Both the position numbers and the translations under genes were made by a program. A model generated the notes under the pieces. That model saw nothing but the letters and a program-made list of their open reading frames with translations. It did not search any database and had not been told where the DNA came from. Shown here one piece after another: positions 1-41,945 of a DNA stretch of 41,945 bases. The stretch spans positions 1-41,945 of the forward strand of contig JAFCCM010000010.1 in the NCBI GenBank assembly GCA_017610225.1. The letters run 5' to 3'. Position 1 is the stretch's first letter; the number at the start of each line of letters is the position of its first letter. Origin of the DNA: Candidatus Aenigmatarchaeota archaeon (GTDB taxonomy: Archaea > Aenigmatarchaeota > Aenigmatarchaeia > CG10238-14).

Positions 1-82
1 GTGGGGTGGCTCGTAGTTAATAACGAGATAAGCATAGAAGGCTTAAGAGATATTAACTAAACCATATGCAGTCCGCCCCACA
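1..82 (+). ncRNA. Structured RNA, tRNA-like with no recognisable T-arm
   Basis: A GC-rich end stem in very AT-rich DNA: bases 1-7 pair with 75-81 (one G-T), extendable to 1-9 with 73-81. The next segments follow exact tRNA spacing: two bases, a 4-bp D-like stem (10-13 with 24-27), one base, a perfect 5-bp stem (29-33 with 41-45) and a 7-base loop with T at the position before the anticodon (AGA, if read as a tRNA). No TTC-type T-arm can be folded in 46-74 and the D-loop lacks GG. Instead 14-22 is perfectly complementary to 51-59 (9 bp), which would give a rod or pseudoknot. It may be a degenerate tRNA gene, an unusual tRNA-like RNA or another small RNA. The window edge at base 1 limits the view. 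Confidence 0.45.
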
Positions 83-118
83 TCGCTCATCATGAACATT
101 ATTTTTACTGGAGGGAAT

Positions 119-283
119 ATGAAACAAAGATGTGATTTTTGCTCAACGACAAGTAAGCCAGGTGTTGTTTTCTACAAAGGGCTTCTCGGCGCTCTCATAT
201 GCTCAGATTGTGTCAAGGATATCATGAGGATTGTCTTAAAAAATGCCGTTAATAAGATGGATTTTAAACCCAGAAATAATTAA
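119..283 (+). CDS. Small zinc-finger protein, ClpX-ZBD-like
   Basis: A 54-residue protein with two CxxC pairs (CDFC near residues 5-8 and CSDC near 29-32) separated by a glycine-containing loop, the spacing of a treble-clef zinc finger such as the ClpX N-terminal domain. The start at 119 is chosen over the upstream in-frame ATG at 92 because GGAGGG lies just before it. There is no ATPase domain, so only a small zinc-binding or adaptor-like protein is inferred; no specific function is claimed. It follows the structured RNA at 1-82. Confidence 0.6.
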   Translation: MKQRCDFCSTTSKPGVVFYKGLLGALICSDCVKDIMRIVLKNAVNKMDFKPRNN

Positions 284-442
284 CAGATGCACTTGACGAG
301 CAAGTGATCAAGGACATTAGATCTGGATGAACCAGGTGGTATTTTTAGAAGTTTCAACATCAATGAAAGTGGGAGTTTGCAAGAGCAGAAAATAATAAGT
401 TAATAGAATTAACAGTAATGTTATAGTAAAGGAGAATGAAAC
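284..442 (+). other. Intergenic stretch with hairpins, no gene
   Basis: No open frame of note. CAGAT (284-288) can pair with ATCTG (321-325) around an inner 5-bp hairpin CACTT/AAGTG (290-294 with 302-306) with a 7-base loop. An alternative hairpin CTGG/CCAG lies at 323-335. The left half is richer in G and C than the surrounding DNA, like 1-82 and 1225-1340. It may be the remnant of an RNA gene or a leader of the next gene. The last bases carry the AAAGGAG ribosome-binding site of the gene at 443. Confidence 0.3.
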
Positions 443-634
443 ATGAGAGATGGAGTTAAATTTGTAGAAGGAATGCCAAATCCTAAAAGAAGAGCAGCTA
501 AAAAATCTCGTGGTTTTGGTATGGGAAAAATTGGTTCTGATGAAAAAAATGTTGTTGATATTTGGTGTCAAAGCCATGACCCTCTTTATAAAGTGAAAGG
601 TAAGGAGCGATATAGAAGAATGAAAATGAGGTGA
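443..634 (+). CDS. Small basic hypothetical protein
   Basis: A 63-residue, Lys/Arg-rich protein preceded by a good Shine-Dalgarno (AAAGGAG at 429-435). It has a basic stretch near residues 15-24 and a Lys/Arg-rich end (KGKERYRRMKMR). No known domain is recognised; the charge suggests nucleic-acid binding, which is only an inference. Its TGA stop overlaps the AGGTGA that serves as ribosome-binding site of the next gene, so the two are probably translated together. Confidence 0.6.
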   Translation: MRDGVKFVEGMPNPKRRAAKKSRGFGMGKIGSDEKNVVDIWCQSHDPLYKVKGKERYRRMKMR

Positions 635-636
635 AA

Positions 637-1002
637 ATGAATAAAAGAGAAATAAAATCAAGAAAAATACTGTTGCTTCAACTAGAATATTTATCTAATC
701 ATAGACCAAATTTAAATCCTGATTTTATTAAAGTTATAATAGAATATTTATCAAATATATCATTGGTTGATATGTTATTAATTAGTAATTGTATTGATAC
801 TTTTGACAGACGTAGTAAAGAATTTTTCTATTTTACTAAGATTCATATAAATTTATTACTAAATAAAAAATATCAAGAAAAAATTTACGATCCATTAATT
901 AATTATTATAAAAACGATAAGGATGGTTATAAAATGTCTATGTTTAAAACTCTTAAATTTATGAACGATCATGATTGGAAACATATAGAAAAAAGGAACT
1001 AA
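637..1002 (+). CDS. Hypothetical protein
   Basis: A 121-residue protein rich in Lys, Asn, Ile and Leu with predicted helical character and no recognised motif. ATG at 637 is preferred to the in-frame GTG at 631, because AGGTGA at 629-634 is then correctly placed as ribosome-binding site. It follows the 443-634 gene directly. Composition and codon use match the rest of the phage. Function unknown. Confidence 0.6.
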   Translation: MNKREIKSRKILLLQLEYLSNHRPNLNPDFIKVIIEYLSNISLVDMLLISNCIDTFDRRSKEFFYFTKIHINLLLNKKYQEKIYDPLINYYKNDKDGYKMSMFKTLKFMNDHDWKHIEKRN

Positions 1003-1044
1003 ATTTGATGTTTATGAATATTGTGATATGTTAGAGAAGATAAT

Positions 1045-1224
1045 TTGAGTAATACATACATTATTTGTATGAATGATTCAACCTTAGTTGTTATAATTGA
1101 TGATATTGAAAAAGCTAAAGTTGAAATGAAAAGGTTAAAAAAAGAACATCAAAAAATAGTTACACCTTGTGATGAATATAATGATGTTTTCTTTTGGCAT
1201 CTTTATGATGTTTCTGTAATATAA
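1045..1224 (+). CDS. Small phage hypothetical protein, TTG start
   Basis: A frame running from TTG 1045 to TAA 1222-1224 would encode 59 residues beginning (M)SNTYIICMNDSTLVV, then a charged helix and a C-terminal FWHLYDV stretch. An alternative ATG lies at 1069. AGAGAAG about 5-12 bases upstream favours the TTG. From memory, small phage proteins with a 'CMND' N-terminus and a C-terminal WH pair are common, but no function is known. It is moderately convincing because codon choice and amino-acid composition look coding. Confidence 0.5.
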   Translation: MSNTYIICMNDSTLVVIIDDIEKAKVEMKRLKKEHQKIVTPCDEYNDVFFWHLYDVSVI

Positions 1225-1340
1225 TTGGGTTGAGGTTGGGGAGGTTAGGAAATAACCACTGGGTGGAGAGTCTTGACCAAGACCTATAAGAATGCAGCTC
1301 CCGAATTGGTATGGTAGGGAGTTGCATTTCTGGTTCTAAC
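1225..1340 (+). other. GC-rich structured intergenic stretch
   Basis: No plus-strand gene is seen. The stretch is far richer in G than its surroundings and strongly folded: AATGCAGCTCCC pairs with GGGAGTTGCATT (12 bp, one G-T) around a 14-base loop containing TTGGTA, as in tRNA D-loops. GTCTT/AAGAC forms another hairpin and GGTT/AACC a third. No complete cloverleaf could be built. It may be decayed tRNA material or another structured RNA. A minus-strand frame crossing it is probably a shadow. Confidence 0.35.
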
Positions 1341-1526
1341 ATGGTAAGTTTTTCTATATATATTATGGAAAAATGTGAACATGATTACGAAATAAAAACT
1401 TGCCCAAAATGTGGGGAAGAATTTTGATATTTATGTTGTAGCGGAACTAATGCAGATCAGGGTGGAAAGTATGACCCTGATTATATGATGTACCCAAAAT
1501 GTGGTCAAGATTATTACGAAAAGTAA
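1341..1526 (+). pseudogene. Zinc-ribbon protein gene interrupted by in-frame TGA
   Basis: Reading from ATG 1341 (or 1365), the frame gives KCEHDYEIKTCPKCGEEF, then TGA at 1425-1427, then continues in the same frame with YLCCSGTNADQGGKYDPDY, YPKCGQDYYEK and TAA at 1524. The continuous similarity on both sides of the stop (CxxC, CC, CxxC-like pattern) shows one ancestral zinc-ribbon protein of about 54 residues. The expected Cys before PKCG in the last knuckle is Tyr, consistent with decay. TGA is an ordinary stop elsewhere here, so readthrough is unlikely but not excluded. Confidence 0.6.
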
Positions 1527-1537
1527 TAATCAAGATT

Positions 1538-1587
1538 ATACTATAGCTGATGTAGTATAGTGACCCTCGTTTGAGAGGAATATAGTC
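1538..1587 (+). other. Two adjacent hairpins before a terminator
   Basis: ATACTA (1538-1543) pairs with TAGTAT (1553-1558). Next, GAC-CCTC (1562-1568) can pair with GAGG (1575-1578) and GTC (1585-1587) as a bulged hairpin. The layout faintly resembles the D- and anticodon-arms of a tRNA, but no acceptor or T-arm was found. It sits directly upstream of the terminator at 1599, so it would lie at the 3' end of the transcript. Confidence 0.3.
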
Positions 1588-1598
1588 AGATTAATATT

Positions 1599-1621
1599 AA
1601 GAGTTTAAAAACTCTTTTTTT
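1599..1621 (+). terminator. Rho-independent terminator
   Basis: AAGAGTTT and AAACTCTT form a perfect inverted repeat followed by a T-run (to 1621). The stem is AT-rich, as expected in this genome. It ends the small-gene/structured-RNA unit at the left of the window, ahead of the promoter region of the replication block. Confidence 0.65.
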
Positions 1622-1690
1622 GTTGTAATTTTATTTTAAGAAATTATTTTTAAATCTAGTAACATATTATAAAATAATTTAAACGAAGGA

Positions 1691-1720
1691 TTGATATGTA
1701 ATTAGAAAATATTTTATACA
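1691..1720 (+). promoter_or_regulatory. Candidate sigma70-like promoter
   Basis: TTGATA at 1691-1696 and TATACA at 1715-1720 are separated by 18 bases, in the gap between a terminator and the first gene of the replication block. AT-rich DNA yields such matches by chance, so this is tentative. Confidence 0.35.
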
Positions 1721-1722
1721 TA

Positions 1723-1739
1723 TAGAACATAATATAAAG
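1723..1739 (+). promoter_or_regulatory. Recurrent upstream motif, candidate phage promoter
   Basis: TAGAACATAATATAAAG lies 27 bases before the ATG of the clamp-loader gene. It matches 16 of 17 bases of the element at 29704-29720, which also lies just before a gene in a non-coding gap; looser copies are at 17718 and 12538. Repeated occurrence in gaps at unit starts suggests a promoter, perhaps for the phage polymerase. Confidence 0.4.
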
Positions 1740-1765
1740 GAAATAATTTAATTGGAGAATATAAT

Positions 1766-2752
1766 ATGAAGATAGAGAGCTCATTATGGGTTGAAAAATA
1801 TCGGCCCCATACTATGAAAGATGTGGTACTGCCAGAAAATTATAAAAGAGAAATTGTAGGTTTTATTAAAAATGATAACATACCAAATATTTTATTTTCT
1901 GGGCCAGCTGGCGGGGGGAAAACAACAGTTGCTAGAGTCATATGTGGTCCAAATGGTGTATTACAAATACCAAAATCTAATTTATTAATGGCTAATGGTT
2001 CATCACAAGAAGGTAGGTCTATTAATTTTACAAAAACCGTTGTAGAACCATTTTTAAGAATTCCCCCAGCTGGAAATGATAAGTGGAAAATAATTCTTTT
2101 TGATGAAGCAGATAACTTAACACAAGAAAGTTTTTTATCTCTCAGAGGTACAATCGAAAAATATCAAACTAGATATGGTAGATTTATTTTTACATGTAAT
2201 TATCCAAGTAAAATTCCTGATCCTATAATTAGCAGATTTTCTCATTTTTCCTTTAAAATGTTACCTATGGACTATGTAGAAGCTTATGCAACAAAAATTT
2301 TAAAAGCAGAAAAAATTAGTTATACAGATGAAGATATTAGATTTGTTGTTGAGAATTTATATCCAGATGTTAGAAAAATTGTAAATACTCTTCAAAGAAA
2401 TACTAACACTGGTAAATTAATAATTAACAAAGACATAGCTTTAACAAGTGAAAAAGCTTTAATTGGTTCAATTGTAGAAATAATGAATTATATTAAAGCA
2501 GGAACACCAGCAAAAATTAATAAAGAGATGGGAATTATTATTACCTTACTTGATAAACCAGATTTAGAATTTGGTAATATATATGAACAATTATTTAAAC
2601 ATAAAGCCGTGCCCGTGTCAGCAAAAATTATTGTTAATAAATATTCAAGAGATCATCTTAATTGTTTAGTTCCTAGTATGCATTTTTCAGCTATGGTATT
2701 TGAAATGATTAAATCATCAACACAATATTTTTCAAACTTAAAAAAGAGATAA
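1766..2752 (+). CDS. Sliding-clamp loader ATPase, T4 gp44-like
   Basis: A 328-residue AAA+ protein that would load the phage sliding clamp on DNA by ATP hydrolysis. Visible motifs: N-terminal LWVEKYRP typical of clamp loaders, Walker A GPAGGGKT (46-53), Walker B LFDEAD (111-116), sensor-1 Asn in FTCNY (about 145) and the ISRF (SRC-type) motif near 155-158. Length matches T4 gp44 (about 320). TTGGAGAA precedes the ATG. It starts the replication block and is followed by primase and a probable clamp. No separate gp62-like small subunit was recognised; the 128-residue protein at 4486 is one unproven candidate. Confidence 0.92.
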   Translation: MKIESSLWVEKYRPHTMKDVVLPENYKREIVGFIKNDNIPNILFSGPAGGGKTTVARVICGPNGVLQIPKSNLLMANGSSQEGRSINFTKTVVEPFLRIPPAGNDKWKIILFDEADNLTQESFLSLRGTIEKYQTRYGRFIFTCNYPSKIPDPIISRFSHFSFKMLPMDYVEAYATKILKAEKISYTDEDIRFVVENLYPDVRKIVNTLQRNTNTGKLIINKDIALTSEKALIGSIVEIMNYIKAGTPAKINKEMGIIITLLDKPDLEFGNIYEQLFKHKAVPVSAKIIVNKYSRDHLNCLVPSMHFSAMVFEMIKSSTQYFSNLKKR

Positions 2753-2757
2753 TAAAA

Positions 2758-2883
2758 GTGAATATCATAGACATAAAAGAAAATGAAGATGGTTTAACAA
2801 CATTAGATATAGACATGACTCAAAAAGAAATGAGACTTTTAATGGAAGCTGAATTAAATAAAGTTTTAGCAGAGACTATATAG
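2758..2883 (+). CDS. Very small acidic hypothetical protein
   Basis: A 41-residue frame starting with GTG at 2758 and ending TAG at 2883. It begins (M)NIIDIKENEDG, followed by a short strand and an amphipathic helix. Such short 'IDIKENEDG' proteins occur in T4-like phages according to my memory of the families, without known function. It fills the whole gap between the clamp loader and the next gene, and its frame has phage-like codon use. The start codon is weakly supported. Confidence 0.5.
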   Translation: MNIIDIKENEDGLTTLDIDMTQKEMRLLMEAELNKVLAETI

Positions 2884-2895
2884 AGGAAATGAAAC

Positions 2896-3216
2896 ATGTA
2901 CCTATCACCAACGGAGATACAGAAAGCAAACAAGAAGAGGGAAGTAATAAGTAAATATTTTTTAGATGGTGTTTGTTTATGTAATGTATGTTCAGGCACT
3001 GGATTAAAAGGAGTACAAACTAATAGTTGGAATGATTCTATGTGGGATGGTATTTCATTTTGTGATAAATGTGAAGGTATTGGTTATTTAAAATGGAAAG
3101 AAACTATATTACATAAAGTATGTACTTGTTGTGATGGTGCTGGTTGTGATATATGTAATAATGAAGGTGTTTTAGATTGGATACAATATATGAGAGTAGG
3201 AGATAAAAATGGGTAA
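2896..3216 (+). CDS. DnaJ-type zinc-finger protein
   Basis: A 106-residue protein with CxxCxGxG-type knuckles: CNVCSGTG near 29-36, CDKCEGIG near 56-63, and CTCCDGAGC followed by CDICNNEG near 79-95. This is the cysteine-rich central module of DnaJ without the J-domain. Such free-standing modules bind zinc and often protein partners; a chaperone or scaffold role is inference. AGAGGAAA is a good ribosome-binding site, and the 3' end overlaps the next gene by 8 bases. Confidence 0.7.
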   Translation: MYLSPTEIQKANKKREVISKYFLDGVCLCNVCSGTGLKGVQTNSWNDSMWDGISFCDKCEGIGYLKWKETILHKVCTCCDGAGCDICNNEGVLDWIQYMRVGDKNG

Positions 3217-3481
3217 TGAACAAGGTAATATTAGTATGGGTATGAGTCAAGGGGTATGTCCTGAGTGTGGTTTTTCACATCCTCCTGTACAAGGTGGGTG
3301 TCCTATGAAAAAAGTAGAATCACCAGCAGGTGAAGTATTAAATTTTGATACTTTTTTTAGACCAATGAAAGAAATTATGTTTTCTCAAATTAAAATAAAA
3401 AACATTAAAGATTCAGAGAAATTTTTTAAATGGATGATTGTTACTGCTACTAAACTTGCAGAAGGTTATGTTGAGGAATAA
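3209..3481 (+). CDS. Small putative zinc-binding protein
   Basis: A 90-residue protein with CPECG (17-21) and a further Cys at about 31, followed by a helical C-terminal half. It overlaps both neighbours: its start lies inside the DnaJ-type gene and its TAA shares a base with the ATG of the primase gene, so its translation is probably coupled to the primase. No known family recognised. A role with the primase is suggested only by position. Confidence 0.6.
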   Translation: MGNEQGNISMGMSQGVCPECGFSHPPVQGGCPMKKVESPAGEVLNFDTFFRPMKEIMFSQIKIKNIKDSEKFFKWMIVTATKLAEGYVEE

Positions 3482-4473
3482 TGGGAACTATAGGAATATA
3501 TAATGAAGGATTTCTAGATTATCTGGAGCAAAACTTAGGCCCAGTAAAAATGAATCCTAAGAATATTATTGTTCCATGTCCTTGGTGTGATCTAAATAGA
3601 CAAACTAGTAAAAGTCATTTATGGATTTCACTGCATGACCCCATTTTTCATTGTTTTAGAGGTGGTTGTAATAAGAGTGGTTTAATTAGAAAATTAACAG
3701 AAAAAATAGAAGGTAATGATATTTCTCAAAAATTTGTTAATCAATTACAAGTTAAACATTTTAAAACTGAAAAAATAAAATTTGAAAAAAATATTTATAA
3801 ACCCAAAGATATAACAATTCCTTCTCTTAGAGATGATTATTTTAAATTAAAAGCTTTGTATATTAAACAAAGATTTAAATTTGCTAATATACCTTTATCA
3901 ACAGTTCCAGGTTTAATATTCGATATTGATGAATTAATAAGAATTAATTATATTCAACTTCCAGAAAAAGTTATAAGATTCAAAGATTACCTACAAACAA
4001 ATTTTGTTGGATTTTTAACTGAGAATAATTCATGTGTATCATTAAGAAATATAGATCCAAGATCAAACTTTAGATATTATAAATTAGATATACAACCTTC
4101 ACAACTCTTAGATTACTATAAATTATCTGGAAATAAAAGAAATTCAAATGAAATAGTTATGGCTGAAGGAATATTTGATATATATACTGAACATATATAT
4201 GATGTATTAGGGATAAAAAATAAAGTCAAAGCATACGTAGCAGCATTATCAACTTCTTATGTTGCAGCTATTAAAAGTTTTATTTTTAATGAGCAAATCT
4301 TTAGACCTATCATTCACATACTATCTGACAGAGAAATACCAATAAGTTACTACGAAAAAATTATGAAATATAATAAACATCTTATTAAATCATTACATGT
4401 TTATTATAATAAAACAGGAAAAGATTTTAATGATACACCAATTAATATAAGCTGTACAAATATTTTAAGTTAA
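3481..4473 (+). CDS. DNA primase, zinc finger plus TOPRIM
   Basis: A 330-residue primase that would make RNA primers at the phage fork. The N-terminus has a CHC2-type zinc ribbon (CPWC at 33-36, HCFRGGC at 57-63). A TOPRIM core is indicated by AEGIFD (228-233), with the catalytic Glu about 229, and by the acidic SDRE motif near 282-285. Length is close to T4 gp61 (342). The start ATG overlaps the preceding TAA (TAATG). It lies between clamp loader and clamp genes, fitting a replisome operon. No helicase domain is fused. Confidence 0.8.
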   Translation: MGTIGIYNEGFLDYLEQNLGPVKMNPKNIIVPCPWCDLNRQTSKSHLWISLHDPIFHCFRGGCNKSGLIRKLTEKIEGNDISQKFVNQLQVKHFKTEKIKFEKNIYKPKDITIPSLRDDYFKLKALYIKQRFKFANIPLSTVPGLIFDIDELIRINYIQLPEKVIRFKDYLQTNFVGFLTENNSCVSLRNIDPRSNFRYYKLDIQPSQLLDYYKLSGNKRNSNEIVMAEGIFDIYTEHIYDVLGIKNKVKAYVAALSTSYVAAIKSFIFNEQIFRPIIHILSDREIPISYYEKIMKYNKHLIKSLHVYYNKTGKDFNDTPINISCTNILS

Positions 4474-4485
4474 ATAGAGGGAATT

Positions 4486-4872
4486 ATGAACAAAAATTTA
4501 GAACAAAAATTTAGAGAAGCTTTTGAAGGAACTCTTGAAAATGTTGATTTGCAATATACTGGTAATTTAAAAAATTTAGATTATTTTGGTTTATTTTGTA
4601 AAGCAACTGCTCAGGATAAACTTTATAAGTTTCTCGGGTTAAACACATGTATGTTTAATTATAATCATGAAAAAACAGATTCAGTATTAATTATATTTTC
4701 AATACCAAATGGAGATGATTCAACTACAAAATTTGTAGCAGATAAAGTTATGGATATAGTTGAATTAAGTGAAAGTGTATTTATAACTCTTGATTATATA
4801 AAATCAAAAGAAGTAAAAGATGATAGATTTATTTATGTAACTATTGTTAAAAAAATAAATAACGGAAATTAA
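4486..4872 (+). CDS. Hypothetical protein in replication operon
   Basis: A 128-residue mixed alpha/beta protein with no motif I recognise. It starts 12 bases after the primase stop, behind AGAGGGAA, and is followed after 12 bases by the probable clamp gene. Its position suggests a replication accessory role (small clamp-loader subunit, primase partner or similar), but nothing in the sequence shows this. Composition is like its neighbours. Confidence 0.6.
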   Translation: MNKNLEQKFREAFEGTLENVDLQYTGNLKNLDYFGLFCKATAQDKLYKFLGLNTCMFNYNHEKTDSVLIIFSIPNGDDSTTKFVADKVMDIVELSESVFITLDYIKSKEVKDDRFIYVTIVKKINNGN

Positions 4873-4884
4873 GGAGAAAGAAGA

Positions 4885-5637
4885 ATGGAACAAGTGAATT
4901 TGAGTATGGAAAATTATGAACAATTTCTGAGATGTTTATCAATTTTAAAGGATGTTTGTAATGATGCAGATATTCATGATGGTATTTTAAGACAAAGAAC
5001 CAATGATAGTGCTAATGTTTTTGAAATTGATATGACTCCAATTATAGATACATTAGATGTACCTTTAGTTAATTTAAAACAAAAACTTGATTTGTTGAAA
5101 ATTTTTATGAGTCAAAGTTCAACACAAAGTCAAACAGTAGATATTATTGCAGATGATGATGGAAATTTTACTTTTTCTGATGAATATTCATCTATTAAAT
5201 TTCAAGGTCCAGAGCTTGAATATATGGATAATAGATTTATAACAACAGAAGAGTTAGAACATATTTTCACATTAAATGAGGAAGATGTAATTCTTTCAAC
5301 TGATATTGAATTAAATATTTCTGATAGAATGAGAATTATAGCTCAGAGTTTTAATGTTAATTCAACACAAATTTCATTTGAAGATGGTGTTGCTTCTATT
5401 ACTATGGAAACTCAAGGACATGACCAGAGTGCTAAAATTCTGTCAGATATTACTTTAGAACAACCTATGGTGTGCACAAGTAGTTTAACTAACACTCCAT
5501 TTATTATTGATCACGATGGAAAAATTGAGTTGAAAATGTATAATTATCAAGAGCAAATATGCTCTAATATCTTTAAAACTGCTATTTCTGATATTGATAT
5601 TACTATTTATGGAAGGAGTAGTTTAATAGAGGAGTAA
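4885..5637 (+). CDS. Probable sliding clamp, T4 gp45-like
   Basis: A 250-residue acidic protein made mostly of predicted beta strands and short helices. It has repeated features of a two-domain clamp: helix LVNLKQKLDLLKIF in the first half, then strands with ISFEDGVASITM, and near the end ICSNIFKTAISDIDITIYG. Length is near T4 gp45 (228). It lies three genes after the clamp loader, where a clamp is expected. The fold assignment is by pattern and context, not by a diagnostic motif; structure prediction would settle it. Confidence 0.55.
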   Translation: MEQVNLSMENYEQFLRCLSILKDVCNDADIHDGILRQRTNDSANVFEIDMTPIIDTLDVPLVNLKQKLDLLKIFMSQSSTQSQTVDIIADDDGNFTFSDEYSSIKFQGPELEYMDNRFITTEELEHIFTLNEEDVILSTDIELNISDRMRIIAQSFNVNSTQISFEDGVASITMETQGHDQSAKILSDITLEQPMVCTSSLTNTPFIIDHDGKIELKMYNYQEQICSNIFKTAISDIDITIYGRSSLIEE

Positions 5638-5641
5638 TTTT

Positions 5642-5863
5642 ATGTATGTACATTGTAATAAGTGCCATCATGAATGGGAATGTACAGACGAAGATGGAAG
5701 AAAATGCGATTGGTGTGGGGGTGGATCTTATATTTTAGGTGGCGCCCCCACATTATTAGAATATAATCTTGAGGAAACAATAACAAAATTAAGGAAAATG
5801 AATAATCCTTTGGCTGATAAAGTAATAGATAAAATATTAAGAAATTTAAAGTACAGTAGGTGA
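5642..5863 (+). CDS. Small zinc-ribbon protein
   Basis: A 73-residue protein with two CxxC knuckles (CNKC at 5-8, CDWC at 22-25), the second followed by a Gly-rich loop, then a helical tail (ITKLRKMNNPLADKVIDKIL). The stop TGA overlaps the AGGTGA ribosome-binding region of the next gene. It could be a transcription- or replication-associated zinc ribbon; function is not known. Confidence 0.65.
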   Translation: MYVHCNKCHHEWECTDEDGRKCDWCGGGSYILGGAPTLLEYNLEETITKLRKMNNPLADKVIDKILRNLKYSR

Positions 5864-5865
5864 AT

Positions 5866-6222
5866 ATGAGTGAATATTTTAAAAACTTGAATGTAAATTT
5901 AGCTATTGATAAACGAAAAGTTGGTTATGGAGATTTTCGGGATTGGTTTATAATAGAAGAAAGCAGACCAATTTATGAAACTGAGTTACAATTATTTATA
6001 AATGATGAACAAGTTCATAAAAGTTTTTTCCCAATAAATACAAAAGAAATAATTTGTAAAATTAATGGTAGTGTAACTCAAAATGTTTATGTAGAATCTA
6101 TGAGATGGGATGTGCCTGAGATGGGAATTACTAGAACTACTATATTTGATAAACCAACGAATGTAGCTATAGAAGATACATTGAATATAGATTTGACTAT
6201 AGAAATTAATACAGGAGAATAA
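5866..6222 (+). CDS. Hypothetical protein
   Basis: A 118-residue protein, mostly predicted beta strands, with no recognised family. ATG 5866 is preferred over an in-frame GTG at 5860 because AGGTGA then acts as ribosome-binding site. It has aromatic-rich segments (DFRDWFIIEE, SMRWDVPEM). It lies between a zinc ribbon and a broken small gene in the replication block. Function unknown. Confidence 0.55.
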   Translation: MSEYFKNLNVNLAIDKRKVGYGDFRDWFIIEESRPIYETELQLFINDEQVHKSFFPINTKEIICKINGSVTQNVYVESMRWDVPEMGITRTTIFDKPTNVAIEDTLNIDLTIEINTGE

Positions 6223-6223
6223 A

Positions 6224-6399
6224 ATGCACTCATTACTTATTTTTTTTTTAGATCATAAATATTCAATATAATGATGGATTTAAAAATAATATAGAACCAA
6301 AAATAATTGGTCATTGGAAAAAATTTAGAAATTATAAAAGATAGTGAAAATAGAAGTAAAAGTAAAAATTCTTCTATTAGTTTAAGTGAATTATATTAA
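6224..6399 (+). pseudogene. Broken small gene
   Basis: The 190-base gap holds three coding-like pieces in different frames: MHSLLIFFLDHK from ATG 6224, then IQYNDGFKNNIEPKIIGHWKK, then NLEIIKDSENRSKSKNSS, ending ELY-stop at 6399. At least two indels are needed to join them: one near 6250-6262 just after a run of ten T, one at the A-run 6318-6323. The ancestral product is unrecognised. Either the gene is decayed or the homopolymers contain sequence errors. Confidence 0.4.
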
Positions 6400-6413
6400 A
6401 GGAGATATAAATT

Positions 6414-7538
6414 ATGTCAGTCGCTTCTTTACTTTCATACTACCCAACCTATTCGATCATGGACGAAATTATAAGTTATAATAATTATGATACATTGAAT
6501 ATATATGTAGATTTAAAAAATTGTTTACAGTCCGTTTATATGGAACATACGATTGTTAATTTAATTGAATCCACAAAAATGTCTAATAGGTATGATACAT
6601 CTATATTTACATCATTAATGTCATTTATATCTTTTCATAAAACATATGCTGCTAAAAGAAATATTAAAATAAACTTTTATATCTTTTTTGAAAGTGGTAT
6701 ATCATATTATCATAATAACATTAGTAAAAAGTATAAAATATCAAGACGTATTGATGATCTATATGGGTTAGATGCAGTAGATAGAGAATTATTTTTTGAA
6801 GTGTTAAGACAAAATTTAGGTTTTATTGAAAAAGCTTATAATAAAATGCCAGATATAAAAGTAATAAAATTATTAAATCTTGAAGCTGATTTTGTTCCTT
6901 ATTATTTAATGACTAGAAATTATGTTGATACCAGAAGTAATGTAGCTAATATAACATATTCAAATGATCATGATATGGCACAAAATTTAAGTGAACATTC
7001 ATATCAATTTGTTAAAACTCCACAAGGTAAATCAATCGTTAAAATAAATGAAGGTATGTCTAAACAAACTAAAAAATCTTGGAATGGGGATGATGAATAT
7101 CAACCCCTAGCTATTGCTGTTATTGGAGATCCTGGAGATGATGTATATGGAATAAAAGGTATTGGTGGAGTTACATTTCTTAAGATATTTCCAATGTTAA
7201 AAAAGATGGTTGGAACAATGGAGGAATTAAATGAAAATGTTTTAAAGAACAAACCAATCTTCGATACATCAATAAATTATAAGAACAAACATATAAATAA
7301 GATACTAGATGCAGAACAAAAAGAAAAGTTGATTTCAAACAATTTAAAGCTAGTATCTTTTGAAATATTATCGAGAGTTTTTGACGATCCAGATACAACT
7401 GAATTGTTAGGACGAAAAAAGAGATTTGAGAAAATAGTAACAAGTGAAGAGTCGGTTTCATTAGAATCAATGAGAACAGCATTAGAAAAAAATAACGTTG
7501 AAATTTTAGGAGAAGACCTCGATATAGTATATACATAA
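6414..7538 (+). CDS. 5'-3' exonuclease / RNase H, FEN-like
   Basis: A 374-residue protein with the layout of the phage FEN/RNase H family (T4 Rnh): an N-terminal PIN-like nuclease domain, acidic residues around LEADFVPYYL and YSNDHDM, then the helix-3-turn-helix DNA-binding motif GDPGDDVYGIKGIGG (238-252). It would remove RNA primers and flaps during lagging-strand synthesis. AAAGGAGA precedes the ATG. It is somewhat longer than T4 Rnh (305). Exact catalytic aspartates were not all assigned. Confidence 0.75.
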   Translation: MSVASLLSYYPTYSIMDEIISYNNYDTLNIYVDLKNCLQSVYMEHTIVNLIESTKMSNRYDTSIFTSLMSFISFHKTYAAKRNIKINFYIFFESGISYYHNNISKKYKISRRIDDLYGLDAVDRELFFEVLRQNLGFIEKAYNKMPDIKVIKLLNLEADFVPYYLMTRNYVDTRSNVANITYSNDHDMAQNLSEHSYQFVKTPQGKSIVKINEGMSKQTKKSWNGDDEYQPLAIAVIGDPGDDVYGIKGIGGVTFLKIFPMLKKMVGTMEELNENVLKNKPIFDTSINYKNKHINKILDAEQKEKLISNNLKLVSFEILSRVFDDPDTTELLGRKKRFEKIVTSEESVSLESMRTALEKNNVEILGEDLDIVYT

Positions 7539-7550
7539 AGGAGAAATGTT

Positions 7551-8267
7551 ATGCTAAATCATTCAAGAGTTCTTGGATATATAAAAGATCATTTAGGGTT
7601 TCCTCATGTTCATGTGGAACTAGATGATAAACAAATAATTCAAAGATTTGTAACCTATACACTAAGAGAATTTTCAGAATATATCCCTGATGTTAAAAAA
7701 GTTCCTATAGATTTAAATAATAGTACATACAAAGTTCCTGGTATTCAAAATGAATTTTATATTAAAGATCCAGATAATGTAGAGATTTTAAATGTGGTAG
7801 ATATTTATTTTGATGGAACAGATGAACTATTGCATGGAGCTCCAATTTTTGGACCCATGTCTCATTTTGAGATAAGAGAGTTTGCCTTGGCGACTGAGAT
7901 GGCCGGACAATTAAAAATGTTTAGTTCATTTGATAAAACTTTTGAATTTAGAACTCCTAATATTGTTAGAATATCTCCTGTTCCAACAACAGGTGCTTTT
8001 TGTACTATTGAATATGAACGTATCCAACCAGAAGATCTCAGAGGAATTCCTAATGAACATCAAATATTATTTTGTAAACTTGCATTAAGCGACATACAAA
8101 TACAAATTGGCACGATCAGAAAAAAATATGGGGGTCAAATAAGAACTCCATTTGGGGAGATTCCTTTAAATGATGAAATTTATAGTGAGGGTAAAGAATT
8201 GAAAGAGAAATGTATAGAAAAAATGGAAAGATTATATCTCCCAAATGTCTCAATAGATTTCGGGTAA
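7551..8267 (+). CDS. Putative virion neck/adaptor protein
   Basis: A 238-residue protein that looks structural: an N-terminal helical segment (LNHSRVLGYIKDHLGFP), a beta-rich middle, and a C-terminal helical part with the pattern of phage neck or connector proteins (ALSDIQIQIGTIRKKYG, then TPFGEIPLNDEIYSEG). I recall similar sequences annotated as structural or neck proteins in large myoviruses, so the call is from resemblance. It is followed at once by a homing-endonuclease gene, a common arrangement where the conserved upstream gene is the homing target. Confidence 0.45.
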   Translation: MLNHSRVLGYIKDHLGFPHVHVELDDKQIIQRFVTYTLREFSEYIPDVKKVPIDLNNSTYKVPGIQNEFYIKDPDNVEILNVVDIYFDGTDELLHGAPIFGPMSHFEIREFALATEMAGQLKMFSSFDKTFEFRTPNIVRISPVPTTGAFCTIEYERIQPEDLRGIPNEHQILFCKLALSDIQIQIGTIRKKYGGQIRTPFGEIPLNDEIYSEGKELKEKCIEKMERLYLPNVSIDFG

Positions 8268-8269
8268 TT

Positions 8270-9202
8270 ATGAATAAAATCAATAGGTTACAATGTCAAA
8301 TATGTAAAAAAGTTTGTAAAACATTAGCTGGTTTATCAAATCATATAAAAATTCATAATATTTCTAATAAAGAGTATTATGATACATATTTAAAAATGGA
8401 CAAAGAAGAATATTGTAATAATCCATTGTGTTATAATTTTGTTAATTATATGGGTTTTCATGGTTATCAAAAACATTGTTCTACTAAATGTTCTACTTTA
8501 AATCCAGATACACAATTACAAATGAAATCTACTATGTTTAAAAAACATGGTGTTGAACATGCTTTACAATCAGAATCTATATTTATAAAAATGAAACAAA
8601 ATAATTTAGAAAAATTTGGAACAGAATTTCCAGTACAATTAAAAGATTCTAAAGAAAAAACTAAACAAACATGTTTAAAAAGATACGGAGTTGACAATCC
8701 AAATAAATCTGAAATTGTTAAAAAGAAATTATTAAAAAGTAGAGAAGGAAAATTTGATTGGAATAATAGAAAAAAATCTAAAGTAACATGTTTAACAAAA
8801 TATGGTGTTATAAATGTGAGTCAAATTGAAGAAGTTAAACAAAAGAAAAATACTAAACAATTTAAAGAGAAACGAAGACAATATATACTTAATGGTGGAG
8901 CTGCTCATTGTAATAAATTTGTACAAAATCCATCTAAACCACAGATTGAATTATTTAAATTAGTACAACAAGTTACTCCATATCCGATAATGAATTATCC
9001 TTGTTTAAATAAAAGTATTGATATAGTTATTCCATCTTTGAGTTTAGCTATTAAATATGATGGTTCATATTGGCATCAAGATAAAGAAGCAGATAATAAA
9101 CGTCAAAAATTACTTGAAGATGAAGGGTGGAAATTTATTAGATATGTTGATAAAATTCCTTCTATTAAAGAATTAAAAAATGATATTATGGAGATGTTAT
9201 AA
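8270..9202 (+). CDS. Homing endonuclease, Vsr-like C-terminus
   Basis: A 310-residue free-standing endonuclease. The N-terminus is a C2H2 zinc finger (C9, C12, H25, H29), followed by a second Cys cluster and several repeats of the form KxGVxxxxQ/NxSE, a DNA-binding repeat seen in phage endonucleases. The C-terminus is a PD-(D/E)XK/Vsr-type core: DIVIPSLSLAIKYDGSYWHQD near 251-271, then RQKLLEDEGWKFIRYVD. The acidic residue usual two before the D is Lys (IKYDG), so activity is uncertain. The ATG at 8270 lies two bases after the upstream stop; a longer in-frame ATG at 8210 would overlap the neck gene. Confidence 0.8.
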   Translation: MNKINRLQCQICKKVCKTLAGLSNHIKIHNISNKEYYDTYLKMDKEEYCNNPLCYNFVNYMGFHGYQKHCSTKCSTLNPDTQLQMKSTMFKKHGVEHALQSESIFIKMKQNNLEKFGTEFPVQLKDSKEKTKQTCLKRYGVDNPNKSEIVKKKLLKSREGKFDWNNRKKSKVTCLTKYGVINVSQIEEVKQKKNTKQFKEKRRQYILNGGAAHCNKFVQNPSKPQIELFKLVQQVTPYPIMNYPCLNKSIDIVIPSLSLAIKYDGSYWHQDKEADNKRQKLLEDEGWKFIRYVDKIPSIKELKNDIMEML

Positions 9203-9358
9203 ATGCAACCATATGGAAATACAAAAATAAAACATAATTATAGAAATCATCCTTATAAATTGTTACATGGTTTAGGGAATTGGTGGGAAGATATGGATAC
9301 TTTTGGTAAGAAAAAAGCTCGGCAAAAATCTAAAAAAAAATTATTAGAGAGCAATTAA
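9203..9358 (+). CDS. Small basic hypothetical protein
   Basis: A 51-residue protein starting directly after the endonuclease stop (TAA-ATG). It has an aromatic centre (GLGNWWEDMDTFG) and a strongly basic tail (KKKARQKSKKK). No known domain. The coding composition and a gap-free position support it as real. The downstream ferritin-like gene follows after ten bases. Confidence 0.6.
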   Translation: MQPYGNTKIKHNYRNHPYKLLHGLGNWWEDMDTFGKKKARQKSKKKLLESN

Positions 9359-9367
9359 GAGGTTACT

Positions 9368-9676
9368 ATGAATAAAAATATTTCAAAATACTTATCAGAG
9401 TTAATGTCTAAGATCCCATGTAAGGAGTCTACAATATCTCCTAAAAGAAAAGACATGGAAATTCTTAGAGCTGCTATTATTGCTGAATATGATGCAATAA
9501 ATTTATATGAGCAAATGTCAGAAGCTGCTACAAATAAAGATATTAAACGAGTGTTGTTAGATGTAGCAAATGAAGAGAAAGTTCATATCGGAGAATTTGA
9601 AGCTTTATTGGAAAGAATTGATCTAGAACATGAACCTAATGAAGATAAAGGTGAAGAAGAAGTAGAGGAATTATAA
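9368..9676 (+). CDS. Ferritin-like four-helix protein, EncFtn/rubrerythrin type
   Basis: A 102-residue protein with two helices that carry iron-ligand-like residues: E40 in IIAEYDAINLYE (also E48) and EExxH (E69, E70, H73 in NEEKVHIGEFEALLE). This half-ferritin pattern is that of encapsulated ferritins and rubrerythrin-like proteins, which form dimers around an iron site. The N-terminus ISKYLSELM resembles those of several small genes here; the C-terminus is very acidic. Iron storage or oxidation in a phage is unexpected. AAGAGG precedes the ATG and the stop overlaps the next start. Confidence 0.65.
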   Translation: MNKNISKYLSELMSKIPCKESTISPKRKDMEILRAAIIAEYDAINLYEQMSEAATNKDIKRVLLDVANEEKVHIGEFEALLERIDLEHEPNEDKGEEEVEEL

Positions 9677-9981
9677 TGTCAATATGTTTACATTGTCAAA
9701 AAGAATATTATGAGCGGGAAAATGATAAAGGAACTATATTTCAATTATTTTGTTCAGAACAATGTGCTGAAGATCATGAAGAGGTATTAAAAAATCAAGA
9801 TTGGCCAAGAGATCCTGCTTTAAAATATAAAGTACCTGTTGGAGAAATAGCTTGTCCTCATTGTGGAACTGTACAACATGGGGTTTTATCCCCAATATGT
9901 GGTGGTTGTGATAAAGCATATTGGACAATCGAAGAATGTGATGAAAAGAATAATCCATATTTTTATAAACAAGGAGAATAA
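9676..9981 (+). CDS. Zinc-finger protein
   Basis: A 101-residue protein with two zinc knuckle pairs: CLHC (4-7) with CSEQC (26-30), and CPHC with CGGC in the second half, each of the treble-clef or ribbon type. The start ATG shares a base with the preceding TAA (TAATG), so it is coupled to the ferritin-like gene. No family with known function is recognised. Confidence 0.6.
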   Translation: MSICLHCQKEYYERENDKGTIFQLFCSEQCAEDHEEVLKNQDWPRDPALKYKVPVGEIACPHCGTVQHGVLSPICGGCDKAYWTIEECDEKNNPYFYKQGE

Positions 9982-9985
9982 TATT

Positions 9986-10165
9986 ATGCCTAAAAAAGAT
10001 GGAATGGGACCTGATGGAATAGGACCAAAGAAAACTGATAAAGGAACACCAACACCAAGAAGAAATGGTTCAGGTGGTGGTCAAGGACAAGGTGGTGGAA
10101 AACAAAGACAAGGTAACAAATCTCCAGGTATGCCAGGTGGGGGTCGAGGTCGAAGGAATACATAA
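9986..10165 (+). CDS. Small Gly-rich basic protein, DUF5320-like start
   Basis: A 59-residue, Gly-, Pro-, Lys- and Arg-rich low-complexity protein beginning MPKKDGMGPDGIGPK, reminiscent of the MPxxDGTGPxGxGP start of DUF5320-type proteins. The ATG at 9986 has AAGGAG upstream. Probably disordered. A structural or nucleic-acid-binding role is only guessed from the charge. Its stop overlaps the next ATG (TAATG). Confidence 0.55.
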   Translation: MPKKDGMGPDGIGPKKTDKGTPTPRRNGSGGGQGQGGGKQRQGNKSPGMPGGGRGRRNT

Positions 10166-10437
10166 TGTCTATAAAAGTAGTTCATTGTCAACATTATGAT
10201 TATGATGTTTATATTGGTAATGGAACAATTTGGGGAAATCCATTTGTTATAGGGCGAGATGGAACTAGAAAAGAAGTTATTGATAAATATAGAGTATATG
10301 CTTTAGGTAGTAAAACAATTATTGATTCATTACCATTCTTAAAAGATAAGGTATTAGGTTGTTGGTGTAAACCAAAAGCATGTCATGGAGATGTATTAAT
10401 AGAACTAGTTGAAAATAAAATAATACTTACTATATAA
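10165..10437 (+). CDS. DUF4326 family protein
   Basis: A 90-residue protein that shows the DUF4326 pattern: N-terminal HCQHYDYDVYIGNG, WGNPF (23-27), DGTR then a helix, and near the end LGCWCKP and CHGD (66-76). The family is common in phages and bacteria; its biochemical role is unknown to me. The conserved Cys/His residues suggest metal binding or catalysis. It is translationally coupled to the Gly-rich gene and precedes the resolvase. Confidence 0.8.
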   Translation: MSIKVVHCQHYDYDVYIGNGTIWGNPFVIGRDGTRKEVIDKYRVYALGSKTIIDSLPFLKDKVLGCWCKPKACHGDVLIELVENKIILTI

Positions 10438-10445
10438 GGAATAAT

Positions 10446-10982
10446 ATGGGTAAATGGAAATATGAACCACCACAAAAAAGTGAAGAATGGAAAAAATTGG
10501 AAAAATTCTTTATAGGTATTGATCCGAGTTTGAAAGGCAATGCTATAGTTATTACCAATGATTCTGGTGAGATAATCAATGAACATTTAATTAGTACTAA
10601 TAAAGAATGTTACATAAACCCTGAACAAAGAATTTTAGATATATTTGAACAAATGAATTATATATTTAATACAGTAAGACTTGATAGAGTATATATTGAA
10701 GGTTTAGCTTATAGTTCTAATAGTACTACTTTATTTGAACGTTGTGGTCTTATGTATTTAATTGTAACAAAACTATTAAAAGAAGATATAAGATATTCAA
10801 TAATTCCACCAACAATGTTAAAAAAATGGCACACAACAGATGGTCATGCAGATAAAAAATTAATGATGCGAATTGCAAAATGTAAGTATAGAATTGATTT
10901 TCAAGATGATAATATATGTGATGCATACTGCTTAGCAATGATGGCATTAGAAGATTATCAAAATAATGTTAAGAGGGATTAA
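10446..10982 (+). CDS. RuvC-like Holliday-junction resolvase
   Basis: A 178-residue RNase H-fold nuclease that would cut branched DNA during recombination and before packaging. Motifs: GIDPSLKG with catalytic D26, VYIEG with E85, and the C-terminal DDNICDAYCLA with acidic residues at 154, 155 and 159. This order (D...E...DD..D) is that of RuvC/A22-type resolvases. It takes the role of T4 gp49, which is an unrelated fold. Start ATG 10446 has AAGGAATA upstream. Confidence 0.8.
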   Translation: MGKWKYEPPQKSEEWKKLEKFFIGIDPSLKGNAIVITNDSGEIINEHLISTNKECYINPEQRILDIFEQMNYIFNTVRLDRVYIEGLAYSSNSTTLFERCGLMYLIVTKLLKEDIRYSIIPPTMLKKWHTTDGHADKKLMMRIAKCKYRIDFQDDNICDAYCLAMMALEDYQNNVKRD

Positions 10983-10984
10983 TT

Positions 10985-11425
10985 ATGGACAAATTTAAAC
11001 TAAATAAATATTTACAAGAAATACAAAATCTACACATATTAGAAATAATTCCTCAAAAAGGAGCAGGGGTTTTAAAATTAGGAATGACTCTTTCTCAATT
11101 TAGAAAAAAAATTCCAAATTGAGAAAGAATATCAAAAAAGAAAATATAATTATGAAGAATACCATGTGCATATACATTTTGAAAGTAATAAATGTAATTT
11201 TATTGAATTTTATAACGGATTAATTTCTTATAAAAAATTTCATTTTTTTTAAAATAATCTTGGAAAAATTGTAAATATTTTTTGTTAAAAATTGATCCAA
11301 AATCAGAAATAATAGAACAAAACACTTCTATTATTTCTAACAAATTAGGAATCTCATTGTGGACTTCATCAGGTATTAAATTAAATTCTGCAGGTTTGTT
11401 TAAAGCAGGTTATTATAAAAGGTAA
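10985..11425 (+). pseudogene. Broken gene of unknown family
   Basis: Three frames together give one protein. From ATG 10985 comes MDKFKLNKYLQE, then GAGVLKLGMTLSQFRKKIPN, then TGA. A shift by one base gives EKEYQKRKYNYEEYHVHIHF and FIEFYNGLISYKKFHFF, then TAA. The same frame continues with NLGKIVNIF and a shift at a T-run near 11280 gives LLKIDPKSEIIEQN, GISLWTSSGIKLNSAG and YYKR-stop at 11425. The 'GxGxxKLGMT' start is seen in a family of small bacterial proteins of unknown function. Lesions are near 11121, 11250 and 11280, two of them at T-runs. Decay or sequence error. Confidence 0.6.
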
Positions 11426-11432
11426 ATAAATT

Positions 11433-11942
11433 ATGATTTCAAAATATTTAAAATGGCTTCAAGAAAATACTAATTTCTGGAAAGGTGGCCAAAGAGGTGG
11501 TTTAGATAGAGTTCCATCTCCAGTAGCAGCTTTTGAATTAATATATGGTAAGAAAGCACCTTCTGGTATGAGAGGCATGTATCCTGGTAAATCAGAACAT
11601 AAAACTTGGAATGGTATATCTATTGATGCTCATATAGAAGATAAATGGTTAAATGATCTTAATAATATTAAACAAATTGAAATGCGAGCATCTTGTGAAG
11701 GACATGATAAACAATGGGTTACTTTTATAGTATTTAGAGTAATGCCAAATAAAGATAATGATATTAAGTATTTAGATAAAATTAAAAAATCTTTAAATCA
11801 AGGTGTTACAAAATGTGATTATAAGATAGGACAACAAGGAAGACCTCGATTTATTGTTACTACTAAATTATGGTATGGGCAACCTGGTTGGGGAAAATGG
11901 TGGACTACATTAGCAACCAGAGTTAAAAAAGCAACGAGGTAA
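11433..11942 (+). CDS. Hypothetical protein
   Basis: A 169-residue basic protein with many Trp and Gly residues (FWKGGQRGGLD, WYGQPGWGKWW). The N-terminus MISKYLKWLQEN resembles those of other small genes in the window (SKYL/NYL pattern). No family recognised. It is three bases upstream of the phosphoesterase gene, so the two are probably expressed together. Confidence 0.6.
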   Translation: MISKYLKWLQENTNFWKGGQRGGLDRVPSPVAAFELIYGKKAPSGMRGMYPGKSEHKTWNGISIDAHIEDKWLNDLNNIKQIEMRASCEGHDKQWVTFIVFRVMPNKDNDIKYLDKIKKSLNQGVTKCDYKIGQQGRPRFIVTTKLWYGQPGWGKWWTTLATRVKKATR

Positions 11943-11945
11943 ATT

Positions 11946-12443
11946 ATGAAAAAAGTAAAATTTGTAATACATAATCATCATGCGAAGCGTGCCGGGTTCC
12001 ATCAGGATATGCGCTTCCAAGACCTTAATAAATCTAATCACTGGCACTCATTTGCTATTCCAAAAGGAATTCCATTAACTTCTGGTAAAAAAGTTTTAGC
12101 GATCAAAACTCATATTCATTCAGAGAAAGAAGCTTTATTTAAAGGTGATATTCCAGCGGGTGAATATGGTGGTGGTAATATAGAATTGTTTGATCAAGGA
12201 ATAGCTCAATTAAATAAATTTACATCAGCTCATATAATTTTAATATTACAAGGTAAAAAAGTGAATGGTCTTTATCATTTAATTTCACTCGGAAATGTTA
12301 ATCAAAAAAAATTTAAACAACAAAATTATATTTTATTTAAATCAAAAGTAAATATAACAACCCCTCTAAGAATTACTCCTAAAGAAGAAACATTCTATCA
12401 AAGACAAATTGCTAAATTTAATGCAATTTTAAAGAAATTATAA
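11946..12443 (+). CDS. Free-standing LigD-type DNA 3'-phosphoesterase
   Basis: A 165-residue protein matching the phosphoesterase (PE) domain of bacterial LigD, which trims 3'-phosphates and ribonucleotides at DNA breaks. Visible: FVIHNHHAKRAGFHQDMRF (6-24), giving H12, H19, D21 and R23 as counterparts of the metal-binding His/His/Asp/Arg cluster, FAIPKGIPL (36-44), a His near 56-58, and IPAGEYGGG (69-77). There is one extra residue between the first two His compared with bacterial LigD as I remember it. The first 44 bases or so of the domain (about 11980-12024) are far more GC-rich than the rest. No ligase or polymerase domain is attached. A terminator follows. Confidence 0.8.
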   Translation: MKKVKFVIHNHHAKRAGFHQDMRFQDLNKSNHWHSFAIPKGIPLTSGKKVLAIKTHIHSEKEALFKGDIPAGEYGGGNIELFDQGIAQLNKFTSAHIILILQGKKVNGLYHLISLGNVNQKKFKQQNYILFKSKVNITTPLRITPKEETFYQRQIAKFNAILKKL

Positions 12444-12445
12444 TC

Positions 12446-12488
12446 AAATGGAAACATTCTCAGTTCGAGTTTGTTTCCATTTTTTTTT
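12446..12488 (+). terminator. Rho-independent terminator
   Basis: AAATGGAAACA (12446-12456) pairs with TGTTTCCATTT (12472-12482), with a loop that can extend the stem through CTC/GAG, followed by a T-run to 12488. It closes the accessory block that ends in the phosphoesterase gene. Confidence 0.85.
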
Positions 12489-12537
12489 GTAATTTTAGAA
12501 ACAAACTCACCTATATTTAGAAACAATTCATAAAAAT

Positions 12538-12554
12538 TAGAACATATTAATACT
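12538..12554 (+). promoter_or_regulatory. Loose copy of the TAGAACA upstream motif
   Basis: TAGAACATATTAATACT lies in the non-coding gap after a terminator and 42 bases before the endonuclease pseudogene. It matches the first nine bases of the motif at 1723 and is AT-rich after that. Weak on its own. Confidence 0.25.
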
Positions 12555-12596
12555 AAACTTATACAAATACTATATTTAAAATAGAGCAGGATATTT

Positions 12597-13575
12597 ATGA
12601 TACTTTGTGGCTATGGATGTGGACAAGAAGGAAAGTATCAATTTAAGAATGGAAAATGGTGTTGTTCTAAAAGTACCTCAATATGTCCACAAATGAAGAA
12701 AATAAATTCTGTTTTAAATACAGGCAGAGAAAAAAGTTTATATACAAGATTACTATTAAGTAAAAGTTTGACATGTAAGAAAAAATCAAAAGACCATCGA
12801 AAAAAGCTTAGTGTTGCGCATACAGGTAAAACTTTAACTAAATCACATAGACAAAATATAAGTAAAGCAAATAGTAGAAAAAACTAACAGAAGATCATAA
12901 ACAAAAATTAAGAGATGCGCGAATTGGTGTTTCAGGATATTATAAAGGTAAAAAATTAACAGAAGAACATAAAAGAAAAATAAGTAAATCAAATAAACAT
13001 AAAAATAGCTTTACAATTGAATATATTAAAGAAAACCACTCAACTTTTGCTAAAGTTGAAGAAATGAGATATAAACCTGGTAGTGATAAAAATGAAAAAG
13101 TAATACAAGTACATTGTAAAAATCACAAATGTAAAAATTTAAAAGAACAAGGTGGCTGGTTTACACTTAAATATTATTATATATCTAATAGAATTTGGTC
13201 TATAGAAACTAATCAAGTTTCGAATTATTTTTATTGTTCAGATAAATGTAAACAAGAATGTTCATTATATAAAAAACTGTTGCTCAATTAATTAAAAAAG
13301 ATCAAATAAATGCAGGATATATAGAAGAAGAACTTTATACAACAGAAGAATATCAAACTTGGAGAAATGAGGTATTAAAACGAGAAGAATATCTTTGTGA
13401 ATATTGTGGAGAAAAAGCTAATCATGTGCATCACTCTCGTCCACAGAAATTAGAACCAGGTTTTGTTTTAGATCCTGATTTTGGAGTAGCTTGTTGTGAA
13501 AAATGTCATTATAAATATGGTCATAAACCCGGAACAGAATGTAGTACTGGAAATTTAGCAAATATGATATGTTAG
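12597..13575 (+). pseudogene. Broken HNH homing endonuclease gene
   Basis: Pieces in three frames align along the intact HNH proteins at 23296 and 36167. 12597-12887 holds the N-terminal Cys module (CGYGCGQEGKYQFKNGKWCC) and basic NUMOD3-like repeats. Next comes a frame with LTEEHKRKISKSN, EEMRYKPGSD and VHCKNHKC, ending at 13291. A third frame has the HNH part CEYCGEKANHVHHSRPQ and CCEKCHYKYGH, ending at 13575. Breaks are at an A-run near 12880 and near 13285. It lies directly upstream of nrdJ, which may have been its homing target. All catalytic residues are still readable, so the break looks recent. Confidence 0.85.
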
Positions 13576-13596
13576 AATATAGGAGATATAAATTTT

Positions 13597-15321
13597 ATGA
13601 AATCAGTTAAACTAGAAGGAAATGCTTTGGAAGTTGCAACATCAAGATATCTTATGAAAGGTGAAGATTGGGATATGTGTGCTAATAGAGTTGCTGATAC
13701 AATGGCTGTTGTTGAAGATAAAAGAATTAAATATAGAGATGCATTTTATGAAATGATAGGCAATATGGATTTTTTACCAGGCGGTCGTATTTTGAGAAAT
13801 TCTGGTAGAACAAGGGGATCACTTTTCAATTGTTATCATTTACCCGTCAATGACAATATAGAAAGTATTGGTCAATTTTTAAAAGAAAGTTTAGTATTGT
13901 GGTCAGAAGGTGGTGGTGTTGGCGTAAATTTTTCTAATTTAAGACCAAAAGGAGATGTTATATTAGGTAAAGGTGGAACATCTTCTGGATTAGTTTCATT
14001 TATAGAAGCTGCAGATGGAGTAGCTGCTACTATTGAAAGTGGTGGAGCTCGTCGAGCAGCCGGTCTTGTTCATGTTGATGTATCTCATCCAGAAGTTATG
14101 GATTTTATTGATGCTAAAGTGGTACATGAAAAAATATCTCATTTTAATATTTCAGTGGCAATCAATGATGATTTTATTCAAGCAGTAGAAACAGATTCAA
14201 ATTGGACTTTTAAATTTAATCAAAGAAAATATGGAACAATAAAAGCTAAAATAATTTGGGATAAAATAGTATCTAATATGATTAAATCAGCTGAACCAGG
14301 ATTAATAAATTGGACTAATTTTCAAAAAAATAATTCCTGGTATTATGACCCAGTGTTAGGTACAAATCCTTGTGGGGAAACATGTCTTTCAAGTAGAGAT
14401 GTTTGTGATTTAGGTTCTTTAGTTTTACCTAATTTTATTACTGGTAATGTTAATACAAATTGGATTAAGTTAGAACAAACAATTAAATTAGCAGTAAGAT
14501 TTTTAGATAATGTTATACAATGTAATAAATATGTTATGAAAGAAATTGAAAATAAAGCTAATACATCAAGACGAATAGGTATTGGAGTTTTAGGTGTAGC
14601 TGAATATTTATTTGCTAAAAAAGCTAAATATGGTAGCGATAAATCTATAATGGAGCTTGAACGATTGATGCAATTTATTAGAAATAAATGTTATGAAGCT
14701 TCTATTGAATTAGCTGCTGAAAAAGGATCATTTCCAGCATTCAATCCAGTCCTTTATGGAAAATCATCATTTATTAGAAAATTACCTGCATCTATTAGAA
14801 TGGATATTAAAAAATATGGTATAAGAAATGTAACTTTACAAGCAATTGCTCCAAATGGAACTGTAAGTTTATTAACTCCATATACAGGTTCTGCTGAACC
14901 ATTATTTGCTAAAGCTTATTTAAGAAAAGATAGAGTTAGTGAAAGAATATATGTTCATCCAATGTATGAAAAAATGATTAAAAATAATGTTGAAATACCA
15001 GAATGGTTTGTAGATTCTTTCGATCTAAAACCACAAGACCATTTTAATATTCAAGCAGTTATTCAAAAATATGTTGATAGTTCAGTATCAAAAACAATCA
15101 ACTTACCAAAAGAAACTACCTCAGAAGATTTAAGTCAATTATTACTTGAAAATATTACGGATTTAAAAGGTGTCACAGTATATCGAGACGGGAGTCGTGG
15201 GGAACAACCTTTAAATCAAATCACAAAAGAACAAGCAATAGAACATATTAAAAAAGGTATAGTTAAAAATACATTAGAAACCGGAGATGTTCAATGTGTT
15301 AATGGTAAATGTGATATATAA
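13597..15321 (+). CDS. nrdJ: Class II (B12-dependent) ribonucleotide reductase
   Basis: A 574-residue reductase that would make deoxynucleotides for phage replication, using adenosylcobalamin instead of a NrdB partner. Visible: PGGRILRNSG, first redox Cys in FNCYHLP (C79), EGGGVGVNFSNLRP, the active-site loop NPCGE (N257, C259, E261), second Cys in DVCDLGS (C270), APNGTVSLL with the following GSAEP, and a C-terminal CVNGKC pair (C567, C572) for re-reduction. There is no ATP cone and no nrdB gene nearby. AGGAGATA precedes the ATG. Class II is inferred from the overall pattern and the absence of class I features. Confidence 0.88.
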   Translation: MKSVKLEGNALEVATSRYLMKGEDWDMCANRVADTMAVVEDKRIKYRDAFYEMIGNMDFLPGGRILRNSGRTRGSLFNCYHLPVNDNIESIGQFLKESLVLWSEGGGVGVNFSNLRPKGDVILGKGGTSSGLVSFIEAADGVAATIESGGARRAAGLVHVDVSHPEVMDFIDAKVVHEKISHFNISVAINDDFIQAVETDSNWTFKFNQRKYGTIKAKIIWDKIVSNMIKSAEPGLINWTNFQKNNSWYYDPVLGTNPCGETCLSSRDVCDLGSLVLPNFITGNVNTNWIKLEQTIKLAVRFLDNVIQCNKYVMKEIENKANTSRRIGIGVLGVAEYLFAKKAKYGSDKSIMELERLMQFIRNKCYEASIELAAEKGSFPAFNPVLYGKSSFIRKLPASIRMDIKKYGIRNVTLQAIAPNGTVSLLTPYTGSAEPLFAKAYLRKDRVSERIYVHPMYEKMIKNNVEIPEWFVDSFDLKPQDHFNIQAVIQKYVDSSVSKTINLPKETTSEDLSQLLLENITDLKGVTVYRDGSRGEQPLNQITKEQAIEHIKKGIVKNTLETGDVQCVNGKCDI

Positions 15322-15337
15322 ATAAAAGGAGTAAAAC

Positions 15338-15538
15338 ATGTTACTTTTAGAAGCAAATCAAGTATGTCCGCATGGATCGGATTGTCCATATAATACATTT
15401 AATGAATGTGTTGGAGTGGATCAAGATAGATTAACCTCATTTCAATGTGATTATGTATCAAATGGAGTATTTGTTGAAAATGGTCAACAAAGAAATAGAC
15501 TTGATCAAACAGGTCAAATGAAAATTATACTGGAGTAA
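15338..15538 (+). CDS. Small Cys-containing protein next to nrdJ
   Basis: A 66-residue protein with four Cys (CPHGSDCPYNTFNEC, then FQCDYV) and no recognised family. It starts 17 bases after nrdJ behind AAAAGGAG. The cysteines could bind zinc or serve in redox chemistry with the reductase; position is the only hint. The C-terminal part (GQQRNRLDQTGQMKIILE) is polar. Confidence 0.6.
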   Translation: MLLLEANQVCPHGSDCPYNTFNECVGVDQDRLTSFQCDYVSNGVFVENGQQRNRLDQTGQMKIILE

Positions 15539-15543
15539 AATAT

Positions 15544-15993
15544 ATGGATGATATAGAATCAATAAAATCTGATGATTTAGGTGGTGAGTTAATAATTCAG
15601 AATCTATTAGAAGATTTTGCTACACAAAGAGAAGCTTTACTTCAAATGGTTACAGATGTGGAAAAACTTAAAGTTGATATCGACAAACTTTTTCCAGAAA
15701 AAATGAATATTAGATATGCAAAATTATTTGAAGAAAAGATTAAAACAGCAGTTTCAATGTTTAATGTGTTGTTAGATATCCGTAAAGAATTATTAAAAAC
15801 GACCAAAGATGAGATTGATATTAGAAGAAAAGTCACTGGTAAGGGTGATTTAAATGAATTGATTGATGTTCGCAAACTTGCATCAAAGATTGAAAATTTT
15901 GAGTCTAAAAAAGATAAATTAAAAAAGAAAAAAAATAAATTAAAATTTGAACCAAATCCAGAATTATTAATGGAGGAAGTACTTAATGGTTGA
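15544..15993 (+). CDS. Helical coiled-coil protein
   Basis: A 149-residue, almost wholly helical, highly charged protein with a Lys-rich C-terminal coiled coil (KDKLKKKKNKLKF). The 3' end overlaps the start of the uvsX-like gene by 8 bases, suggesting coupled translation. It could be a recombination mediator, a small terminase-type protein or a structural protein; nothing in the sequence decides. Not recognised. Confidence 0.6.
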   Translation: MDDIESIKSDDLGGELIIQNLLEDFATQREALLQMVTDVEKLKVDIDKLFPEKMNIRYAKLFEEKIKTAVSMFNVLLDIRKELLKTTKDEIDIRRKVTGKGDLNELIDVRKLASKIENFESKKDKLKKKKNKLKFEPNPELLMEEVLNG

Positions 15994-17215
15994 TATAGAT
16001 AAAGTCGATGAAGAAATAGAAGTATCTGAGAAAGATCGAAAAGCAGATGAAAAACTAAAACAAGAAGACTCAGCTAAAATGTCAGAAGCTCTTAGTAGTA
16101 TTAAAGTTGATGATAGTGATATTCATTTAGAAAAAGTTGATAAAAAATCTTTAGAAGATTCTGATGAAATAAAAGATTTGTATGCAGAGTTTAATGATTT
16201 TATTGAAGTTAAAGGTGAGATGAAAGCTGAGATTGGTGAAAAGAAAACAGTATCTACTGGAATTGATGTTTTAGATGCAATGTTAGGTGGCGGTTTTCCT
16301 GTTGGAGCTTTATCAATTATTGTTGGTAATCCTGGGTCAGGTAAATCAATGCTTGCAATTCAAACTATGGGTGCAGCTCAAAGAGAACATAAAGGATGTT
16401 TAACATCTTTTCTTGATTCAGAAGAAGCAACTACTAGTCAACGTTTAGCAAATTTAGGTGTTAATAGACCAAAAATCAATCCGTATACAGACATTACTGT
16501 TGAAAAGGTTTTTAAACATTTAGAAGTAATGTGTTTATTTAAAGAGAAAAAAGGTATTGTTGATATTCCGTCTGTATTATGTTGGGATTCAATAGCTAAT
16601 ACATCATCTCAAAGAGAAAGAGAAGTTGAAGATTTAAATCAAGCAATTGGATTTAAAGCAAGATTATTATCATTCTTGTTGCCAAAATATATTGCAAAAT
16701 GTTCAAAATATAATATAGCATTTATTGCTGTTAATCAAATGAGAGAACAATTAGCAATGGGGCAATTTGCTCCAGCTAAAGAATTAAGATTTCTTAGTAC
16801 TGGAAAATCATTGCCTGGTGGTCAATCATTAAAATTTAATGCTTTTGTATTACTTGAAATGAAAGCTAAAGGTGTTCTAGATTCAGCTAAATATGGCTTT
16901 GAAGGAATTTTAGTAAATGTAACTAGTGTTAAGAATAAGCTTATGCCACCCAATATGAACGTAGAATTAATTGGTGACTTCTTAACTGGTTTTTCAAATT
17001 TTAGAACTAATTATCATTTTTTAGTTAAATATAAAAGATTAAAATCTGGAGCTTGGAATTATTTAATATCTGATCCAGAACAACAAAAATTTCGCACAAA
17101 AGACGCAGAAAATTTATATAATGAAGATAATAGATTTAAACTAGAGTTTGATAAAGCAGTTAAAGAATGCATCCAGATTGAAATTATAGATCCAACAATA
17201 GTTAAACATGACTAA
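15986..17215 (+). CDS. uvsX: RecA/UvsX-type recombinase
   Basis: A 409-residue strand-exchange ATPase. After an acidic N-terminal extension of about 70 residues comes a RecA core: STGIDVLDAMLGGGFPVG, Walker A GNPGSGKS (114-121), FLDSEEATT, Walker B VLCWDS (197-202), and the NQMREQ segment (about 252-257). Overall length resembles T4 UvsX (391). It should pair single strands for recombination-dependent replication and repair. It overlaps the upstream coiled-coil gene, and a decayed HNH gene begins inside its last codons, so the gene was probably a homing target. Confidence 0.9.
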   Translation: MVDIDKVDEEIEVSEKDRKADEKLKQEDSAKMSEALSSIKVDDSDIHLEKVDKKSLEDSDEIKDLYAEFNDFIEVKGEMKAEIGEKKTVSTGIDVLDAMLGGGFPVGALSIIVGNPGSGKSMLAIQTMGAAQREHKGCLTSFLDSEEATTSQRLANLGVNRPKINPYTDITVEKVFKHLEVMCLFKEKKGIVDIPSVLCWDSIANTSSQREREVEDLNQAIGFKARLLSFLLPKYIAKCSKYNIAFIAVNQMREQLAMGQFAPAKELRFLSTGKSLPGGQSLKFNAFVLLEMKAKGVLDSAKYGFEGILVNVTSVKNKLMPPNMNVELIGDFLTGFSNFRTNYHFLVKYKRLKSGAWNYLISDPEQQKFRTKDAENLYNEDNRFKLEFDKAVKECIQIEIIDPTIVKHD

Positions 17216-17696
17216 ATCATGTGAATATGGTTGTGGTCAAAAAGCTAAATTTTCTCCAATAAAAGGACGAACCAAATGGTGTTGTTCTGAATTTCTTCTA
17301 AAGTTCAGGGGTTAAAAATGTCCAAAAAGAAACAAAATTATATTCCCCTGGAATAAAGGTATTAAAACTGGAAAACATTCAGAAGAATGTAAAATTAATT
17401 GTGAAATTTTTAGAATAAGATCAAATCCAAATAAAATTTCTAAAGAAAAATATTATACATTTTTTAAATATCAAACGTTGATATAACAAGTTTTAGAAAG
17501 AGAAGATTATATTTATGAATACTGTGAAGTAAAAGCAACTCATGCACATCATTCACGTCCTCAGAAATTAGAACCAGGTTTTATACTTGATCCTGATTTT
17601 GGAGCAGCTTGTTATGAAAAGTATCATTATAAATATGGACATAAAGATGAATGTAGTACTGGAAATATAGCATTTATTATTTGTAACTCAAGTTAG
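17208..17696 (+). pseudogene. Decayed HNH homing endonuclease gene
   Basis: ATG at 17208 overlaps the end of the recombinase gene and opens with the shared Cys module (CEYGCGQKAKFSPIKG, then KWCC), stopping at about 17316. Further pieces: WNKGIKTGKHSEE, a stop within YQTLI, then YEYCEVKATHAHHSRPQ and YEKYHYKYGHKDE, ending at 17696. The HNH histidines remain, but two zinc Cys have become Tyr and the middle is deleted relative to 23296. Its decay is more advanced than in the copy at 12597. Confidence 0.8.
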
Positions 17697-17717
17697 CTTC
17701 TGAAGGTAGTTTATTTT

Positions 17718-17734
17718 TAGAACAAAATAAAAAT
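17718..17734 (+). promoter_or_regulatory. Copy of the TAGAACA upstream motif
   Basis: TAGAACAAAATAAAAAT, preceded by a T-rich stretch, lies in the gap after the HNH remnant and 41 bases before the KH-protein gene. It shares the first 12 bases with the element at 29704 (TAGAACAAAATATAAAG). Candidate promoter. Confidence 0.35.
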
Positions 17735-17775
17735 GAATACCAAAATATATATGTTACTTAAAAAGGGGAAAAATT

Positions 17776-18063
17776 ATGAATATGTCTGAAATTTTACAAG
17801 ATTATGTTGATTCTACAATTAAAAAAATAGTTGACAATCCAGATGATGTTAAAATAACTACAACTGTTTCTACAAAGTCAGTTATTGTTCAAATTAAAAG
17901 TGATCAAGAAGATTTGGGAAAAATCATTGGTAAAAAAGGCAGAACAATTGAGTCATTAAAAATATTAACTTTAGCAATAAAAAATACTCAGTTTCCGAGA
18001 GATACAAGACGTGTTGTTCTTGAGATTATTGAGGATGAAGATTCTAGTTTTTTAGATTTATAA
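17776..18063 (+). CDS. KH-domain RNA-binding protein, KhpA-like
   Basis: A 95-residue protein with a single type II KH domain, as in bacterial KhpA (YlqC). The nucleic-acid-binding GxxG loop is in LGKIIGKKGRTIESLK (47-62), preceded by strands VIVQIKSD and followed by RRVVLEIIE. Bacterial KhpA binds many RNAs with KhpB. A phage copy could affect mRNA stability or translation of host or phage genes; this is inference. AAAAGGGGA precedes the ATG and a possible promoter motif lies at 17718. Confidence 0.82.
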   Translation: MNMSEILQDYVDSTIKKIVDNPDDVKITTTVSTKSVIVQIKSDQEDLGKIIGKKGRTIESLKILTLAIKNTQFPRDTRRVVLEIIEDEDSSFLDL

Positions 18064-18075
18064 GGAGGAGTAAAT

Positions 18076-18639
18076 ATGTTACAAAAAGAAAGTAAAATAA
18101 GAGTTCTTGAAAACTTTTATGGACTTGATTATGTTTTCTTTGGCAAACCAGTTCAAAAAATGCAATCTTGTTGTGAAGCATTAGTTGAAGATTATATGAC
18201 TATTAAAGGTGCATTTATGTCATTAATGATTGAAATGTATGACATGATTAAACATAAACCAAAAGAACTCACTGAAAAAGTCAATAGTGATGATCTAAGA
18301 GTACAAGCAAGAGAATCTGCAAAGGTTGCTAGAACTAATGCCAGACAACTTGTTGAAACAAAACAAGGTAGAGCAGATGTTAAATTAGCCTTAAAAGAAG
18401 CTTTAGAAGAAAATTCTGACCTTAATATTGAAGACGAAGTTAGAGAGACTATCAGATCAAAAGCTTTTGGTTTAGCTGTTGATAATTTACTTATTGGTAG
18501 AGCTCTTAGTGAATCAGAATCTGTTGATAAATTAAATGAATGGGATGGACAAATTGTTGAAGATGCTTATAAGGTGTTAAGAGACAACATGGTTGAATCA
18601 GCATTGTTTATATTAGAGGCTAATGAGCTTACAAAGTAA
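18076..18639 (+). CDS. Helical hypothetical protein
   Basis: A 187-residue, predominantly helical protein without recognised motifs, preceded by a very strong ribosome-binding site (AAGGAGGAG), suggesting high expression. The middle has a charged Ala-rich stretch (ARESAKVARTNARQLVETK). Its 3' end overlaps the nuclease gene by 17 bases. It could be a structural or DNA-associated protein; unknown. Confidence 0.6.
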   Translation: MLQKESKIRVLENFYGLDYVFFGKPVQKMQSCCEALVEDYMTIKGAFMSLMIEMYDMIKHKPKELTEKVNSDDLRVQARESAKVARTNARQLVETKQGRADVKLALKEALEENSDLNIEDEVRETIRSKAFGLAVDNLLIGRALSESESVDKLNEWDGQIVEDAYKVLRDNMVESALFILEANELTK

Positions 18640-19525
18640 TGAATTTGGACAGTTATTAAAATATATAGAAGATGAAACTTCAAAAACTAATTCAATAAAA
18701 AAAGATAGTTTGAAAAAAATTGAAGAAGAAGTTTCCACGAATACTAAACAATTAATTAAAGACTCCCTTGAAGGAATCTATTCGGATGTTAAATTTAATA
18801 TTCCGAAGCAGACCTCAAGGGGGTTTGTTGTAAAAAATTTTGAGTCTCTTATGAGAGCAAAACTTATCGACCAACATAAGAGAATGCAAAGTTATGATAG
18901 ATCATATATCTCTGTTACTGAATTATTTAATTGTTTAAGAAAAACTTATTATGTAAGAAAAAAATATGAAATTGATATTTCTAAAGAATATAATTTTTCA
19001 TATTTATATATGATAAATAAAGTAGGTAACACAGTTCATGATTTAATTCAAGAGTTATATGATCATACTGAAGTAGAAAAAACTCTTATATCTGAAAAAT
19101 ATAAAGTTAAAGGTCGTGTTGATGGTATAAGAGATAATTTTCTATTAGAATATAAAACTATTGATGAATCAAAGTTTAAAGGCAAATGTTTTCCAATGCA
19201 CTATCTTCAAGGAATAATTTATGCTTTTCTTTTAAATTCTGAATATGATTATAAAATTGATACAATAACTATTGTTTATATAATTAGAAATTTAAAAAGA
19301 ATAATTCCATTTGATTTACCTTTGGATAATGAAAAAGCTAAATCATTTTTAAAATTTGGACCTCTTTTAATTGATTGTCTAAAAAATGATATAGTTCCAG
19401 AAACTATTAATTCGGATAAAGAACAATGTCATTGGTGTCAATATAAAAAATACTGTGATAAAGAAAAAAATATAATTACAAAACCCAAAGAAGAAAAAAA
19501 TGCTAAGTCTGTATTTTTACTATAA
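18623..19525 (+). CDS. Cas4/RecB-like Fe-S nuclease
   Basis: A 300-residue PD-(D/E)XK nuclease with the Cas4-type iron-sulfur layout: first Cys in FNCLRKTYY (C104), catalytic GRVDGIRDN (D167) and LEYKT (E176, K178), then a C-terminal cysteine trio QCHWCQYKKYC (C269, C272, C278). Cas4-like phage enzymes act as single-strand exonucleases. No cas genes or repeats are present. It lies shortly after the recombinase and KH genes, so end-processing for recombination is the natural inference. The N-terminal 90 residues are an uncharacterised helical extension. Confidence 0.78.
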   Translation: MSLQSNEFGQLLKYIEDETSKTNSIKKDSLKKIEEEVSTNTKQLIKDSLEGIYSDVKFNIPKQTSRGFVVKNFESLMRAKLIDQHKRMQSYDRSYISVTELFNCLRKTYYVRKKYEIDISKEYNFSYLYMINKVGNTVHDLIQELYDHTEVEKTLISEKYKVKGRVDGIRDNFLLEYKTIDESKFKGKCFPMHYLQGIIYAFLLNSEYDYKIDTITIVYIIRNLKRIIPFDLPLDNEKAKSFLKFGPLLIDCLKNDIVPETINSDKEQCHWCQYKKYCDKEKNIITKPKEEKNAKSVFLL

Positions 19526-19536
19526 AGGATGGTAAT

Positions 19537-21399
19537 ATGATTGTTCTATGGCCATTAATTACATCTAAAACAATTAATCCTAATATTTTGCAAGGTGTTT
19601 GTAAGTCTCTTGAAAAATATGTTTTTATACATAGATTAGATGATATTCTTGAAGCTGCAAATGCTAATATAAAGAAGAAAAACAAGAAAAGAAAAACATA
19701 TTTAAAAATTCAAAAAATATTTGGAAGAAGAGTTCTTAAACTTGAGAATATAGAGTATGATACAATTGGAAATTATTTAGATGAAGTTACTAAAAATCTT
19801 CTAGAAGGTAAAAGAGATGATAGAAAATCCCCAAAACCTAGTAGCAAAACTAATAAAGGAAAATCTCCAAAACCTAGTAGCAAAACTAATAAAGGAAAAT
19901 CTCCAAAACCTACAAATTCCAAACAACCTCGTAAATATCCAAGTAATATAGGCGGTAGTTCGTCAAATCAATCTGGTAATAGTGGTGGAGGAATTAATAT
20001 TAATGTTCCTGAAAAAAAATATGCTCAAGAACCAAAGATAGGTAAGATGGATAATAATATACTTTCTAATGAACCCACTTGGCAACAAGTAACTGATCAA
20101 GAAGGTAATGTTACAGCTATTGGTGTAAAGGTTGTTCCATATATAATGAATAATGATCAATCATTAATTAAATTAATGTTAAGTGATAAATATAGAAAAG
20201 GTATGGATAAAGTAGTTGCAATGCAGTCAAGAAAAATGCTTAGAATTATGTTTAAAATTGCCAATTTTTCATGGAAAAAAACTGTTGGATTATTTTCATG
20301 GACTGGTTTAGTTTCTAAAAGTCTTAAAAAGAGTACTGTTACACAGGACTGGAAAAATGATATTTATTTACAAAATACATCATTCGGAAAAAATATGTTT
20401 ATTATGTTAAATAAATTAGATTTAGAAGATGATTTTACTACTGATGCATCTGGTATCAAAAAATTATTTGGAATGGGTTGGAATTCTTTTATTGTTGCGG
20501 ATGATATTAATAAATCAGTATCTTTTTGCATGAGTTCATATAAAGGTATGTGTTCTGTATTAAACTACTCATTTCTTTATGCTGATTCTAGAGCGGCTGC
20601 ACAAGTATATAAAGATATAGAAGATGTAAGAAAATCAGCTGGTCCTTTGTTTAGATTAAATAGGAGAAAAAAAGCTATGATTACTGATGATTTAGCTCAA
20701 TACAAAATAAATCAATATTCTCAAAGTACTTTATTAAATGAATCTTATTTATCTGAAGGTTTATTTTCTGATGTTTTAAAACAAATTAAAACAAATCCTA
20801 AAAAATTAGTAGGTAATTTAAAAGGAATTGGTAGTGCTGTTAAAAGAAACGACTTCAAAGCAGCATATAAAATTTCTAAGAAAATAGACCCTGGAAATAA
20901 AAAGAATCATATTCATAAAGTTATTGATAGAGAATTAAAAATCAATGCTAAATTTAAAACTAATTATAATCTATCAAATAGAGTATTTAAAAATTCAATT
21001 AATGGTTTACCAGAAGATTTAATTAAAGTTGGTTCAGCATTAGTAGCATCTTTAGCGTTAATTAATAGAGATAAAAATTATAATATAAAAAACGATTTAA
21101 AGAAAATTGTAATGCAAACTAGATCTAAACAAACTGATAAAACTCAATATGAAAAAGATGTTAAAACAGCTTTTATTTTTGCAATAATTTCAGTTGTTTT
21201 TACATCATCTATTAGTATTTGGTTAATATATATAATAGTTTCTTGGACAACAATAGCAACAACAACTTTATATACAAATATTATACCACTAATAGCAATC
21301 ACTGGAATGATTTATTTATTAAAATTTTTAGCAGCTCATGAAGAAAATAAATCAACACCTGAAACTGTGCGTAAGGAGGTTCTAAATGGATTTGAGTAA
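19537..21399 (+). CDS. Large membrane-anchored protein with linker repeats
   Basis: A 620-residue protein of unknown function. Residues 1-90 form a helical basic domain. About 95-150 is a disordered linker with a repeated KSPKPSSKTNKG unit and a Gly/Ser/Asn-rich tail. Residues 170-400 form a folded mid-domain (NEPTWQQVTDQEGNV, GLFSWTGLV). Two hydrophobic segments lie near 543-571 and 580-598. SYLSE-G near 403-408 matches the T4 prohead protease consensus (L/I-x-E before G/A/S). It may be a virion or membrane protein, possibly processed. Its end overlaps the next gene by 14 bases. Confidence 0.6.
   Translation: MIVLWPLITSKTINPNILQGVCKSLEKYVFIHRLDDILEAANANIKKKNKKRKTYLKIQKIFGRRVLKLENIEYDTIGNYLDEVTKNLLEGKRDDRKSPKPSSKTNKGKSPKPSSKTNKGKSPKPTNSKQPRKYPSNIGGSSSNQSGNSGGGININVPEKKYAQEPKIGKMDNNILSNEPTWQQVTDQEGNVTAIGVKVVPYIMNNDQSLIKLMLSDKYRKGMDKVVAMQSRKMLRIMFKIANFSWKKTVGLFSWTGLVSKSLKKSTVTQDWKNDIYLQNTSFGKNMFIMLNKLDLEDDFTTDASGIKKLFGMGWNSFIVADDINKSVSFCMSSYKGMCSVLNYSFLYADSRAAAQVYKDIEDVRKSAGPLFRLNRRKKAMITDDLAQYKINQYSQSTLLNESYLSEGLFSDVLKQIKTNPKKLVGNLKGIGSAVKRNDFKAAYKISKKIDPGNKKNHIHKVIDRELKINAKFKTNYNLSNRVFKNSINGLPEDLIKVGSALVASLALINRDKNYNIKNDLKKIVMQTRSKQTDKTQYEKDVKTAFIFAIISVVFTSSISIWLIYIIVSWTTIATTTLYTNIIPLIAITGMIYLLKFLAAHEENKSTPETVRKEVLNGFE
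19825..19912 (+). repeat. 36-bp direct tandem repeat inside a coding linker
   Basis: Two full units (19825-19860 and 19861-19896), differing by one base, plus a 16-base third part. Each encodes the 12-residue KSPKPSSKTNKG. The near-identity at DNA level implies recent slippage or duplication, so copy number may vary among relatives. Confidence 0.9.
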
Positions 21400-22009
21400 A
21401 TTAGAAGATGTAGAAGTTAATGCTGAAGTTAATGGTTTGGAATTGTACAGTGATCAATATCCGTTTAGACTACCATTAAGAATTTCAAGTTTTGAGAACG
21501 AAGCAGAGTATGTAAAATTTATTAGAAATTGTGAAAGACATATTAGAAGCAGCATTGAATATAAACAATGGAGAAATTATATAATTGATGTGTTAGGTGT
21601 ACAAACTTGTATGATCACTAATGAAAGAATGGATCAATGTACAATTGAAGTACATCATCATATTCCAAGTTTATTTGTTTTAGTTAAATCAATCGCTAAT
21701 AAAATGATAGATGAAGAAAAAGAATTTTCTACATTTGATATATCACTAGAAGCAATTAAATATCATTTTCAAAATAAAGTTGGGTATGTTACATTAATTA
21801 AATCTATACATGAAAAATTTCATAATGGTTTTTTAGGAGTTCCAACTAATTTAATTAGAGGTAATTATCAGGCATTTGTTGAAGAATATTCTTCTCATAT
21901 AGATGATGAAGATTTAGATGTTATTCAACAAAGATTATCAGTCACTGAGTCTAATTGTGGTTGGTCAAGAGATGATTACCCAGGACAACAAGCAGTTAAT
22001 GAGGGATAA
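21386..22009 (+). CDS. HNH-like domain protein
   Basis: A 207-residue protein with an HNH-like core in the middle: KQWRNYIIDVLG, a Cys in TCMITNERM, VHHHIP (H90-H92), then IHEKFHNG about 45 residues later, the usual closing His segment. Unlike the homing endonucleases here it lacks the Cys-rich N-module and lies in line with virion genes, overlapping its upstream neighbour behind a strong AAGGAGG. It could be a resident phage nuclease (for example packaging-related) rather than a mobile one. Moderately sure of the fold, not of the role. Confidence 0.5.
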   Translation: MDLSKLEDVEVNAEVNGLELYSDQYPFRLPLRISSFENEAEYVKFIRNCERHIRSSIEYKQWRNYIIDVLGVQTCMITNERMDQCTIEVHHHIPSLFVLVKSIANKMIDEEKEFSTFDISLEAIKYHFQNKVGYVTLIKSIHEKFHNGFLGVPTNLIRGNYQAFVEEYSSHIDDEDLDVIQQRLSVTESNCGWSRDDYPGQQAVNEG

Positions 22010-22012
22010 TCA

Positions 22013-22402
22013 ATGTTTACTATTGATAAAGAAGCTAAGAAAAATAAAATAATTCCTATTAATGTAGATTATATGGGTGTTCGTTATACAACAGAATCTA
22101 ATAAGTTTATTTTTCCGTCACCTTCTTTTTGGTTGTTAGAAAAGAATTTATTTTTTCTAACAGCCAATTCTGAAAAAAAATCATTTGATCAAAAATATAT
22201 TATGAGACCAGATTATTTATCTTATGATGAATATGAAACAGTTGTTTTAGCTCCATTATTAATGTATGTTAATAGAGTTTTCACTGTTGAAGATTTTAAT
22301 TTAAATGAAGTTATTATTCCAAAAATGCCGTATATAGTTGAAATTTTAATTGATAAATTTCCTGAACTCCCACCAGATAAATTAGAGGTGACAAATTGGT
22401 AG
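22013..22402 (+). CDS. Hypothetical protein, virion region
   Basis: A 129-residue protein with no recognised motif, mixed strands and helices, starting 3 bases after the upstream stop and overlapping the next gene by 7 bases. The tight packing with its neighbours suggests a shared complex, probably virion assembly. Unknown. Confidence 0.6.
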   Translation: MFTIDKEAKKNKIIPINVDYMGVRYTTESNKFIFPSPSFWLLEKNLFFLTANSEKKSFDQKYIMRPDYLSYDEYETVVLAPLLMYVNRVFTVEDFNLNEVIIPKMPYIVEILIDKFPELPPDKLEVTNW

Positions 22403-23286
22403 TTAAAGAAAAGTTTATATTATTAAAAGACATTCCAAATATTCTTAATATTTCAGCAACCAGTTTGAGAGCACACCGAGTAGATGATGGGATAGAAACA
22501 CTTCATTCAATTATGTCATTGCTTGAGAAAAAAATAAATCACTTTACTAAAAAGAAAGTTTATAAACTTTTAAAAACTAAAGAAAATTTATTTGAAGTTG
22601 TTTATTTACCAAAATATAATTTACCAGTTACATTTAATAGAGGCACTAACCAAATAATTATTAATTTAAGTGCATTTGGTACAAGAGAAATTACTACTAT
22701 AAATCCTACACCAAGAGATTTATATGGTTGTCTTGTTTATGGTGTTTGTTTTTGGGAATTAATATCTAAACAATCTTTACCTTCAAGAATAGCTCCACAT
22801 ATCACTGCATTTTTATTATCAACTTTTATTAGAATTTTTGGAAAAGAATATGGATTAATTGGAACGTACTCTACTCAAATTCCTAAATTAAAATTTATAA
22901 TTTCTTGTTATATATATTCTTCTTTTTTTAATATTAGTGGTAATAAAATGCTAAGAAATTCAGCAATTGGTATATCATATGATTTTAAACAAGATTATGA
23001 TAAATTAATTAAATACGATTTTTCTAATCCTAATGATTTTATTAAAGCATTAGATGAATTGAAAGTTTTACCAGGAATAGGAAAATATAATTTTGTTTCA
23101 AAAATATTAAGATTTTTAAGTTTACATTTCATTCCAGCTATTGAAGATTGTGCTAGGTTTATATCTTTAATGACAACTAGTAACGTTCCTGGGATTACTG
23201 ATAAATTATCCCCAGCTTTTTATTATAGATATAACGAAACAGAATTTGATATTTTAATGCAAATATCTAAAAGAATTTTTAAATAG
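22396..23286 (+). CDS. Hypothetical protein, TTG start
   Basis: A 296-residue protein starting with TTG at 22396, supported by AGAGGTG seven bases upstream and by the small overlap with the previous gene. It has hydrophobic stretches in the middle (YGCLVYGVCFWELI, FIISCYIYSSFF) and a helix-hairpin-helix-like LKVLPGIGKYNFVSK near 223-237. No family recognised. It is followed directly by an HNH endonuclease gene. Confidence 0.6.
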   Translation: MVVKEKFILLKDIPNILNISATSLRAHRVDDGIETLHSIMSLLEKKINHFTKKKVYKLLKTKENLFEVVYLPKYNLPVTFNRGTNQIIINLSAFGTREITTINPTPRDLYGCLVYGVCFWELISKQSLPSRIAPHITAFLLSTFIRIFGKEYGLIGTYSTQIPKLKFIISCYIYSSFFNISGNKMLRNSAIGISYDFKQDYDKLIKYDFSNPNDFIKALDELKVLPGIGKYNFVSKILRFLSLHFIPAIEDCARFISLMTTSNVPGITDKLSPAFYYRYNETEFDILMQISKRIFK

Positions 23287-23295
23287 GGTATAAAT

Positions 23296-24162
23296 ATGAA
23301 ATGTGAATATGGTTGTGGGCAAGAGGCTACTTACCAATTTAAGAATGGTAAATGGTGTTGTAGTAAACATTATAGTTCTTGTGAAGGAATGAAACAGATA
23401 AATTCTATTAAAAATAAAAATAAAATAAGATCAAAAAAAACAAGAAGAAACATATCTAAATCACATAAAGGGTTAAATACATGGAGCAAATATACAATAT
23501 TTTCAGAAAAATCAAAAGAAAAAATGAGTAAGAATAGATTAGGAATTAAACTATCAGAAAAAACAAAAAGAAAAATGTCTAAATCTAAAACTGGTATAGA
23601 AATATTTAAAACAAGATTGTCAATCTCTAAAATTAAAAAAAAATATTCTACATTTTTTAAAATAGAAGAAATGAGATATAACCCCGGAAAAGAATCTGAA
23701 AAAGAAATACAAGTGCATTGTAAAAACCATAATTGTAAAAATAGTAAAGAACAAGGCGGTTGGTTTACTCCAACAGGTAATCAATTTGATGGTCGTAGGA
23801 GAGCTTTAGAAGATATTAAAGGAAATGATGGTTCATATTTTTATTGTTCAGAAGAATGTAAACAGGAATGTCCATTATTTAATATAATTAATGATCCAAA
23901 TAAAATAAAAATAAAAATAAAATATTATACATATTCTGAATATCAAACTTTCAGACAACACGTTCTAAAACGAGAAGATTATCTTTGTGAATATTGTGAG
24001 GAACAAGCTATTCATGTTCATCATTCAAGACCACAAAAACTCGAACCAGGTTTTGTTTCAGATCCTGACTTTGGAGTAGCTTGTTGTGAAAAATGTCATT
24101 ACAAATATGGGCATAAAGATGAATGTTTCACTGAAAAATTAGCTATAAAGGAGTGCATATAA
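23296..24162 (+). CDS. HNH homing endonuclease, intact
   Basis: A 288-residue free-standing endonuclease. In order: N-terminal Cys module (CEYGCGQEATYQFKNGKWCC), basic NUMOD3-like repeats (SEKSKEKMSKNRLG, SEKTKRKMSKSKTG), a second zinc part (EEMRYNPGKE, VHCKNHNCKNSKEQGGW, FYCSEECKQEC), and a C-terminal HNH domain (CEYC near 231-234, IHVHHSRPQ, GVACCEKCHYKYGH). It should cut a relative's DNA near the insertion site and spread by recombination. The AAGGAG inside its last codons is the ribosome-binding site of the baseplate gene. It is the intact reference for the broken copies at 12597 and 17208. Confidence 0.93.
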   Translation: MKCEYGCGQEATYQFKNGKWCCSKHYSSCEGMKQINSIKNKNKIRSKKTRRNISKSHKGLNTWSKYTIFSEKSKEKMSKNRLGIKLSEKTKRKMSKSKTGIEIFKTRLSISKIKKKYSTFFKIEEMRYNPGKESEKEIQVHCKNHNCKNSKEQGGWFTPTGNQFDGRRRALEDIKGNDGSYFYCSEECKQECPLFNIINDPNKIKIKIKYYTYSEYQTFRQHVLKREDYLCEYCEEQAIHVHHSRPQKLEPGFVSDPDFGVACCEKCHYKYGHKDECFTEKLAIKECI

Positions 24163-24163
24163 C

Positions 24164-25051
24164 ATGGATGTTTCTAATACATTATTTGGCTTTTATCGTG
24201 CCTTAGTGGTTGGTAACAAAGATTTGGAATTTAAAGGTCGAGTGTTAGTTTGGATTCCTCAAATAATGCCAGAAATTGAGAAAGATAGAGGTTTGTTAGC
24301 AAATCCTGCTAATAATCCAGTTGGGGGACGAAATGAGGAGGGTAACAATGAACATCATTATATGGGCACCTCGTATATTCCTAAAAGGGGTTCATGGGTT
24401 TTTATATTTTTCGAAAGCGGTAATCCTAGCAATCCTTATTACTTTGGTGCTTGTGATTTGGAGAATACTACAGTATTGCCAGAATGCCAACTCGGAGGAG
24501 AACCAGAAGACAAGTGGGTTATGTTTAAATCCCACAAAGGAAGAACAGTAGTTATATCTGATGATCCTGATGATGAAAGAGTTGAAATTACTGGGAAGAA
24601 AAGAAAATTAAAAGATAAACCTTCAGGTGATTTAGAATCAGTATATGAGATTGATGGTAATCAAACTACTATATTACTTGATGAAAGAGAAGGTAAAGAA
24701 AAAGTTTTAATTAGAACATATAAAGGTGATTTTATTCATATAGATATTGATGGACAAAACCTTCAAATAGAATTTGCTAATGATATTAGTATAGAATGTG
24801 GAGGAAAGTTAAGTATTAAAGCTATAAAAGATATTCATATAAAAACAGATGCTAATATGTATCAAGAATCAGTTTTATCTACTCATAGAAAAGCAGGTTC
24901 AAATATACATGAAAAAGCAGGAATAGGTCACCATACACAAGCTGGTACTATAATTGCTAGGGATTGTAATCCTATTCATGATAATTATAATGAATCAATT
25001 TCAGCAGAACCATCTAAACCTACTAAACCAGTTGGGAATAGAAATACTTAA
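24164..25051 (+). CDS. Baseplate central spike / gp5-like OB-fold protein
   Basis: A 295-residue protein with an N-terminal OB-fold of the gp5/VgrG kind (residues 1-105: FYRALVVGNKDLEFKGRVLVWIP, then YIPKRGSWVFIFFESGNP and YYFGACD), followed by a repetitive beta-rich spike section (IHIDIDGQNLQIEFANDISIECGGKLSIKA, residues in one helix-like rise) and a short polar tail. There is no lysozyme domain; the amidase two genes downstream may supply that activity. It forms the tip of the tail tube. The first 370 bases or so are more GC-rich than neighbours. Its Shine-Dalgarno lies within the upstream HNH gene. Confidence 0.8.
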   Translation: MDVSNTLFGFYRALVVGNKDLEFKGRVLVWIPQIMPEIEKDRGLLANPANNPVGGRNEEGNNEHHYMGTSYIPKRGSWVFIFFESGNPSNPYYFGACDLENTTVLPECQLGGEPEDKWVMFKSHKGRTVVISDDPDDERVEITGKKRKLKDKPSGDLESVYEIDGNQTTILLDEREGKEKVLIRTYKGDFIHIDIDGQNLQIEFANDISIECGGKLSIKAIKDIHIKTDANMYQESVLSTHRKAGSNIHEKAGIGHHTQAGTIIARDCNPIHDNYNESISAEPSKPTKPVGNRNT

Positions 25052-25108
25052 TTTAAAAGAGGAACTTTTTATTGAATCTACTAAACTCGTTGGTATAAGG
25101 AAAACATA

Positions 25109-26152
25109 ATGGCTGATATATTTTTAAGATCTACTTGTTCAATTTTTTGCATCTTATTTGAATTGGATTTAAAAGGTGGTTTATCATATCCTCAACAACC
25201 TGGGGGATTAGATGGATTAGCTGTTACAGGAACTGGACTAGGAATAGTTGATGGTATATGCGCAGGTTATGGTTCACAAATTGATTCTATTGTAGGATCA
25301 TTAGGAGCTGCTAAAAGTGCTATGAATTCTCCATTTAGTTTAACAAGAAATGAATTGAATAGTTTAATTGGTAGTGCTACAACTTCTTCTAACGAATTAA
25401 GCAATGGATTAAGCACAATTTCAGATGCGGCATTTAATTCAATACCTCCACTTCCTGATGTAAGTAATATAGATAATTTACTACAAAATTGTGGTTTATT
25501 AAAAAATAGTCTTCTTAGTGGAATTTCTAGCCCAGTTGGGATGGTAGATAGTTTAATTGGTCAACAAGAAGATATACTTAAAAATGCTATGAATAATGCT
25601 ATTAATTCTTTATCTAATATGATAGAAGCACCGATTGGTTTTTTAATAAATAATATAAATGGGTTATTAAAAGGACTTGGAATTGGAGATCTCCTTTCAC
25701 AATTTGATGGTTTAATAAATTGTATAGAAGGTATTTGTGGTAGAAATTTTGAATTAGAAAATCTTCCTGAATTAGATTCTAATGATTTTCCAACTGAGCT
25801 TGAATACTTAGCAGCAGTTGATGATAGAAATTCTCTTCTTCAAGTAACAAGGCAACCTTATATAGATTATTTAGATGCTCAAATAGCTTATGTTAATAAT
25901 TTAATACTTGAGATGAATTTAGATGATAATGGAGAATTTAAATTAGATTCACTATTAGATACTATTCCTAATATATCAACAGATTTAGTTGCTAATATAA
26001 CAACTATTTCAGAATCAATTGCTGAAACCATAGAAATATCTGAAACTAAATTAGCTGAATTTAGTATAGCTGCTGAAGAAGCTATTGAGTTAGTTTTAAA
26101 CCCACCAGCTGTTATACAAAAAGTACAAAATACGCAAAGTTTCTTTACCTAA
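25109..26152 (+). CDS. Putative tail/baseplate structural protein
   Basis: A 347-residue, Ser-, Leu-, Asn- and Gly-rich protein with long amphipathic helices (IDSIVGSLGAAKSAMNSP, NAINSLSNMIEAPIGFLINNINGLLKGLG). There is no signal peptide or transmembrane segment I trust, though the N-terminus is hydrophobic with three Cys. Location between the spike and amidase genes suggests a baseplate or tail role. No family recognised. Confidence 0.5.
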   Translation: MADIFLRSTCSIFCILFELDLKGGLSYPQQPGGLDGLAVTGTGLGIVDGICAGYGSQIDSIVGSLGAAKSAMNSPFSLTRNELNSLIGSATTSSNELSNGLSTISDAAFNSIPPLPDVSNIDNLLQNCGLLKNSLLSGISSPVGMVDSLIGQQEDILKNAMNNAINSLSNMIEAPIGFLINNINGLLKGLGIGDLLSQFDGLINCIEGICGRNFELENLPELDSNDFPTELEYLAAVDDRNSLLQVTRQPYIDYLDAQIAYVNNLILEMNLDDNGEFKLDSLLDTIPNISTDLVANITTISESIAETIEISETKLAEFSIAAEEAIELVLNPPAVIQKVQNTQSFFT

Positions 26153-26164
26153 AAAGGATTCGAT

Positions 26165-26680
26165 ATGAAAATACCATTAAAACCAAGTTTAATGAAAATA
26201 AGAAGAGGTAAACCTTTATGGATTATTATACATCATACCTCTGAATTATATGTGAATCCAGAAGCTAAAATTGATAATCCAAAATTTCAATTAAAAGGAT
26301 TATCAAAAGGTGTATTAGAATTAAAACAAGCAGATATAAATTATCATTATGTAATAGATAAAATAGAAGAAGATTATCAACCTATTGTTTGTAGACCCTT
26401 TGTTTTTTTATGTAATTGGCCAGATATTGCTCCAAGTATAAATAATAGAGCACTCCATGTTGCACTTTTGGGCGATTATAATTTTAAAGTGCCAGAAAAA
26501 AGAATGTATGAAATATTAGCTTTTAGGATATTAAATCCAATGTTAAAAATGTTTAAGTTATCTCCAAATAGAATTAAACTCCATAGAGATGTATCCTCTA
26601 ATAAAGATCTAACATGTCCAGGCGATTTTATAGATGAAGCAATGCTTGAAGCAACAATTAGAAGATTTATTATTAAATAA
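26165..26680 (+). CDS. N-acetylmuramoyl-L-alanine amidase
   Basis: A 171-residue amidase_2/PGRP-type enzyme cleaving the peptide from MurNAc in peptidoglycan. Zinc ligands: H23 in WIIIHHTSE, H140 in LHRDV and C151 in LTCPGD. INYHYVID (about 59-66) and the NNRALHVALLGDY strand (about 98-110) complete the fold. There is no signal peptide and no cell-wall-binding domain. Next to baseplate genes it could be a tail-associated enzyme used at infection, or the lysis endolysin; no holin was seen nearby. Confidence 0.88.
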   Translation: MKIPLKPSLMKIRRGKPLWIIIHHTSELYVNPEAKIDNPKFQLKGLSKGVLELKQADINYHYVIDKIEEDYQPIVCRPFVFLCNWPDIAPSINNRALHVALLGDYNFKVPEKRMYEILAFRILNPMLKMFKLSPNRIKLHRDVSSNKDLTCPGDFIDEAMLEATIRRFIIK

Positions 26681-27477
26681 TGAAAACTCCTGCCAAAAAA
26701 ATAGAAACTAATAAATTATGTGACTATGGATGTGATAAACAAGCTAATTATAAATTTATGAATGGTAAATGTTGTTGCTCTGATGAATGGTTTAGATGTC
26801 CATCAAAGAAAAAAGAAAGAAGTATACAAAGAAAAAAAGATTGGAAAAATTGGAAAAATATTGATCAATGGAAAGAAAATGTTTCTGATGGTGTTAAAAA
26901 TGCTTGGTTAAATAAAGAAAAAAGAGATAAATGGAAAAAAAGCATGCAAGGAAATAATTCATTAAATATTAATATTTTAAGAAATAGATATCCTATTTTA
27001 TTTGAACATGAAGATATAAAAGAAAAAAATAATGAAATATTTGTAAGATGTAAAGAATGTAATATATGGTTTAAACCTAATTATAATAGTTTATATGAAA
27101 GAATTAGACAATTAAAACCAGATGGTAATAATGGTTCATATTTATTTTGTAGTTATAAATGTAAAATCAATTCAAACTTTTTTTGTGAGTCATTAAAAGT
27201 TTCTAAAAAACAATTAAAACAATTCCAAAGGTTTTCAAATATAGTTTGGAGATATACCAGACAAACTCTAAAATCCCATCAAATAAAAAATATTGAACTA
27301 AGAGGTAGAAATAAATATCATTTAGATCATAAATATAGTATTTACGAAGGATTTAAAAATAATATAAATCCTAAAATATTATCCCATCATAAAAACCTTC
27401 AAATGATACCTGAAAAAATAAATATCCAAAAAAGTTCTCAATGTTCTATAACATTACAAGAACTTCTTTCTTTTTGA
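26680..27477 (+). CDS. HNH homing endonuclease, second type
   Basis: A 265-residue endonuclease starting in a TAATG overlap with the amidase stop. The N-terminal Cys module (CDYGCDKQANYKFMNGKCCC) matches the other family members, the middle has a zinc part (VRCKECNIWFKPN, FCSYKCK), but the HNH is different: YHLDHKYSIYEGF, then HHKNLQMIPEKINIQKSS, as in other phage HNH enzymes. Same recognition module, different nuclease domain. Its probable target is the amidase gene. Confidence 0.88.
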   Translation: MKTPAKKIETNKLCDYGCDKQANYKFMNGKCCCSDEWFRCPSKKKERSIQRKKDWKNWKNIDQWKENVSDGVKNAWLNKEKRDKWKKSMQGNNSLNINILRNRYPILFEHEDIKEKNNEIFVRCKECNIWFKPNYNSLYERIRQLKPDGNNGSYLFCSYKCKINSNFFCESLKVSKKQLKQFQRFSNIVWRYTRQTLKSHQIKNIELRGRNKYHLDHKYSIYEGFKNNINPKILSHHKNLQMIPEKINIQKSSQCSITLQELLSF

Positions 27478-27516
27478 GTATGTTTCCATTATAATATTTT
27501 TAATTAAATATATATA

Positions 27517-27544
27517 TTGACATATAGAGTCCAATATGTATTAA
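27517..27544 (+). promoter_or_regulatory. Sigma70-like promoter candidate
   Basis: TTGACA (27517-27522), 16 bases, then TATTAA (27539-27544), in the 146-base gap between the HNH gene and the gene at 27624. The -35 match is perfect, the best host-type promoter seen in the window. It would start the unit containing the 482-residue gene, which ends at a strong terminator. The same gap contains alternating AT stretches. Confidence 0.5.
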
Positions 27545-27623
27545 ACGATATAGTTATATATATTAATATACATAGCACAATACAACTATATTGTATAATT
27601 TTAATTAAAAAAGGAAATTCACT

Positions 27624-29072
27624 ATGCTTGAGTTTGAAAAATTAGAACAAAAAAAATGGACAGTAACTTTAAATGAAGAAGAATTAATTCTGAATTTAAA
27701 ATCTTCATCTGTTACTAACAAATTTCATATTGTTACAGATTTTGTTGAAGGTGTCAACAAAATACTCGGAGATGATTTTGAAAAATGGTTTTTTGAATTT
27801 GTTAAAAACTATAAAGATAAAAATGATATTCAATATTTAATTACGAATGTAGGTTTATTGAAAGAATATATAGATGAATATTTCAACATAACTGGCGTTG
27901 ATTATTCTAAATTTGTAGATAGATCAAAAGTTAAAAAAGGTACTATTTTATTTGAACCAGCTGAAATTAAAAAAATAATTAGAGTATCTGGTTACTTAAA
28001 AATATATTCATTTATTTCTATTAGACAAGATATTATATTATCAAATTCTGTTCATAAGAAAATATATAATTTAATTGTTGAAGATATCATGAACACAGAT
28101 GTTGTATATAAAATATTTAATATAGTTAAGACAAAAGTCTTTAGATACAACTTAACAGATCGGTATATGTGGGAATATATCAAAATGATTCAATGTAAGT
28201 CAATCGACGTTCATACAGTTGAAATATTCAACTTTATTATGAATCAGATTCTAATATTATGTGAAGAAGATAAAAATCCAATAACATATTTTGTTGGAGT
28301 TATTGAAGAATCAGTTAAATGGTTCTTAAGATCAGTTTATAAGAAAACAGTTGTTTATGATGATTCAGTTTCAACAGAAGATATCCATGGATTGAATGTT
28401 GATAACTTAAAGACTTATAGTTATAATGATACTCTTGGAAGATTGAAGGGTATTGCTTTTGATTATATTTATAAAGAAATTGATAAATCAACTCCAATGG
28501 CTGTTGATAATGATGATGCTGCAGATAAAAACTTAGCAGATTTTCAACAAAGAGTTCAAGATATTGAATATATCTCACCACTAAGTGATTGTTTAGTTTT
28601 TCCTTTATTATCAAGAATTACAAATATTCCTTATTTTCATTTTAAAACATTATCCCCAGAACATTCAATGGTTCTTTCTGTTTATCTACAAAAACTATTA
28701 CAACAAGTTTTTAAAAATGAATATTCTTATATGTTCTCAATGTTAAACTTTTATCCAACATCTTCTCCAGCAGTTGCTACAACTTATAAAATTAAGAATG
28801 TTAATAATGATGCTGGGTTTATTAATGTTCAGGATAAGACTAATAATTTTTTTGGATTTAAAACTAAGATATTACCGTATAAAATTATGAGTTATTTTGT
28901 TGGAAGAACCTCAAGAGTTAATTTCTTTAATATATTTGATGGAACTCCTTATGGAGGTATACCACTATCAAAAATTGAAAGTAATATGGTAAAGTTTTAT
29001 ACATTATATTTTTCTAACCAGTTAGAAAATAAGATTAAAGAACTATCAGATTTAGTTGATTTAGATTTTTAA
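27624..29072 (+). CDS. Large hypothetical protein with own promoter and terminator
   Basis: A 482-residue acidic protein, mostly helical, not recognised. It has its own sigma70-like promoter and a bidirectional terminator, so it is a single-gene unit, and AAAAAGGAAA precedes the ATG. Position just ahead of the polymerase region makes a transcription role thinkable, but no sigma-like or polymerase motif is visible. A structural role (for example portal or sheath) is also not excluded. Confidence 0.65.
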   Translation: MLEFEKLEQKKWTVTLNEEELILNLKSSSVTNKFHIVTDFVEGVNKILGDDFEKWFFEFVKNYKDKNDIQYLITNVGLLKEYIDEYFNITGVDYSKFVDRSKVKKGTILFEPAEIKKIIRVSGYLKIYSFISIRQDIILSNSVHKKIYNLIVEDIMNTDVVYKIFNIVKTKVFRYNLTDRYMWEYIKMIQCKSIDVHTVEIFNFIMNQILILCEEDKNPITYFVGVIEESVKWFLRSVYKKTVVYDDSVSTEDIHGLNVDNLKTYSYNDTLGRLKGIAFDYIYKEIDKSTPMAVDNDDAADKNLADFQQRVQDIEYISPLSDCLVFPLLSRITNIPYFHFKTLSPEHSMVLSVYLQKLLQQVFKNEYSYMFSMLNFYPTSSPAVATTYKIKNVNNDAGFINVQDKTNNFFGFKTKILPYKIMSYFVGRTSRVNFFNIFDGTPYGGIPLSKIESNMVKFYTLYFSNQLENKIKELSDLVDLDF

Positions 29073-29075
29073 AAC

Positions 29076-29119
29076 AAAAAAAAGAGCAGTTATTTATATT
29101 TTAGCTGCTCTTTTTTTTT
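29076..29119. terminator. Bidirectional terminator between convergent genes
   Basis: AAAGAGCAG (29081-29089) pairs with CTGCTCTTT (29105-29113). The stem is flanked by an A-run on the left and a T-run on the right, so it works for the + gene ending at 29072 and the - gene ending at 29121. Confidence 0.9.
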
Positions 29120-29120
29120 G

Positions 29121-29606
29121 TTAGATAAAATGAGGAAATGGAATTGTAATCCAATTGTTATTACTATCAACTTCTCTTAATGATGCTGATACTAATGATT
29201 TGTACGGCATATGATGTGGATTATCCATAGCCCAAAGTTTTAGAAATGAATTATCAAAATCTTTTATTGTAAACATAAGATCATTTGGTATCTTTTCATA
29301 CTTACAATCTTCAGAAAATTTCCATCTATTTATAATAGTATCTGGTAAACAAAATTTAGAAAACTTAGGTGGTTTATCAATACTTACTGATCCTAATTTT
29401 TCTCCTCCATATGCATTTGGGTGAAAACAATTTGAAAGAATTACATCTAAAACAATATTATCATATAAGTTGTTAACTATAACATAATACTTTTTAATAT
29501 GATAACTTGGATGAATTTTAGTGATTGTATATATTTTATTTTGGCATAATAATAATTTTGGTATAATGTTAGTATCTATTTCCCAATAGTATTTTCCTTT
29601 TAACAT
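29121..29606 (-). CDS. Hypothetical protein, only minus-strand gene
   Basis: A 161-residue protein read leftward, with AAGGAG eight bases before its ATG. It starts MLKGKYYWEIDTNIIPKLL and has a beta-rich N-terminal part (KIYTITKIHPSYHIKKYYV) and a C-terminal part with Trp residues. No family recognised. It converges on the bidirectional terminator. Being inverted in an otherwise one-way genome suggests a separately controlled, perhaps acquired, gene. Confidence 0.7.
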   Translation of the reverse strand: MLKGKYYWEIDTNIIPKLLLCQNKIYTITKIHPSYHIKKYYVIVNNLYDNIVLDVILSNCFHPNAYGGEKLGSVSIDKPPKFSKFCLPDTIINRWKFSEDCKYEKIPNDLMFTIKDFDNSFLKLWAMDNPHHMPYKSLVSASLREVDSNNNWITIPFPHFI

Positions 29607-29703
29607 TTTTTTCTCCTTATAAATTTAATACAATATTTTATTATTAGTTATTAATATATATAATACTTTGATTTTAAAATTGAATCTATATATCTCTATT
29701 TTT

Positions 29704-29720
29704 TAGAACAAAATATAAAG
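29704..29720 (+). promoter_or_regulatory. TAGAACA upstream motif, best copy with 1723
   Basis: TAGAACAAAATATAAAG in the divergent gap, 18 bases before the ATG at 29739. It differs by one base from the element at 1723-1739. It would drive the RNA polymerase unit. Candidate phage promoter. Confidence 0.4.
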
Positions 29721-29738
29721 ATTTAAAAGGAGTTTCAT

Positions 29739-30491
29739 ATGGAAAAATTAAATAAAGATTATAAAAGTTTAAATGAGTTAATAAGAACTGCATATCAATT
29801 AATATCACCAATGACTTACAATGATGATGTTGATAGATTAACTCCAGAGTTTGTAATGAATGATTCTAAAAAAAGACCTGGATGTTATTTAAAATTAGGG
29901 CAAGGAGCTGATCATACACTATTTCCTATATGTAATAGATATGGTTATAAAGATCCTAAGATGATAAAATTTTCTTTAAAGCTTGCTAAAAAAGTAGCAG
30001 AAAGAAATGTTGGAACAGACACGTTCACAGTAATTTTAAAACTTCAAAAATTATTAAATAAGTATGATAAACCTGTTCCTAATACTGTTAGTCAAGCAGT
30101 TTTAAAAGGACAAGCTACTAAAATATTTAATAAAAAAATGAAGATTAGTGAATTAATGCAACAGTCACGATTTCAAAATGATGCTGCATCAGTAAGCCGT
30201 GGTGCAATAGTAATGGAAATCTGGTATAGAATACAAAAACTAAGAGATAAATATAGAGAATCTAACGATCCTTCGACAAAATCTAAATTAAAAAGTCAAC
30301 TTAAAAAAGAAAAAATGAAACTTAAAATAGAGAAAGTTAAACTTAAAAAAGAGAAAGTTAAAGAGAAAATTAAAAAGAAATTAAAAGAATGGGGTAACTC
30401 AGACTTAAATAAAGATGATAAAGCTAAGAAATTTGTTCAGAATATGTATAATATTAAAGAAAATGCTAAAGCAAAAAAGGCGAATAAATAA
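29739..30491 (+). CDS. Lys-rich helical protein ahead of beta-prime
   Basis: A 250-residue basic protein. The N-terminal 130 residues look globular (SLNELIRTAYQLISPMTYND, GCYLKLGQGADHTLFPICN), followed by a long Lys-rich coiled coil (about 160-235). Its stop overlaps the start of the beta-prime gene (TAATG), so it is translated together with the polymerase. It may be virion or polymerase associated; no family recognised. AAAAGGAG precedes the ATG. Confidence 0.6.
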   Translation: MEKLNKDYKSLNELIRTAYQLISPMTYNDDVDRLTPEFVMNDSKKRPGCYLKLGQGADHTLFPICNRYGYKDPKMIKFSLKLAKKVAERNVGTDTFTVILKLQKLLNKYDKPVPNTVSQAVLKGQATKIFNKKMKISELMQQSRFQNDAASVSRGAIVMEIWYRIQKLRDKYRESNDPSTKSKLKSQLKKEKMKLKIEKVKLKKEKVKEKIKKKLKEWGNSDLNKDDKAKKFVQNMYNIKENAKAKKANK

Positions 30492-32005
30492 TGTTAAGAC
30501 TTTTAAACCCATCAACATTTACGAAAAATTTAAAACCAGTAACCTCAATGATCATTACAACGAAAATTGGTGATTTTCATGAGGATGGTTTGTTTAGTGA
30601 AAGTATATTTGGGGCTTTAGGTTCTAATGATAGAAGAATAGTATTTTCATATGTTGATTTATATGGATATGTTATTCATCCATCAATATATAGAATTTTA
30701 ATGCAGTTGGATAGAAAGATAGAAAAATTTATTTCTACTGAGAAATCTTTTATATTAGATAAAGATGGTCATTTAGAGATTAGTTCTAAAGGTGTAACTG
30801 GTATGAAAGAGTTTATTAAATTATTTCCTAAAATCAAATGGAGAGGTGAAACAGATTTAAGAAATAAATTAATCAAAACTGTTAAAAGAGAAACTAAAAA
30901 TGGTACAATTTTTATTGATAAAATTATTATAATACCACCTGATCTAAGACCAGCTGTTAAAGGTGAAGATGGTAATTGGATGATTGATACTTTAAACGAT
31001 ATTTATATTTCAGTAATGAGAAAAGCTTTTCAATTAAGATCAAGTGGATCAGGTCCATTGTTTGATTTGCTTAATTATGCAATGCATCAATCAGTGATGG
31101 AACATGATAATTTTATTAGATCAAAAATTGGAAAAAAACATGGTATTATTCGAGAGCAAATGTTGGGAAAACGTATTGACTTTTCTGGACGAGCTGTTAT
31201 AACACCAGATCCAAATTTAAAAATTAATCAAGTTGGAGTTCCTTTAAGATTAGCAATAGGTTTGTTTGAACCGTTTATTATGCACCGTTTATTGTATTCC
31301 GGTAGAGTTGATAGAGATGTTTTAGCTAATGGGATTAAAGAATATACTGGGATGGATCTATCAGTAGAATCAGTTAAAAGAGTAATGAAAGGTATTAAAG
31401 AGGGCGATAAAATACCAGATAATTTATATGAACTATTTTTTGAGCAAACTGAAGTTTCTATGATAGATAGAATAGTTGTTGTAAAAAGAGATCCAGTTCT
31501 TCATACTCAAAGTTATTTAGCATATTACCCTGTGTTGCATAGAGGTGATACAATGCTTATGAGTACCACGCAAGTCGGGGTCCACAACGCAGATTTTGAT
31601 GGGGACTGCACAATTCTTTCTATATATTATGAAAAAAATAATAAATTGAATAAAATTCATATTAGTGAATTTCTTGAAAATGAAAATTTTGAATTTGTAT
31701 CAAAACAAGAAAAATCAAATGGAATTGTTGTATCTAAATACAAACCTATAGATGAGTTATTTATTAAATCTATTGATCCAGAAACAGGATTTATAGAAAA
31801 CAAAAAAATAAGTCAATATAGCATTCATGAAAATATTGATATGTATAAAATAAAAGATAAAAAAAATAGGTTTGAAGAATTTTGGTCTTCCTATGATCAT
31901 TCATTAACTATATATGATAAAATGGATGATAAGATTAAAAAAATGAGCCCTAAAGAAGTATTAGCAAATCCAGATAATAAATTTTTAATAAGAGAAATAA
32001 TATGA
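30491..32005 (+). CDS. RNA polymerase beta-prime N-part fused to split-intein N-half
   Basis: A 504-residue protein. Residues 1-372 are the N-terminal part of beta-prime: EDGLFSESIFG (near 31-41), GKRIDFSGRAVITPDP (near 222-237), KRDPVLHTQSY, and the catalytic HNADFDGD ending at D372, which supplies the Mg-binding aspartates. The zinc-finger Cys residues of bacterial beta-prime after DGLF are absent. Residues 373-504 start with Cys, break the motif, and carry intein features (block-B-like SYDHSLTIYD). The expected next residue of the polymerase is found in the gene at 32879. A working subunit needs trans-splicing. The stop overlaps the endonuclease start (ATGA). Confidence 0.9.
   Translation: MLRLLNPSTFTKNLKPVTSMIITTKIGDFHEDGLFSESIFGALGSNDRRIVFSYVDLYGYVIHPSIYRILMQLDRKIEKFISTEKSFILDKDGHLEISSKGVTGMKEFIKLFPKIKWRGETDLRNKLIKTVKRETKNGTIFIDKIIIIPPDLRPAVKGEDGNWMIDTLNDIYISVMRKAFQLRSSGSGPLFDLLNYAMHQSVMEHDNFIRSKIGKKHGIIREQMLGKRIDFSGRAVITPDPNLKINQVGVPLRLAIGLFEPFIMHRLLYSGRVDRDVLANGIKEYTGMDLSVESVKRVMKGIKEGDKIPDNLYELFFEQTEVSMIDRIVVVKRDPVLHTQSYLAYYPVLHRGDTMLMSTTQVGVHNADFDGDCTILSIYYEKNNKLNKIHISEFLENENFEFVSKQEKSNGIVVSKYKPIDELFIKSIDPETGFIENKKISQYSIHENIDMYKIKDKKNRFEEFWSSYDHSLTIYDKMDDKIKKMSPKEVLANPDNKFLIREII
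31607..32002 (+). other. Split-intein N-half (132 residues)
   Basis: It starts with Cys (codon 31607-31609) directly after NADFDGD and runs to the end of the beta-prime N-gene. Within it: CTILSIYYE (block A position), a charged middle (SKYKPIDELFIKSIDPETGF), and SSYDHSLTIYD, which fits block B with its His. No endonuclease domain is in frame. Assignment by junction position, first Cys and partner half at 32879. Confidence 0.85.
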
Positions 32006-32895
32006 ACATTTTAAATGATGGGTTAAAAAAGATACAAGATGGTTTAGATAGAGGAAGTAATTTTAGTAAGGTTGTAGGTAGTATAACAAGAAATAAAAAA
32101 TTTAAAAGAGAATTAGAAATAAAAACTAATTTTCTAAACAAATATATTTCAATAATAAGACCGATTGATAGAGTGTGGTGTATTTTAAACAACATTAATG
32201 TTATACAAGATGTTCCTGTATGTGAATATTGTAAAAAAGAAAATGTTAAGTTCAAAAGAGATTCATATGGGTTTTCAAATACATGTTCATTTAAATGTGG
32301 AAACATATTAGGTTTATTAAATACAAAAACCCCAGAAGCTATAAAAAAAGCAGAGGAAACTAAAAAAATAATACTTTTAGAAAAATATGGGGTTAATCAT
32401 GTTTCTAAAATTCCGGGTATAAATAAAAAGAAAAAAAGAACAGCGTTAAAAAATTTTGGAAGTTTAAAGGCCGCTTATTATGACACTGCTTCTAAAACAA
32501 TAAAGAAAAAATATAAAGTTGATAATATTTCTTCCACGCCAGAGAATAAGAAAAAGAAACGTATTAATATGATAAAAAATATAGAAAAAAGAAAATTAAA
32601 TGGTCATCAATTAGTACCCAATTACAATCCGGATGGTTGTAGAATAATTAACAAATACGGACTAGAAAACAACTATAATTTTCAACATGCAGAAAATGGT
32701 GGAGAATTTTATATAAAAGAACTTGGGTACTGGGTTGATGGTTATGATAAAGAAAAGAATATAATTATAGAAATAGATGAACCCTATCATTTTAGTAACG
32801 GTAATTTAAAAGAAAAAGATATAAAAAGACAAAATGAAATAGTTGACTTATTAAATTGTAAGTTCATAAGGATTAAATATGAAAAATCTTCTTAA
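32002..32895 (+). CDS. Vsr/EDxHD-like homing endonuclease nested between intein halves
   Basis: A 297-residue free-standing endonuclease with its own start (ATGA overlap with the upstream stop). The N-terminus is helical with a zinc knuckle set (CEYCKKENVKF, TCSFKC) and repeats like KYGVNHVSK. The C-terminus is a Vsr-type core: YIKELGYWVDGYDKEKN, IIIEIDEPYHF (E257, D259, H263), KDIKRQNEI, FIRIK. It is almost identical to the end of the 37340 protein. It lies exactly where a homing endonuclease domain sits in a full intein, but as a separate gene, as in reported fractured genes. Its last codons include ATAAGG, the ribosome-binding site of the next gene. Confidence 0.9.
   Translation: MNILNDGLKKIQDGLDRGSNFSKVVGSITRNKKFKRELEIKTNFLNKYISIIRPIDRVWCILNNINVIQDVPVCEYCKKENVKFKRDSYGFSNTCSFKCGNILGLLNTKTPEAIKKAEETKKIILLEKYGVNHVSKIPGINKKKKRTALKNFGSLKAAYYDTASKTIKKKYKVDNISSTPENKKKKRINMIKNIEKRKLNGHQLVPNYNPDGCRIINKYGLENNYNFQHAENGGEFYIKELGYWVDGYDKEKNIIIEIDEPYHFSNGNLKEKDIKRQNEIVDLLNCKFIRIKYEKSS
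32866..32871 (+). promoter_or_regulatory. Ribosome-binding site inside endonuclease gene
   Basis: ATAAGG, made from the codons of the conserved FIRIK strand, lies seven bases before ATG 32879, the start of the intein C-half/beta-prime gene. The same arrangement occurs at 38084 before rpoB. Confidence 0.55.
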
Positions 32896-33025
32896 AAGTA
32901 ATATAGAATTAATACCAATTTCTGATCTTGAAATTGAATTTGATCCTAATGAAACAATAGGATATGATTTAACTGTTGATGATTATTTTACATTCTGTAG
33001 CTATGATGGGGTATTTGTCCAAGAC
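32879..33025 (+). other. Split-intein C-half (49 residues)
   Basis: Residues 1-49: LIPISDLEIE, then the block F/G pattern IGYDLTVDDYFTFCSYDGVFVQD, followed by Thr as the first C-extein residue. YDLTVDD...F...DGVFV is a typical intein end, but the last residues are Q-D where H-N is usual. Both ends of the break restore NADFDGD-TMAIYHPL. Confidence 0.85.
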
Positions 33026-34249
33026 ACGATGGCTATATATCACCCTTTAACAAATGAAGCTCAACAAGAAGCTAAAACAAGAATGATGAAATTAACATCT
33101 GGAACATCATCATCTGAATTTATTTTTGGATTATCAAAAGAAATATGGGCCGGTTTATACATAATTTCAAAAGATAAAAAACCAACAGGATCTTCATTAG
33201 CTATATCTAATGAAGATATAAAAAATGCAACCGAACCATATATTGCTGTTAAATATAGAGGTCATAGAACAACAATGGGTAAAGCTATTATTAATAGTTG
33301 TTTTCCTCAAGATATGGGTTTTATGGAAGCACAAGCAACAAAGAAAACAATTAATGATAGAATTGAAGCAACTTATAATAAATACGGTAATGAAGTTATA
33401 AAAACTGTTGTAGATAAATTAAAAGATGTTGGATTTAAATGGGCTACAATTATGGCACCTTCAATGAATTTAGATTCTTTTATTTTACCAGTATCTGTTA
33501 TAAAAATAAAAGAAAAATTGAAAACAGCTACACCAGAAGAGGCTCAGACATTATTAGAAGAAGCTCAAGAGATACTTCAAGAAACTTTGGATGATTCTGG
33601 TTTTGGTGATTTAGCTAACTCAGGATCAACAAAAGGTTGGGGGCAGCCAATGCAGATATTGGTTGCAAAGGGTGTTATAGCTGATCCTGATGGTAATGTT
33701 TTGGATCCTATATCAGGGTCATTTGCAGATGGATTGTCCAATAGAGAATTCTTTGACGCGTCTCAAGGGTCAAGAAAAGGTATTATTGATAGGGTTATCA
33801 ATACGGCTGACACAGGTTATATGGCACGCAAATTAGCTTATCTTTTAAATACTGTTGAATTAGATAGACAGGTTAAAGATTGTAAAACAACTAGAACTTT
33901 AGATTTAAAACTTAATGATATTTTAATAAAAAGATTTAAAGGTCGATACGTTATTAAAAAAGGTAAATTGATGTTGTTTGATGATGCAAAATTTAAAGTA
34001 GGAGATATCGCTAGTTTTAGAACTCCAATTTTTTGTGAGTCTCCAAAAATTTGTCATACTTGTTACGGTAAATTATTAGAAAGACATCAAACTCCATATG
34101 TTGGAATTCTTGCTGCACAGATAATTGGAGAGCGAGGGACTCAACTCATAATGAAAACTTTTCACACGGGTGGTGCTGTATCGTTGATAAAGCGTGATAT
34201 GCTTGGGGATATCATCAATAATGATCCAATGTCAGGGTTAGAAAAATAA
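32879..34249 (+). CDS. Split-intein C-half fused to RNA polymerase beta-prime middle part
   Basis: A 456-residue protein. Residues 1-49 are the intein C-half. From Thr50 the polymerase resumes: TMAIYHPLTNEAQQEA (completing the catalytic motif), GLYIISKD, FADGLSNREFFDASQGSRKG, ADTGYMARKLAYL (bridge helix region), SPKICHTCYGK, and GERGTQLIMKTFHTGGAVS (417-435, trigger loop, with Arg for the usual Pro). It stops about 21 residues after that, so the remaining C-terminal part is the separate gene at 35442. It overlaps the endonuclease gene by 17 bases. Confidence 0.9.
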   Translation: MKNLLKSNIELIPISDLEIEFDPNETIGYDLTVDDYFTFCSYDGVFVQDTMAIYHPLTNEAQQEAKTRMMKLTSGTSSSEFIFGLSKEIWAGLYIISKDKKPTGSSLAISNEDIKNATEPYIAVKYRGHRTTMGKAIINSCFPQDMGFMEAQATKKTINDRIEATYNKYGNEVIKTVVDKLKDVGFKWATIMAPSMNLDSFILPVSVIKIKEKLKTATPEEAQTLLEEAQEILQETLDDSGFGDLANSGSTKGWGQPMQILVAKGVIADPDGNVLDPISGSFADGLSNREFFDASQGSRKGIIDRVINTADTGYMARKLAYLLNTVELDRQVKDCKTTRTLDLKLNDILIKRFKGRYVIKKGKLMLFDDAKFKVGDIASFRTPIFCESPKICHTCYGKLLERHQTPYVGILAAQIIGERGTQLIMKTFHTGGAVSLIKRDMLGDIINNDPMSGLEK

Positions 34250-34263
34250 CAAGAGGTAATATT

Positions 34264-34839
34264 ATGATTGATAATTATTTAGATTTGTTAATAGAAGCAA
34301 ATGATCAAAGTAAAAAAAGAATTCCATGGAGAAGTGGAAAAATTCCTTTATTATATGGATCTACTGCTATTGAAGGTCTTTCTCAAAAATGTTTAATTTT
34401 AAATGATTTAAAATTTATTATGAAACTTAATCCATCTTTGATGCTTATAATTCCAAAAATCGAAGCTTTAAATAAAATTGGTAGTGGTACTAATGGTTGG
34501 TTAGTAACTGCTAGAAAAGCACAACAACTAGAATTTAAAAAACTTGAGCAAGGTAGTTGTGATGCAAAAACATATTTTTTCGGTAGAGGAAAAGAAGGAA
34601 GAACGTTGGATTGGGTTCAACGTATTGGAGAAAGAGGATTTTCATTAGAAAATATTAGTGGGATAAGCATTTTTCCAAAAAATTCTAAGATTGATTTTAC
34701 AGTAGATAAAAGAGATTATAGTAAATCATCATTTTTTACTGGATGGCAAATTAAATCTAGAAGATCTAAATCAAATCAAGACTCTGAAAAATCTGATAGT
34801 AAGTTATTAGTTCCAATGAGAATTAAAAGAGTTAAATAA
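34264..34839 (+). CDS. Hypothetical protein with prohead-protease-like N-terminal site
   Basis: A 191-residue basic protein, no domain recognised. The N-terminus MIDNYLDLLIEAND contains L-I-E before A, matching the T4 gp21 cleavage consensus and the style of T4 capsid-targeting peptides. The middle has GRGKEGRTLDWVQRIGERGF and the end is Lys/Arg-rich. It lies between parts of beta-prime. A head-packaged internal protein is one hypothesis. Confidence 0.55.
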   Translation: MIDNYLDLLIEANDQSKKRIPWRSGKIPLLYGSTAIEGLSQKCLILNDLKFIMKLNPSLMLIIPKIEALNKIGSGTNGWLVTARKAQQLEFKKLEQGSCDAKTYFFGRGKEGRTLDWVQRIGERGFSLENISGISIFPKNSKIDFTVDKRDYSKSSFFTGWQIKSRRSKSNQDSEKSDSKLLVPMRIKRVK

Positions 34840-34855
34840 TATTTAGGAGGTTATA

Positions 34856-35128
34856 ATGAATGAACAAGTAGTTTCAATATATATTCGAGATATGTTTGGA
34901 GATAAATCACCAAACACTAGAAAATTAAAAAAAGAATCTAAAAGAATTTATGATGCTTTGTATGAATATACAAGTTATCTACCAAAATCTTCTTCAATAA
35001 CTGAAAGATCATATCATATGATTAATGGTTTGAATGAAAGACCAAAATGTGCCTGTGGAAAAATATTAAAATTTAAAAATTATAAAAACGGGTATGGAAC
35101 TAAATGTTCTAAAACTTGTAAAGGTTAA
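34856..35128 (+). CDS. Truncated homing-endonuclease N-domain
   Basis: A 90-residue protein resembling the N-terminal DNA-binding part of phage homing endonucleases: SSSITERSYHMINGL, then a zinc-knuckle pattern CACGKILKF...YGTKCSKTC. There is no nuclease domain, and the next gene starts 3 bases after the stop. The strong TAGGAGGT ribosome-binding site suggests it is expressed. Either a remnant of an endonuclease between polymerase genes or a small DNA-binding protein. Confidence 0.5.
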   Translation: MNEQVVSIYIRDMFGDKSPNTRKLKKESKRIYDALYEYTSYLPKSSSITERSYHMINGLNERPKCACGKILKFKNYKNGYGTKCSKTCKG

Positions 35129-35131
35129 ATT

Positions 35132-35455
35132 ATGACTAAAATTTTGATTGAATCATATTTAAATTTAATTTTTGAAGTTGATGCTTTTAAAAAGAATTCT
35201 GTATATAAAAAAGAAGATATCAGAGATAAATATTTAAAGTATACAATTTCAGCTTTTTTTGGTGGGTGGCCAGGTGTTTCCGCATACTATCTTTGGAGAA
35301 GACGAGATGATATTAAGAAAGAGTTAAAAGGTGCAAAAACTAAAGAAAAAGTTATAAGACTTAAACAAGAATTAAAGATAGTAATACAAAAACTAAAAGT
35401 TGAAAAAAGAAAATTTGTAAAAAAAATTAGGAAGAAATATAATGAAAATAAATAA
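35132..35455 (+). CDS. Small protein with hydrophobic segment and basic coiled coil
   Basis: A 107-residue protein. The N-terminus ILIESYLNLIFEVD is like that of the 34264 gene (YL.L..E pattern), followed by a short hydrophobic stretch (YTISAFFGGWPGVSAYYLW) and a Lys-rich coiled coil to the end. It overlaps the beta-prime C-gene by 14 bases. Unknown; a head-internal or membrane-associated protein is possible. Confidence 0.5.
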   Translation: MTKILIESYLNLIFEVDAFKKNSVYKKEDIRDKYLKYTISAFFGGWPGVSAYYLWRRRDDIKKELKGAKTKEKVIRLKQELKIVIQKLKVEKRKFVKKIRKKYNENK

Positions 35456-36161
35456 TTTTTTAAAACAAGAAGACCAGCAATTAATTACCACCAAACCTAT
35501 GATTATAACAATCGACAGGTCTAATTATGATTCAACAAATTTAAAATTTACAGAAGAAGATAAAAAAATTTGGGTTAAATCTTTATTAGCAAAAGTAGAA
35601 TATGATAATTTAATTTTTGATATTACTTTAGATTATGCCCTTGAATTATTTGTATATGAAATAGAGCAGATTGGAAAAGAATATATTAAATTATCTTATG
35701 AAGCAAATTCTCCTGTTTTAGAAGTATCTACAGAAGCAGGTGAATCATCAGTACAAATAGCTTATGTTGAAAGATTAATTGGTGGTAGGGAAATTCTAAA
35801 AGATGCTTCTCATTTGTATAGAAAATTGTTTGATGTTTATGGAAAATTATCTAATATGGATTCAGTTCATTTAGAAGTAATGTGTTCTCAAGTTTTAAGA
35901 GATAAAAATAATCTTCAAATCCCCGCTAGAATGGCTAATAAATGGGATCCAATATTAGTTAATCTAAAAAAGGTAATATTTTCTTCTGGGTTTGTAAATG
36001 GGTTAGCTTTTGAAAATATTAATGATGCTATAAAAACAGGTCTTATAACTGATGAACAAGGTGATACAAGTATAATTGAAAAGGTTATGACGGGAAGTTT
36101 GGTTGATGATAACCGAGGTAGTTCTTCAAGACTTGGTGGTAAATTTTATAAAAATAGGTAA
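35442..36161 (+). CDS. RNA polymerase beta-prime C-terminal part
   Basis: A 239-residue protein that looks like the C-terminal end of beta-prime: FDVYGKLSNMDSVHLEVMCSQVLRDK corresponds to the bacterial [24 protein letters not shown] segment, and KVIFSSGFVNGLAFENINDAIKTGLI plus IIEKVMTGSLV to the [20 protein letters not shown] and ENVIVGRLI parts. The split lies after the trigger-loop region. Large-phage RNA polymerases often have split subunits. Assembly with the spliced N/middle part is expected. Recognition is by eye and should be tested. Confidence 0.75.
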   Translation: MKINNFLKQEDQQLITTKPMIITIDRSNYDSTNLKFTEEDKKIWVKSLLAKVEYDNLIFDITLDYALELFVYEIEQIGKEYIKLSYEANSPVLEVSTEAGESSVQIAYVERLIGGREILKDASHLYRKLFDVYGKLSNMDSVHLEVMCSQVLRDKNNLQIPARMANKWDPILVNLKKVIFSSGFVNGLAFENINDAIKTGLITDEQGDTSIIEKVMTGSLVDDNRGSSSRLGGKFYKNR

Positions 36162-36166
36162 TATCA

Positions 36167-36997
36167 ATGAAAGAATATAATGGTGATAAATTATGTGACT
36201 ATGGATGTGGAAATAAGGCAAAATATTTTTTTGATAGTGTTAAAAAATATTGTTGTTCATCCCATTTTTCACAATGTCCTATGAGAAGAAAACAATCTAA
36301 AAAATATATGACCGGGTTAAGACTAGGTGTTAAAAATCCTAGATTTGGAATAAAAATGAATACTATTTTGAAGAAAAAAATTGCTATTCCACAAAGATAT
36401 TCTATTGAACAAATTAAAAAGAAATATCCAACATTTGCTATAATTGAAGAAATGAGATATAAACCTGGTAAAGAAAATGAAAAAATAATTCAAGTTCATT
36501 GTAAAAATCACAACTGTCCTAATTCAAAAGAACAAGGTGGTTGGTTTACACCAAAAAAACAAAATATAGTAGATCGTTATCGTTGTGTAGAAAATGATGG
36601 AACTGGAGGTAGTTATTTTTATTGTTCAGAAAAATGTAAACAAGAATGTCCTATGTATGGGAAACAAATAAGTACTTTAATTAAGGAAGATCAAATTAGA
36701 TCTGGATTAATAGATGATCCATGGTATACCTCAATAGAATATCAAACCTGGAGACATAAAGTATTTGAGTTAGATAATTCAATATGTCAGTTTTGTGGAA
36801 ACCCAGCTACTATAGCACATCATATATTACCACAAAAAACTCATCCAGAATTGTCATTGGATCCCGAAAATGGTATTGCTTGTTGTCAAGAATGTCACTT
36901 TAAATACGGACATCGAGAAAAAGAATGTAATACCAGACATTTAAGTAATTTAGTTTGTGAACGTATTTATAAAATTAAACAAGTTGGAGTTGAATAA
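36167..36997 (+). CDS. HNH homing endonuclease, intact
   Basis: A 276-residue member of the same family as 23296: Cys module (CDYGCGNKAKYFFDSVKKYCC), zinc part (EEMRYKPGKE, VHCKNHNCPNSKEQGGW, FYCSEKCKQEC) and HNH (CQFCGNPATIAHHILPQ, GIACCQECHFKYGH). The NUMOD3 repeats are reduced. It sits directly after the beta-prime C-gene, its likely target. Its 3' end holds the GGAG for the nuclease gene that starts in a TAATG overlap. Confidence 0.92.
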   Translation: MKEYNGDKLCDYGCGNKAKYFFDSVKKYCCSSHFSQCPMRRKQSKKYMTGLRLGVKNPRFGIKMNTILKKKIAIPQRYSIEQIKKKYPTFAIIEEMRYKPGKENEKIIQVHCKNHNCPNSKEQGGWFTPKKQNIVDRYRCVENDGTGGSYFYCSEKCKQECPMYGKQISTLIKEDQIRSGLIDDPWYTSIEYQTWRHKVFELDNSICQFCGNPATIAHHILPQKTHPELSLDPENGIACCQECHFKYGHREKECNTRHLSNLVCERIYKIKQVGVE

Positions 36998-37347
36998 TGT
37001 ATATTTATAAAGCAGATGTAACATATGTGGTTGATGGTGATACGTTTGATGCTACAGTAGATTTAGGGTTTTCAATAAAGAAAAAACAAAGATTTAGATT
37101 AAAAGATGTTGATACACCAGAAACTTGGAGACCTAAAACTGAATCGGAAAGACGTCATGGTCAATTGGCCAAAGACTTTGTGATAGAAAAATTATTAAAT
37201 AAAGAGGTCACATTAACCTCAGTAAAAGCTGCTGTGTATAGTAGATATGAGGCATATGTAACACTACCTGATGGTTCCGATTTAGGTACTTTAATAACAG
37301 AAGCTGGACTTTCAAAATATGATTCATACGAGGATATAGATGAGTAA
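36997..37347 (+). CDS. Staphylococcal-nuclease-like (thermonuclease) protein
   Basis: A 116-residue SNase-fold protein: VVDGDTFDATVDLGF (10-24), RFRLKDVDTPETWRP (32-46) and a C-terminal YSRYEAYVTLPDG near 82-94, giving the DGDT, R-x-VDTPE and R-containing signatures of the family. It should cut nucleic acids with calcium. No signal peptide, so it acts in the cell. It lies between two homing-endonuclease genes, both candidates for using it as a target. Confidence 0.85.
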   Translation: MYIYKADVTYVVDGDTFDATVDLGFSIKKKQRFRLKDVDTPETWRPKTESERRHGQLAKDFVIEKLLNKEVTLTSVKAAVYSRYEAYVTLPDGSDLGTLITEAGLSKYDSYEDIDE

Positions 37348-38101
37348 TATTTGTTATTTTGGATGTGGACAAAAAGCTATATATCAATTTCAGAATGGGA
37401 AGTGGTGTTGTAGTTCTCATTTTAATAAATGTTCTGCATATAAAGAAAATCTTAAAAGAAAAAATATAGGAAAGAAATTATCAAATGAACATAAATTAAA
37501 AATGTCTAAATCACATTTAGGTAAAAAATTATCTATTGAACATAAAAATAATATTGGTAAATCAATGATAGGTAAAAAATGTTCTAATGAAATAAAAATA
37601 AAAATATCATTAAAAAATTCTGGTGAAAATAATGGGATGTATGGTGTTAAAATATCAGAGGAAACAAGAAAGAAATTAAGTAAGGTTCGTAAAGGATCAA
37701 AAAGAAATAAAGAAACAAAACTTAAAATGAGTAAAGCATCGAAAGGTAGAAAACATACTAAAGAAACAAAACAAAAGATGAGATTATCAGCAATTAAAAG
37801 AATTGAAAATAATATTGGTGGACAATTAATTCCAAATTATAATCCAAAAGCTTGTAAAATTATAGATAAATATGGAAAAGAAAATAATTATAATTTTCAA
37901 CATGCAGAAAATGGTGGTGAGTTTTATATAAAAGAACTTGGTTATTGGGTTGATGGATATGATAAAGAAAAAAATATTGTTTTAGAAATAGATGAACCAG
38001 CTCATTATGATACTAATGATAATTTAAAAAATCATGATATTTTAAGACAATTACAAATAGAACAATATTTAAATTGTGATTTTATAAGGATAAAAATATG
38101 A
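37340..38101 (+). CDS. Homing endonuclease: Cys module plus Vsr-like domain
   Basis: A 253-residue chimera. The N-half is the Cys module of the HNH family (CYFGCGQKAIYQFQNGKWCC) with several NUMOD3-like repeats (SNEHKLKMSKSHLG, KETKLKMSKASKG). The C-half (from about 183) is the Vsr/EDxHD-type domain of the intein-associated endonuclease: 30 identical residues from NYNFQHAENGG onward, EIDEPAH (E216, D218, H222) and FIRIK. Its start overlaps the nuclease gene and its stop overlaps the rpoB start (ATGA). Confidence 0.9.
   Translation: MSNICYFGCGQKAIYQFQNGKWCCSSHFNKCSAYKENLKRKNIGKKLSNEHKLKMSKSHLGKKLSIEHKNNIGKSMIGKKCSNEIKIKISLKNSGENNGMYGVKISEETRKKLSKVRKGSKRNKETKLKMSKASKGRKHTKETKQKMRLSAIKRIENNIGGQLIPNYNPKACKIIDKYGKENNYNFQHAENGGEFYIKELGYWVDGYDKEKNIVLEIDEPAHYDTNDNLKNHDILRQLQIEQYLNCDFIRIKI
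38084..38089 (+). promoter_or_regulatory. Ribosome-binding site of rpoB inside endonuclease gene
   Basis: ATAAGG from the FIRIK codons lies eight bases before the rpoB ATG at 38098, as at 32866. Confidence 0.55.
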
Positions 38102-41100
38102 TACAATTCCGAGCAATGAAGGAGTTTACTCATGTAGTTAATGGTATACGTTTTCCGCAATCAAATAAGAAACCTTTCATAATAATTTATTTTAGTGAAA
38201 ACTCATCATTAGTAGATGATTACCCTAAAATGAATATGCTACGAGTAGATGCTAAAAAGGTTATTATTCCTAAAACTAAAATTCCATTTAGTTTTATATC
38301 TCCAGAACTTAAGAAAACATATAAAACTCATGGTTTATTAGCAACTAGTTCTAATCAAGCAATTCCAAAAGGACAAAATTTATTATATGATCTTAGTCCG
38401 TTTTTAAATGTATTAGATGATTCATATAAATTAAAGAACTATAGACAAAGGGGGGGATTTTTATTAAAAAATTTAGTTGATAAAATATTTAGTTCATTTC
38501 CAAATAACTATCAAAAAATTCTTATGTATTCAGTTGATGCTACTAAAGGAATAAATAAATATATTGATAGAAAAATATTTCCGTTTGTTATAGAATTAAA
38601 GAAAAATAATTTATATTATGATCATTTAGTTTTAAATACTATAAATGGGACTAATTCTAGATATAGACTTTTAATTAAAGATAGAGAAGTTAAATTTAAT
38701 AGAGTGAACTTATTTTTAAAGAATATTAAGATTATTGATGCTGAGGAAGAAGTTGATAGTAAAGTAAAAGTCGCCTCAGATATAGTAGTTAAAAAAATAA
38801 AAGCAGATATAGAACCTTCTAATAAATCAAAATTTAAACAAGCTGTTCGAAAGTTTTTAGAAAAGAATCCTAAAACTTTAGAAAAAACTCATAATAATGA
38901 AATAACAGATGATGATGCTAAAGAAATTGCAATAGCATCTGCTTTATATAGATCAACCGGTGATATGGTTAAAGCACGAGTAACAGCAAAAAATATTCCT
39001 AATTCTAAAAAATCTATTGGTTTAAAAGTTATTGATAAAAAATATGTTGATGAATTATTAGAACCTAAAAAAACAGAAATTACATCTGAGGATTTAGTTA
39101 TTCAATTATCAAATGTTGCTAAAGCAGTTAATAATAAATCGCCTGAGCATATTTTTGAAAAAAGAAAAATAGATTTTGAAACTAATTTGAAGAAAGATAT
39201 TGTTAATTCATTTAAAGTATTAGAAACAAAAAATATTCCATTAAAATTTAAAGGCATTAAAGTTATAAAGAAATCAATTAGATCTGGTGAATTAAATCCA
39301 TCTGATATTAGTACTATTCAAGTAACACTTATTGATAAATTTAAAAGAGAACATGAAATATTATTAGATGTCCCAAATGTTGCTGAGGATGGAACATTTA
39401 AGATTAATGGAAAAAAGAAATGTCTTATTAATCAATTAGTATTATGTCCAATAACATTTCCTAAAAAATATGATAGTAAGTTTGAAAGTAGTTATTCAAC
39501 ATTTCATATTTGGAGTAAGAGAACTAAACGTGAAGAGTATCTTGAAGCTTATATTGGATCGTATAAAGTGCCGCTATTAGTCCTATTAGGGTTTAGTTTT
39601 GGGTTTAAAGAGTCGTTAAAATTATATGATATTAGGTATAAGTTAACCGATCAAAAACCTGATAAAGAGGTTAAATGGACTGTTAAAGTTGATGATGACC
39701 AATGGATTTTATTTGAAAATATTAACACAAAACTAAAAGAAGAATTAGTTCAATCATTAGTTCATACAGACATTAGTTCCTATAAAATTAATGGAGAATT
39801 GTTAAATCATGAATATTTTAATAACTTAATTATTAAAATATCAGGTCGTATTAATTCAACTTTTTTAATTCAATCCAACCTTGAAAATATTGTTGACCCT
39901 GTTGCTAAACAAGTATTAATTAATCAACAATTACCAAGTGAATTACATTTAATTATGAAATATATGTCATCTAAATGTGTAGAAGGTTTTACACAAAAAA
40001 GAAATGATATATCAAATCAAAGAATAAGAAACTCAGAAGTTATAGTTCATCTTGCTCAAAAACAAATATTAGCAGCTCATACTGAATATAAGGAACAAGT
40101 ATTATCTGGTAATAAAAAAGCTATTTTTAATGTTTCACAAACTAAAGTGTTAAGTGATTTTATTAATTCAGAAATTGTTGCTGATATGGAATATGCAAAC
40201 CCAATTGAAGAAATGGCTACTAAAACAAGAGTATCACCAGTAGGCAAAGCAGTAGGTGGTATTCCCGATAAACAAGCTATTCAAAATACTGGACGTAATG
40301 TTCATGATTCAATGTTTGGAAATATTGATACACTTGATACACCAGAAGGTGAGAATGTTGGTATTGTACAGCAGTTAACTGTTGATGCTTTTATTACATC
40401 TGCTAGAGGTTTAATCCAAATGAAAGATAAAAAGGAAGGAGAAGATTCAGGTTTATTATCTACAACCTCAGCTCAAATTCCTTTTGTTGAAAATAATGAT
40501 GGTAATAGGGTAATGTTTGGATGTAGTCAAATGAGACAAGCTGTTCCTTTAAGAAATCCAGAACAACCAATGATCCAATCTGGTTATGAATCTATTTTAA
40601 CAAGTGTTTTATCAAGTGACTTTATTAAGAAATCTCCTTGTAATGGTAAAGTAACCAGAATAACTGAAGATGATATTTCTATTAAATGTAGTACTGGTGG
40701 CAATAAAGTTATACCAATTACACCTGTTCATCTAAGATCTGGATCAGGTAAAGATACATTAAGTGTTTTTAAACCTACAGTTAAACCTGGTCAAGTTGTT
40801 AAAGAAAAAGCTATTATTGCAGAAGGTTCTTGTGTTACTGGTGGGGCAATTGCATTAGGAAGAAGTATGTGTGTTGCTTTAATGCCTTATAAAGGTTTTA
40901 ATTTTGAGGATGGAATTGTTATATCTGAGAGAATAGTAAAAGAAGGAGTTCTTAATTCATTACATGGTATTGTAGAAGAAATGGAAATTGCTCCTGATGA
41001 TAGAGTTGTATATATGAATGAATTGGGAAAACAAACTAAAAAAGGAGAACAATTAATTAGAAAGAGTATTGGTTCTATAGAACAATTAATCGGATATGAA

Positions 41101-41945
41101 GAAGAGGAAGATGGTGTTGAAGTTGTTTCTGGTCATATGATTAAAAAATCTCCTGGTGGAAAGATTGTTGATATAGAAGTATTTAATAATCTAAAAGAAG
41201 GAAAATTTCCTGAACTTGATAAATTATCAAAAAGAACTAGAACTAGATATGGATTAAAACCTAAAGAAAAATTTTCTATTAGAGGCGAAGCTATTAAAGG
41301 GATTTTAATTAAATTTAAAATAGAACAAGAAATACCTGTAGGTATTGGAGATAAGTTAACTAATAGACATGGTGCTAAAGGTATTGTTTCTCTTATAGAA
41401 AAAGAAGAAAATATGCCAAGAACAACAACTGGTGATAGAGTTGATATAATTCTAAATCCAATTGGTGTAGTTGGTCGTATGAATATTGGTCAATTATATG
41501 AATTGTATACTGGATTAATATCTAAAGAACTTGGCAGACAAATTATTAAATTAAATAATAAAACAAAAGTAGTTGCCTTATTAAATAAAACTCTACCTTA
41601 TTTAGATATGACTAAAAATAAAGAATTTAGTAAAAATTTAATTAATAAATTTAGAGCATTAACTGATACTAAATTCAAATTATTTATGAAACAAGTTAAA
41701 GATTCTGAATCAATGACTATTTTAATTCCTCCTTTTAAAGCTCCTGCTTATAAAGAAATATTAGCTGCTTTAAAATCATTAGGATTAAAATCTGGTTATA
41801 ATTTAAAACTACCAGAATATAATACAAAAACAAAAAGCAAGGTTCCAGTTGGTTATATGTATATATTAAAACTAGAACATATAGCTGCCGAGAAACTTCA
41901 TGTTAGAAGTACAGGACCAGTAACTAGTAAGACTTTCCAACCGAC
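38098..41945 (+). CDS. RNA polymerase beta subunit, 3' end beyond window
   Basis: An open frame from ATG 38098 through the right edge (1282 codons visible). The C-terminal half is clearly beta: TRVSPVGKAVGG, GNIDTLDTPEGENVG (near 741-755), GFNFEDGIVISER (933-945), GIGDKLTNRHGAKG (1082-1095), MNIGQLYE, and at the edge GYMYILKLEHIAAEKLHVRSTG, close to the bacterial C-terminus. So the protein is near bacterial size (perhaps 1350 residues) and is not split here. The first 350 residues are divergent. With beta-prime it forms the catalytic core of a phage polymerase. No alpha, omega or sigma gene was recognised. Confidence 0.93.
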   Translation, partial: MIQFRAMKEFTHVVNGIRFPQSNKKPFIIIYFSENSSLVDDYPKMNMLRVDAKKVIIPKTKIPFSFISPELKKTYKTHGLLATSSNQAIPKGQNLLYDLSPFLNVLDDSYKLKNYRQRGGFLLKNLVDKIFSSFPNNYQKILMYSVDATKGINKYIDRKIFPFVIELKKNNLYYDHLVLNTINGTNSRYRLLIKDREVKFNRVNLFLKNIKIIDAEEEVDSKVKVASDIVVKKIKADIEPSNKSKFKQAVRKFLEKNPKTLEKTHNNEITDDDAKEIAIASALYRSTGDMVKARVTAKNIPNSKKSIGLKVIDKKYVDELLEPKKTEITSEDLVIQLSNVAKAVNNKSPEHIFEKRKIDFETNLKKDIVNSFKVLETKNIPLKFKGIKVIKKSIRSGELNPSDISTIQVTLIDKFKREHEILLDVPNVAEDGTFKINGKKKCLINQLVLCPITFPKKYDSKFESSYSTFHIWSKRTKREEYLEAYIGSYKVPLLVLLGFSFGFKESLKLYDIRYKLTDQKPDKEVKWTVKVDDDQWILFENINTKLKEELVQSLVHTDISSYKINGELLNHEYFNNLIIKISGRINSTFLIQSNLENIVDPVAKQVLINQQLPSELHLIMKYMSSKCVEGFTQKRNDISNQRIRNSEVIVHLAQKQILAAHTEYKEQVLSGNKKAIFNVSQTKVLSDFINSEIVADMEYANPIEEMATKTRVSPVGKAVGGIPDKQAIQNTGRNVHDSMFGNIDTLDTPEGENVGIVQQLTVDAFITSARGLIQMKDKKEGEDSGLLSTTSAQIPFVENNDGNRVMFGCSQMRQAVPLRNPEQPMIQSGYESILTSVLSSDFIKKSPCNGKVTRITEDDISIKCSTGGNKVIPITPVHLRSGSGKDTLSVFKPTVKPGQVVKEKAIIAEGSCVTGGAIALGRSMCVALMPYKGFNFEDGIVISERIVKEGVLNSLHGIVEEMEIAPDDRVVYMNELGKQTKKGEQLIRKSIGSIEQLIGYEEEEDGVEVVSGHMIKKSPGGKIVDIEVFNNLKEGKFPELDKLSKRTRTRYGLKPKEKFSIRGEAIKGILIKFKIEQEIPVGIGDKLTNRHGAKGIVSLIEKEENMPRTTTGDRVDIILNPIGVVGRMNIGQLYELYTGLISKELGRQIIKLNNKTKVVALLNKTLPYLDMTKNKEFSKNLINKFRALTDTKFKLFMKQVKDSESMTILIPPFKAPAYKEILAALKSLGLKSGYNLKLPEYNTKTKSKVPVGYMYILKLEHIAAEKLHVRSTGPVTSKTFQP

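Follow-up and report, generated by a model that had tools for sequence, protein, structure and literature searches.

Organization of the interrupted β' locus

The window (the whole stretch of 41,945 nucleotides analysed here), which probably derives from a large phage, carries on its forward strand a gene for the β' subunit of a multisubunit RNA polymerase that is divided into two pieces, each joined to one half of a predicted intein, with a separate nuclease-like gene between them. The first open reading frame, ORF1 (30491-32005; 504 residues), starts with a β' N-extein of 372 residues (30491..31606; PF00623, E 1.5e-21; phrog_2986, E 1.5e-40) that ends in NADFDGD (residues 366-372), which we take to be the catalytic Mg-binding motif of β'; this loop is the most conserved one of an essential enzyme. 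The intein N-half follows directly (31607..32005; 132 residues and a stop codon), with Cys at its first position and a block-B-like SYDHSL motif containing a conserved His, and its assignment draws on the sequence, on five homologues at the same β' site and on a fold prediction that, for this half alone, weakly resembles inteins. ORF3 (32879-34249; 456 residues) opens with the intein C-half (32879..33025; 49 residues), recognized through alignment with nine homologues, a block-F-like YDLTVDD motif, the ending GVFVQD and an NG86 dN/dS of 0.15 against the related locus L001. The β' sequence then resumes at TMAIYHPL, with Thr as the +1 residue, in a C-extein of 407 residues (33026..34249; PF04998, E 4.2e-21; rpoC_TIGR, E 3.3e-47). 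The initial annotation had read this arrangement as a fractured phage β' gene; both the host gene and the layout are supported, and all of its coordinates and residue numbers hold on re-reading of the frames.

ORF2 (32002..32895, forward strand; 297 residues) is a free-standing gene likely to encode a homing endonuclease (phrog_3339, homing endonuclease, E 3.8e-6; DUF7487, E 5.6e-6, narrowly missing the Pfam cutoff). It begins in a frame other than that of ORF1, with an ATGA overlap at the ORF1 stop, and the start of ORF3 overlaps its end by 17 nucleotides. A Shine-Dalgarno-like AAGGA (32868..32872, forward strand) lies within ORF2, 6 nucleotides upstream of the ORF3 start; start signals of the AGG type precede both ORF1 and ORF3, that of ORF2 is weak, and all three frames are open. 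Production of one long intein with an internal nuclease by programmed frameshifting or read-through was considered and rejected, as the frames and gaps differ between loci and linkage is absent in G008.

Three further genes on the same strand complete the neighborhood. A C-terminal segment of β', which is fused to β' in L006, is encoded as a gene of its own (35442..36161; 44% identity over 225 columns to residues 782-1004 of L006 β'; phrog_2926, virion structural protein, E 4.7e-9). Beyond it lie a free-standing NUMOD3 nuclease gene (37340..38101; PF07460, E 3.4e-13) and the gene for the β subunit (38098..41943; phrog_3148, RNA polymerase beta subunit, E 2.7e-49), which runs off the window.

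The ORF2 nuclease looks modular on comparison of its sequence, with a recognition part that is shared and a catalytic part that is exchanged. Its N-terminal part (residues 8-192; 32023..32577), likely to be involved in DNA recognition, shows 53% identity over 189 columns to the HNH-type nuclease that occupies the same site in L001. The C-terminal part (residues 179-292; 32536..32877), the likely nuclease domain, instead resembles the NUMOD3 protein (69% amino acid identity over 115 columns and 78% DNA identity), whose gene might have been donor or recipient of this domain, and in INPHARED it also has matches in five records of Lak phages and in one uncultured phage of 484 kb. A residue layout E...VDG...EIDE..H...D..R, which presumably corresponds to the EDxHD catalytic motif, is conserved in three of three sequences. 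The earlier description of ORF2 as Vsr/EDxHD-like rests on this layout and on the PHROG homing-endonuclease matches; no profile of that family matched, no Pfam family scored above cutoff for the C-terminal domain, and a sequence search of ORF2 against the PDB returned no nuclease.

Recurrence of the halves and states of the insertion site

In L005 the same β' gene is uninterrupted. Its C-extein (86% amino acid identity) aligns with that of the window over 407 residues without gaps and its N-extein (83%) with a single gap; an uninterrupted relative lacking matching junctions had been named in the initial annotation as evidence against the element, and those of L005 match exactly. The N-half recurs in five further database proteins at 53-86% identity and the C-half in nine, each joined to β' at the same residue as in the window, with some of these proteins being identical to named loci (P0006 to L022, P0012 to L037, P0013 to L019). 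The split layout is also seen in contigs from several metagenomes, and the one β' site occurs empty, with a contiguous intein, without the nuclease, and with dispersed halves, which in one relative lie 76 kb apart. A survey of the site in 44 loci found 37 empty, including three distant paralogue-type rows (L103-L105) and the near-duplicates L067/L068, L073/L074 and L081/L082, and five classed as other, namely L066 (the L001 contig with a frameshift) and four that stop short of the site. Against INPHARED, tblastn gave no match to the N-half at E<=1 and a best value of only E 0.5 for the C-half; therefore no record there shows a close relative of the intein at the sensitivity of this search.

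The frame of L001 is broken after QDT, its C-half ending in FVQD followed by TN and a stop, and its contig begins at FDGD, as expected from an assembly fork or from gene decay. For the window, an assembly artefact or a decayed intein in a dead polymerase gene is nevertheless very improbable, given that ORF1 through ORF3 are all open with the start signals noted for ORF1 and ORF3, that the same arrangement turns up in contigs from several metagenomes and in the 5+9 database proteins, and that selection on the exteins and the C-half is strong as judged by dN/dS (the C-half value between the window and L022 resting on a saturated pS of 0.73).

In the C-extein tree, which lacks the occupied close kin, the window is sister to the empty L005. 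Taken by itself, this tree would imply that only the window acquired the intein recently. The N-extein tree (19 chosen rows, eight occupied and 11 empty, seven of the latter from the 44-locus survey) places L005 beside the occupied P0003, within an occupied group of five (100/100), so that acquisition below L002/L004 and subsequent loss from L005, or repeated acquisition, fits as well. Gain and loss of the intein are recent on the N-extein tree, where occupied close relatives of the window surround the empty L005.

Intein features and predicted trans-splicing

The residues expected to carry out splicing are conserved across the family. The first position is C, S or T in all 14 rows (omitting P0006, which is L022, and L001, which has the same intein as P0003), and the block B His, residue 98 of the N-half, lies in an SxDHS motif in all 12 N-half ORF rows. 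On the C-terminal side, 23 rows were compared, which represent 21 distinct sequences given the above identities of P0012 and P0013 and leave out L001: the terminal residue is Asp in every one, and the +1 residue is always C, S or T (19 T, 2 S, 2 C). The penultimate residue is Gln, except for Phe in L055 and Tyr in L054, and the usual His-Asn end is absent; the C-terminal residue that cyclises is Asn, with Asp, Gln or Glu also being allowed (PMC4031507).

Library models of inteins from Pfam and NCBIfam gave no match to the window's halves, alone or joined, and a PDB sequence search with these halves likewise returned nothing; TIGR01445 (intein_Nterm) reached E 0.2 with the N-half of L001. The family profile A8, which includes L020, matched the Pab polC intein in the PDB (E 5.4e-4), and L020 itself is a natural contiguous version in which both halves form one predicted HINT domain. 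The HINT prediction, Cys1, the block B His, the terminal Asp and the C/S/T +1 residue together suggest a split intein of the class 1 type, for which splicing is predicted. The split intein proposed earlier is thereby supported by the matching empty gene, the recurring halves and the predicted intein fold of the contiguous homologue.

The halves very probably assemble after NADFDGD and trans-splice to yield a 779-residue β' with the junction NADFDGD-TMAIYHPL and an intact catalytic loop. The intein-like halves, their placement, the exactly matching empty gene, the family-wide conservation and the fold predicted for the contiguous homologue point to an intein, and from these we infer that the halves of the window bind each other and splice. 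Following the class 1 scheme, the initial attack would come from Cys1, the N-extein would next be transferred to Thr+1, and cyclisation would fall to the terminal Asp, where inteins usually have Asn. Since β' is cut at its active site by the intein halves, a working polymerase would probably arise only after splicing of the two proteins, in agreement with the earlier claim that trans-splicing is needed.

The halves might instead merely hold the β' pieces together unspliced, the polymerase having a naturally split β', as occurs nearby, after the DPBB domain, in jumbo phages and cyanobacteria (excerpt of PMC7598289). The atypical Gln-Asp end would fit such an arrangement. We regard it as improbable: C, S or T is kept at both nucleophile positions, whereas the +1 position of empty sites is Q, A, M or V in 28 of 37; the +1 residue varies between hosts among T, S and C, as its role as a nucleophile would allow; and a HINT domain of 132+49 residues left in place would sit on the Mg-binding loop. 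Removal of the interruption at the RNA level by a self-splicing intron is suggested by other jumbo-phage genes, given that the β' frames of Machias (annotated with joined exons) and phiR1-37 break directly after DFDG, and that group I and II introns are reported in vRNAP β' N genes (PMC12350094). Yet both ORFs of the window run on in frame into conserved intein-like halves, and the contiguous in-frame homologue has a predicted intein fold, making an intron a scarcely credible explanation. An Rfam search of positions 30000-35000 at E<=1 found no group I or II intron, which is a weak negative because the gathering search found none in L063/L065 either.

Proposed homing, related systems and a possible virion polymerase

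In the simplest view, this is a homing element that is tolerated on account of its splicing. ORF2 would be its likely engine, cutting intein-free alleles near the NADFDGD codon, and repair would copy the intein halves and the nuclease together. The split element would outlive loss of the nuclease, because the phage then needs the intein to make its polymerase. A broader and more tentative proposal, to which we give somewhat less than even weight, is that in phage multisubunit RNA polymerases the catalytic NADFDGD codon serves as a lasting target for homing, where split inteins give rise to permanently multi-gene polymerase genes with obligatory trans-splicing, that of the window being probably a virion enzyme spliced before packaging. 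All its stages would be alive today: a homing intein in one piece, a mini-intein, a split intein whose free-standing nucleases can be exchanged, one that has no nuclease, and finally halves 76 kb apart.

Fractured-gene split inteins of environmental phages, of the gp41, NrdJ and IMPDH types, were reportedly described by Dassa et al. in 2009; as here, the host gene is cut in two with an intein half on each piece and a free-standing homing endonuclease between. In phage MIJ3, an HNH nuclease gene similarly lies between pieces of PolB, but there block G ends in HN-S as against Gln-Asp here (excerpt of PMC6892783). Unlike both, the present element interrupts the β' of a multisubunit RNA polymerase, and does so at the catalytic motif; its insertion site is found empty, with the intein contiguous, with the nuclease missing and with the halves dispersed. 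The PolB1 split intein Aes123 of T4-like Aeromonas phages (PDB: 9hth) has 18% identity, a different host gene and a C-terminal Asn (N159A in the solved form) in place of Asp (PMC11923092).

A literature search by title and abstract start yielded no split intein in a phage RNA polymerase β' among the matches listed. Inteins at highly conserved polymerase sites are also found in archaeal RpoA'/A'', and NCBIfam PRK14898, a model of these proteins that presumably spans an intein, matched in our profile search. The eukaryotic and viral RNA polymerase inteins likewise occupy highly conserved sites, but those in the excerpt of PMC1635734 lie in the second-largest subunit and are not described there as split, in contrast to the split element in β' at NADFDGD. 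The group I and II introns of jumbo-phage vRNAP β' genes share gene family and neighborhood with the present case (PMC12350094); they are RNA-level elements, as opposed to a protein element. The word "intein" occurs 0 times in PMC7481178, PMC12619734 and PMC7598289.

At a single codon, many stages of a cycle of homing, and of the fracturing of a gene, can be observed. The family also supplies naturally occurring pairs for trans-splicing whose Gln-Asp end is unusual and whose nucleophiles vary on either side. The origin of fragmented phage polymerase genes also becomes a testable question: mobile introns that were later lost have been put forward as the cause (excerpt of PMC7598289), whereas the protein element described here leaves dispersed halves predicted still to fit together. 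For annotation, a "truncated" RNA polymerase gene may be whole after splicing.

With respect to polymerase type, the N-extein scores 105 bits with virion-type Machias and 100 with phiR1-37 g178, an annotated structural protein, against 83 with non-virion Madawaska (three references, one only a piece); the scores of L037 do not separate the types (111 non-virion versus 107 and 96 virion). The suggestion that transcription is gated by splicing found no support, nothing pointing to regulation having emerged from these sequence comparisons; if this is a virion polymerase, splicing finished before packaging is the likelier reading. As a separate observation by eye, the gene following the β' break in phiR1-37 ends in a Vsr-like stretch.

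The broken β′ gene and its uninterrupted relatives

The window contains a β′ gene of a multisubunit RNA polymerase that is broken after NADFDGD, an observation of the initial annotation that we confirmed, together with the exactness of its coordinates and residue numbers. ORF1 (30491-32005) encodes the N-terminal part of β′ (PF00623, E 1.5e-21; phrog_2986, E 1.5e-40), followed after NADFDGD by a tail of 132 non-polymerase residues, and ORF3 (32879-34249) opens with 49 non-polymerase residues ahead of TMAIYHPL, from which β′ continues (PF04998; rpoC_TIGR, E 3.3e-47). Between them lies ORF2 (32002-32895), in another frame and with its own start, overlapping ORF1 by 4 nt and ORF3 by 17 nt. The gene at 35442-36161 is the C-terminal piece of the same β′. 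The 40 bases directly before the junction (31567-31606) have a GC content of 57.5%, versus 30% for the N-extein (the polymerase part of ORF1), and are perhaps a co-converted tract.

Scanning viral contigs with ORF3 recovered seven loci of relatives (L001-L007), of which L001 alone is split. The 85% identical L005 encodes a single 780-aa β′ with NADFDGDTMAIYHPL, and its junctions match those of the window, the N-exteins aligning with one gap and the C-exteins (the polymerase part of ORF3) with none. β′ is likewise uninterrupted in L002, L003, L004 and L006, and the site reads as empty, that is, free of an intein, in L007, whose contig recurs as row L074 of a second scan, made with the C-extein profile A12. 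This second scan yielded 44 loci, of which 37 are empty (including three of a distant paralogue type), two have the intein and five are other cases, namely the frameshifted L001 contig and four ending short of the site.

The probable intein family and its states at one codon

N-halves of the intein are joined to β′ at the same residue in five further proteins, and C-halves in nine. Locus layouts and gene names reported here are by-eye readings of ORF lists unless backed by a search. A nuclease separates the halves in L001 (HNH_3, E 0.0017, under the cutoff), L022 (named by likeness to that of L001) and L021 (the window's type), and the gene between them in L052 is another DUF7487 gene, nuclease-like by eye. 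The split versions further include L055, with an 85-aa ORF lacking a nuclease look, L019, with a 54-aa ORF on a contig beginning inside the N-half, and L037, with a 12-nt spacer only. In the record holding L018 and L024, the N-half (10370-11887, minus strand) and the C-half (from 88392, plus strand) lie ~76 kb apart, and the ORFs listed next to either half include no nuclease. L020 has a contiguous mini-intein and L054 a contiguous intein with a LAGLIDADG domain. Because of this long series of states at one codon, the finding is stronger than first reported.

C-intein ORFs starting, by eye, ~30 residues into the intein occur in L038 (3266-3754, with in-frame stops upstream), L046 (5953-8337) and the proteins P0017 and P0018; they appear to represent an atypical split near the intein N-terminus in the same β′ site family, and a search of the L046 record found no separate N-half. 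Another L038 ORF (2-541), cut off by the end of the contig, looks by eye like part of a further intein. L052 (5983-9345) has a second, contiguous intein-like insert in the β′ C-part after TFHES, a motif of the trigger-loop region, ending VFVHN-S. The L001 contig (1-1700) opens with FDGD, and a deletion immediately following QDT shifts its frame; this may reflect either an assembly that forked in a population with and without the intein, or genuine decay. In L020 and L054 a further interruption divides β′ around window residue 290; other ORFs lie between the parts, and no intein was seen at this place.

At the first intein position all 14 rows have C, S or T, and at the last all 23 have Asp. 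The first C-extein residue (+1) is T in 19, S in two and C in two of the 23 occupied rows, versus Q in 20, T in nine, A in five, M in two and V in one of the 37 empty sites. The rows compared are related to one another, and in each of two scans one of the two patterns used required T or T/S at +1. Splicing chemistry would require just such a contrast, to which a preference of the nuclease for its target could also contribute. According to PMC4031507, a class 1 route with Asp cyclisation is open to Asp-ended inteins. Between the window and L001, the C-half has an NG86 dN/dS of 0.15 and the N-half one of 0.38; comparison of the N-half with L022 gives 0.58, and that of the exteins with L005 gives 0.15-0.17. 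The intein is likely active, splicing itself being what we infer. Overall, the split intein originally proposed is very probable; the accompanying idea that splicing gates transcription is not supported.

Gain, loss and host polymerase

An N-extein tree built from 19 chosen rows joins the empty L005 to the occupied protein P0003 (100/96). Both belong to a five-member group (100/100) together with the window, P0002 and P0004, all three of them occupied. The empty L002 and L004 fall just outside this group, and the occupied P0005 pairs with the empty L094 (95/92); the C-extein tree was built without these occupied kin. This interleaving in the N-extein tree implies that the element was gained or lost at the β′ site recently and more than once.

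A second β′ match, in an open frame of 903-911 aa, is present in seven of seven records searched. The window N-extein scores 105 and 100 bits against virion-type β′ versus 83 against a non-virion β′, the paralogue L015 shows the reverse (42 and 40 versus 88 bits), and the intein-bearing L037 does not separate the types (non-virion 111 versus virion-type 107 and 96 bits). On these three references, which are few, we lean towards a virion-type β′ in the window. The inteins of L021, L052 and L055 reside in the paralogue-type gene (N-part 38-45% identical to L015), which suggests that the element has moved from one polymerase type to the other.

Known systems and the nuclease

The window layout is of the fractured-gene kind, reportedly published by Dassa in 2009. 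MIJ3 PolB also has this layout (PMC6892783). Among the literature matches listed, no title or abstract start describes a split intein with this host gene, this catalytic-motif site or such a range of states. The virion-type β′ frames of the reference jumbo phages Machias, through annotated exon joins, and phiR1-37 (g178), where the next gene is nuclease-like, are also broken right after DFDG; elements of more than one kind therefore share this codon as a hotspot. That next gene, g179, has a C-terminal stretch that is Vsr-like by eye. According to PMC7598289, the jumbo-phage β′ split follows the DPBB domain and thus lies near the window's intein site, a proximity that does not equate the two; intron mobility is proposed there to have split jumbo-phage RNAP genes, with a cyanobacterial origin of the β′ split as the alternative.

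ORF2 carries the PHROG label homing endonuclease and, from its motif layout, the tentative label EDxHD. Its residues 8-192 share 53% identity with the nuclease that occupies this site in L001, and residues 179-292 share 69% (78% at the DNA level) with the window nuclease gene at 37340-38101. As these parts resemble different nucleases, the likely recognition part stays with the site and the catalytic part has been swapped. PMC12350094 describes nucleases distantly like EDxHD/Vsr in four group II introns of phages; three of these introns lie in vRNAP β′ genes. Besides ORF2, the 42 kb of the window hold five free-standing nuclease-like genes, two recognized by eye (23296-24162 and 26680-27477, the latter with no match in a Pfam search) and three by family match (8210-9202, 36167-36997 and 37340-38101).
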